Below are positions 1-64,000 of a stretch of 64,000 nt of DNA, one piece after another (the first letter of the stretch is position 1; the number at the start of each line of letters is the position of its first letter). The translations under genes were made by a program, and so were the position numbers. The notes beneath the pieces were generated by a model, which ran no database searches, was not told where the DNA came from, and saw nothing but the letters and a program-made list of their open reading frames with translations. Source of the DNA: Gordius sp. MW1 (taxonomy: Eukaryota; Nematomorpha; Gordioida; Gordea; Gordiidae); NCBI GenBank assembly GCA_964036665.1, contig CAXIYB010000001.1:868001-932000 (forward strand), given 5' to 3'.

Positions 1-350
1 TTTATGGAAAATCCACAAATTTAGACAGAAATTTATAGAATATTTTCAAATTTAGAGAGAAATAAAGAATCAAAAAATTTAGACAGAAATTTATAGAATA
101 TACACAAATTTAGACAAAAATTAAAAATAATCAAAAAATTTAGACAGAAATTTATAGAATATCCACAAATTTACACAAAAATATAAAAATAATCAAAAAA
201 TTTAGACAGAAATTTATAGAATATCCACCAATTTAGACAAAAATTTAAAAATAATCAAAAAATTTAGACAGAAATTTATCGAATATCGACAAATTTAGAC
301 AAAAATTTAAAAATAATCAAAAAATTTAGACAGAAATTTATCGAATATCA
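1..350 (+). repeat. 31-bp satellite array, left edge of window
   Basis: This is the 31-bp AT-rich satellite that fills most of the window, continuing from outside it. Each monomer has two AAATTT blocks separated by AGACAG or AGAGAG and a variable 13-bp tail. The last monomers before the cassette are the AAAATAATC-tailed type, alternating with CCACCAATTTAG and ATCGACAAATTTAG variants. The same short order of variants precedes most forward cassettes. No gene is visible. Confidence 0.95.
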
Positions 351-437
351 ACCGTCTGTGGGATTTTCAACACGATAAAGAAGAAGAAGAAGCGTGAGTG
401 GGCGTGAATTTTTTTTTAATACCACCGTGAGTGGGCG

Positions 438-600
438 GGCCGTGAATAAAAATTTGGGCCCGCGCCCAACATGCATACATAAACACATTGCATACATACA
501 TAAATACATTACATGGCCGTGAATAAAAATTTGGGCCCGCGCCCAACATGCATACATACATACATAAACACATTGCATACATACATAAATACATTACATA
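438..600 (+). repeat. 77-bp GC-rich minisatellite inside cassette 1
   Basis: Two units begin at GGCCGTGAATAAA, at positions 438 and 515, so the unit is 77 bp; the second unit is longer by two CATA steps. Each unit contains TTGGGC-CCGC-GCCCAA, a 6-bp stem with a 4-nt loop, which is the most GC-rich DNA in an otherwise AT-rich window. Unit number varies among cassettes. Copies at 14928 and 27973 have a shortened first unit, and the copy at 31429 has three units. Confidence 0.85.
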
Positions 601-700
601 CGTACATACATACCTTAGTACATACATACATACATTGCATACATAAATACATTGCAACATACATAAATACATTGTATACATACATATATATGTAGAAGAT
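536..700 (+). repeat. CATA/TACA tetranucleotide microsatellite of cassette 1
   Basis: Runs of CATACATACATA are interrupted by AAACACATTG, AAATACATTG and TACGTACATACC. The tract is present in every cassette and its reverse complement is in the right arm. It contains the CCTTAGTA octamer (around 608-615), which at 42572 forms the edge of the hAT insertion. Apparent short proteins rich in Met, Tyr, Cys and Val on either strand come from this tetranucleotide read in three frames. Confidence 0.85.
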
Positions 701-1008
701 AGCTATATATAAGGATATTTTGCATATCTAATTCATGGTGGCTAAGAATGATTGTGCCAAATTTATTTTATGGGTCTTTAAATGTGGTATACACAAATAA
801 ATAAATCATTATTTTTACATTTTACACATAATTTTACTTTTATTATTCGTCTTCATCATATTTCGAAGCTATATGAAGTCTTAAGTTCAATCTTTTATAC
901 CGCCATCTATTATTTGTTTTAATTTAGATTTTTTTTAAGTTAATAATTTTTGATTATAAAGAGAATTACATATTTTTTGTTGAAATTTGCCGATGTATAT
1001 CTGAAACC

Positions 1009-1068
1009 ATGGTTGTAAGTACTAAATCTTTGATTGAAAAATATGGCCAAAATTATGATGTATTGTAA
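1009..1068 (+). other. Micro-ORF in the unique part of the cassette (19 codons)
   Basis: ATG lies in a strong Kozak-like context, ACCATGG, and opens a 19-codon frame ending in TAA. The peptide begins MVVSTKSLIEKYG and is hydrophilic. The same DNA contains GTAAGT four bases after the ATGG, identical to a canonical 5' splice donor. In most copies the frame is open upstream for about 20 more codons. I do not recognise the peptide. Copy 10 has a Thr to Ser change, and copy 15 carries a 2-bp deletion in the upstream extension, so constraint is not demonstrated. It could be an exon relic or chance. Confidence 0.2.
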
Positions 1069-1161
1069 ATTCTAAGATTCATTGGAGGAAACTAAAAAAA
1101 CAATGAATAAATGCGTTGTCATAAAATTAAAAATTATGTGAAATTGAACGTATGTTTTACC

Positions 1162-1184
1162 CAGTAGCGTAGTGAGGGGGGGGG
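1162..1184 (+). repeat. CAGTAGCGTAGTGA plus G-run at the cassette's right end
   Basis: The motif CAGTAGCGTAGTGA followed by nine G marks the end of unique cassette DNA; degenerate satellite starts directly after it. It resembles the CAGTGGCGTAGC-plus-G-run ends of some non-autonomous DNA transposons in invertebrates. No inverted partner is seen at the cassette's left end, so this would be a single relic terminus. G-run length varies from 7 to 11 among copies, as expected from replication slippage. Confidence 0.45.
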
Positions 1185-1210
1185 ATTTATAGATAAACAG
1201 AGAAATATTA

Positions 1211-4200
1211 AAAATTTAGACAGAAATTTATCTAATATCCACAAATTTAGACAGAAATTTATAGAATATCCACAAATTTAGAGAGAAATTTCTAAAGAAT
1301 CAAAATATTTAGACAGAAATTTATAGAATATCCACAAATTTAGACAAAAATTTAAAAATAATCAAAAAAATTTAGACAGAAATTTATCGAATATCCACAA
1401 ATTTAGACAGAATTTATAGAATATCCACAAATTTAGAGAGAAATTTATAGAATATCCACAAATTTAGACAGAACTTTATCGAATATCCACAAATTTCGAC
1501 AGAAATTTATAGAATATCCACAAATTTAGACAAAAATTTAAAAATAATCAAAAAATTTAGACAGAAATTTATCGAATATCCACAAATTTAGACAGAAATT
1601 TATCGAATATCCACAAATTTAGACAGAAATTTATAGAATATTGTCAAATTTAGAGAGAAATTTATAAAGAATCAAAAAATTTAGACAGAAATTTATAGAA
1701 TATCCACAAATTTAGACAAAAATTAAAAATAATCAAAAAATTTATACAGAAATTTATAAAAAAACCACAAATTTAGAGAGAAATTTATAGAATATCCACA
1801 AATTTAGAGAGAAATTTAAAAATAATCAAAAAAATTTAGACAGGAATTTATCGAATATCCACAAAGTTAGACAGAAATTTATCGATTATCCACAAATTTA
1901 GACAGAAATTTATAGAATATCCACAAATTTAGAGAGAAATTTATAAAGAATCAAAAATTTTAGACAGAAATTTATAGAATATCCACAAATTTAGACAAAA
2001 ATTTAAAAATAATTAACAAATTTAGACAGAAATTTATCGAATATCCACAAATTTAGACAGAAATTTATAGAATATCCACAAATTTAGAGAGAAATTTATA
2101 GAATATCCACAAATTTAGAGAGAAATTTAAAAATAATCAAAAAATTTAGACAGAAATTTATCGAATATCCACAAATTTAGACAGAAATTTATAGAATATC
2201 CACAAATTTAGAGAGAAATTTATAGAATATCCACAAATTTAGACAGAACTTTATAGAATATCCACAAATTTAGACAAAAATTTAAAAATAATCAAAAAAT
2301 TCAGACAGAAATTTATGGAATATCCACAAATTTAGACAGAAATTTATCGAATATCCACAAATTTAGACAGAAATTTATAGAATATCCACAAATTTAGACA
2401 GAAATTTATAGAATATCCACAAATTTAGAGAGAAATTTATAGAATATCCACAAATTTAGACAGAACTTTATCGAATATCCACAAATTTCGACAGAAATTT
2501 ATAGAATATCCACAAATTTAGACAAAAATTTAAAAATAATCAAAAAATTTAGACAGAAATTTATCGAATATCCACAAATTTAGACAGAAATTTATCGAAT
2601 ATCCACAAATTTAGACAGAAATTTATAGAATATTGTCAAATTTAGAGAGAAATTTATAAAGAATCAAAAAATTTAGACAGAAATTTATAGAATATCCACA
2701 AATTTAGACAAAAATTAAAAATAATCAAAAAATTTATACAGAAATTTATAAAAAAACCACAAATTTAGAGAGAAATTTATAGAATATCCACAAATTTAGA
2801 GAGAAATTTAAAAATAATCAAAAAAATTTAGACAGGAATTTATCGAATATCCACAAAGTTAGACAGAAATTTATCGAATATCCACAAATTTAGACAGAAA
2901 TTTATAGAATATCCACAAATTTAGAGAGAAATTTATAAAGAATCAAAAAATTTAGACAGAAATTTATAGAATATCCACAAATTTAGACAAAAATTTAAAA
3001 ATAATCAACAAATTTAGACAGAAATTTATCGAATATCCACAAATTTAGACAGAAATTTATAGAATATCCACAAATTTAGAGAGAAATTTATAGAATATCC
3101 ACAAATTTAGAGAGAAATTTAAAAATAATCAAAAAATTTAGACAGAAATTTATCGAATATCCACAAATTTAGACAGAAATTTATAGAATATCCACAAATT
3201 TAGAGAGAAATTTATAGAATATCCACAAATTTAGACAGAACTTTATAGAATATCCACAAATTTAGACAAAAATTTAAAAATAATCAAAAAATTCAGACAG
3301 AAATTTATGGAATATCCACAAATTTAGACAGAAATTTATCGAATATCCACAAATTTAGACAGAAATTTATAGAATATCCACAAATTTAGACAGTAATTTA
3401 TAGAATATCCACAAATTTAGACAGAAATTTATAGAATATCCACAAATTTAGACAAAAATTTAAAAATAATCAAAAAATTCAGACAGAAATTTATGGAATA
3501 TCCACAAATTTAGACAGAAATTTATAGAATATTCTCAAATTTAGAGAGAAATTTATAAAGAATCAAAAAATTTAGACAGAAATTTATAGAATATACACAA
3601 ATTTAGACAAAAATTAAAAATAATCAAAAAATTTAGACAGAAATTTATAAAAAAACCACAAATTTAGAGAGAAATTTATAGAATATCCACAAATTTAGAG
3701 AGAAATTTATAGAATATCCACAAATTTAGACAGAAATTTATCGAATATCCACAAATTTAGACAGAAATTTATAGAATATCCACAAATTTAGAGAGAAATT
3801 TATAAAGAATCAAAAAATTTAGACAGAAATTTATAGAATGTCCACAAATTTAGACAAAAATTTAAAAATAATCAACAAATTTAGACAGAAATTTATAGAA
3901 TATCCACAAATTTAGACAGAAATTTATAGAATATCCTCAAATTTAGAGAGAAATTTATAGAATATCCACAAATTTAGACAGAAATTTAAAAATAATCAAA
4001 AAATTTAGACAGAAATTTATCGAATATCCACAAATTTAGACAGAAATTTATAGAATATCCACAAATTTAGAGAGAAATTTATAGAATATCCACAAATTTA
4101 GACAGAACTTTATCGAATATCCACAAATTTAGACAGAAATTTATAGAATATCCACAAATTTAGACAGAAATTTATAGAATATCCACAAATTTAGACAAAA

Positions 4201-7200
4201 ATTTAAAAATAATCAAAAAATTCAGACAGAAATTTATGGAATATCCACAAATTTAGACAGAAATTTATAGAATATTCTCAAATTTAGAGAGAAATTTATA
4301 AAGAATCAAAAAATTTAGACAGAAATTTATAGAATATACACAAATTTAGACAAAAATTTATAGAATATCCACAAATTTAGAGAGAAATTTATAAAGAATC
4401 AAAAAATTTAGACAGAAATTTATAGAATGTCCACAAATTTAGACAAAAATTTAAAAATAATCAACAAATTTAGACAGAAATTTATAGAATATCCACAAAT
4501 TTAGACAGAAATTTATAGAATATCCTCAAATTTAGAGAGAAATTTATAGAATATCCACAAATTTAGACAGAAATTTAAAAATAATCAAAAAATTTAGACA
4601 GAAATTTATCGAATATCCACAAATTTAGACAGAAATTTATAGAATATCCACAAATTTAGAGAGAAATTTATAGAATATCCACAAATTTAGACAGAACTTT
4701 ATCGAATATCCACAAATTTAGACAGAAATTTATAGAATATCCACAAATTTAGACAGAAATTTATAGAATATCCACAAATTTAGACAAAAATTTAAAAATA
4801 ATCAAAAAATTCAGACAGAAATTTATGGAATATCCACAAATTTAGACAGAAATTTATAGAATATTCTCAAATTTAGAGAGAAATTTATAAAGAATCAAAA
4901 AATTTAGACAGAAATTTATAGAATATACACAAATTTAGACAAAAATTAAAAATAATCAAAAAATTTAGATAGAAATTTATAGAATATCCAGAAATTTAGA
5001 GAGAAATTTATAGAATATCCACAAATTTAATGAGAAATTTAAAAATAATCAAAAAAATTTAGACAGAAATTTATCGAATATACACAAATTTAGACAGAAA
5101 TTTATCTAATATCCACAAATTTAGACAGAAATTTATAGAATATCCACAAATTTAGACAGAAATTTAAAGAATCAAAAAATTTAGACAGAAATTTATAGAA
5201 TATCCACAAATTTACACAAAAATATAAAAATAATACATAAATTTAGACAGAAATTTATAGCATATCCACAAATTTAGACAAAAATTTAAAAATAATCAAA
5301 AAATTCAGACAGAAATTTATGGAATATCCACAAATTTAGACAGAAATTTATAGAATATTCTCAAATTTAGAGAGAAATTTATAAAGAATCAAAAAATTTA
5401 GACAGAAATTTATGGAATATACACAAATTTAACAAAAATTAAAAATAATCAAAAAATTTAGATAGAAATTTATAGAATATCCAGAAATTTAGAGAGAAAT
5501 TTATAGAATATCCACAAATTTAATGAGAAATTTAAAAATAATCAAAAAAATTTAGACAGAAATTTATCGAATATACACAAATTTAGACAGAAATTTATCG
5601 AATATCCACAAATTTAGACAGAAATTTATAGAATATCCACAAATTTAGAGAGAAATTTATAAAGAATCAAAAAATTTAGACAGAAATTTATAGAATATAC
5701 ACAAATTAAGACAAAAATTAAAAATAATCAAAAAATTTAGACAGAAATTTATAGAATATGCACAAATTTAGAGAGGAATTTATAGAATATCCACAAATCT
5801 AATGAGAAATTTAAAAATAATCAAAAAAATTTAGACAGAAATTTCCCGAATATCCATATCCACAAATTTAGACAGAAATTTATAGAATATCCACAAATTT
5901 AATGAGAAATTTAACGAATCAAAAAATTTAGACAGAAATTTATAGAATATCCACAAATTTACACAAAAATATAAAAATAATCAAAAAATTTAGGCAGAAA
6001 TTTATAGAATATCCACTAATTTAGACAAAAATTTAAAAATAATCAAAAAATTTAGACAAAAATATATCGAATATCCACAAATTTAGTCAGAAATTTATAG
6101 AATATCCACAAATTTAGACAAAAATTTAAAAATAATCAAAAAATTTAGACAGAAATTTATCTAACATATACAAATTTAGACAGAAATTTATAGAATATCC
6201 ACAAATTTAGAGAGAAATTTATAAAGAATCAAAATATTTAGACAGAAATTTATAGAATATCCACAAATTTAGACAAAAATTTAAAAATAATCAAAAAATT
6301 CACACAGAAATTTATCGAATATCCACAAATTTAGACAGAAATTTATAGAATATTCTCAAATTTAGAGAGAAATTTATAAAGAATCAAAAAATTTAGACAG
6401 AAATTTATAGAATATCCACAAATTTAGACAAAAATTAAAAATAATCAAAAAATTTAGACAGAAATTTATAAAAAAAACACAAATTTAGAGAGAAATTTAT
6501 AGAATATCCACAAATTTAGAGAGAAATTTAAAAATAATCAAAAAAATTTAGACAGGAATTTATCGAATATCCACAAAGTTAGACAGAAATTTATCGATTA
6601 TCCACAAATTTAGACAGAAATTTATAGAATATCCACAAATTTAGAGAGAAATTTATAAAGAATCAAAAATTTTAGACAGAAATTTATAGAATATCCACAA
6701 ATTTAGACAAAAATTTAAAAATAATCAACAAATTTAGACAGAAATTTATCGAATATCCACAAATTTAGACAGAAATTTATAGAATATCCACAAATTTAGA
6801 GAGAAATTTATAGAATATCCACAAATTTAGAGAGAAATTTAAAAATAATCAAAAAATTTAGACAGAAATTTATCGAATATCCACAAATTTAGACAGAAAT
6901 TTATAGAATATCCACAAATTTAGAGAGAAATTTATAGAATATCCACAAATTTAGACAGAACTTTATAGAATATCCACAAATTTAGACAAAAATTTAAAAA
7001 TAATCAAAAAATTCAGACAGAAATTTATGGAATATCCACAAATTTAGACAGAAATTTATCGAATATCCACAAATTTAGACAGAAATTTATAGAATATCCA
7101 CAAATTTAGACAGAAATTTATAGAATATCCACAAATTTAGACAGAAATTTATAGAATATCCACAAATTTAGAGAGAAATTTATGAAGAATCAAAAAATTT

Positions 7201-9634
7201 AGACAGAAATTTATAGAATATCCACAAATTTAGACAGAAATTTACAAAGAATCAAAAAATTTAGACAAAAATTTATAGAATATCCCAAATTTAGACAAAA
7301 ATTTAAAAATAATCAAAAAATTTAGACAGAAATTTATCGAATATCCACAAATTTAGACAGAATTTATAGAATATCCACAAATTTAGAGAGAAATTTATAG
7401 AATATCCACAAATTTAGACAGAACTTTATCGAATATCCACAAATTTCGACAGAAATTTATAGAATATCCACAAATTTAGACAAAAATTTAAAAATAATCA
7501 AAAAATTTAGACAGAAATTTATCGAATATCCACAAATTTAGACAGAAATTTATCGAATATCCACAAATTTAGACAGAAATTTATAGAATATTGTCAAATT
7601 TAGAGAGAAATTTATAAAGAATCAAAAAATTTAGACAGAAATTTATAGAATATCCACAAATTTAGACAAAAATTAAAAATAATCAAAAAATTTATACAGA
7701 AATTTATAAAAAAACCACAAATTTAGAGAGAAATTTATAGAATATCCACAAATTTAGAGAGAAATTTAAAAATAATCAAAAAAATTTAGACAGGAATTTA
7801 TCGAATATCCACAAAGTTAGACAGAAATTTATCGATTATCCACAAATTTAGACAGAAATTTATAGAATATCCACAAATTTAGAGAGAAATTTATAAAGAA
7901 TCAAAAATTTTAGACAGAAATTTATAGAATATCCACAAATTTAGACAAAAATTTAAAAATAATCAACAAATTTAGACAGAAATTTATCGAATATCCACAA
8001 ATTTAGACAGAAATTTATAGAATATCCACAAATTTAGAGAGAAATTTATAGAATATCCACAAATTTAGAGAGAAATTTAAAAATAATCAAAAAATTTAGA
8101 CAGAAATTTATCGAATATCCACAAATTTAGACAGAAATTTATAGAATATCCACAAATTTAGAGAGAAATTTATAGAATATCCACAAATTTAGACAGAACT
8201 TTATAGAATATCCACAAATTTAGACAAAAATTTAAAAATAATCAAAAAATTCAGACAGAAATTTATGGAATATCCACAAATTTAGACAGAAATTTATCGA
8301 ATATCCACAAATTTAGACAGAAATTTATAGAATATCCACAAATTTAGACAGAAATTTATAGAATATCCACAAATTTAGAGAGAAATTTATAGAATATCCA
8401 CAAATTTAGACAGAACTTTATCGAATATCCACAAATTTCGACAGAAATTTATAGAATATCCACAAATTTAGACAAAAATTTAAAAATAATCAAAAAATTT
8501 AGACAGAAATTTATCGAATATCCACAAATTTAGACAGAAATTTATCGAATATCCACAAATTTAGACAGAAATTTATAGAATATCCACAAATTTAGACAGA
8601 AATTTATAGAATATCCTCAAATTTAGAGAGAAATTTATAGAATATCCACAAATTTAGACAGAAATTTAAAAATAATCAAAAAATTTAGACAGAAATTTAT
8701 CGAATATCCACAAATTTAGACAGAAATTTATAGAATATCCACAAATTTAGAGAGAAATTTATAGAATATCCACAAATTTAGACAGAACTTTATCGAATAT
8801 CCACAAATTTAGACAGAAATTTATAGAATATCCACAAATTTAGACAGAAATTTATAGAATATCCACAAATTTAGACAGAAATTTATAGAATATCCACAAA
8901 TTTAGACAAAAATTTAAAAATAATCAACATATTTAGACAGAAATTTATCGAATATCCACAAATTTAGACAGAAATTTATAGAATATCCACAAATTTAGAG
9001 AGAAATTTATAGAATATCCACAAATTTAGAGAGAAATTTAAAAATAATCAAAAAATTTAGACAGAAATTTATCGAATATCCACAAATTTAGACAGAAATT
9101 TATAGAATATCCACAAATTTAGAGAGAAATTTATAGAATATCCACAAATTTAGACAGAACTTTATCGAATATCTACAAATTTAGACAGAAATTTATAGAA
9201 TATCCACAAATTTAGACAGAAATTTATAGAATATCCACAAATTTAGACAAAAATTTAAAAATAATCAAAAAATTCAGACAGAAATTTATGGAATATCCAC
9301 AAATTTAGACAGAAATTTATAGAATATTTTCAAATTTAGAGAGAAATAAAGAATCAAAAAATTTAGACAGAAATTTATAGAATATACACAAATTTAGACA
9401 AAAATTAAAAATAATCAAAAAATTTAGACAGAAATTTATAGAATATCCACAAATTTACACAAAAATATAAAAATAATCAAAAAATTTAGACAGAAATTTA
9501 TAGAATATCCACCAATTTAGACAAAAATTTAAAAATAATCAAAAAATTTAGACAGAAATTTATCGAATATCAACAAATTTAGACAAAAATTTAAAAATAA
9601 TCAAAAAATTTAGACAGGAATTTATCGAATATCA
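1211..9634 (+). repeat. 31-bp satellite array with nested higher-order repeats (8.4 kb)
   Basis: An unbroken satellite block with no cassette. Marker variants reveal internal duplications. CGAATATCCACAAATTTCG and the A7-CCAC monomer recur 992 bp apart (about 1471/2463 and 1765/2757), which is exactly 32 monomers. GAACTTTATCG recurs 589 bp apart (4105/4694), exactly 19 monomers. The CAGGAATTTATCG variant is at 1841, 2833, 6553 and 7791, with 2833 to 6553 being 3720 bp or 120 monomers. From about 5.1 kb onward the block belongs to the first copy of the 13-kb duplication. No gene is seen. Confidence 0.93.
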
Positions 9635-10490
9635 ACCGTCTGTGGGATTTTCAACACGATAAAGAAGAAGAAGAAGCGTGAGTGGGCGTGAATTTTTTTT
9701 TAATACCACCGTGAGTGGGCGGGCCGTGAATAAAAATTTGGGCCCGCGCCCAACATGCATACATAAACACATTGCATACATACATAAATACATTACATGG
9801 CCGTGAATAAAAATTTGGGCCCGCGCCCAACATGCATACATACATACATAAACACATTGCATACATACATAAATACATTACATACGTACATACATACCTT
9901 AGTACATACATACATACATTGCATACATAAATACAGTGCAACATACATAAATACATTGTATACATACATATATATGTAGAAGATAGCAATATATAAGGAT
10001 ATTTTGCATATCTAATTCATGGTGGCTAAGAATGATTGTGCCAAATTTATTTTATGGATCTTTAAATGTGGTATACACAAATAAATAAATCATTATTTTT
10101 ACATTTTACACATAATTTTACTTTTATTATTCGTCTTCATCATATTTCGAAGCTATATGAAGTCTTAAGTTCAATCTTTTATACCGCCATCTATTATTTG
10201 TTTTAATTTAGATTTTTTTAAGTTAATAATTTTTGATTATAAAGACAATTACATATTTTTTGTTGAAATTTGCCGATGTATATCTGAAACCATGGTTGTA
10301 AGTACTAAATCTTTGATTGAAAAATATGGCCAAAATTATGATGTATTGTAAATTCTAAGATTCATTGGAGGAAACTAAAAAAACAATGAATAAATGCGTT
10401 GTCATAAAATTAAAAATTATGTGAAATTGAACGTATGTTTTACCCAGTAGCGTAGTGAGGGGGGGGATTTATAGATAAACAGAGAAATAT
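9635..10490 (+). repeat. Composite-repeat cassette, copy 2 (full)
   Basis: Same order of parts as the copy at 351. Private variants are ACAGTGCAAC in the microsatellite, AGATAGCAATAT, a 7-T run before AAGTTAATAA, GACAATTAC, and an eight-G run, and the satellite resumes as AATATAAAAAATTT. The monomer just before it carries CAGGAATTTATCG. All of these are shared with the copy at 22680, its partner in the 13-kb duplication. Confidence 0.9.
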
Positions 10491-12280
10491 AAAAAATTTA
10501 GACAGAAATTTATCTAATATCCACAAATTTAGACAGAAATTTATAGAATATCCACAAATTTAGAGAGAAATTTCTAAAGAATCAAAATATTTAGACAGAA
10601 ATTTATAGAATATCCACAAATTTAGACAAAAATTTAAAAATAATCAAAAAATTTAGACAGAAATTTATCGAATATCCACAAATTTAGACAGAAATTTATA
10701 GAATATCCACAAATTTAGAGAGAAATTTATAAAATCAAAAAATTTAGACAGAAATTTATAGAATATCCACAAATTTAGAGAGAAATTTATAAAGAATCAA
10801 AAAATTTAGACAGAAATTTATAGAATATCCACAAATTTAGACAGAAATTTACAAAGAATCAAACAATTTAGACAGAAATTTATAGAATATCCACAAATTT
10901 AGACAAAAATTTAAAAATAATCAAAAAATTTAGACAGAAATTTATCGAATATCCACAAATTTAGACAGAATTTATAGAATATCCACAAATTTAGAGAGAA
11001 ATTTATAGAATATCCACAAATTTAGACAGAACTTTATCGAATATCCACAAATTTCGACAGAAATTTATAGAATTTCCACAAATTTAGACAAAAATTTAAA
11101 AATAATCAAAAAATTTAGACAGAAATTTATCGAATATCCACAAATTTAGACAGAAATTTATCGAATATCCACAAATTTTGACAGAAATTTATAGAATATT
11201 GTCAAATTTAGAGAGAAATTTATAAAGAATCAAAAAATTTAGACAGAAATTTATAGAATATCCACAAATTTAGACAAAATTAAAAATAATCAAAAAATTT
11301 AGACAGAAATTTATAAAAAAACCACAAATTTAGAGAGAAATTTATAGAATATCCACAAATTTAGAGAGAAATTTAAAAATAATCAAAAAAATTTAGACAG
11401 AAATTTATCGAATATCCACAAAGTTAGACAGAAATTTATCGAATATCCACAAATTTAGACAGAAATTTATAGAATATCCACAAATTTAGAGAGAAATTTA
11501 TAAAGAATCAAAAAATTTAGACAGAAATTTATAGAATATCCACAAATTTAGACAAAAATTTAAAAATAATCAACAAATTTAGACAGAAATTTATCGAATA
11601 TCCACAAATTTAGACAGAAATTTATAGAATATCCACAAATTTAGAGAGAAATTTATAGAATATCCACAAATTTAGAGAGAAATTTAAAAATAATCAAAAA
11701 ATTTAGGCAGAAATTTATCGAATATCCACAAATTTAGACAGAAATTTATAGAATATCCACAAATTTAGAGAGAAATTTATAGAATATCCACAAATTTAGA
11801 CAGAACTTTATCGAATATCCACAAATTTAGACAGAAATTTATAGAATATCCACAAATTTAGACAGAAATTTATAGAATATCCACAAATTTAGACAAAAAT
11901 TTAAAAATAATCAAAAAATTCAGACAGAAATTTATGGAATATCCACAAATTTAGACAGAAATTTATAGAATATTTTCAAATTTAGAGAGAAATAAAGAAT
12001 CAAAAAATTTAGACAGAAATTTATAGAATATACACAAATTTAGACAAAAATTAAAAATAATCAAAAAATTTAGACAGAAATTTATAGAATATCCACAAAT
12101 TTACACAAAAATATAAAAATAATCAAAAAATTTAGACAGAAATTTATAGAATATCCACCAATTTAGACAAAAATTTAAAAATAATCAAAAAATTTAGACA
12201 GAAATTTATCGAATATCAACAAATTTAGACAAAAATTTAAAAATAATCAAAAAATTTAGACAGAAATTTATCGAATATCA
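10491..12280 (+). repeat. 31-bp satellite block (1.8 kb)
   Basis: About 58 monomers filling the standard 2646-bp cassette-to-cassette step. The monomer order is CTAATATCC type, AAAGAATC type, ATCGAATATCC runs, the A7-CCAC variant, the TTTTCAAATTTAG variant and then AAAATAATC types. It is nearly identical to 23536-25325. No gene is seen. Confidence 0.93.
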
Positions 12281-13139
12281 ACCGTCTGTGGGATTTTCAA
12301 CACGATAAAGAAGAAGAAGAAGCGTGAGTGGGCGTGAATTTTTTTTTAATACCACCGTGAGTGGGCGGGCCGTGAATAAAAATTTGGGCCCGCGCCCAAC
12401 ATGCATACATAAACACATTGCATACATACATAAATACATTACATGGCCGTGAATAAAAATTTGGGCCCGCGCCCAACATGCATACATACATACATAAACA
12501 CATTGCATACATACATAAATACATTACATACGTACATACATACCTTAGTACATACATACATACATTGCATACATAAATACATTGCAACATACATAAATAC
12601 ATTGTATACATACATATATATGTAGAAGATAGCTATATATAAGGATATTTTGCATATCTAATTCATGGTGGCTAAGAATGATTGTGCCAAATTTATTTTA
12701 TGGATCTTTAAATGTGGTATACACATATAAATAAATCATTATTTTTACATTTTACACATAATTTTACTTTTATTATTCGTCTTCATCATATTTCGAAGCT
12801 ATATGAAGTCTTAAGTTCAATCTTTTATACCGCCATCTATTATTTGTTTTAATTTAGATTTTTTTTATGTTAATAATTTTTGATTATAAAGAGAATTACA
12901 TATTTTTTGTTGAAATTTGCCGATGTATATCTGAAACCATGGTTGTAAGTACTAAATCTTTGATTGAAAAATATGGCCAAAATTATGATGTATTGTAAAT
13001 TCTAAGATTCATTGGAGGAAACTAAAAAAACAATGAATAAATGCGTTGTCATAAAATTAAAAATTATGTGAAATTGAACGTATGTTTTACCCAGTAGCGT
13101 AGTGAGGGGGGGGGATTTATAGATAAACAGAGAAATATT
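12281..13139 (+). repeat. Composite-repeat cassette, copy 3 (full)
   Basis: Complete cassette. Its private variants are TACACATATAAATAAATC (others have TACACAAATAAATAAATC) and TTTTTTTTATGTTAAT (others have AAGTTAAT). Both recur in the copy at 25326, its partner 13045 bp downstream. Nine G close the right end. Confidence 0.9.
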
Positions 13140-14927
13140 AAAAATTTAGACAGAAATTTATCTAATATCCACAAATTTAGACAGAAATTTATAGAATATC
13201 CACAAATTTAGAGAGAAATTTCTAAAGAATCAAAATATTTAGACAGAAATTTATAGAATATCCACAAATTTAGACAAAAATTTAAAAATAATCAAAAAAT
13301 TTAGACAGAAATTTATCGAATATCCACAAATTTAGACAGAAATTTATAGAATATCCACAAATTTAGAGAGAAATTTATAAAATCAAAAAATTTAGACAGA
13401 AATTTATAGAATATCCACAAATTTAGAGAGAAATTTATAAAGAATCAAAAAATTTAGACAGAAATTTATAGAATATCCACAAATTTAGACAGAAATTTAC
13501 AAAGAATCAAACAATTTAGAAAGAAATTTATAGAATATCCACAAATTTAGACAAAAATTTAAAAATTATCAAAAAATTTAGACAGAAATTTATCGAATAT
13601 CCACAAATTTAGACAGAATTTATAGAATATCCACAAATTTAGAGAGAAATTTATAGAATATCCACAAATTTAGACAGAACTTTATCGAATATATACAAAT
13701 TTCGACAGAAATTTATAGAATTTCCACAAATGTAGACAAAAATTTAAAAATAATCAAAAAATTTAGACAGAAATTTATCGAATATCCACAAATTTAGACA
13801 GAAATTTATCGAATATCCACAAATTTAGACAGAAATTTATAGAATATTGTCAAATTTAGAGAGAAATTTATAAAGAATCAAAAAATTTAGACAGAAATTT
13901 ATACAATATCCACAAATTTAGACAAAATTAAAAATAATCAAAAAATTTAGACAGAAATTTATAAAAAAAACCACAAATTTAGAGAGAAATTTATAGAATA
14001 TCCACAAATTTAGAGAGAAATTTAAAAATAATCAAAAAAATTTAGACAGAAATTTATCGAATATCCACAAAGTTAGACAGAAATTTATCGAATATCCACA
14101 AATTTAGACAGAAATTTATAGAATATCCACAAATTTAGAGAGAAATTTATAAAGAATCAAAAAATTTAGACAGAAATTTATAGAATACACTAATTTAGAC
14201 AAAAATTTAAAAATAATCAACAAATTTAGACAGAAATTTATCGAATATCTACAAATTTAGACAGAAATTTATAGAATATCCACAAATTTAGAGAGAAATT
14301 TATAGAATATCCACAAATTTAGAGAGAAATTTAAAAATAATCAAAAAATTTAGACAGAAATTTATCGAATATCCACAAATTTAGACAGAAATTTATAGAA
14401 TATCCACAAATTTAGAGAGAAATTTATAGAATATCCACAAATTTAGACAGAACTTTATCGAATATCCACAAATTTAGACAGAAATTTATAGAATATCCAC
14501 AAATTTAGACAGAAATTTATAGAATATCCACAAATTTAGACAAATATTTAAAAATAATCAAAAAATTCAGACAAAAATTTATGGAATATCCACAAATTTA
14601 GACAGAAATTTATAGAATATTTTCAAATTTAGAGAGAAATAAAGAATCAAAAAATTTAGACAGAAATTTATAGAATATACACAAATTTAGACAAAAATTA
14701 AAAATAATCAAAAAATTTAGACAGAAATTTATAGAATATCCACAAATTTACACAAAAATATTAAAATAATCAAAAAATTTAGACAAAAATTTATAGAATA
14801 TCCACCAATTTAGACAAAAATTTAAAAATAATCAAAAAATTTAGACAGAAATTTATCGAATATCAACAAATTTAGACAAAAATTTAAAAATAATCAAAAA
14901 ATTTAGACAGAAATTTATCGAATATCA
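13140..14927 (+). repeat. 31-bp satellite block (1.8 kb)
   Basis: Standard satellite block, close in order to the one at 10491. Shared oddities with 26185-27972 include CGAATATATACAAATTTCG, CACAAATGTAGAC, TTAAAAATTATC and the short monomer GAATACACTAATTTAG. No gene is seen. Confidence 0.93.
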
Positions 14928-15768
14928 ACCGTCTGTGGGATTTTCAACACGATAAAGAAGAAGAAGAAGCGTGAGTGGGCGTGAATTTTTTTTTAATACC
15001 ACCGTGAGTGGGCGGGCCGTGAATAAAAATTTGGGCCCGCGCCCAACATGCATACATACATAAATACATTACATGGCCGTGAATAAAAATTTGGGCCCGC
15101 GCCCAACATGCATACATACATACATAAACACATTGCATACATACATAAATACATTACATACGTACATACATACCTTAGTACATACATACATACATTGCAT
15201 ACATAAATACATTGCAACATACATAAATACATTGTATACATACATATATATGTAGAAGATAGCTATATATAAGGATATTTTGCATATCTAATTCATGGTG
15301 GCTAAGAATGATTGTGCCAAATTTATTTTATGGATCTTTAAATGTGGTATACACAAATAAATAAATCATTATTTTTACATTTTACACATAATTTTACTTT
15401 TATTATTCGTCTTCATCATATTTCGAAGCTATATGAAGTCTTAAGTTCAATCTTTTATACCGCCATCTATTATTTGTTTTAATTTAGATTTTTTTAAGTT
15501 AATAATTTTTGATTATAAAGACAATTACATATTTTTTGTTGAAATTTGCCGATGTATATCTGAAACCATGGTTGTAAGTACTAAATCTTTGATTGAAAAA
15601 TATGGCCAAAATTATGATGTATTGTAAATTCTAAGATTCATTGGAGGAAACTAAAAAAACAATGAATAAATGCGTTGTCATAAAATTAAAAATTATGTGA
15701 AATTGAACGTATGTTTTACCCAGTAGCGTAGTGAGGGGGGGGGATTTATAGATAAACAGAGAAATATT
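14928..15768 (+). repeat. Composite-repeat cassette, copy 4 (short minisatellite)
   Basis: Complete cassette except that the first 77-bp minisatellite unit has lost about 20 bp: AAACACATTGC and neighbouring CATA steps are missing between GCGCCCAACATGCATACATA and AATACATTAC. The same deletion is in the copy at 27973. It looks like slippage between CATA repeats and happened before the 13-kb duplication. Confidence 0.9.
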
Positions 15769-18700
15769 AAAAATTTAGACAGAAATTTATCTAATATCCA
15801 CAAATTTAGACAGAAATTTATAGAATATCCACAAATTTAGAGAGAAATTTCTAAAGAATCAAAATATTTAGACAGAAATTTATAGAATATCCACAAATTT
15901 AGACAAAAATTTAAAAATAATCAAAAAATTTAGACAGAAATTTATCGAATATCCACAAATTTAGACAGAAATTTATAGAATATCCACAAATTTAGAGAGA
16001 AATTTATAAAATCAAAAAATTTAGACAGAAATTTATATCCACAAATTTAGAGAGAAATTTATAAAGAATCAAAAAATGTAGACAGAAATTTATAGAATAT
16101 CCACAAATTTAGACAGAAATTACAAAGAATCAAACAATTTAGACAGAAATTTATAGAATATCCACAAATTTAGACAAAAATTTAAAAATAATCAAAAAAT
16201 TCACACAGAAATTTATCGAATATCCACAAATTTAGACAGAAATTTATAGAATATCCACAAATTTAGACAGAAATTTAAAGAATCAAAAAATTTAGACAGA
16301 AATTTATAGAATATCCACAAATTTAGACAAAAATTAAAAATAATCAAAAAATTCAGACAGAAATTTATAGAATATCCACAAATTTAGACAAAAATTTAAA
16401 AATAATCCACAAATTTAGACAGAAATTTATCGAATATCCACAAATTTAGACAGGAATTTATAGAATATCCACAAATTTAGAGAGAAATTATAGAATATCC
16501 ACAAATTTAGAGAGAAATTAAAAAATAATCAAAAAATTTAGACAGAAATTTATCGAATATCCACAAATTTAGACAGAAATTTATCGAATATCCACAAATT
16601 TAGACAGAAATTTATAGAATATCCACAAATTTAGAGAGAAATTTATAAATAATCAAAAAATTTAGACATAAATTTATAGAATATCCACAAATTTACACAA
16701 AAATTTAAAAATAATCAAAAAATTTAGACAGAAATTTATAGAATATCCACAAATTTAGACAAAAATTTAAAAATAATCAAAAAATTCACACAGAAATTTA
16801 TCGAATATCCACAAATTTAGACAGAAATTTATAGAATATTCTCAAATTTAGAGAGAAATTTATAAAGAATCAAAAAATTTAGACAGAAATTTATAGAATA
16901 TCCACAAATTTAGACAAAAGTTAAAAATAATCAAAAAATTTAGACAGAAATTTATAGAATATCCACAAATTTAGACAAAAATTTAAAAATAATCCACAAA
17001 TTTAGACAGAAATTTATCGAATATCCACAAATTTAGACAGGAATTTATAGAATATCCACAAATTTAGAGAGAAATTTATAGAATATCCACAAATTTAGAG
17101 AGAAATTAAAAAATAATCAAAAAATTTAGACAGAAATTTATCGAATATCCACAAATTTAGACAGAAATTTATCGAATATCCACAAATTTAGACAGAAATT
17201 TATAGAATATCCACAAATTTAGAGAGAAATTTATAAATAATCAAAAAATTTAGACATAAATTTATAGAATATCCACAAATTTACACAAAAATTTAAAAAT
17301 AATCAAAAAATTTAGACAGAAATTTATAGAATATCCACCAATTTAGACAAAAATTTAAAAATAATCAAAAAGTTTAGACAAAAATTTATAGAATATCCAC
17401 AAATTTAGACAGAAATTTATAGAATATCCACAAATTTAGGCAAAAATTTAATAATAATCAAAAATTTAGACAGAAATTTATCTAATATCCACAAATTTAG
17501 ACAGAAATTTATAGAATATCCACAAATTTAGACAAAAATTTAAAAATAATCAAAAAATTCACACAGAAATTTATCGAATATCCACAAATTTAGACAGAAA
17601 TTTATAGAATATTCTCAAATTTAGAGAGAAATTTATAAAGAATCAAAAAATTTAGACAGAAATTTATAGAATATCCACAAATTTAGACAAAAGTTAAAAA
17701 TAATCAAAAAATTTAGACAGAAATTTATAGAATATCCACAAATTTAGACAAAAATTTAAAAATAATCCACAAATTTAGACAGAAATTTATCGAATATCCA
17801 CAAATTTAGACAGGAATTTATAGAATATCCACAAATTTAGAGAGAAATTTATAGAATATCCACAAATTTAGAGAGAAATTAAAAAATAATCAAAAAATTT
17901 AGACAGAAATTTATCGAATATCCACAAATTTAGACAGAAATTTATCGAATATCCACAAATTTAGACAGAAATTTATAGAATATCCACAAATTTAGAGAGA
18001 AATTTATAAATAATCAAAAAATTTAGACATAAATTTATAGAATATCCACAAATTTACACAAAAATTTAAAAATAATCAAAAAATTTAGACAGAAATTTAT
18101 AGAATATCCACCAATTTAGACAAAAATTTAAAAATAATCAAAAAGTTTAGACAAAAATTTATAGAATATCCACAAATTTAGACAGAAATTTATAGAATAT
18201 CCACAAATTTAGACAGAAATTTAAAGAATCAAAAAATTTAGACAGAAATTTATAGAATATCCACAAATTTACACAAAAATATAAAAATAATACATAAATT
18301 TAGACAGAAATTTATAGCATATCCACAAATTTAGACAAAAATTTAAAAATAATCAAAAAATTCAGACAGAAATTTATGGAATATCCACAAATTTAGACAG
18401 AAATTTATAGAATATTCTCAAATTTAGAGAGAAATTTATAAAGAATCAAAAAATTTAGACAGAAATTTATGGAATATACACAAATTTAACAAAAATTAAA
18501 AATAATCAAAAAATTTAGATAGAAATTTATAGAATATCCAGAAATTTAGAGAGAAATTTATAGAATATCCACAAATTTAATGAGAAATTTAAAAATAATC
18601 AAAAAAATTTAGACAGAAATTTATCGAATATACACAAATTTAGACAGAAATTTATCGAATATCCACAAATTTAGACAGAAATTTATAGAATATCCACAAA

Positions 18701-21700
18701 TTTAGAGAGAAATTTATAAAGAATCAAAAAATTTAGACAGAAATTTATAGAATATACACAAATTAAGACAAAAATTAAAAATAATCAAAAAATTTAGACA
18801 GAAATTTATAGAATATGCACAAATTTAGAGAGGAATTTATAGAATATCCACAAATTTAATGAGAAATTTAAAAATAATCAAAAAAATTTAGACAGAAATT
18901 TCCCGAATATCCATATCCACAAATTTAGACAGAAATTTATAGAATATCCACAAATTTAATGAGAAATTTAACGAATCAAAAAATTTAGACAGAAATTTAT
19001 AGAATATCCACAAATTTACACAAAAATATAAAAATAATCAAAAAATTTAGGCAGAAATTTATAGAATATCCACTAATTTAGACAAAAATTTAAAAATAAT
19101 CAAAAAATTTAGACAAAAATATATCGAATATCCACAAATTTAGTCAGAAATTTATAGAATATCCACAAATTTAGACAAAAATTTAAAAATAATCAAAAAA
19201 TTTAGACAGAAATTTATCTAACATATACAAATTTAGACAGAAATTTATAGAATATCCACAAATTTAGAGAGAAATTTATAAAGAATCAAAATATTTAGAC
19301 AGAAATTTATAGAATATCCACAAATTTAGACAAAAATTTAAAAATAATCAAAAAATTCACACAGAAATTTATCGAATATCCACAAATTTAGACAGAAATT
19401 TATAGAATATTCTCAAATTTAGAGAGAAATTTATAAAGAATCAAAAAATTTAGACAGAAATTTATAGAATATCCACAAATTTAGACAAAAATTAAAAATA
19501 ATCAAAAAATTTAGACAGAAATTTATAAAAAAAACACAAATTTAGAGAGAAATTTATAGAATATCCACAAATTTAGAGAGAAATTTAAAAATAATCAAAA
19601 AAATTTAGACAGGAATTTATCGAATATCCACAAAGTTAGACAGAAATTTATCGATTATCCACAAATTTAGACAGAAATTTATAGAATATCCACAAATTTA
19701 GAGAGAAATTTATAAAGAATCAAAAATTTTAGACAGAAATTTATAGAATATCCACAAATTTAGACAAAAATTTAAAAATAATCAACAAATTTAGACAGAA
19801 ATTTATCGAATATCCACAAATTTAGACAGAAATTTATAGAATATCCACAAATTTAGAGAGAAATTTATAGAATATCCACAAATTTAGAGAGAAATTTAAA
19901 AATAATCAAAAAATTTAGACAGAAATTTATCGAATATCCACAAATTTAGACAGAAATTTATAGAATATCCACAAATTTAGAGAGAAATTTATAGAATATC
20001 CACAAATTTAGACAGAACTTTATAGAATATCCACAAATTTAGACAAAAATTTAAAAATAATCAAAAAATTCAGACAGAAATTTATGGAATATCCACAAAT
20101 TTAGACAGAAATTTATCGAATATCCACAAATTTAGACAGAAATTTATAGAATATCCACAAATTTAGACAGAAATTTATAGAATATCCACAAATTTAGACA
20201 GAAATTTATAGAATATCCACAAATTTAGAGAGAAATTTATGAAGAATCAAAAAATTTAGACAGAAATTTATAGAATATCCACAAATTTAGAAAGAATCAA
20301 AAAATTTAGACAAAAATTTATAGAATATCCCAAATTTAGACAAAAATTTAAAAATAATCAAAAAATTTAGACAGAAATTTATCGAATATCCACAAATTTA
20401 GACAGAATTTATAGAATATCCACAAATTTAGAGAGAAATTTATAGAATATCCACAAATTTAGACAGAACTTTATCGAATATCCACAAATTTCGACAGAAA
20501 TTTATAGAATATCCACAAATTTAGACAAAAATTTAAAAATAATCAAAAAATTTAGACAGAAATTTATCGAATATCCACAAATTTAGACAGAAATTTATCG
20601 AATATCCACAAATTTAGACAGAAATTTATAGAATATTGTCAAATTTAGAGAGAAATTTATAAAGAATTAAAAAATTTAGACAGAAATTTATAGAATATCC
20701 ACAAATTTAGACAAAAATTAAAAATAATCAAAAAATTTATACAGAAATTTATAAAAAAACCACAAATTTAGAGAGAAATTTATAGAATATCCACAAATTT
20801 AGAGAGAAATTTAAAAATAATCAAAAAAATTTAGACAGGAATTTATCGAATATCCACAAAGTTAGACAGAAATTTATCGATTATCCACAAATTTAGACAG
20901 AAATTTATAGAATATCCACAAATTTAGAGAGAAATTTATAAAGAATCAAAAATTTTAGACAGAAATTTATAGAATATCCACAAATTTAGACAAAAATTTA
21001 AAAATAATCAACAAATTTAGACAGAAATTTATCGAATATCCACAAATTTAGACAGAAATTTATAGAATATCCACAAATTTAGAGAGAAATTTATAGAATA
21101 TCCACAAATTTAGAGAGAAATTTAAAAATAATCAAAAAATTTAGACAGAAATTTATCGAATATCCACAAATTTAGACAGAAATTTATAGAATATCCACAA
21201 ATTTAGAGAGAAATTTATAGAATATCCACAAATTTAGACAGAACTTTATAGAATATCCACAAATTTAGACAAAAATTTAAAAATAATCAAAAAATTCAGA
21301 CAGAAATTTATGGAATATCCACAAATTTAGACAGAAATTTATCGAATATCCACAAATTTAGACAGAAATTTATAGAATATCCACAAATTTAGACAGAAAT
21401 TTATAGAATATCCACAAATTTAGAGAGAAATTTATAGAATATCCACAAATTTAGACAGAACTTTATCGAATATCCACAAATTTCGACAGAAATTTATAGA
21501 ATATCCACAAATTTAGACAAAAATTTAAAAATAATCAAAAAATTTAGACAGAAATTTATCAAATATCCACAAATTTAGACAGAAATTTATCGAATATCCA
21601 CAAATTTAGACAGAAATTTATAGAATATCCACAAATTTAGACAGAAATTTATAGAATATCCTCAAATTTAGAGAGAAATTTATAGAATATCCACAAATTT

Positions 21701-22679
21701 AGACAGAAATTTAAAAATAATCAAAAAATTTAGACAGAAATTTATCGAATATCCACAAATTTAGACAGAAATTTATAGAATATACACAAATTTAGAGAGA
21801 AATTTATAGAATATCCACAAATTTAGACAGAACTTTATCGAATATCCACAAATTTAGACAGAAATTTATAGAATATCCACAAATTTAGACAGAAATTTAT
21901 AGAATATCCACAAATTTAGACAGAAATTTATAGAATATCCACAAATTTAGACAAAAATTTAAAAATAATCAACATATTTAGACAGAAATTTATCGAATAT
22001 CCACAAATTTAGACAGAAATTTATAGAATATCCACAAATTTAGAGAGAAATTTATAGAATATCCACAAATTTAGAGAGAAATTTAAAAATAATCAAAAAA
22101 TTTAGACAGAAATTTATCGAATATCCACAAATTTAGACAGAAATTTATAGAATATCCACAAATTTAGAGAGAAATTTATAGAATATCCACAAATTTAGAC
22201 AGAACTTTATCGAATATCTACAAATTTAGACAGAAATTTATAGAATATCCACAAATTTAGACAGAAATTTATAGAATATCCACAAATTTAGACAAAAATT
22301 TAAAAATAATCAAAAAATTCAGACAGAAATTTATGGAATATCCACAAATTTAGACAGAAATTTATAGAATATTTTCAAATTTAGAGAGAAATAAAGAATC
22401 AAAAAATTTAGACAGAAATTTATAGAATATACACAAATTTAGACAAAAATTAAAAATAATCAAAAAATTTAGACAGAAATTTATAGAATATCCACAAATT
22501 TACACAAAAATATAAAAATAATCAAAAAATTTAGACAGAAATTTATAGAATATCCACCAATTTAGACAAAAATTTAAAAATAATCAAAAAATTTAGACAG
22601 AAATTTATCGAATATCAACAAATTTAGACAAAAATTTAAAAATAATCAAAAAATTTAGACAGGAATTTATCGAATATCA
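15769..22679 (+). repeat. 31-bp satellite array spanning the 13-kb duplication junction (6.9 kb)
   Basis: Cassette-free satellite containing the end of the first 13-kb copy (about 17.5 kb) and the start of the second (about 18.17 kb). A 773-bp tandem duplication lies inside: the CAAAAGTTAAAAATAATC marker ends its G at 16920 and again at 17693. The second 13-kb copy has only one such marker, at 29965. From about 18.2 kb the block repeats the sequence from about 5.1 kb. No gene is seen. Confidence 0.92.
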
Positions 22680-23535
22680 ACCGTCTGTGGGATTTTCAAC
22701 ACGATAAAGAAGAAGAAGAAGCGTGAGTGGGCGTGAATTTTTTTTTAATACCACCGTGAGTGGGCGGGCCGTGAATAAAAATTTGGGCCCGCGCCCAACA
22801 TGCATACATAAACACATTGCATACATACATAAATACATTACATGGCCGTGAATAAAAATTTGGGCCCGCGCCCAACATGCATACATACATACATAAACAC
22901 ATTGCATACATACATAAATACATTACATACGTACATACATACCTTAGTACATACATACATACATTGCATACATAAATACAGTGCAACATACATAAATACA
23001 TTGTATACATACATATATATGTAGAAGATAGCAATATATAAGGATATTTTGCATATCTAATTCATGGTGGCTAAGAATGATTGTGCCAAATTTATTTTAT
23101 GGATCTTTAAATGTGGTATACACAAATAAATAAATCATTATTTTTACATTTTACACATAATTTTACTTTTATTATTCGTCTTCATCATATTTCGAAGCTA
23201 TATGAAGTCTTAAGTTCAATCTTTTATACCGCCATCTATTATTTGTTTTAATTTAGATTTTTTTAAGTTAATAATTTTTGATTATAAAGACAATTACATA
23301 TTTTTTGTTGAAATTTGCCGATGTATATCTGAAACCATGGTTGTAAGTACTAAATCTTTGATTGAAAAATATGGCCAAAATTATGATGTATTGTAAATTC
23401 TAAGATTCATTGGAGGAAACTAAAAAAACAATGAATAAATGCGTTGTCATAAAATTAAAAATTATGTGAAATTGAACGTATGTTTTACCCAGTAGCGTAG
23501 TGAGGGGGGGGATTTATAGATAAACAGAGAAATAT
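22680..23535 (+). repeat. Composite-repeat cassette, copy 5 (full)
   Basis: Partner of the copy at 9635 and near-identical to it, including ACAGTGCAAC, AGATAGCAATAT, GACAATTAC, an eight-G run and the AATATAAAAAATTT right edge. Confidence 0.9.
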
Positions 23536-25325
23536 AAAAAATTTAGACAGAAATTTATCTAATATCCACAAATTTAGACAGAAATTTATAGAATATCCAC
23601 AAATTTAGAGAGAAATTTCTAAAGAATCAAAATATTTAGACAGAAATTTATAGAATATCCACAAATTTAGACAAAAATTTAAAAATAATCAAAAAATTTA
23701 GACAGAAATTTATCGAATATCCACAAATTTAGACAGAAATTTATAGAATATCCACAAATTTAGAGAGAAATTTATAAAATCAAAAAATTTAGACAGAAAT
23801 TTATAGAATATCCACAAATTTAGAGAGAAATTTATAAAGAATCAAAAAATTTAGACAGAAATTTATAGAATATCCACAAATTTAGACAGAAATTTACAAA
23901 GAATCAAACAATTTAGACAGAAATTTATAGAATATCCACAAATTTAGACAAAAATTTAAAAATAATCAAAAAATTTAGACAGAAATTTATCGAATATCCA
24001 CAAATTTAGACAGAATTTATAGAATATCCACAAATTTAGAGAGAAATTTATAGAATATCCACAAATTTAGACAGAACTTTATCGAATATCCACAAATTTC
24101 GACAGAAATTTATAGAATTTCCACAAATTTAGACAAAAATTTAAAAATAATCAAAAAATTTAGACAGAAATTTATCGAATATTCACAAATTTAGACAGAA
24201 ATTTATCGAATATCCACAAATTTTGACAGAAATTTATAGAATATTGTCAAATTTAGAGAGAAATTTATAAAGAATCAAAAAATTTAGACAGAAATTTATA
24301 GAATATCCACAAATTTAGACAAAATTAAAAATAATCAAAAAATTTAGACAGAAATTTATAAAAAAACCACAAATTTAGAGAGAAATTTATAGAATATCCA
24401 CAAATTTAGAGAGAAATTTAAAAATAATCAAAAAAATTTAGACAGAAATTTATCGAATATCCACAAAGTTAGACAGAAATTTATCGAATATCCACAAATT
24501 TAGACAGAAATTTATAGAATATCCACAAATTTAGAGAGAAATTTATAAAGAATCAAAAAATTTAGACAGAAATTTATAGAATATCCACAAATTTAGACAA
24601 AAATTTAAAAATAATCAACAAATTTAGACAGAAATTTATCGAATATCCACAAATTTAGACAGAAATTTATAGAATATCCACAAATTTAGAGAGAAATTTA
24701 TAGAATATCCACAAATTTAGAGAGAAATTTAAAAATAATCAAAAAATTTAGGCAGAAATTTATCGAATATCCACAAATTTAGACAGAAATTTATAGAATA
24801 TCCACAAATTTAGAGAGAAATTTATAGAATATCCACAAATTTAGACAGAACTTTATCGAATATCCACAAATTTAGACAGAAATTTATAGAATATCCACAA
24901 ATTTAGACAGAAATTTATAGAATATCCACAAATTTAGACAAAAATTTAAAAATAATCAAAAAATTCAGACAGAAATTTATGGAATATCCACAAATTTAGA
25001 CAGAAATTTATAGAATATTTTCAAATTTAGAGAGAAATAAAGAATCAAAAAATTTAGACAGAAATTTATAGAATATACACAAATTTAGACAAAAATTAAA
25101 AATAATCAAAAAATTTAGACAGAAATTTATAGAATATCCACAAATTTACACAAAAATATAAAAATAATCAAAAAATTTAGACAGAAATTTATAGAATATC
25201 CACCAATTTAGACAAAAATTTAAAAATAATCATAAAATTTAGACAGAAATTTATCGAATATCAACAAATTTAGACAAAAATTTAAAAATAATCAAAAAAT
25301 TTAGACAGAAATTTATCGAATATCA
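23536..25325 (+). repeat. 31-bp satellite block (1.8 kb)
   Basis: Duplicate of 10491-12280 with scattered single changes: GAATATTCACAAATTT near 24180 and AATCATAAAATTTAG near 25230. Monomer order is otherwise unchanged. No gene is seen. Confidence 0.93.
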
Positions 25326-26184
25326 ACCGTCTGTGGGATTTTCAACACGATAAAGAAGAAGAAGAAGCGTGAGTGGGCGTGAATTTTTTTTTAATACCAC
25401 CGTGAGTGGGCGGGCCGTGAATAAAAATTTGGGCCCGCGCCCAACATGCATACATAAACACATTGCATACATACATAAATACATTACATGGCCGTGAATA
25501 AAAATTTGGGCCCGCGCCCAACATGCATACATACATACATAAACACATTGCATACATACATAAATACATTACATACGTACATACATACCTTAGTACATAC
25601 ATACATACATTGCATACATAAATACATTGCAACATACATAAATACATTGTATACATACATATATATGTAGAAGATAGCTATATATAAGGATATTTTGCAT
25701 ATCTAATTCATGGTGGCTAAGAATGATTGTGCCAAATTTATTTTATGGATCTTTAAATGTGGTATACACATATAAATAAATCATTATTTTTACATTTTAC
25801 ACATAATTTTACTTTTATTATTCGTCTTCATCATATTTCGAAGCTATATGAAGTCTTAAGTTCAATCTTTTATACCGCCATCTATTATTTGTTTTAATTT
25901 AGATTTTTTTTATGTTAATAATTTTTGATTATAAAGAGAATTACATATTTTTTGTTGAAATTTGCCGATGTATATCTGAAACCATGGTTGTAAGTACTAA
26001 ATCTTTGATTGAAAAATATGGCCAAAATTATGATGTATTGTAAATTCTAAGATTCATTGGAGGAAACTAAAAAAACAATGAATAAATGCGTTGTCATAAA
26101 ATTAAAAATTATGTGAAATTGAACGTATGTTTTACCCAGTAGCGTAGTGAGGGGGGGGGATTTATAGATAAACAGAGAAATATT
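25326..26184 (+). repeat. Composite-repeat cassette, copy 6 (full)
   Basis: Partner of the copy at 12281, sharing TACACATATAAATAAATC and TTTTTTTTATGTTAAT. Nine G at the right end. Confidence 0.9.
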
Positions 26185-27972
26185 AAAAATTTAGACAGAA
26201 ATTTATCTAATATCCACAAATTTAGACAGAAATTTATAGAATATCCACAAATTTAGAGAGAAATTTCTAAAGAATCAAAATATTTAGACAGAAATTTATA
26301 GAATATCCACAAATTTAGACAAAAATTTAAAAATAATCAAAAAATTTAGACAGAAATTTATCGAATATCCACAAATTTAGACAGAAATTTATAGAATATC
26401 CACAAATTTAGAGAGAAATTTATAAAATCAAAAAATTTAGACAGAAATTTATAGAATATCCACAAATTTAGAGAGAAATTTATAAAGAATCAAAAAATTT
26501 AGACAGAAATTTATAGAATATCCACAAATTTAGACAGAAATTTACAAAGAATCAAACAATTTAGAAAGAAATTTATAGAATATCCACAAATTTAGACAAA
26601 AATTTAAAAATTATCAAAAAATTTAGACAGAAATTTATCGAATATCCACAAATTTAGACAGAATTTATAGAATATCCACAAATTTAGAGAGAAATTTATA
26701 GAATATCCACAAATTTAGACAGAACTTTATCGAATATATACAAATTTCGACAGAAATTTATAGAATTTCCACAAATGTAGACAAAAATTTAAAAATAATC
26801 AAAAAATTTAGACAGAAATTTATCGAATATCCACAAATTTAGACAGAAATTTATCGAATATCCACAAATTTAGACAGAAATTTATAGAATATTGTCAAAT
26901 TTAGAGAGAAATTTATAAAGAATCAAAAAATTTAGACAGAAATTTATAGAATATCCACAAATTTAGACAAAATTAAAAATAATCAAAAAATTTAGACAGA
27001 AATTTATAAAAAAAACCACAAATTTAGAGAGAAATTTATAGAATATCCACAAATTTAGAGAGAAATTTAAAAATAATCAAAAAAATTTAGACAGAAATTT
27101 ATCGAATATCCACAAAGTTAGACAGAAATTTATCGAATATCCACAAATTTAGACAGAAATTTATAGAATATCCACAAATTTAGAGAGAAATTTATAAAGA
27201 ATCAAAAAATTTAGACAGAAATTTATAGAATACACTAATTTAGACAAAAATTTAAAAATAATCAACAAATTTAGACAGAAATTTATCGAATATCTACAAA
27301 TTTAGACAGAAATTTATAGAATATCCACAAATTTAGAGAGAAATTTATAGAATATCCACAAATTTAGAGAGAAATTTAAAAATAATCAAAAAATTTAGAC
27401 AGAAATTTATCGAATATCCACAAATTTAGACAGAAATTTATAGAATATCCACAAATTTAGAGAGAAATTTATAGAATATCCACAAATTTAGACAGAACTT
27501 TATCGAATATCCACAAATTTAGACAGAAATTTATAGAATATCCACAAATTTAGACAGAAATTTATAGAATATCCACAAATTTAGACAAATATTTAAAAAT
27601 AATCAAAAAATTCAGACAAAAATTTATGGAATATCCACAAATTTAGACAGAAATTTATAGAATATTTTCAAATTTAGAGAGAAATAAAGAATCAAAAAAT
27701 TTAGACAGAAATTTATAGAATATACACAAATTTAGACAAAAATTAAAAATAATCAAAAAATTTAGACAGAAATTTATAGAATATCCACAAATTTACACAA
27801 AAATATTAAAATAATCAAAAAATTTAGACAAAAATTTATAGAATATCCACCAATTTAGACAAAAATTTAAAAATAATCAAAAAATTTAGACAGAAATTTA
27901 TCGAATATCAACAAATTTAGACAAAAATTTAAAAATAATCAAAAAATTTAGACAGAAATTTATCGAATATCA
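26185..27972 (+). repeat. 31-bp satellite block (1.8 kb)
   Basis: Duplicate of 13140-14927, carrying the same unusual monomers (CACAAATGTAGAC, GAATACACTAATTTAG). One visible difference: ATAGAATATCC here, ATACAATATCC in the first copy near 13905. No gene is seen. Confidence 0.93.
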
Positions 27973-28813
27973 ACCGTCTGTGGGATTTTCAACACGATAA
28001 AGAAGAAGAAGAAGCGTGAGTGGGCGTGAATTTTTTTTTAATACCACCGTGAGTGGGCGGGCCGTGAATAAAAATTTGGGCCCGCGCCCAACATGCATAC
28101 ATACATAAATACATTACATGGCCGTGAATAAAAATTTGGGCCCGCGCCCAACATGCATACATACATACATAAACACATTGCATACATACATAAATACATT
28201 ACATACGTACATACATACCTTAGTACATACATACATACATTGCATACATAAATACATTGCAACATACATAAATACATTGTATACATACATATATATGTAG
28301 AAGATAGCTATATATAAGGATATTTTGCATATCTAATTCATGGTGGCTAAGAATGATTGTGCCAAATTTATTTTATGGATCTTTAAATGTGGTATACACA
28401 AATAAATAAATCATTATTTTTACATTTTACACATAATTTTACTTTTATTATTCGTCTTCATCATATTTCGAAGCTATATGAAGTCTTAAGTTCAATCTTT
28501 TATACCGCCATCTATTATTTGTTTTAATTTAGATTTTTTTAAGTTAATAATTTTTGATTATAAAGACAATTACATATTTTTTGTTGAAATTTGCCGATGT
28601 ATATCTGAAACCATGGTTGTAAGTACTAAATCTTTGATTGAAAAATATGGCCAAAATTATGATGTATTGTAAATTCTAAGATTCATTGGAGGAAACTAAA
28701 AAAACAATGAATAAATGCGTTGTCATAAAATTAAAAATTATGTGAAATTGAACGTATGTTTTACCCAGTAGCGTAGTGAGGGGGGGGGATTTATAGATAA
28801 ACAGAGAAATATT
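27973..28813 (+). repeat. Composite-repeat cassette, copy 7 (short minisatellite)
   Basis: Partner of the copy at 14928, with the same roughly 20-bp deletion in the first minisatellite unit. Confidence 0.9.
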
Positions 28814-31428
28814 AAAAATTTAGACAGAAATTTATCTAATATCCACAAATTTAGACAGAAATTTATAGAATATCCACAAATTTAGAGAGAAATTTCTAAA
28901 GAATCAAAATATTTAGACAGAAATTTATAGAATATCCACAAATTTAGACAAAAATTTAAAAATAATCAAAAAATTTAGACAGAAATTTATCGAATATCCA
29001 CAAATTTAGACAGAAATTTATAGAATATCCACAAATTTAGAGAGAAATTTATAAAATCAAAAAATTTAGACAGAAATTTATATCCACAAATTTAGAGAGA
29101 AATTTATAAAGAATCAAAAAATGTAGACAGAAATTTATAGAATATCCACAAATTTAGACAGAAATTACAAAGAATCAAACAATTTAGACAGAAATTTATA
29201 GAATATCCACAAATTTAGACAAAAATTTAAAAATAATCAAAAAATTCACACAGAAATTTATCGAATATCCACAAATTTAGACAGAAATTTATAGAATATC
29301 CACAAATTTAGACAGAAATTTAAAGAATCAAAAAATTTAGACAGAAATTTATAGAATATCCACAAATTTAGACAAAAATTAAAAATAATCAAAAAATTCA
29401 GACAGAAATTTATAGAATATCCACAAATTTAGACAAAAATTTAAAAATAATCCACAAATTTAGACAGAAATTTATCGAATATCCACAAATTTAGACAGGA
29501 ATTTATAGAATATCCACAAATTTAGAGAGAAATTATAGAATATCCACAAATTTAGAGAGAAATTAAAAAATAATCAAAAAATTTAGACAGAAATTTATCG
29601 AATATCCACAAATTTAGACAGAAATTTATCGAATATCCACAAATTTAGACAGAAATTTATAGAATATCCACAAATTTAGAGAGAAATTTATAAATAATCA
29701 AAAAATTTAGACATAAATTTATAGAATATCCACAAATTTACACAAAAATTTAAAAATAATCAAAAAATTTAGACAGAAATTTATAGAATATCCACAAATT
29801 TAGACAAAAATTTAAAAATAATCAAAAAATTCACACAGAAATTTATCGAATATCCACAAATTTAGACAGAAATTTATAGAATATTCTCAAATTTAGAGAG
29901 AAATTTATAAAGAATCAAAAAATTTAGACAGAAATTTATAGAATATCCACAAATTTAGACAAAAGTTAAAAATAATCAAAAAATTTAGACAGAAATTTAT
30001 AGAATATCCACAAATTTAGACAAAAATTTAAAAATAATCCACAAATTTAGACAGAAATTTATCGAATATCCACAAATTTAGACAGGAATTTATAGAATAT
30101 CCACAAATTTAGAGAGAAATTTATAGAATATCCACAAATTTAGAGAGAAATTAAAAAATAATCAAAAAATTTAGACAGAAATTTATCGAATATCCACAAA
30201 TTTAGACAGAAATTTATCGAATATCCACAAATTTAGACAGAAATTTATAGAATATCCACAAATTTAGAGAGAAATTTATAAATAATCAAAAAATTTAGAC
30301 ATAAATTTATAGAATATCCACAAATTTACACAAAAATTTAAAAATAATCAAAAAATTTAGACAGAAATTTATAGAATATCCACCAATTTAGACAAAAATT
30401 TAAAAATAATCAAAAAGTTTAGACAAAAATTTATAGAATATCCACAAATTTAGACAGAAATTTATAGAATATCCACAAATTTAGGCAAAAATTTAATAAT
30501 AATCAAAAATTTAGACAGAAATTTATCTAATATCCACAAATTTAGACAGAAATTTATAGAATATCCACAAATTTAGAGAGAAATTTATAAAGAATCAAAA
30601 TATTTAGACAGAAATTTATAGAATATCAATTTAGACAAAATTTAAAAAGAATCAAAAAATTTAGACAGAAATTTATAGAATATCCACAAATTTAGAGAGA
30701 AATTTATAAAGAATCAAAAAATTTAGACAGAAATTTATAGAATATCCACAAATTTAGACAGAAATTTATAAAGAATCAAAAAGTTTAGACAGAAATTTAT
30801 AGAATATCCACAAATTTAGACAAAAATTTAAAAATAATCAAAAAATTTAGACAGAAATTTATCTAATATCCACAAATTTAGACAGAAATTTATAGAATAT
30901 CCACAAATTTAGAGAGAAATTTATAGAATATCCACAAATTTAGACAGAACTTTATCGAATATCCACAAATTTAGACAGAAATTTATCGAATATCCACAAA
31001 TTTAGACAGAAATTTATAGAATATCCACAAATTTAGAGAGAAATTTAAAAAGAATCAAAAAATTTAGACAGAAATTATAGAATATCCACAAATTTAGACA
31101 AAAATTTAAAAATAATCAAAAAATTTAGACAGAAATTTATCGAATATCCACAAATTTATACAGAAATTTATAGAAAATCCACAAATTTAGACAAAAATTT
31201 AAAAATAATCAAAAAATTTAGACAGAAATTTATAGAATATCCACAAATTTACACAAAAATATAAAAATAATCAAAAAATTTAGACAGAAATTTATAGAAT
31301 ATCCACCAATTTAGACAAAAATTTAAAAATAATCAAAAAATTTAGACAGAAATTTATCGAATATCAACAAATTTAGACAAAAATTTAAAAATAATCAAAA
31401 AATTTAGACAGAAATTTATCGAATATCA
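28814..31428 (+). repeat. 31-bp satellite block (2.6 kb)
   Basis: The first 1.76 kb repeats 15769-17528 exactly in order, including the GTTAAAAATAATC marker at 29965 and TTAGGCAAAAATTTAATAAT at 30481. After about 30573 the order changes, marking the end of the second 13-kb copy. Near 30630 there is a shortened monomer, GAATATCAATTTAG. No gene is seen. Confidence 0.92.
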
Positions 31429-32356
31429 ACCGTCTGTGGGATTTTCAACACGATAAAGAAGAAGAAGAAGCGTGAGTGGGCGTGAATTTTTTTTTAATAC
31501 CACCGTGAGTGGGCGGGCCGTGAATAAAAATTTGGGCCCGCGCCCAACATGCATACATAAACACATTGCATACATACATAAATACATTACATGGCCGTGA
31601 ATAAAAATTTGGGCCCGCGCCCAACATGCATACATAAACACATTGCATAAATACATAAATACATTACATGGCCGTGAATAAAAATTTGGGCCCGCGCCCA
31701 ACATGCATACATAAACACATTGCATACATACATAAATACATTACATACGTACATACATACCTTAGTACATACATACATAAATTGCATACATAAATACATT
31801 GCAACATACATAAATACATTGTATACATACATATATATGTAGAAGATAGCTATATATAAGGATATTTTGCATATCTAATTCATGGTGGCTAAGAATGATT
31901 GTGCCAAATTTATTTTATGGATCTTTAAATGTGGTATACACAAATAAATAAATCATTATTTTTACATTTTACACATAATTTTACTTTTATTATTCGTCTT
32001 CATCATATTTCGAAGCTATATGAAGTCTTAAGTTCAATCTTTTATACCGCCATCTATTATTTGTTTTAATTTAGATTTTTTTTAAGTTAATAATTTTTGA
32101 TTATAAAGAGAATTACATATTTTTAGTTGAAATTTGCCGATGTATATCTGAAACCATGGTTGTAAGTACTAAATCTTTGATTGAAAAATATGGCCAAAAT
32201 TATGATGTATTGTAAATTCTAAGATTCATTGGAGGAAACTAAAAAAACAATGAATAAATGCGTTGTCATAAAATTAAAAATTATGTGAAATTGAACGTAT
32301 GTTTTACCCAGTAGCGTAGTGAGGGGGGGGGATTTATAGATAAACAGAGAAATATT
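31429..32356 (+). repeat. Composite-repeat cassette, copy 8 (three minisatellite units)
   Basis: The longest cassette (928 bp), because the 77-bp minisatellite is present in three units, starting at 31516, 31593 and 31670. Private changes are GCATAAATACATAAATAC in the second unit, CATACATAAATTGCAT in the microsatellite, and TATTTTTAGTTGAA where other copies have TATTTTTTGTTGAA. Confidence 0.9.
31516..31746 (+). repeat. Minisatellite expanded to three 77-bp units
   Basis: Three successive GGCCGTGAATAAA starts, 77 bp apart, each with the TTGGGC/GCCCAA hairpin. The middle unit carries the CATAAATACATAAATAC variant, also present in the first unit of the copy at 39703. That suggests the copy at 39703 lost, or this copy gained, one whole unit by unequal exchange. 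Confidence 0.85.
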
Positions 32357-35300
32357 AAAAATTTAGACAGAAATTTATCTAATATCCACAAATTTAGACA
32401 GAAATTTATAGAATATCCACAAATTTAGAGAGAAATTTCTAAAGAATCAAAATATTTAGACAGAAATTTATAGAATATCCACAAATTTAGACAAAAATTT
32501 AAAAATAATCAAAAAATTTAGACAGAAATTTATCGAATATCCACAAATTTAGACAGAAATTTATAGAATATCCACAAATTTAGAGAGAAATTTATAAAAT
32601 CAAAAAATTTAGACAGAAATTTATAGAATATCCACAAATTTAGAGAGAAATTTATAAAGAATCAAAAAATTTAGACAGAAATTTATAGAATATCCACAAA
32701 TTTAGACAGAAATTTACAAAGAATCAAACAATTTAGAAAGAAATTTATAGAATATCCACAAATTTAGACAAAAATTTAAAAATAATCAAAAAATTTAGAC
32801 AGAAATTTATCGAATATCCACAAATTTAGACAGAATTTATAGAATATCCACAAATTTAGAGAGAAATTTATAGAATATCCACAAATTTAGACAGAACTTT
32901 ATCGAATATCCACAAATTTCGACAGAAATTTATAGAATTTCCACAAATTTAGACAAAAATTTAAAAATAATCAAAAAATTTAGAGAGAAATTTATCGAAT
33001 ATCCACAAATTTAGACAGAAATTTATCGAATATCCACAAATTTAGACAGAAATTTATAGAATATTGTCAAATTTAGAGAGAAATTTATAAAGAATCAAAA
33101 AATTTAGACAGAAATTTATAGAATATCCACAAATTTAGACAAAATTAAAAATAATCAAAAAATTTAGACAGAAATTTATAAAAAAAACCACAAATTTAGA
33201 GAGAAATTTATAGAATATCCACAAATTTAGAGAGAAATTTAAAAATAATCAAAAAAATTTAGACAGAAATTTATCGAATATCCACAAAGTTAGACAGAAA
33301 TTTATCGAATATCCACAAATTTAGACAGAAATTTATAGAATATCCACAAATTTAGAGAGAAATTTATAAAGAATCAAAAAATTTAGACAGAAATTTATAT
33401 AATACACAAATTTAGACAAAAATTTAAAAATAATCAACAAATTTAGACAGAAATTTATCGAATATCCACAAATTTAGACAGAAATTTATAGAATATCCAC
33501 AAATTTAGACAAAAATTTAAAAATAATCAAAAAATTTAGACAGAAATTTATCGAATATCCACAAATTTAGACAGAAATTTATCGAATATCCACAAATTTA
33601 GACAGAAATTTATAGAATATCCACAAATTTAGAGAGAAATTTATAAAATCAAAAAATTTAGACAGAAATTTATAAAATATCCACAAATTTAGAGAGAAAT
33701 TTATAAAGAATCAAAAAATTTAGACAGAAATTTATAGAATATCCACAAATTTAGACAGAAATTTACAAAGAATCAAACAATTTAGAAAGAAATTTATAGA
33801 ATATCCACAAATTTAGACAAAAATTTAAAAATAATCAAAAAATTTAGACAGAAATTTATCGAATATCCACAAATTTAGACAGAATTTATAGAATATCCAC
33901 AAATTTAGAGAGAAATTTATAGAATATCCACAAATTTAGACAGAACTTTATCGAATATCCACAAATTTCGACAGAAATTTATAGAATATCCACAAATTTA
34001 GACAAAAATTTAAAAATAATCAAAAAATTTAGACAGAAATTTATCGAATATCCACAAATTTAGACAGAAATTTATCGAATATCCACAAATTTAGACAGAA
34101 ATTTATAGAATATTGTCAAATTTAGAGAGAAATTTATAAAGAATCAAAAAATTTAGACAGAAATTTATAGAATATCCACAAATTTAGACAAAAATTAAAA
34201 ATAATCAAAAAATTTAGACAGAAATTTATAAAAAAACCACAAATTTAGAGAGAAATTTATAGAATATCCACAAATTTAGAGAGAAATTTAAAAATAATCA
34301 AAAAAATTTAGACAGAAATTTATCGAATATCCACAAAGTTAGACAGAAATTTATCGAATATCCACAAATTTAGACAGAAATTTATAGAATATCCACAAAT
34401 TTAGAGAGAAATTTATAAAGAATCAAAAAATTTAGACAGAAATTTATAGAATATCCACAAATTTAGACAAAAATTTAAAAATAATCAGCAAATTTATACA
34501 GAAATTTATCGAATATCCACAAATTTAGACAGAAATTTATAGAATATCCACAAATTTAGAGAGAAATTTATAGAATATCCACAAATTTAGAGAGAAATTT
34601 AAAAATAATCAAAAAATTTAGACAGAAATTTATCGAATATCCACAAATTTAGAGAGAAATTTATAGAATATCCACAAATTTAGACAGAACTTTATCGAAT
34701 ATCCACAAATTTAGACAGAAATTTATAGAATATCCACAAATTTAGACAGAAATTTATAGAATATCCACAAATTTAGACAAAAATTTAAAAATAATCAAAA
34801 AATTCAGACAGAAATTTATGGAATATCCACAAATTTAGACAGAAATTTATAGAATATTTTCAAATTTAGAGAGAAATAAAGAATCAAAAAATTTAGACAG
34901 AAATTTATAGAATATACACAAATTTAGACAAAAATTAAAAATAATCAAAAAATTTAGACAGAAATTTATAGAATATCCACAAATTTACACAAAAATATAA
35001 AAATAATCAAAAAATTTAGACAGAAATTTATAGAATATCAACCAATTTAGACAAAAATTTAAAAATAATCAAAAAATTTAGACAGAAATTTATCGAATAT
35101 CAACAAATTTAGACAAAAATTTAAAAATAATCAAAAAATTTAGACAGAAATTTATCGAATATCCACAAATTTAGAGAGAAATTTATAGAATATCCACAAA
35201 TTTAGACAGAACTTTATCGAATATCCACAAATTTAGACAGAAATTTATAGAATATCCACAAATTTAGACAGAAATTTATAGAATATCCACAAATTTAGAC

Positions 35301-37694
35301 AAAAATTTAAAAATAATCAACAAATTTAGACAGAAATTTATCGAATATCCACAAATTTAGACAGAAATTTATAGAATATCCACAAATTTAGAGAGAAATT
35401 TATAGAATATCCACAAATTTAGAGAGAAATTTAAAAATAATCAAAAAATTTAGACAGAAATTTATCGAATATCCACAAATTTAGAGAGAAATTTATAGAA
35501 TATCCACAAATTTAGACAGAACTTAATCGAATATCCACAAATTTAGACAGAAATTTATAGAATATCCACAAATTTAGACAGAAATTTATAGAATATCCAC
35601 AAATTTAGACAAAAATTTAAAAATAATCAAAAAATTCAGACAGAAATTTATGGAATATCCACAAATTTAGACAGAAATTTATAGAATATTTTCAAATTTA
35701 GAGAGAAATAAAGAATCAAAAAATTTAGACAGAAATTTATAGAATATCCACAAATTTAGACAGAAATTTACAAAGAATCAATCAATTTAGAAAGAAATTT
35801 ATAGAATATCCACAAATTTAGACAAAAATTTAAAAATAATCAACAAATTTAGACAGAAATTTATCGAATATCCACAAATTTAGACAGAAATTTATAGAAT
35901 ATCCACAAATTTAGAGAGAAATTTATAGAATATCCACAAATTTAGAGAGAAATTTAAAAATAATCAAAAAATTTAGACAGAAATTTATCGAATATCCACA
36001 AATTTAGAGAGAAATTTATAGAATATCCACAAATTTAGACAGAAGTTTATAGAATATCCACAAATTTAGACAAAAATTTAAAAATAATCAAAAAATTTAG
36101 ACAGAAATTTATCGAATATCTACAAATTTAGACAGAAATTTATAGAATATCCACAAATTTAGAGAGAAATTTATAAAATCAAAAAATTTAGACAGAAATT
36201 TATAGAATATCCACAAATTTAGAGAGAAATTTATAAAGAATCAAAAAATTTAGACAGAAATTTATAGAATATCCACAAATTTAGACAGAAATTTACAAAG
36301 AATCAAAAAATTTAGACAGAAATTTATGGAATATCCACAAATTTAGACAAAAATTTAAAAATAATCAAAAAATTTAGACAGAAATTTATCGAATATCCAC
36401 AAATTTAGACAGAATTTATAGAATATCCACAAATTTAGACAGAACTTTATCGAATATCCACAAATTTAGACAGAACTTTATCGAATATCCACAAATTTCG
36501 ACAGAAATTTATAGAATATCCACAAATTTAGACAAAAATTTAAAAATAATCAAAAAATTTAGACAGAAATTTATCGAATATCCACAAATTTAGACAGAAA
36601 TTTATCGAATATCCACAAATTTAGACAGAAATTTATAGAATATTGTCAAATTTAGAGAGAAATTTATAAAGAATCAAAAAATTTAGACAGAAATTTATAG
36701 AATATCCACAAATTTAGACAAAAATTAAAAATAATCAAAAAATTTAGACAGAAATTTATAAAAAAACCACAAATTTAGAGAGAAATTTATAGAATATCCA
36801 CAAATTTAGAGAGAAATTTAAAAATAATCAAAAAAATTTAGACAGAAATTTATCGAATATCCACAAAGTTAGACAGAAATTTATCGAATATCCACAAATT
36901 TAGACAGAAATTTATAGAATATCCACAAATTTAGAGAGAAATTTATAAAGAATCAAAAAATTTAGACAGAAATTTATAGAATATCCACAAATTTAGACAA
37001 AAATTTAAAAATAATCAACAAATTTAGACAGAAATTTATCGAATATCCACAAATTTAGACAGAAATTTATAGAATATCCACAAATTTAGAGAGAAATTTA
37101 TAGAATATCCACAAATTTAGAGAGAAATTTAAAAATAATCAAAAAATTTAGACAGAAATTTATCGAATATCCACAAATTTAGAGAGAAATTTATAGAATA
37201 TCCACAAATTTAGACAGAACTTTATCGAATATCCACAAATTTAGTCAGAAATTTATAGAATATCCACAAATTTAGACAGAAATTTATAGAATATCCACAA
37301 ATTTAGACAAAAATTTAAAAATAATCAAAAAATTCAGACAGAAATTTATGGAATATCCACAAATTTAGACAGAAATTTATAGAATATTTTCAAATTTAGA
37401 GAGAAATAAAGAATCAAAAAATTTAGACAGAAATTTATAGAATATACACAAATTTAGACAAAAATTAAAAATAATCAAAAAATTTAGACAGAAATTTATA
37501 GAATATCCACAAATTTACACAAAAATATAAAAATAATCAAAAAATTTAGACAGAAATTTATAGAATATCCACCAATTTAGACAAAAATTTAAAAATAATC
37601 AAAAAATTTAGACAGAAATTTATCGAATATCAACAAATTTAGACAAAAATTTAAAAATAATCAAAAAATTTAGACAGAAATTTATCGAATATCA
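32357..37694 (+). repeat. 31-bp satellite array with cassette-skipping junction (5.3 kb)
   Basis: Cassette-free satellite. The order of variants normally ending in a cassette (TTTTCAAATTTAG, CACAAATTTACAC, ACCAATTTAG, ATCAACAAATTTAG) runs to about 35160. There it continues as ATCCACAAATTTAGAGAG with no cassette. The TTTTCAAATTTAG marker recurs near 34857, 35690 and 37387, showing local duplication of the block. No gene is seen. Confidence 0.92.
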
Positions 37695-38554
37695 ACCGTC
37701 TGTGGGATTTTCAACACGATATAGAAGAAGAAGAAGCGTGAGTGGGCGTGAATTTTTTTTAATACCACCGTGAGTGGGCGGGCCGTGAATAAAAATTTGG
37801 GCCCCCGCCCAACATGCATACATAAACACATTGCATACATACATAAATACATTACATGGCCGTGAATAAAAATTTGGGCCCGCGCCCAACATGCATACAT
37901 ACATACATAAACACATTGCATACATACATAAATACATTACATACGTACATACATACCTTAGTACATACATACATACATTGCATACATAAATACATTGCAA
38001 CATACATAAATACATTGTATACATACATATATATGTAGAAGATAGCTATATATAAGGATATTTTGCATATCTAATTCATGGTGGCTAAGAATGATTGTGC
38101 CAAATTTATTTTATGGATCTTTAAATGTGGTATACACAAATAAATAAATCATTATTTTTACATTTTACACATAATTTTACTTTTATTATTCGTCTTCATC
38201 ATATTTCGAAGCTATATGAAGTCTTAAGTTCAATCTTTTATACCGCCATCTATTATTTATTTAAAATTAAGATTTTTTTTAAGTTAATAAATTTTGATTA
38301 TAAAGAGAATTACATATTTTTTGTTGAAATTTGCCGATGTATATCTGAAACCATGGTTGTAAGTACTAAATCTTTGATTGAAAAATATGGCCAAAATTAT
38401 GATGTATTGTAAATTCTAAGATTCATTGGAGGAAACTAAAAAAACAATGAATAAATGCGTTGTCATAAAATTTAAAATTATGTGAAATTGAACGTATGTT
38501 TTACCCAGTAGCGTAGTGAGGGGGGGGGGATTTATAGATAAACAGAGAAATATT
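37695..38554 (+). repeat. Composite-repeat cassette, copy 9 (most diverged forward copy)
   Basis: Complete cassette with several private changes: CACGATATAGAAG (others CACGATAAAGAAG), GGGCCCCCGCCC in the first minisatellite hairpin, TTATTTATTTAAAATTAAG, ATAAATTTTGAT, AAAATTTAAAATTATG, and ten G at the right end. The TTAAG change removes a TAG, so a 95-codon frame opens at 38125-38412. No other copy has that frame, so I do not treat it as a gene. CACGATATAG is shared only with the half cassette at 42311. Confidence 0.9.
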
Positions 38555-39702
38555 AAAAATTTAGACAGAAATTTATCTAATATCCACAAATTTAGACAGA
38601 AATTTATAGAATATCCACAAATTTCGACAGAAATTTATAGAATTTCCACAAATTTAGACAAAAATTTAAAAATAATCAAAAAATTTAGACATAAATTTAT
38701 CGAATATCCACAAATTTAGACAGAAATTTATCGAATATCCACAAATTTAGACAGAAATTTATAGAATATTGTCAAATTTAAAGAGAAATTTATAAAGAAT
38801 CAAAAAATTTAGACAGAAATTTATAGAATATCCACAAATTTAGACAAAATTAAAAATAATCAAAAAATTTAGACAGTTATAAAAAAACCACAAATTTAGA
38901 GAGAAATTTATAGAATATCCACAAATTTAGAGAGAAATTTAAAAATAATCAAAAAAATTTAGACAGAAATTTATCGAATATCCACAAAGTTAGACAGAAA
39001 TTTATCGAATATCCACAAATTAGACAGAAATTTATAGAATATCCACAAATTTAGAGAGAAATTTATAAAGAATCAAAAAATTTAGACAGAAATTTATAGA
39101 ATATCCACAAATTTAGACAAAAATTTAAAAATAATCAACAAATTTAGACAGAAATTTATCGAATATCCACAAATTTAGACAGAAATTTATAGAATATCCA
39201 CAAATTTAGAGAGAAATTTATAGAATATCCACAAATTTAGAGAGAAATTTAAAAATAATCAAAAAGTTTAGACAGAAATTTATCGAATATCCACAAATTT
39301 AGACAGAAATTCATAGAATATCCACAAATTTAGAGAGAAATTTATAGAATATATACAAATTTAGACAGAACTTTATCGAATATCCACAAATTTAGACAGA
39401 AATTTATAGAATATCCACAAATTTAGACAGAAATTTATAGAATATCCACAAATTTAGACAAAAATTTAAAAATAATCAAAAAATTCAGACAGAAATTTAT
39501 GGAATATCCACAAATTTAGACAGAAATTTATAGAATATTAATAATCAAAAAATTTAGACAGAAATTTATAGAATATCCACCAATTTAGACAAAAATTTAA
39601 AAATAATCAAAAAATTTAGACAGAAATTTATCGAATATCAACAAATTTAGACAAAAATTTAAAAATAATCAAAAAATTTAGACAGAAATTTATCGAATAT
39701 CA
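38555..39702 (+). repeat. 31-bp satellite block, short (1.15 kb)
   Basis: Shortened satellite block giving a 2008-bp cassette step. The usual AAAGAATC and ATCGAATATCC stretch after the cassette is missing. ATTTCGACAG appears about 60 bp after the cassette instead of about 550. Near 39535 a truncated monomer, GAATATTAATAATC, marks another internal deletion. No gene is seen. Confidence 0.92.
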
Positions 39703-40554
39703 ACCGTCTGTGGGATTTTCAACACGATAAAGAAGAAGAAGAAGCGTGAGTGGGCGTGAATTTTTTTTTAATACCACCGTGAGTGGGCAGGCCGTGAATA
39801 AAAATTTGGGCCCGCGCCCAACATGCATACATAAACACATTGCATAAATACATAAATACATTACATGGCCGTGAATAAAAATTTGGGCCCGCGCCCAACA
39901 TGCATACATAAACACATTGCATACATACATAAATACATTACATACGTACATACATACCTTAGTACATACATACATACATTGCATACATAAATACATTGCA
40001 ACATACATAAATACATTGTATACATACATATATATGTAGAAGATAGCCATATATAAGGATATTTTGCATATCTAATTCATGGTGGCTAAGAATGATTGTG
40101 CCAAATTTATTTTATGGATCTTTAAATGTGGTATACACAAATAAATAAATCATTATTTTTACATTTTACACATAATTTTACTTTTATTATTCGTCTTCAT
40201 CATATTTCGAAGCTATATGAAGTCTTAAGTTCAATCTTTTATACCGCCATCTATTATTTGTTTTAATTTAGATTTTTTTTAAGTTAATAATTTTTGATTA
40301 TAAAGAGAATTACATATTTTTTGTTGAAATTTGCCGATGTATATCTGAAACCATGGTTGTAAGTTCTAAATCTTTGATTGAAAAATATGGCCAAAATTAT
40401 GATGTATTGTAAATTCTAAGATTCATTGGAGGAAACTAAAAAAACAATGAATAAATGCGTTGTCATAAAATTAAAAATTATGTGAAATTGAACGTATGTT
40501 TTACCCAGTAGCGTAGTGAGGGGGGGGGGATTTATAGATAAACAGAGAAATATT
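39703..40554 (+). repeat. Composite-repeat cassette, copy 10 (full)
   Basis: Complete cassette. Private changes: GTGGGCAGGCCG at the minisatellite start, GCATAAATACATAAATAC, GATAGCCATAT, and GTAAGTTCTAAAT in the micro-ORF. Ten G at the right end, after which the first satellite monomer is shortened (AATTTCAGAAATTT). Confidence 0.9.
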
Positions 40555-42310
40555 AAAAATTTCAGAAATTTATCTAATATCCACAAATTTAGACAGAAAT
40601 TTATAGAATATCCACAAATTTAGAGAGAAATCTCTAAAGAATCAAAATATTTAGACAGAAATTTATAGAATATCCACAAATTTAGACAAAAATTTAAAAA
40701 TAATCAAAAAATTTAGACAGAAATTTATCGAATATCCACAAATTTAGACAGAAATTTATAGAATATCCACAAATTTAGAGAGAAATTTATAAAATCAAAA
40801 AATTTAGACAGAAATTTATAGAATATCCACAAATTTAGACAAAAATTTATAAAGAATCAAAAAATTTAGACAGAAATTTATAGAATATCCACAAATTTAG
40901 ACAGAAATTTACAAAGAATCAAAAAATTTAGACAGAAATTTATAGAATATCCACAAATTTAGACAAAAATTTAAAAATAATCAAAAAATTTAGACAGAAA
41001 TTTATCGAATATCCACAAATTTAGACAGAATTTATAGAATATCCACAAATTTAGAGAGAAATTTATAGAATATCCACAAATTTAGACAGAACTTTATCGA
41101 ATATCCACAAATTTCGACAGAAATTTATAGAATATCCACAAATTTAGACAAAAATTTAAAAATAATCAAAAAATTTAGACAGAAATTTATCGAATATCCA
41201 CAAATTTAGACAGAAATTTATCGAATATCCACAAATTTAGACAGAAATTTATAGAATATTGTCAAATTTAGAGAGAAATTTATAAAGAATCAAAAAATTT
41301 AGACAGAAATTTATAGAATATCCACAAATTTAGACAAAAATTAAAAATAATCAAAAAATTTAGACAGAAATTTATAAAAAAACCACAAATTTAGAGAGAA
41401 ATTTATAGAATATCCACAAATTTAGAGAGAAATTTAAAAATAATCAAAAAAATTTAGACAGAAATTTATCGAATATCCACAAAGTTAGACAGAAATTTAT
41501 CGAATATCCACAAATTTAGACAGAAATTTATAGAATATCCACAAATTTAGAGAGAAATTTATAAAGAATCAAAAAATTTAGACAGAAATTTATAGAATAT
41601 CCACAAATTTAGACAAAAATTTAAAAATAATCAACAAATTTAGACAGAAATTTATCGAATATCCACAAATTTAGACAGAAATTTATAGAATATCCACAAA
41701 TTTAGAGAGAAATTTATAGAATATCCACAAATTTAGAGAGAAATTTAAAAATAATCAAAAAATTTAGACAGAAATTTATCGAATATCCACAAATTTAGAG
41801 AGAAATTTATAGAATATCCACAAATTTAGACAGAACTTTATCGAATATCCACAAATTTAGACAGAAATTTATAGAATATCCACAAATTTAGACAGAAATT
41901 TATAGAATATCCACAAATTTAGACAAAAATTTAAAAATAATCAAAAAATTCAGACAGAAATTTATGGAATATCCACAAATTTAGACAGAAATTTATAGAA
42001 TATTTTCAAATTTAGAGAGAAATAAAGAATCAAAAAATTTAGACAGAAATTTATAGAATATACACAAATTTAGACAAAAATTAAAAATAATCAAAAAATT
42101 TAGACAGAAATTTATAGAATATCCACAAATTTACACAAAAATATAAAAATAATCAAAAAATTTAGACAGAAATTTATAGAATATCCACCAATTTAGACAA
42201 AAATTTAAAAATAATCAAAAAATTTAGACAGAAATTTATCGAATATCAACAAATTTAGACAAAAATTTAAAAATAATCAAAAAATTTAGACAGAAATTTA
42301 TCGAATATCA
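40555..42310 (+). repeat. 31-bp satellite block before the inversion axis (1.76 kb)
   Basis: Standard monomer order as at 10491 and 13140, ending in the ACCAATTTAG and ATCAACAAATTTAG variants that precede most forward cassettes. No gene is seen. Confidence 0.93.
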
Positions 42311-42579
42311 ACCGTCTGTGGGATTTTCAACACGATATAGAAGAAGAAGAAGCGTGAGTGGGCGTGAATTTTTTTTAATACCACCGTGAGTGGGCGGGCC
42401 GTGAATAAAAATTTGGGCCCGCGCCCAACATGCATACATAAACACATTGCATACATACATAAATACATTACATGGCCGTGAATAAAAATTTGGGCCCGCG
42501 CCCAACATGCATACATACATACATAAACACATTGCATACATACATAAATACATTACATACGTACATACATACCTTAGTA
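42311..42579 (+). repeat. Half cassette, left side of inversion axis
   Basis: Only the left part of a cassette: start, GAA tract, minisatellite and the first part of the microsatellite up to ACCTTAGTA, cut by the hAT terminus. It carries CACGATATAG as in copy 9 and an 8-T run in the GAATTTT tract, unlike the half cassette on the other side. The right part of this cassette is absent from the window. Confidence 0.92.
42572..42579 (+). other. 8-bp flank of hAT, left (CCTTAGTA)
   Basis: The octamer abutting the left terminal repeat is part of the normal cassette sequence and fits the nnnTAnnn target-site pattern described for Buster-type hAT elements. A normal insertion would show the same octamer in direct orientation on the right. 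Instead the right flank is its reverse complement. Confidence 0.8.
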
Positions 42580-42594
42580 CAGTGGTTCTTAACC
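42580..42594 (+). repeat. hAT terminal inverted repeat, left
   Basis: CAGTGGTTCTTAACC; it matches the right terminus at 14 of 15 positions. This is the 3' end relative to the transposase gene. Confidence 0.9.
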
Positions 42595-42605
42595 TTTTTA
42601 TACAT

Positions 42606-42646
42606 GCGACCCCCCAAATATTTTATAATTTTTTTGCGACCCCCCC
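42606..42646 (+). repeat. hAT subterminal GCGACCCCCC direct repeats
   Basis: GCGACCCCCC starts at 42606 and GCGACCCCCCC at 42636, separated by an AT-rich spacer. Related GGTCGCC (opposite strand, about 45191) lies just inside the other terminus. Repeated subterminal motifs are commonly transposase binding sites in hAT elements; binding here is inferred. Confidence 0.5.
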
Positions 42647-42740
42647 ATTTTTTTTATAATAATTTATATTTGTTAAATTATCTATTATATGATTTTTTAT
42701 TATTGTTTCATTTTATTAAATAATAAACATAAAACACAAC

Positions 42741-42746
42741 TTTATT
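42741..42746 (-). promoter_or_regulatory. Possible polyadenylation signal of the transposase gene
   Basis: AATAAA on the - strand, about 120 bases past the transposase stop codon and inside the transposon. In DNA this AT-rich the hexamer can occur by chance. Confidence 0.35.
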
Positions 42747-42789
42747 ATTTCATTATCTATTTAAAATTTAAATAGATAATGAAATAATA
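42743..42789. repeat. Perfect 23-bp inverted repeat with 1-nt spacer
   Basis: The arms at 42743-42765 and 42767-42789 are perfect reverse complements around a single A. It sits in the 3' noncoding part of the transposon, between the stop codon and the left terminus, next to the AATAAA hexamer. In RNA it would form a long AU-rich hairpin near the transcript end; in DNA it could extrude as a cruciform. Confidence 0.85.
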
Positions 42790-42864
42790 TCAACATAAAA
42801 ACTTCATAATTAAACATAAAAACAATTCATTTATAATAAAAAGGATATGCATTCGGAAATATAT

Positions 42865-44805
42865 TTAATGAGATTTCTGCTGCTGAACATCATCAACCAA
42901 TTTGTTAATTCTTGGTTCAATTGATTGTAATGCTATCCTCATGCAGGAATCTAGTCGCAATCGATTGCGTTTTTTAGTTTTTATATCCACCATAGTTGAG
43001 AAACCTTTTTCACACAAATATGTACTAGCGAAAGGCAGCAAATTTTGCATTGCTGCTGAAAATAATGGAGGATATTCTGCACGAATTTGTATCCAAACTT
43101 GCGCCAAACTTTTAGTTTTAAACAAAGATTTTAAATTACAATCATTTATTAATTCTAATAATGAATCTTCATCATCTGATGATAAATTGGTATTTTTATA
43201 ATTGTTGTATGGATCTTGAATCCAGAGTTTTGTAATGTGACCTTCATCATTAGGGAAATATTTTTCAAATTTATCAATTAATTTTAAAATATGACATTTA
43301 ATCAAGTAATTTACATTTTCTTTCTCGAATTGAAATTTTGAATCAGAGATTAGTTGTGAATAGAATGGAAACATTTCATATATATTTGAGTCTATTCTTT
43401 GAATCCATCTTTGTAATTTCATTTTCATAGCCTCAATTTTGTTATGCATAGTAAAAATATCAGATTTAGGTCCTTGCATAGATATATTCAACTGATTTAG
43501 AATTGTAAAAATATCCGCTAGATATGACAATTTAGCGACCCAATTATTGTCATCAAAATAGCTTGATAGGCTGGAGTTTTTATCATTTAAAAAAGGTTCA
43601 ACTTCCAGTCTCAATTCAAATAAACGAGTTAAGATTTTTCCTCGTGATAGCCATCTCACTTCTGTGTGAAATAAAAGAGAACTATTATCTGCGCCAACTT
43701 CTTCACAAAAAATTGAAAATAATCTTGACTTTAGTGAACTTCCTTTTATGAAATTTATAATCTTTACTGAAATTATCAAAACTTCATTCAATTCTTCACT
43801 CATTTCCTTGGAGGCTAATTGTTCCCTATGAATAAAACAATGAGTAGTTGTTATGTTTGCATGTGCAATACGTTTTATTCTTGATGTAATGCCCTTATAA
43901 CAGCCAGTCATAGAGGCAGCACCATCTGTGCAAATTCCAACACAGTTTTTCCAGAGTAAGCCATTAGTATTCAGAAAGGAATCTATTTTGTTAAATATAT
44001 TTTCACTTGTTGTATCTGTTTCTAAGTCTATGCAAAAGAGAAATTCTTCAGATATATCCATTTTTATAAAATCAATAAATCGAATGTATCCTAAGCAAAT
44101 GCTCCTGTTAGAAACATCTGTAGATTCATCTATTTGTAATGAGAACCAAGGAGAATTTTTAATATAGCCAGTTAACTGTTCCTGAAGATCATTAGCTATT
44201 AATAAAGTTCTATTATAAATTGCATCATTTGACAAAGGTATTTCTTTAATTTTGTTTGACACAAAGGGTTCAAATAGCTCTTTACAAATATTAAACATGG
44301 CAGGTTTTAATAATTCTTCGGCTATAGTAAATGGTTTTTTTGCTTTTGCAATGTACAAAGCTGCAATAAATGAAGCTTTTAATAAATTTTTATTGGTAGT
44401 AGTTGTCACATTTATGAGCGTCTTTTGATTTTTTAATTCATCTCTTTTTCTTATAAAAAAATCTTCCTTTTTATTTTTATATTTATCATGGTTAAGATTT
44501 AAATGCCTCCACAATTTATTAGGTTTCATTGATTCATTAGAGAGAACTACACCACATATAACACATTGTGGTTTTGTAGTTCCTCGAACTTCTATGCTTA
44601 CAAACCCATATTTAATATAATCACGATAGTATTTTCTAATTCTATTGTTACTTGATTTTATACCTTTAGTTTTAGGACTATTGGTTTTTTCCGTTTCATT
44701 TTTCGCTGTATCATCATCGGAACCTTCACTAATATTTGAAGTTCCTGGTCCGCGATTATTTAGATCAAAAAAAATTTCCAATGTTTCTTTCTGCTTTTTG
44801 CTCAT
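42865..44805 (-). CDS. hAT transposase with BED zinc finger (Buster/ZBED-like)
   Basis: A 646-residue protein predicted to cut and paste the surrounding element in the nucleus by binding its terminal repeats. Residues 1-60 are polar and probably disordered. A BED-type zinc finger follows at about 65-112, with C81, C84, H101 and H106 as ligands. The RNase H-like catalytic domain has D226 in QIDESTD and D294 in CTDGAAS as candidate first and second acidic residues. The hAT C-x2-H motif is C323/H326, with the conserved Trp in TEVRWLSRG at 385. The C-terminal dimerisation region ends in CEKGFS, where E599 is the likely third catalytic residue. The frame is open from ATG to TAA, with length normal for the family and no broken motif. 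Overall it resembles the transposases from which vertebrate ZBED5/FAM200/SCAND3-type genes derive. Activity is not shown; the residue assignments are by motif recognition. Confidence 0.93.
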   Translation of the reverse strand: MSKKQKETLEIFFDLNNRGPGTSNISEGSDDDTAKNETEKTNSPKTKGIKSSNNRIRKYYRDYIKYGFVSIEVRGTTKPQCVICGVVLSNESMKPNKLWRHLNLNHDKYKNKKEDFFIRKRDELKNQKTLINVTTTTNKNLLKASFIAALYIAKAKKPFTIAEELLKPAMFNICKELFEPFVSNKIKEIPLSNDAIYNRTLLIANDLQEQLTGYIKNSPWFSLQIDESTDVSNRSICLGYIRFIDFIKMDISEEFLFCIDLETDTTSENIFNKIDSFLNTNGLLWKNCVGICTDGAASMTGCYKGITSRIKRIAHANITTTHCFIHREQLASKEMSEELNEVLIISVKIINFIKGSSLKSRLFSIFCEEVGADNSSLLFHTEVRWLSRGKILTRLFELRLEVEPFLNDKNSSLSSYFDDNNWVAKLSYLADIFTILNQLNISMQGPKSDIFTMHNKIEAMKMKLQRWIQRIDSNIYEMFPFYSQLISDSKFQFEKENVNYLIKCHILKLIDKFEKYFPNDEGHITKLWIQDPYNNYKNTNLSSDDEDSLLELINDCNLKSLFKTKSLAQVWIQIRAEYPPLFSAAMQNLLPFASTYLCEKGFSTMVDIKTKKRNRLRLDSCMRIALQSIEPRINKLVDDVQQQKSH

Positions 44806-45199
44806 AATATGGAATATAATAACTATTTAAAATGAACAAACAATATAAGAAATAATGCACTATTTTGCGATCCAAAGTCTGTGGTGAGAAGTTCGCTTTA
44901 TTTTTAAATTTCAGAAGTTAAATTTGTTGAATTGTAAAATTAAATGAAGATAATTATTTTAAAGATTAGAAAATGAATAAATTATGAAACAGCAAAAAAA
45001 TCTACCATTCAAAAAATTATTTTCATTATAAATAATAAGTTTCACAACGTATTTTAATAGCAGCATGGTGTGAGTGGTTATAGCGACGTCTTGTAAATGT
45101 AAACAAACATAATGCAACGAGTTCGAATCCCAAGGTGAGTATTTTTTCTAAAGCTTTTCTGAATATTTTTATTTTATTCTAAAAAAATTTGGCGACCTA
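44806..45199 (-). other. hAT 5' noncoding region
   Basis: AT-rich leader between the transposase start codon and the right terminus. It should contain the promoter, but no TATA box can be singled out in such AT-rich sequence. A tRNA-like stretch with a B box lies at 45062-45147. No other gene is seen. Confidence 0.6.
45062..45147 (+). pseudogene. Degenerate tRNA-like segment with Pol III A/B boxes
   Basis: TGGTGTGAGTGG (45066-45077) resembles an A box and GTTCGAATC (45121-45129) is a perfect B-box match. A T6 run at 45142-45147 would end a Pol III transcript. An anticodon-like arm can be drawn: ACGT and ATGT pair around a 7-nt loop CTTGTAA, anticodon TGT if real. The T stem pairs poorly and no acceptor stem forms, so this is not a functional tRNA gene. 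It may be a tRNA or SINE relic captured by the transposon, read against the transposase gene. Confidence 0.35.
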
Positions 45200-45214
45200 G
45201 GTTAAGAATCACTG
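45200..45214 (-). repeat. hAT terminal inverted repeat, right
   Basis: Reads CAGTGATTCTTAACC on the - strand, one mismatch from the left terminus. This is the 5' end relative to the transposase gene. Confidence 0.9.
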
Positions 45215-45222
45215 TACTAAGG
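45215..45222 (-). other. 8-bp flank of hAT, right (TACTAAGG, inverted)
   Basis: Exact reverse complement of the left flank CCTTAGTA. Beyond it the cassette continues in reverse (GTATGTATGTACGTATG), so both sides of the transposon carry the same half of a cassette in opposite orientation. Confidence 0.9.
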
Positions 45223-45484
45223 TATGTATGTACGTATGTAATGTATTTATGTATGTATGCAATGTGTTTATGTATGTATGTATGCATGTTGGGCGCGGGC
45301 CCAAATTTTTATTCACGGCCATGTAATGTATTTATGTATGTATGCAATGTGTTTATGTATGCATGTTGGGCGCGGGCCCAAATTTTTATTCACGGCCCGC
45401 CCACTCACGGTGGTATTAAAAAAAAATTCACGCCCACTCACGCTTCTTCTTCTTCTTTATCGTGTTGAAAATCCCACAGACGGT
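45215..45484 (-). repeat. Half cassette, right side of inversion axis
   Basis: Reverse-oriented left half of a cassette, the same half as at 42311-42579. It has CACGATAAAG rather than CACGATATAG and a nine-base T-run. The satellite beyond it lacks the ACCAATTTAG monomers, as also after the cassette ending at 61208. It is therefore related to that copy and not to the left half cassette. Confidence 0.92.
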
Positions 45485-47368
45485 TGATATTCGATAAATT
45501 TCTGTCTAAATTTTTTGATTATTTTTAAATTTTTGTCTAAATTTGTTGATATTCTATAAATTTCTGTCTAAATTTTTTGATTATTTTTATATTTTTGTGT
45601 AAATTTGTGGATATTCTATAAATTTCTGTCTAAATTTTTTGATTATTTTTAATTTTTGTCTAAATTTGTGTATATTCTATAAATTTCTGTCTAAATTTTT
45701 TGATTCTTTATTTCTCTCTAAATTTGTAAATATTCTATAAATTTCTGTCTAAATTTGTGGATATTCCATAAATTTCTGTCTGAATTTGTGGATATTCTAT
45801 AAATTTCTGTCTAAATTTGTGGATATTCGATAAATTTCTGTCTAAATTTGTGGATATTCCATAAATTTCTGTCTGAATTTTTTGATTATTTTTAAATTTT
45901 TGTCTAAATTTGTGTATATTCTATAAATTTCTGTCTAAATTTTTTGATTCTTTATTTCTCTCTAAATTTGAAAATATTCTATAAATTTCTGTCTAAATTT
46001 GTGGATATTCCATAAATTTTTGTCTGAATTTTTTGATTATTTTTAAATTTTGGTCTAAATTTGTGGATATTCTATAAATTTCTGTCTAAATTTGTGGATA
46101 TTCTATAAATTTCTGTCTAAATTTGTGGATATTCGATAAAGTTCTGTCTAAATTTGTGGATATTCTATAAATTTCTCTCTAAATTTGTGGATATTCTATA
46201 AATTTCTGTTTAAATTTGTGGATATTCGATAAATTTCTGTCTAAATTTTTTGATTATTTTTAAATTTCTCTCTAAATTTGTGGATATTCTATAAATTTCT
46301 CTCTAAATTTGTGGATATTCTATAAATTTCTGTCTAAATTTGTGGATATTCGATAAATTTCTGTCTAAATTTGTTGATTATTTTTAAATTTTTGTCTAAA
46401 TTTGTGTATTCTATAAATTTCTGTCTAAATTTTTTGATTCTTCATAAATTTCTCTCTAAATTTGTGGATATTCTATAAATTTCTGTCTAAATTTGTGGAT
46501 ATTCGATAAATTTCTGTCTAACTTTGTGGATATTCGATAAATTTCTGTCTAAATTTTTTTGATTATTTTTAAATTTCTCTCTAAATTTGTGGATATTCTA
46601 TAAATTTCTCTCTAAATTTGTGGTTTTTTTTATAAATTTCTGTCTAAATTTTTTGATTATTTTTAATTTTGTCTAAATTTGTGGATATTCTATAAATTTC
46701 TGTCTAAATTTTTTGATTCTTTATAAATTTCTCTCTAAATTTGACAATATTCTATAAATTTGTCTAAATTTGTGGATATTCGATAAATTTCTGTCTAAAT
46801 TTGTGGATATTCGATAAATTTCTGTCTAAATTTTTTGATTATTTTTAAATTTTTGTCTAAATTTGTGGAAATTCTATAAATTTCTGTCGAAATTTGTGGA
46901 TATTCGATAAAGTTCTGTCTAAATTTGTGGATATTCTATAAATTTCTCTCTAAATTTGTGGATATTCTATAAATTCTGTCTAAATTTGTGGATATTCGAT
47001 AAATTTCTGTCTAAATTTTTTGAATTTGTGGATATTCTATAAATTTCTTTCTAAATTGTTTGATTCTTTGTAAATTTCTGTCTAAATTTGTGGATATTCT
47101 ATAAATTTCTGTCTAAATTTTTTGATTTTATAAATTTCTCTCTAAATTTGTGGATATTCTATAAATTTCTGTCTAAATTTGTGGATATTCGATAAATTTC
47201 TGTCTAAATTTTTTGATTATTTTTAAATTTTTGTCTAAATTTGTGGATATTCTATAAATTTCTGTCTAAATATTTTGATTCTTTAGAAATTTCTCTCTAA
47301 ATTTGTGGATATTCTATAAATTTCTGTCTAAATTTGTGGATATTAGATAAATTTCTGTCTAAATTTTT
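45485..47368 (-). repeat. 31-bp satellite block, inverted (1.9 kb)
   Basis: First satellite block of the inverted arm, the same monomer family read on the - strand. Markers such as ATTTGAAAATATTC and the T-rich GTGGTTTTTTTTATAAAT variant are the reverse complements of left-arm markers. A shortened junction, TTTTTTGAATTTGTGG near 47021, recurs near 60003. No gene is seen. Confidence 0.93.
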
Positions 47369-48225
47369 AATATTTCTCTGTTTATCTATAAATCCCCCCC
47401 CTCACTACGCTACTGGGTAAAACATACGTTCAATTTCACATAATTTTTAATTTTATGACAACGCATTTATTCATTATTTTTTTAGTTTCCTCCAATGAAT
47501 CTTAGAATTTACAATACATCATAATTTTGGCCATATTTTTCAATCAAAGATTTAGTACTTACAACCATGGTTTCAGATATACATCGGCAAATTTCAACAA
47601 AAAATATGTAATTCTCTTTATAATCAAAAATTATTAACTTAAAAAAAATCTAAATTAAAACAAATAATAGATGGCGGTATAAAAGATTGAACTTAAGACT
47701 TCATATAGCTTCGAAATATGATGAAGACGAATAATAAAAGTAAAATTATGTGTAAAATGTAAAAATAATGATTTATTTATTTGTGTATACCACATTTAAA
47801 GATCCATAAAATAAATTTGGCACAATCATTCTTAGCCACCATGAATTAGATATGCAAAATATCCTTATATATAGCTATCTTCTACATATATATGTATGTA
47901 TACAATGTATTTATGTATGTTGCAATGTATTTATGTATGCAATGTATGTATGTATGTACTAAGGTATGTATGTACGTATGTAATGTATTTATGTATGTAT
48001 GCAATGTGTTTATGTATGTATGTATGCATGTTGTCGCGGGCCCAAATTTTTATTCACGGCCATGTAATGTATTTATGTATGTATGCAATGTGTTTATGTA
48101 TGCATGTTGGGCGCGGGCCCAAATTTTTATTCACGGCCCGCCCACTCACGGTGGTATTAAAAAAAAATTCACGCCCACTCACGCTTCTTCTTCTTCTTTA
48201 TCGTGTTGAAAATCCCACAGACGGT
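47369..48225 (-). repeat. Composite-repeat cassette, copy 11 (full, inverted)
   Basis: Complete cassette in reverse orientation. Private change: GCATGTTGTCGCGGGCC replaces GCATGTTGGGCGCGGGCC, so the second minisatellite hairpin loses pairing and one base. The cassette ending at 56092 shares this. It also has TTCATTATTTTTTTAG where others have TTCATTGTTTTTTTAG. Confidence 0.9.
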
Positions 48226-49361
48226 TGATATTCGATAAATTTCTGTCTAAATTTTTTGATTATTTTTAAATTTTTGTCTAAATTTGTTGATATTCGATAA
48301 ATTTCTGTCTAAATTTTTTGATTATTTTTAAATTTTTGTCTAAATTGGTGGATATTCTATAAATTTCTGTCTAAATTTTTTGATTATTTTTATATTTTTG
48401 TGTAAATTTGTGGATATTCTATAAATTTCTGTCTAAATTTTTTGATTATTTTTAATTTTTGTCTAAATTTGTGTATATTCTATAAATTTCTGTCTAAATT
48501 TTTTGATTCTTTATTTCTCTCTAAATTTGAAAATATTCTATAAATTTCTGTCAAAATTTGTGGATATTCCATAAATTTCTGTCTGAATTTTTTGATTATT
48601 TTTAAATTTTTGTCTAAATTTGTGGATATTCTATAAATTTCTGTCTAAATTTTTTGATTATTTTTAAATTTCTCTCTAAATTTGTGGATATTCTATAAAT
48701 TTCTCTCTAAATTTGTGGATATTCTATAAATTTCTGTCTAAATTTGTGGATATTCGATAAATTTCTGTCTAAATATGTTGATTATTTTTACATTTTTGTC
48801 TAAATTTGTGGATATTCTATAAATTTCTGTCTAAATTTTTTGATTCTTTATAAATTTCTCTCTAAATTTGTGGATATTCTATAAATTTCTGTCTAAATTT
48901 GTGGATATTCGATAAATTTCTGTCTAACTTTGTGGATATTCGATAAATTTCTGTCTAAATTTTTTTGATTATTTTTAAATTTGTCTCTAAATTTGTGGAT
49001 ATTCTATAAATTTCTCTCTAAATTTGTGGTTTTTTTATAAATTTCTGTCTAAATTTTTTGATTATTTTTAATTTTGTCTAAATTTGTGGATATTCTATAA
49101 ATTTCTGTCTAAATTTTTTGATTCTTTATAAATTTCTCTCTAAATTTGACAATATTCTATAAATTTCTGTCTAAATTTGTGGATATTCGATAAATTTCTG
49201 TCTAAATTTTTTGATTATTTTTAAATTTTTGTCTAAATTTGTGGATATTCTATAAATTTCTGTCTAAATATTTTGATTCTTTAGAAATTTCTCTCTAAAT
49301 TTGTGGATATTCTAAAAATTTCTGTTTTGTGGATATTAGATAAATTTCTGTCTAAATTTTT
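48226..49361 (-). repeat. 31-bp satellite block, inverted, short (1.1 kb)
   Basis: Short satellite block giving a 1997-bp cassette step. It contains GTCTAAATATGTTGATT and ATTTGTCTCTAAAT variants, both repeated in 56093-57228. It ends in the shortened monomer CTGTTTTGTGG. No gene is seen. Confidence 0.92.
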
Positions 49362-50222
49362 AATATTTCTCTGTTTATCTATAAATCCCCCCCCCCCTCA
49401 CTACGCTACTGGGTAAAACATACGTTCAATTTCACATAATTTTTAATTTTATGACAACGCATTTATTCATTGTTTTTTTAGTTTACTCCAATGAATCTTA
49501 GAATTTACAATACATCATAATTTTGGCCATATTTTTCAATCAAAGATTTAGTACTTACAACCATGGTTTCAGATATACATCGGCAAATTTCAACAAAAAA
49601 TATGTAATTCTCTTTATAATCAAAAATTATTAACTTAAAAAAAATCTAAATTAAAACAAATAATAGATGGCGGTATAAAAGATTGAACTTAAGACTTCAT
49701 ATAGCTTCGAAATATGATGAAGACGAATAATAAAAGTAAAATTATGTGTAAAATGTAAAAATAATGATTTATTTATTTGTGTATACCACATTTAAAGATC
49801 CATAAAATAAATTTGGCACAATCATTCTTAGCCACCATGAATTAGATATGCAAAATATCCTTATATATAGCTATCTTCTACATATATATGTATGTATACA
49901 ATGTATTTATGTATGTTGCAATGTATTTATGTATGCAATGTATGTATGTATGTACTAAGGTATGTATGTACGTATGTAATGTATTTATGTATGTATGCAA
50001 TGTGTTTATGTATGTATGTATGCATGTTGGGCGCGGGCCCAAATTTTTATTCACGGCCATGTAATGTATTTATGTATGTATGCAATGTGTTTATGTATGC
50101 ATGTTGGGCGCGGGCCCAAATTTTTATTCACGGCCCGCCCACTCACGGTGGTATTAAAAAAAAATTCACGCCCACTCACGCTTCTTCTTCTTCTTTATCG
50201 TGTTGAAAATCCCACAGACGGT
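49362..50222 (-). repeat. Composite-repeat cassette, copy 12 (full, inverted)
   Basis: Complete cassette with the longest homopolymer (eleven C, that is eleven G on its own strand) and the private change TTTACTCCAATG. The following satellite starts with TTTGTCGATATTCG, shared with the cassettes ending at 58087 and 63766. Confidence 0.9.
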
Positions 50223-53200
50223 TGATATTCGATAAATTTCTGTCTAAATTTTTTGATTATTTTTAAATTTTTGTCTAAATTTGTCGATATTCGATAAATT
50301 TCTGTCTAAATTTTTTGATTATTTTTAAATTTTTGTCTAAATTGGTGGATATTCTATAAATTTCTGTCTAAATTTTTTGATTATTTTTATATTTTTGTGT
50401 AAATTTGTGGATATTCTATAAATTTCTGTCTAAATTTTTTGATCATTTTTAATTTTTGTCTAAATTTGTGTATATTCTATAAATTTCTGTCTAAATTTTT
50501 TGATTCTTTATTTCTCTCTAAATTTGAAAATATTCTATAAATTTCTGTCTAAATTTGTGGATATTCCATAAATTTCTGTCTGAATTTTTTGATTATTTTT
50601 AAATTTTTGTCTAAATTTGTGGATATTCTATAAATTTCTGTCTAAATTTGTGGATATTCTATAAATTTCTGTCTAAATTTGTGGATATTCGATAAAGTTC
50701 TGTCTAAATTTTTTGATTATTTTTAAATTTTTGTCTAAATTTGTGGATATTCTATAAATTTCTCTCTAAAGTTGTGGATATTCTATAAATTTCTGTCTAA
50801 ATTTGTGGATATTCGATAAATTTCTGTCTAAATTTTTTGATTATTTTTAAATTTCTGTCTAAATTTGTGGATATTCTATAAATTTCTGTCTAAATTTGTG
50901 GATATTCGATAAATTTCTGTCTAACTTTGTGGATATTTGATAAATTTCTGTCTAAATTTTTTTTGATTATTTTTAAATTTCTCTCTAAATTTGTGGATAT
51001 TCTATAAATTTCTCTCTAAATTTGTGGTTTTTTTATAAATTTCTGTCTAAATTTTTTGATTATTTTTAATTTTTGTCTAAATTTGATGATATTCTATAAA
51101 TTTCTGTCTAAATTTTTTGATTCTTTATAAATTTCTCTCTAAATTTGAGAATATTCTATAAATTTCTGTCTAAATTTGTGGATATTCGATAAATTTCTGT
51201 GTGAATTTTTTGATTATTTTTAAATTTTTGTCTAAATTTGTGGATATTCTATAAATTTCTGTCTAAATATTTTGATTCTTTATAAATTTCTCTCTAAATT
51301 TGTGGATATTCTATAAATTTCTGTCTAAATTTGTATATGTTAGATAAATTTCTGTCTAAATTTTTTGATTATTTTTAAATTTTTGTCTAAATTTGTGGAT
51401 ATTCTATAAATTTCTGACTAAATTTGTGGATATTCGATATATTTTTGTCTAAATTTTTTGATTATTTTTAAATTTTTGTCTAAATTAGTGGATATTCTAT
51501 AAATTTCTGTCTAAATTTTTTGATTATTTTTATATTTTTGTGTAAATTTGTGGATATTCTATAAATTTCTGTCTAAATTTTTTGATTCTTTAAATTTCTG
51601 TCTAAATTTGTGGATATTCTATAAATTTCTGTCTAAATTTGTGGATATTCGATAAATTTCTGTCTAAATTTGTGTATATTCGATAAATTTCTGTCTAAAT
51701 TTTTTTGATTATTTTTAAATTTCTCATTAAATTTGTGGATATTCTATAAATTTCTTTCTAAATTTCTGGATATTCTATAAATTTCTATCTAAATTTTTTG
51801 ATTATTTTTAATTTTTGTCTAAATTTGTGTATATTCTATAAATTTCTGTCTAAATTTTTTGATTCTTTATAAATTTCTCTCTAAATTTGAGAATATTCTA
51901 TAAATTTCTGTCTAAATTTGTGGATATTCCATAAATTTCTGTCTGAATTTTTTGATTATTTTTAAATTTTTGTCTAAATTTGTGGATATTCTATAAATTT
52001 CTGTCTAAATTTGTGGATATTCTATAAATTTCTGTCTAAATTTGTGGATATTCGATAAAGTTCTGTCTAAATTTGTGGATATTCTATAAATTTCTCTCTA
52101 AATTTGTGGATATTCTATAAATTTCTGTCTAAATTTGTGGATATTCGATAAATTTCTGTCTAAATTTTTTGATTATTTTTAAATTTCTGTCTAAATTTGT
52201 GGATATTCTATAAATTTCTCTCTAAATTTGAGGATATTCTATAAATTTCTGTCTAAATTTGTGGATATTCGATAAATTTCTGTCTAAATTTGTTGATTAT
52301 TTTTAAATTTTTGTCTAAATTTGTGGACATTCTATAAATTTCTGTCTAAATTTTTTGATTCTTTATAAATTTCTCTCTAAATTTGTGGATATTCTATAAA
52401 TTTCTGTCTAAATTTGTGGATATTCGATAAATTTCTGTCTAACTTTGTGGATATTCGATAAATTTCTGTCTAAATTTTTTTGATTATTTTTAAATTTCTC
52501 TCTAAATTTGTGGATATTCTATAAATTTCTCTCTAAATTTGTGGTTTTTTTTATAAATTTCTGTCTAAATTTTTTGATTATTTTTAATTTTTGTCTAAAT
52601 TTGTGTATATTCTATAAATTTCTGTCTAAATTTTTTGATTCTTTATAAATTTCTCTCTAAATTTGAGAATATTCTATAAATTTCTGTCTAAATTTGTGGA
52701 TATTCCATAAATTTCTGTCTGAATTTTTTGATTATTTTTAAATTTTTGTCTAAATTTGTGGATATTCTATAAATTTCTGTCTAAATTTGTGGATATTCTA
52801 TAAATTTCTGTCTAAATTTGTGGATATTCTATAAATTTCTGTCTAAATTTGTGGATATTCGATAAATTTCTGTCTAAATTTGTGGATATTCCATAAATTT
52901 CTGTCTGAATTTTTTGATTATTTTTAAATTTTTGTCTAAATTTGTGGATATTCTATAAAGTTCTGTCTAAATTTGTGGATATTCTATAAATTTCTCTCTA
53001 AATTTGTGGATATTCTATAAATTTCTGTCTAAATTTGTGGATATTCGATAAATTTCTGTCTAAATTTTTTGATTATTTTTAAATTTCTCTCTAAATTTGT
53101 GGATATTCTATAAATTTCTCTCTAAATTTGTGGATATTCTATAAATTTCTGTCTAAATTTGTGGATATTCGATAAATTTCTGTCTAAATTTGTTGATTAT

Positions 53201-55237
53201 TTTTAAATTTTTGTCTAAATTTGTGGATATTCTATAAATTTCTGTCTAAATTTTTTGATTCTTTATAAATTTCTCTCTAAATTTGTGGATATTCTATAAA
53301 TTTCTGTCTAAATTTGTGGATATTCGATAAATTTCTGTCTAACTTTGTGGATATTCGATAAATTCCTGTCTAAATTTTTTTGATTATTTTTAAATTTCTC
53401 TCTAAATTTGTGGATATTCTATAAATTTCTCTCTAAATTTGTGGTTTTTTTATAAATTTCTGTATAAATTTTTTGATTATTTTTAATTTTTGTCTAAATT
53501 TGTGGATATTCTATAAATTTCTGTCTAAATTTTTTGATTCTTTATAAATTTCTCTCTAAATTTGACAATATTCTATAAATTTCTGTCTAAATTTGTGGAT
53601 ATTCGATAAATTTCTGTCTAAATTTGTGGATATTCGATAAATTTCTGTCTAAATTTTTTGATTATTTTTAAATTTTTGTCTAAATTTGTGGATATTCTAT
53701 AAATTTCTGTCGAAATTTGTGGATATTCGATAAAGTTCTGTCTAAATTTGTGGATATTCTATAAATTTCTCTCTAAATTTGTGGATATTCTATAAATTCT
53801 GTCTAAATTTGTGGATATTCGATAAATTTCTGTCTAAATTTTTTGATTATTTTTAAATTTTTGTCTAAATTTGTGGATATTCTATAAATTTTTGTCTAAA
53901 TTTTTTGATTCTTTGTAAATTTCTGTCTAAATTTGTGGATATTCTATAAATTTCTGTCTAAATTTTTTGATTCTTTATAAATTTCTCTCTAAATTTGTGG
54001 ATATTCTATAAATTTCTGTCTAAATTTGTGGATATTCTATAAATTTCTGTCTAAATTTGTGGATATTCTATAAATTTCTGTCTAAATTTGTGGATATTCG
54101 ATAAATTTCTGTCTAAATTTGTGGATATTCCATAAATTTCTGTCTGAATTTTATGATTATTTTTAAATTTTTGTCTAAATTTGTGGATATTCTATAAAGT
54201 TCTGTCTAAATTTGTGGATATTCTATAAATTTCTGTCTAAATTTGTGGATATTCTATAAATTTCTGTCTAAATTTGTGGATATTCGATAAATTTCTGTCT
54301 AAATTTTTTGATTATTTTTAAATTTCTCTCTAAATTTGTGGATATTCTATAAATTTCTCTCTAAATTTGTGGATATTCTATAAATTTCTGTCTAAATTTG
54401 TGGATATTCGATAAATTTCTGTCTAAATTTGTTGATTATTTTTAAATTTTTGTCTAAATTTGTGGATATTCTATAAATTTCTGTCTAAATTTTTTGATTC
54501 TTTATAAATTTCTCTCTAAATTTGTGGATATTCTATAAATTTCTGTCTAAATTTGTGGATATTCGATAAATTTCTGTCTAACTTTGTGGATATTCGATAA
54601 ATTCCTGTCTAAATTTTTTTGATTATTTTTAAATTTCTCTCTAAATTTGTGGATATTCTATAAATTTCTCTCTAAATTTGTGGTTTTTTTATAAATTTCT
54701 GTATAAATTTTTTGATTATTTTTAATTTTTGTCTAAATTTGTGGATATTCTATAAATTTCTGTCTAAATTTTTTGATTCTTTATAAATTTCTCTCTAAAT
54801 TTGACAATATTCTATAAATTTCTGTCTAAATTTGTGGATATTCGATAAATTTCTGTCTAAATTTGTGGATATTCGATAAATTTCTGTCTAAATTTTTTGA
54901 TTATTTTTAAATTTTTGTCTAAATTTGTGGATATTCTATAAATTTCTGTCGAAATTTGTGGATATTCGAGAAAGTTCTGTCTAAATTTGTGGATATTCTA
55001 TAAATTTCTCTCTAAATTTGTGGATATTCTATAAATTCTGTCTAAATTTGTGGATATTCGATAAATTTCTGTCTAAATTTTTTGATTATTTTTAAATTTT
55101 TGTCTAAATTTGTAAATATTCTATAAATTTCTGTCTAAATATTTTGATTCTTTAGAAATTTCTCTCTAAATTTGTGGATATTCTATAAATTTCTGTCTAA
55201 ATTTGTGGATATTAGATAAATTTCTGTCTAAATTTTT
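50223..55237 (-). repeat. 31-bp satellite array, inverted (5.0 kb)
   Basis: Cassette-free satellite. An internal tandem repeat of about 1239 bp is marked by AAATTCCTGTCTAAAT (53362 and 54601), close to the 1238-bp spacing of the same variant in the left arm (6553 and 7791). Near 51331 the odd monomer GTATATGTTAGATAAAT recurs at 59259. No gene is seen. Confidence 0.92.
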
Positions 55238-56092
55238 AATATTTCTCTGTTTATCTATAAATCCCCCCCTCACTACGCTACTGGGTAAAACATACGTTCA
55301 ATTTCACATAATTTTTAATTTTATGACAACGCATTTATTCATTGTTTTTTTAGTTTCCTCCAATGAATCTTAGAATTTACAATACATCATAATTTTGGCC
55401 ATATTTTTCAATCAAAGATTTAGTACTTACAACCATGGTTTCAGATATACATCGGCAAATTTCAACAAAAAATTGTAATTCTCTTTATAATCAAAAATTA
55501 TTAACTTAAAAAAAATCTAAATTAAAACAAATAATAGATGGCGGTATAAAAGATTGAACTTAAGACTTCATATAGCTTCGAAATATGATGAAGACGAATA
55601 ATAAAAGTAAAATTATGTGTAAAATGTAAAAATAATGATTTATTTATTTGTGTATACCACATTTAAAGATCCATAAAATAAATTTGGCACAATCATTCTT
55701 AGCCACCATGAATTAGATATGCAAAATATCCTTATATATAGCTATCTTCTACATATATATGTATGTATACAATGTATTTATGTATGTTGCAATGTATTTA
55801 TGTATGCAATGTATGTATGTATGTACTAAGGTATGTATGTACGTATGTAATGTATTTATGTATGTATGCAATGTGTTTATGTATGTATGTATGCATGTTG
55901 TCGCGGGCCCAAATTTTTATTCACGGCCATGTAATGTATTTATGTATGTATGCAATGTGTTTATGTATGCATGTTGGGCGCGGGCCCAAATTTTTATTCA
56001 CGGCCCGCCCACTCACGGTGGTATTAAAAAAAAATTCACGCCCACTCACGCTTCTTCTTCTTCTTTATCGTGTTGAAAATCCCACAGACGGT
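55238..56092 (-). repeat. Composite-repeat cassette, copy 13 (full, inverted)
   Basis: Partner of the copy at 47369, sharing TTGTCGCGGGCC. It has the shortest homopolymer (seven) and a 2-bp deletion, AAAAAATTGTAATTC for AAAAAATATGTAATTC, which breaks the frame upstream of the micro-ORF. Confidence 0.9.
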
Positions 56093-57228
56093 TGATATTC
56101 GATAAATTTCTGTCTAAATTTTTTGATTATTTTTAAATTTTTGTCTAAATTTGTTGATATTCGATAAATTTCTGTCTAAATTTTTTGATTATTTTTAAAT
56201 TTTTGTCTAAATTGGTGGATATTCTATAAATTTCTGTCTAAATTTTTTGATTATTTTTATATTTTTGTGTAAATTTGTGGATATTCTATAAATTTCTGTC
56301 TAAATTTTTTGATTATTTTTAATTTTTGTCTAAATTTGTGTATATTCTATAAATTTCTGTCTAAATTTTTTGATTCTTTATTTCTCTCTAAATTTGAAAA
56401 TATTCTATAAATTTCTGTCAAAATTTGTGGATATTCCATAAATTTCTGTCTGAATTTTTTGATTATTTTTAAATTTTTGTCTAAATTTGTGGATATTCTA
56501 TAAATTTCTGTCTAAATTTTTTGATTATTTTTAAATTTCTCTCTAAATTTGTGGATATTCTATAAATTTCTCTCTAAACTTGTGGATATTCTATAAATTT
56601 CTGTCTAAATTTGTGGATATTCGATAAATTTCTGTCTAAATATGTTGATTATTTTTAAATTTTTGTCTAAATTTGTGGATATTCTATAAATTTCTGTCTA
56701 AATTTTTTGATTCTTTATAAATTTCTCTCTAAATTTGTGGATATTCTATAAATTTCTGTCTAAATTTGTGGATATTCGATAAATTTCTGTCTAACTTTGT
56801 GGATATTCGATAAATTTCTGTCTAAATTTTTTTGATTATTTTTAAATTTGTCTCTAAATTTGTGGATATTCTATAAATTTCTCTCTAAATTTGTGGTTTT
56901 TTTATAAATTTCTGTCTAAATTTTTTGATTATTTTTAATTTTGTCTAAATTTGTGGATATTCTATAAATTTCTGTCTAAATTTTTTGATTCTTTATAAAT
57001 TTCTCTCTAAATTTGACAATATTCTATAAATTTCTGTCTAAATTTGTGGATATTCGATAAATTTCTGTCTAAATTTTTTGATTATTTTTAAATTTTTGTC
57101 TAAATTTGTGGATATTCTATAAATTTCTGTCTAAATATTTTGATTCTTTAGAAATTTCTCTCTAAATTTGTGGATATTCTAAAAATTTCTGTTTTGTGGA
57201 TATTAGATAAATTTCTGTCTAAATTTTT
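56093..57228 (-). repeat. 31-bp satellite block, inverted, short (1.1 kb)
   Basis: Duplicate of 48226-49361 with few changes (CTCTAAACTTGTGG near 56573). It ends in the same CTGTTTTGTGG short monomer. No gene is seen. Confidence 0.92.
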
Positions 57229-58087
57229 AATATTTCTCTGTTTATCTATAAATCCCCCCCCCTCACTACGCTACTGGGTAAAACATACGTTCAATTTCAC
57301 ATAATTTTTAATTTTATGACAACGCATTTATTCATTGTTTTTTTAGTTTACTCCAATGAATCTTAGAATTTACAATACATCATAATTTTGGCCATATTTT
57401 TCAATCAAAGATTTAGTACTTACAACCATGGTTTCAGATATACATCGGCAAATTTCAACAAAAAATATGTAATTCTCTTTATAATCAAAAATTATTAACT
57501 TAAAAAAAATCTAAATTAAAACAAATAATAGATGGCGGTATAAAAGATTGAACTTAAGACTTCATATAGCTTCGAAATATGATGAAGACGAATAATAAAA
57601 GTAAAATTATGTGTAAAATGTAAAAATAATGATTTATTTATTTGTGTATACCACATTTAAAGATCCATAAAATAAATTTGGCACAATCATTCTTAGCCAC
57701 CATGAATTAGATATGCAAAATATCCTTATATATAGCTATCTTCTACATATATATGTATGTATACAATGTATTTATGTATGTTGCAATGTATTTATGTATG
57801 CAATGTATGTATGTATGTACTAAGGTATGTATGTACGTATGTAATGTATTTATGTATGTATGCAATGTGTTTATGTATGTATGTATGCATGTTGGGCGCG
57901 GGCCCAAATTTTTATTCACGGCCATGTAATGTATTTATGTATGTATGCAATGTGTTTATGTATGCATGTTGGGCGCGGGCCCAAATTTTTATTCACGGCC
58001 CGCCCACTCACGGTGGTATTAAAAAAAAATTCACGCCCACTCACGCTTCTTCTTCTTCTTTATCGTGTTGAAAATCCCACAGACGGT
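57229..58087 (-). repeat. Composite-repeat cassette, copy 14 (full, inverted)
   Basis: Partner of the copy at 49362, sharing TTTACTCCAATG and the TTTGTCGATATTCG flank; its homopolymer is nine, not eleven. Confidence 0.9.
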
Positions 58088-60350
58088 TGATATTCGATAA
58101 ATTTCTGTCTAAATTTTTTGATTATTTTTAAATTTTTGTCTAAATTTGTCGATATTCGATAAATTTCTGTCTAAATTTTTTGATTATTTTTAAATTTTTG
58201 TCTAAATTGGTGGATATTCTATAAATTTCTGTCTAAATTTTTTGATTATTTTTATATTTTTGTGTAAATTTGTGGATATTCTATAAATTTCTGTCTAAAT
58301 TTTTTGATCATTTTTAATTTTTGTCTAAATTTGTGTATATTCTATAAATTTCTGTCTAAATTTTTTGATTCTTTATTTCTCTCTAAATTTGAAAATATTC
58401 TATAAATTTCTGTCTAAATTTGTGGATATTCCATAAATTTCTGTCTGAATTTTTTGATTATTTTTAAATTTTTGTCTAAATTTGTGGATATTCTATAAAT
58501 TTCTGTCTAAATTTGTGGATATTCTATAAATTTCTGTCTAAATTTGTGGATATTCGATAAAGTTCTGTCTAAATTTTTTGATTATTTTTAAATTTTTGTC
58601 TAAATTTGTGGATATTCTATAAATTTCTCTCTAAAGTTGTGGATATTCTATAAATTTCTGTCTAAATTTGTGGATATTCGATAAATTTCTGTCTAAATTT
58701 TTTGATTATTTTTAAATTTTTGTCTAAATTTGTGGATATTCTATAAATTTCTGTCTAAACTTTTTGATTCTTTATAAATTTCTCTCTAAATTTGTGGATA
58801 TTCTATAAATTTCTGTCTAAATTTGTGGATATTCGATAAATTTCTGTCTAACTTTGTGGATATTTGATAAATTTCTGTCTAAATTTTTTTGATTATTTTT
58901 AAATTTCTCTCTAAATTTGTGGATATTCTATAAATTTCTCTCTAAATTTGTGGTTTTTTTATAAATTTCTGTCTAAATTTTTTGATTATTTTTAATTTTT
59001 GTCTAAATTTGTGGATATTCTATAAATTTCTGTCTAAATTTTTTGATTCTTTATAAATTTCTCTCTAAATTTGAGAATATTCTATAAATTTCTGTCTAAA
59101 TTTGTGGATATTCGATAAATTTCTGTGTGAATTTTTTGATTATTTTTAAATTTTTGTCTAAATTTGTGGATATTCTATAAATTTCTGTCTAAATATTTTG
59201 ATTCTTTATAAATTTCTCTCTAAATTTGTGGATATTCTATAAATTTCTGTCTAAATTTGTATATGTTAGATAAATTTCTGTCTAAATTTTTTGATTATTT
59301 TTAAATTTTTGTCTAAATTTGTGGATATTCTATAAATTTCTGACTAAATTTGTGGATATTCGATATATTTTTGTCTAAATTTTTTGATTATTTTTAAATT
59401 TTTGTCTAAATTAGTGGATATTCTATAAATTTCTGTCTAAATTTTTTGATTATTTTTATATTTTTGTGTAAATTTGTGGATATTCTATAAATTTCTGTCT
59501 AAATTTTTTGATTCTTTAAATTTCTGTCTAAATTTGTGGATATTCTATAAATTTCTGTCTAAATTTGTGGATATTCGATAAATTTCTGTCTAAATTTGTG
59601 TATATTCGATAAATTTCTGTCTAAATTTTTTTGATTATTTTTAAATTTCTCATTAAATTTGTGGATATTCTATAAATTTCTTTCTAAATTTCTGGATATT
59701 CTATAAATTTCTATCTAAATTTTTTGATTATTTTTAATTTTTGTCTAAATTTGTGTATATTCTATAAATTTCTGTCTAAATTTTTTGATTCTTTATAAAT
59801 TTCTCTCTAAATTTGAGAATATTCTATAAATTTCTGTCTAAATTTGTGGATATTCCATAAATTTCTGTCTGAATTTTTTGATTATTTTTAAATTTTTGTC
59901 TAAATTTGTGGATATTCTATAAATTTCTGTCTAAATTTGTGGATATTCTATAAATTTCTGTCTAAATTTGTGGATATTCGATAAATTTCTGTCTAAATTT
60001 TTTGAATTTGTGGATATTCTATAAATTTCTTTCTAAATTGTTTGATTCTTTGTAAATTTCTGTCTAAATTTGTGGATATTCTATAAATTTCTGTCTAAAT
60101 TTTTTGATTTTATAAATTTCTCTCTAAATTTGTGGATATTCTATAAATTTCTGTCTAAATTTGTGGATATTCGATAAATTTCTGTCTAAATTTTTTGATT
60201 ATTTTTAAATTTTTGTCTAAATTTGTGGATATTCTATAAATTTCTGTCTAAATATTTTGATTCTTTAGAAATTTCTCTCTAAATTTGTGGATATTCTATA
60301 AATTTCTGTCTAAATTTGTGGATATTAGATAAATTTCTGTCTAAATTTTT
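58088..60350 (-). repeat. 31-bp satellite block, inverted (2.3 kb)
   Basis: Follows 50223-52050 in order, with two extra monomers near 58750. It then switches near 59.98 kb to the order found before the cassette at 47369. No gene is seen. Confidence 0.92.
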
Positions 60351-61208
60351 AATATTTCTCTGTTTATCTATAAATCCCCCCCCTCACTACGCTACTGGGT
60401 AAAACATACGTTCAATTTCACATAATTTTTAATTTTATGACAACGCATTTATTCATTGTTTTTTTAGTTTCCTCCAATGAATCTTAGAATTTACAATACA
60501 TCATAATTTTGGCCATATTTTTCAATCAAAGATTTAGTACTTACAACCATGGTTTCAGATATACATCGGCAAATTTCAACAAAAAATATGTAATTCTCTT
60601 TATAATCAAAAATTATTAACTTAAAAAAAATCTAAATTAAAACAAATAATAGATGGCGGTATAAAAGATTGAACTTAAGACTTCATATAGCTTCGAAATA
60701 TGATGAAGACGAATAATAAAAGTAAAATTATGTGTAAAATGTAAAAATAATGATTTATTTATTTGTGTATACCACATTTAAAGATCCATAAAATAAATTT
60801 GGCACAATCATTCTTAGCCACCATGAATTAGATATGCAAAATATCCTTATATATAGCTATCTTCTACATATATATGTATGTATACAATGTATTTATGTAT
60901 GTTGCAATGTATTTATGTATGCAATGTATGTATGTATGTACTAAGGTATGTATGTACGTATGTAATGTATTTATGTATGTATGCAATGTGTTTATGTATG
61001 TATGTATGCATGTTGGGCGCGGGCCCAAATTTTTATTCACGGCCATGTAATGTATTTATGTATGTATGCAATGTGTTTATGTATGCATGTTGGGCGCGGG
61101 CCCAAATTTTTATTCACGGCCCGCCCACTCACGGTGGTATTAAAAAAAAATTCACGCCCACTCACGCTTCTTCTTCTTCTTTATCGTGTTGAAAATCCCA
61201 CAGACGGT
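60351..61208 (-). repeat. Composite-repeat cassette, copy 15 (full, inverted)
   Basis: Complete cassette with consensus minisatellite and an eight-base homopolymer. Its downstream satellite (TTTGTTGATATTCTATAAAT, then the ATATTTTTGTGT monomer) matches that after the half cassette at 45484, making this the closest relative of the right-hand half cassette in the window. Confidence 0.9.
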
Positions 61209-62907
61209 TGATATTCGATAAATTTCTGTCTAAATTTTTTGATTATTTTTAAATTTTTGTCTAAATTTGTTGATATTCTATAAATTTCTGTCTAAATTTT
61301 TTGATTATTTTTATATTTTTGTGTAAATTTGTGGATATTCTATAAATTTCTGTCTAAATTTTTTGATTATTTTTAATTTTTGTCTAAATTTGTGTATATT
61401 CTATAAATTTCTGTCTAAATTTTTTGATTCTTTATTTCTCTCTAAATTTGAAAATATTCTATAAATTTCTGTCTAAATTTGTGGATATTCCATAAATTTC
61501 TGTCTGAATTTGTGGATATTCTATAAATTTCTGTCTAAATTTGTGGATATTCGATAAATTTCTGTCTAAATTTGTGGATATTCCATAAATTTCTGTCTGA
61601 ATTTTTTGATTATTTTTAAATTTTTGTCTAAATTTGTGGATATTCTATAAAGTTCTGTCTAAATTTGTGGATATTCTATAAATTTCTGTCTAAATTTGTG
61701 GATATTCTATAAATTTCTCTCTAAATTTGTGGATATTCTATAAATTTCTGTCTAAATTTGTGGATATTAGATAAATTTCTGTCTAAATTTTTTGATTATT
61801 TTTAAATTTTTGTCTAAATTTGTGGATATTCTATAAATTTGTGTCTAAACTTTTTGATTCTTTATAAATTTCTGTCTAAATTTGTGGATATTCTATAAAT
61901 TTCTGTCTAAATTTTTTGATTCTTTATAAATTTCTCTCTAAATTTGTGGATATTCTATAAATTTCTGTCTAAATTTTTTGATTATTTTTAAATTTCTCTC
62001 TAAATTTGTGGATATTCTATAAATTTCTCTCTAAATTTGTGGATATTCTATAAATTTCTGTCTAAATTTGTGGATATTCGATAAATTTCTGTCTAAATTT
62101 GTTGATTATTTTTAAATTTTTGTCTAAATTTGTGGATATTCTATAAATTTCTGTCTAAATTTTTTGATTCTTTATAAATTTCTCTCTAAATTTGTGGATA
62201 TTCTATAAATTTCTGTCTAAATTTGTGGATATTCGATAAATTTCTGTCTAACTTTGTGGATATTCGATAAATTCCTGTCTAAATTTTTTTGATTATTTTT
62301 AAATTTCTCTCTAAATTTGTGGATATTCTATAAATTTCTCTCTAAATTTGTGGTTTTTTTATAAATTTCTGTATAAATTTTTTGATTATTTTTAATTTTT
62401 GTCTAAATTTGTGGATATTCTATAAATTTCTGTCTAAATTTTTTGATTCTTTATAAATTTCTCTCTAAATTTGACAATATTCTATAAATTTCTGTCTAAA
62501 TTTGTGGATATTCGATAAATTTCTGTCTAAATTTGTGGATATTCGATAAATTTCTGTCTAAATTTTTTGATTATTTTTAAATTTTTGTCTAAATTTGTGG
62601 ATATTCTATAAATTTCTGTCGAAATTTGTGGATATTCGATAAAGTTCTGTCTAAATTTGTGGATATTCTATAAATTTCTCTCTAAATTTGTGGATATTCT
62701 ATAAATTCTGTCTAAATTTGTGGATATTCGATAAATTTCTGTCTAAATTTTTTGATTATTTTTAAATTTTTGTCTAAATTTGTGGATATTCTATAAATTT
62801 CTGTCTAAATATTTTGATTCTTTAGAAATTTCTCTCTAAATTTGTGGATATTCTATAAATTTCTGTCTAAATTTGTGGATATTAGATAAATTTCTGTCTA
62901 AATTTTT
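61209..62907 (-). repeat. 31-bp satellite block, inverted (1.7 kb)
   Basis: Satellite carrying the GTCTGAATTTGTGG and ATAAAGTTCTG variants and the AAATTCCTGTC marker at about 62270. No gene is seen. Confidence 0.92.
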
Positions 62908-63766
62908 AATATTTCTCTGTTTATTTATAAATCCCCCCCCCTCACTACGCTACTGGGTAAAACATACGTTCAATTTCACATAATTTTTAATTTTATGACA
63001 ACGCATTTATTCATTGTTTATTTAGTTTCCTCCAATGAATCTTAGAATTTACAATACATCATAATTTTGGCCATATTTTTCAATCAAAGATTTAGTACTT
63101 ACAACCATGGTTTCAGATATACATCGGCAAATTTCAACAAAAAATATGTAATTCTCTTTATAATCAAAAATTATTAACTTAAAAAAAATCTAAATTAAAA
63201 CAAATAATAGATGGCGGTATAAAAGATTGAACTTAAGACTTCATATAGCTTCGAAATATGATGAAGACGAATAATAAAAGTAAAATTATGTGTAAAATGT
63301 AAAAATAATGATTTATTTATTTGTGTATACCACATTTAAAGATCCATAAAATAAATTTGGCACAATCATTCTTAGCCACCATGAATTAGATATGCAAAAT
63401 ATCCTTATATATAGCTATCTTCTACATATATATGTATGTATACAATGTATTTATGTATGTTGCAATGTATTTATGTATGCAATGTATGTATGTATGTACT
63501 AAGGTATGTATGTACGTATGTAATGTATTTATGTATGTATGCAATGTGTTTATGTATGTATGTATGCATGTTGGGCGCGGGCCCAAATTTTTATTCACGG
63601 CCATGTAATGTATTTATGTATGTATGCAATGTGTTTATGTATGCATGTTGGGCGCGGGCCCAAATTTTTATTCACGGCCCGCCCACTCACGGTGGTATTA
63701 AAAAAAAATTCACGCCCACTCACGCTTCTTCTTCTTCTTTATCGTGTTGAAAATCCCACAGACGGT
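62908..63766 (-). repeat. Composite-repeat cassette, copy 16 (full, inverted)
   Basis: Last complete cassette. Private changes are CTGTTTATTTATAAATC at the satellite edge and CATTGTTTATTTAG. Nine-base homopolymer. Confidence 0.9.
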
Positions 63767-64000
63767 TGATATTCGATAAATTTCTGTCTAAATTTTTTGA
63801 TTATTTTTAAATTTTTGTCTAAATTTGTCGATATTCGATAAATTTCTGTCTAAATTTTTTGATTATTTTTAAATTTTTGTCTAAATTGGTGGATATTCTA
63901 TAAATTTCTGTCTAAATTTTTTGATTATTTTTATATTTTTGTGTAAATTTGTGGATATTCTATAAATTTCTGTCTAAATTTTTTGATTATTTTTAATTTT
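63767..64000 (-). repeat. 31-bp satellite array, right edge of window
   Basis: Inverted satellite starting with TTTGTCGATATTCG and running past the end of the window. No gene is seen. Confidence 0.93.

Follow-up and report, generated by a model that had tools for sequence, protein, structure and literature searches.

What turned part of a satellite array around? Satellite arrays may switch orientation without evident cause, whereas at the locus described here both breakpoints and a named agent are in hand. The window, a stretch of 64,000 nucleotides of Gordius sp. MW1 (positions 868,001-932,000 of its contig, hereafter C9), holds a satellite array whose cassettes reverse their direction at a hAT transposon.

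Two junctions and the orientation of the array

In the window, the hAT is located between two head-to-head copies of one half-cassette, and its 8-bp flanks, CCTTAGTA and TACTAAGG, are reverse complements of each other (Table 1). All 10 intact cassette sites in + orientation lie to the left of the element and all 6 in - orientation to its right. These observations agree with the initial annotation, which had noted the change of cassette orientation, the same half-cassette on both sides, and inverted flanks in place of a direct duplication. It had further called for a reciprocal junction carrying the other cassette half, which was found on the same contig, 102 kb from the window junction. There, at C9:808,578-811,270, the order reads TACTAAGG-hAT(-)-CCTTAGTA, with the other half-cassette on either side of the reversed element.

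Orientation was read over 154 kb (C9:788,001-942,000), in which the satellite starts near C9:800.9 kb. It is - to the left of the first hAT (2 intact sites in about 8 kb of satellite) and +, with 18 intact sites, over the 99,317 bp that separate the two hATs. Beyond the window hAT it is - once more as far as the stretch was read (9 intact sites), and it switches only at the two hATs. The proposed inversion of the whole array thus gives way to a bounded segment of 99.3 kb. Copies of one element occupy both breakpoints in opposite orientation, as in a transposon-bounded inversion, and the target duplications are exchanged (TACTAAGG..CCTTAGTA and CCTTAGTA..TACTAAGG), an exchange that tells less than it otherwise would, since one 8-mer served as target in both places. 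According to our analysis, the satellite array very probably contains a 99.3-kb inversion with a hAT at each end, of which the window junction is the right breakpoint, the orientation being that of the assembly. Each breakpoint consists of a copy of a single, recently active hAT, and the two copies occupy an identical 8-bp target in separate cassettes. The left flank is short, and the mere 8 kb or so of satellite beyond the inversion counts against this reading.

Table 1. Annotated features of the window, with positions counted from its first base.
Feature	Position	Strand	Remark
Satellite array within the inverted stretch (cassettes of 0.82 kb in a 31-bp satellite)	1..42311	+	Extends left to C9:811,263
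Half-cassette A	42312..42579	+	Ends in target 8-mer CCTTAGTA (42572-42579)
hAT, left end to right end	42580..45214	+	2,635 bp
Open frame of putative hAT transposase	42865..44805	-	646 aa
Private variant G	43595..43595	+	Leu404Pro in the transposase
42-bp deletion point	45197..45198	+	Relative to the other aligned copies
Half-cassette A, reverse complement	45215..45483	-	Opens with TACTAAGG (45215-45222); its original partner would be the half that today lies at C9:811,263
Satellite array beyond the inverted stretch	45484..64000	-	Presumably keeps the original orientation
Window share of intact tandem block C9:928,384-935,498	60384..64000	-	Collinear with the rejoined breakpoint halves

An assembly error, by which the segment between two ordinary opposite hAT insertions was flipped by the assembler, is in our view very unlikely. 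Such mistakes typically occur at identical inverted repeats like these two of 2.6 kb, but the half-cassettes beside the hAT differ, so that a read slightly longer than the element decides the order, and the 31-bp satellite was resolved over more than 100 kb, presumably from long reads. A fold-back palindrome, in which one arm was duplicated past the hAT by snap-back synthesis at its terminal inverted repeats, would give the junction with half-cassette A on both sides from one element, but we assign it a negligible probability. It does not predict the reciprocal junction that exists, and the arms at each axis are not mirror copies: at the window junction the first spacers are 0.80 to each other, against 0.96 (left) and 0.94 (right) with units of their own side, and the arms carry 17 gap events with 320 gap bases over about 2.9 kb. 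We count this explanation as refuted. A single insertion into the centre of a pre-existing palindrome was likewise rejected, since it leads one to expect direct 8-mers and predicts no reciprocal junction.

A second orientation switch, on C8, involves a different repeat. Its piece order recurs at two further loci (22 facing and 4 same of 26), which rules out that this order is unlike all other copies.

The hAT element and its preferred target

The window hAT has the 15-bp ends CAGTGGTTCTTAACC / GGTTAAGAATCACTG and carries short terminal inverted repeats (CAGTGGTTCTTAACC / CAGTGATTCTTAACC, 14 of 15 positions), fitting the hAT superfamily. It lacks 42 bp found in the other 29 aligned copies, each of 2,677 bp. 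Identical direct 8-bp repeats, the duplication characteristic of the superfamily, flank 26 of the 28 non-array copies fetched, the exceptions being L021 and L037, and all 26 of these target 8-mers have a central TA. In the Buster-like hAT group the target rule is NNNTANNN.

Judged from its sequence, the open 646-aa frame probably encodes a hAT transposase. It matches Pfam DUF4371 (E 5.8e-5) and Dimer_Tnp_hAT (E 0.0085), both below the curated cut-offs, and 1,355 homologues at E <= 0.001 were obtained among 7,983 candidates scored, the best being 65% and 63% identical. Among the 120 homologues listed, most carry PF14291 and some a precomputed PF05699. A PDB sequence search with the transposase gave no match at E <= 0.001.

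A target motif was built from 26 other insertions and used to rank 153,973 positions. With 10-bp flanks included, the 29 intact cassette sites take ranks 2-30, rank 1 falling outside the satellite. The 8-bp motif alone places the cassette site in the top 0.6% or 1.4% of 8-mers, depending on the strand, and much of the target signal is thus carried by the flanks. Given these ranks, it is unsurprising that the same base was struck twice. The choice of site has a measurable reason, in that the repeat unit carries the preferred target of the hAT, and by a simple weighting the cassette sites hold about 30% of the predicted insertion weight in the 154-kb stretch.

A genome-wide search for an ordinary insertion at the cassette 8-mer with both exact ends found none, so that the direct CCTTAGTA duplications which the initial annotation had suggested looking for were not recovered in that form. 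A degenerate 8-mer beside an exact 15-base end gave 13 left-end and 10 right-end matches genome-wide. Outside the array copies, the exact cassette 8-mer occurred once by a left end (C8:4.80 Mb) and once by a right end (C6:20.95 Mb), in each case with the mate absent from the list for the other end.

Kinship of the two array copies

The two array hATs are the only ones among 76 matched copies with G at position 1016 (missense, Leu404Pro), the other 74 having A. No substitutions separate them, compared with a mean of 1.49 over 378 other pairs, but identity by itself is weak evidence because the family is nearly monomorphic (45 of these 378 pairs are also identical). They differ by a 42-bp deletion, present in the window copy only. 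Since the missense variant is absent from the other 74 of 76 copies, the two array hATs are probably sisters, as far as sequence comparison can tell.

This kinship argues against a crossover between two hATs that had inserted independently, each at the same cassette site and facing opposite ways, which we consider unlikely. The target preference, with its large share of the predicted weight, does favour a repeated strike at this site, but the copies share a variant absent from the rest and have no unshared substitutions, and conversion would need to be added. A gene-conversion tract at the crossover could likewise have spread the 1016 variant. In their shared columns the two copies are identical, in a family whose variation is too low to show chimerism. 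Apart from the 42-bp deletion, they are the two identical copies that hybrid-element (sister-chromatid) transposition leads one to expect.

The order before the inversion

The reverse complement of C9:811,263-814,383 and C9:913,223-917,397, when joined in silico, gave 7.3 kb collinear with the intact block C9:928,384-935,498, about 15 kb off (7,101 matches and 11 mismatches in 7,112 aligned columns; gaps of 66, 62, 54, 2, 1, 1 and 1). On the other side, 806,021-808,585 joined to the reverse complement of 910,312-910,571 aligned with the reverse complement of 905,696-908,519 (2,816 matches, 7 mismatches, gaps of 1 and 2). Both B-side spacers have their nearest relative, among 29 spacers, across the proposed inversion and near the other breakpoint: 806,837-808,022 is closest to 906,520-907,703 (0.997; next 0.886) and 811,826-813,559 to 929,208-930,941 (0.997; next 0.842). 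The A-side spacers 908,520-910,311 (0.962) and 913,484-915,401 (0.94) have theirs on their own side and are uninformative, because either order permits such relatives.

The collinearity rests on whole spacers and the order of units rather than on the junction itself, because the 0.3-0.5 kb beside the cassette is widely conserved, and half-cassettes, which differ by merely 0-7 events across the array, make for a weak comparison. The joined 1,656-base query gave 22 matches over positions 1-1,655, all at 91-99% (15 of 908 candidates scored), and no allelic un-inverted copy was identified among them. The un-inverted order is thus supported indirectly, by tandem paralogues that are collinear with it.

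Origin of the inversion

Taken together, our findings suggest that the flip was caused by a mobile element attracted to a target that each satellite unit contains; the inversion step itself we infer. As the leading mechanism, at a little under an even chance, we posit hybrid-element (sister-chromatid) transposition. A single hAT would have resided in one cassette, whose halves today lie at C9:808 kb and 910 kb. Once the DNA had replicated, the transposase would have joined ends of different chromatids, the left from one and the right from its sister, and these would have inserted at the preferred target in another cassette, with halves now at 811 kb and 913 kb. The outcome would be flipped DNA between two identical hATs that face opposite ways and have inverted 8-mers. 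More tentatively, we propose that an element already in the array used its ends from two sister chromatids, landed in another unit and flipped 99 kb in one step.

The same junctions also fit a local hop, in which the hAT would have copied itself, facing the other way, into the corresponding site of another cassette, and ectopic recombination between the two sister copies would then have inverted the DNA between them, a route we regard as somewhat less likely. It accounts for the shared private variant as well, and the family shows a surplus of linked copies over uniform placement: 3.2 pairs are expected within 120 kb and 13 are observed, of which 10 are inverted, the count including the C9 pair and at least one pair that is nested. 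The neighbouring opposite copies L022 and L023 have in common a variant absent from all others of the 30 aligned copies. Two events are needed, however, and the assembly yielded no intermediate, an ordinary 8-mer insertion with exact ends not having been found. A second case with fully exchanged duplications may be the pair at C7:20.365 Mb, should its left copy have TCCTACAG on the outer side of its right end.

The crossover between two oppositely inserted hATs that had first been put forward is strengthened by the reciprocal junction and the collinear un-inverted order; the shared variant tells against its independent insertions, and crossover is not the sole route, because one-step sister-chromatid transposition yields the same junctions.

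Comparison with known systems

If sister-chromatid transposition is the true cause, a satellite with the best landing site in each unit would be a row of equal transposon targets, and orientation switches of satellites could arise repeatedly by one-step transposition. With both breakpoints, the agent and a reason for the site known, it becomes testable whether active cut-and-paste transposons shape satellite architecture via target sites repeated in every unit. The locus also offers a natural case with nearly identical contexts, in which crossover and alternative transposition would be separable with a few more haplotypes. A narrow literature search found no published account of exactly such a case.

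Ac, the maize element, is a member of the hAT superfamily. Alternative transposition of maize Ac/Ds comprises reversed-ends and sister-chromatid types and, in the cases drawn on here, yields inversions in which both breakpoints bear an element and the junctions show 8-bp target duplications, as at our locus (PMC8225341, PMC3744419). Those maize cases have known progenitor alleles, whereas ours is reconstructed from one assembly, in a satellite array and with a different hAT (PMC8225341, PMC3744419). P-element hybrid element insertion in Drosophila, where two ends derived from sister chromatids or from homologues are inserted jointly, likewise produces an inversion between two identical copies (PMC2775673). 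It concerns the P superfamily, and the relevant passages of that source mention no satellite array, whereas here a hAT lies within a satellite (PMC2775673).

A similar layout is seen in the Drosophila buzzatii inversions 2j, 2q7 and 2z3, described as generated by Galileo, where two opposite copies of one DNA transposon occupy the breakpoints and, in 2z3, the target site duplications are exchanged (PMC2775673). Galileo belongs to the P superfamily, whereas the element described here is a hAT (PMC2775673). The same passages state that hybrid element insertion leaves identical copies and ectopic recombination chimeric ones (PMC2775673). Unlike 2z3, with its chimeric copies and single-copy breakpoints, the inversion in Gordius sp. 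MW1 is bounded by identical copies at the same base of a satellite cassette (PMC2775673).

Orientation of the satellite array

Most of the window (C9:868,001-932,000) is made up of a 31-bp AT-rich satellite, broken at intervals of 2-11 kb by a ~0.82-kb cassette that carries the 8-mer CCTTAGTA with CATA repeats on either side. The assembly comprises 212 Mb in 12 contigs, of which C9 accounts for 1.37 Mb. The initial annotation placed a hAT transposon at an orientation switch, with the same half-cassette on both sides, and this is borne out: 10 intact cassettes lie in + to the left of the element and 6 in - to its right. Its further claim that the whole array is inverted about the element does not hold. 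Along C9:788,001-942,000, where the satellite starts near 800.9 kb, the orientation runs -/+/-, and therefore a bounded segment has been inverted. The predicted second junction, with the other cassette half flanking the same hAT on both sides, was found at the left end of this segment.

Features of the satellite arrays on C9 and C8, with the two hAT copies on C9 (half A and half B, cassette parts on either side of the hAT target)
Feature	Position	Orientation	Length	Details
Satellite left of left hAT	C9, ~800.9 kb to left hAT	-	~8 kb	2 intact sites
Left hAT (reciprocal junction)	C9:808,578-811,270	-		TACTAAGG-hAT-CCTTAGTA, half B on both sides
Satellite between the two hATs	C9	+	99,317 bp	18 intact sites
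Window hAT	window 42,580-45,214			between two head-to-head copies of one half-cassette; flanking 8-mers CCTTAGTA and TACTAAGG
Satellite right of window hAT	C9, to end of stretch read (942,000)	-		9 intact sites
C8 array	C8, 15-350 kb	- to ~46 kb; + at all listed places ~50-329 kb; - at 349.5 kb

Proposed former order of the inverted segment

Flipping the segment back implies two former joins on C9, of half B at 811 kb with half A at 913 kb and of half B at 808 kb with half A at 910 kb. Intact neighbours left by tandem duplication served as the reference for checking them. Among 29 spacers compared, both B-side spacers have their closest relatives across the proposed inversion, near the opposite breakpoint: 811,826-813,559 matches 929,208-930,941 at 0.997 (next best 0.842) and 806,837-808,022 matches 906,520-907,703 at 0.997 (next best 0.886). 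The A-side spacers are closest to spacers on their own side (908,520-910,311 to 878,459-880,281, 0.962; 913,484-915,401 to 931,766-933,503, 0.94) and are uninformative alone. Three spacers that are consecutive around an intact cassette, 929,208-930,941, 931,766-933,503 and 934,327-935,498, match, in order, 811,826-813,559, 913,484-915,401 and 916,225-917,397 (0.997 for the last). Because the 0.3-0.5 kb of spacer adjoining the cassette is conserved across much of the array, the weight of this collinearity lies in the whole spacers and their order.

When halves and spacers were rejoined without the hAT, the resulting 7.3-kb unit aligned to the intact block 928,384-935,498 with 7,101 matches and 11 mismatches (gaps of 66, 62, 54, 2, 1, 1 and 1 bases). 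Its counterpart from the opposite breakpoint matched the reverse complement of 905,696-908,519 at 2,816 positions, with 7 mismatches and two gaps (1 and 2). The arms as assembled are less alike at each axis: the right axis shows 18 mismatches and 320 gap bases in 17 gap events, and the left axis, compared with one half trimmed 4 bases short, shows 24 mismatches and 566 gap bases in 15 events. Judged from these alignments, the evidence supports a real inversion history behind the C9 segment. The two inverted 2.6-kb repeats might instead have been wrongly joined in the assembly, which we regard as very improbable because the sequence directly beside the element differs between the two possible joins. 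A fold-back palindrome was also considered and is excluded by the divergence of the arms at both axes.

The hAT family and its target

The element has an open transposase frame of 646 aa whose homologues reach 65% identity and which has hAT-type domains; direct Pfam matches to these fall below the curated cut-offs. Exact matches to a 31-mer internal to the element number 76 across the genome. Thirty copies were aligned, 29 of them 2,677 bp long; the window copy (2,635 bp) alone has a deletion of a 42-bp G+C-rich stretch beside its right end (window 45197-45198). The 28 copies outside the array differ by a mean of 1.49 substitutions per pair, a figure that under-represents divergence because the copies aligned were those that matched the window copy best, and the family looks young. 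One copy (L015, C5:3,259,557) is nested in an opposite-orientation copy of the same element, at CTCTAATG within the transposase gene. Of the 28 copies outside the array, 26 are flanked by a directly repeated 8-mer, identical on both sides and with TA at its centre.

A target motif was built from 26 direct-repeat insertions outside the array, with 10-bp flanks and strands pooled, and scored at 153,973 positions along the 154 kb of C9. Ranks 2-30 are the 29 intact cassette sites; rank 1 (788,091) lies in non-satellite DNA left of the array. Under simple exponential weighting, ~30% of the predicted insertions in this stretch fall to cassette sites, and the ranking is much weaker with the 8-mer alone, without flanks. 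Because the cassette sites rank so high, it needs no special explanation that two cassettes were hit at one and the same base. Genome-wide, only two hATs were found at the cassette site, against 350 exact cassette sites.

The two copies with unlike flanks are L021 (C7:20,365,602; CTGTAGGA and CATTAGAA) and the full-length L037 (C8:31,155,790; CAGTAGAG and TACTATAC). For L021 the inversion model predicts a nearby opposite copy with CATTAGAA at its left end, and a like prediction was made for L037. A pattern search for both gave seven matches. The sole match with CATTAGAA, C7:20,365,075-20,365,097, belongs to a copy opposite to L021 and 512 bp apart, the two sharing this 8-mer at exchanged positions; among the seven, no L037 partner with TACTATAC beside its left end was found. 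It is possible that the C7 pair marks a second, small inversion by the same hAT family, which one flank of the pair supports.

Another orientation switch

The same satellite switches orientation a second time at L048:5755-8930 (C8:46,755-49,930), where a 3.2-kb insert of a different repeat starts inside the cassette target (TACTA, then GTGTTGTAAAAACGGC). At C9:1,140,966-1,144,141 the two end pieces of this insert recur with 100% identity and equal spacing. They lie in the same orientation at these two loci, which are among 4 such cases in the 26 listed loci with both pieces nearby; in the other 22 they face each other. The exact 31-mer of the window hAT has no match in C8:15-350 kb. From its pattern of orientations, the C8 array seems to hold another inverted segment.

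Possible routes of the inversion

The two array hATs show no substitutions in shared columns. Both have G at element position 1016, where 74 of the 76 matched copies, all others, have A. Given the zero substitutions and the shared G, they are most simply read as sisters. The initial annotation had proposed recombination between two copies inserted in opposite orientations; if those insertions were independent, conversion would be required in addition to the crossover. Besides the array pair, 45 of 378 pairs are identical. The G (window 43595) changes Leu404 of the transposase to Pro, a residue found at this column in none of 90 aligned homologues (120 fetched). The transposase of the two array copies may thus be impaired, with other copies supplying it.

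We tentatively posit, at a little short of even confidence, that a one-step route through a hybrid element on sister chromatids made the inversion, and the identity of the copies favours it. A local hop to a second cassette followed by crossover is also conceivable, if somewhat doubtful; the family is clustered: uniform placement would predict 3.2 pairs within 120 kb, and 13 were counted, among them the C9 pair and one or more nested pairs.

Where an inversion has exchanged duplications, hybrid element insertion that uses sister chromatids and ectopic recombination are described as giving strikingly similar results, the element copies being identical after the former and chimeric after the latter (PMC2775673). 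In maize, alternative transposition of Ac makes inversions, and newly made duplications are given as one feature that sets it apart from crossover (PMC8225341). This test is blunt on C9, because both targets share one 8-mer. A transposon-bounded inversion is a known kind of event. The literature searched, largely outside subscription journals, describes none in a satellite that offers the element its favoured target from unit to unit, and this setting is what is new to us.
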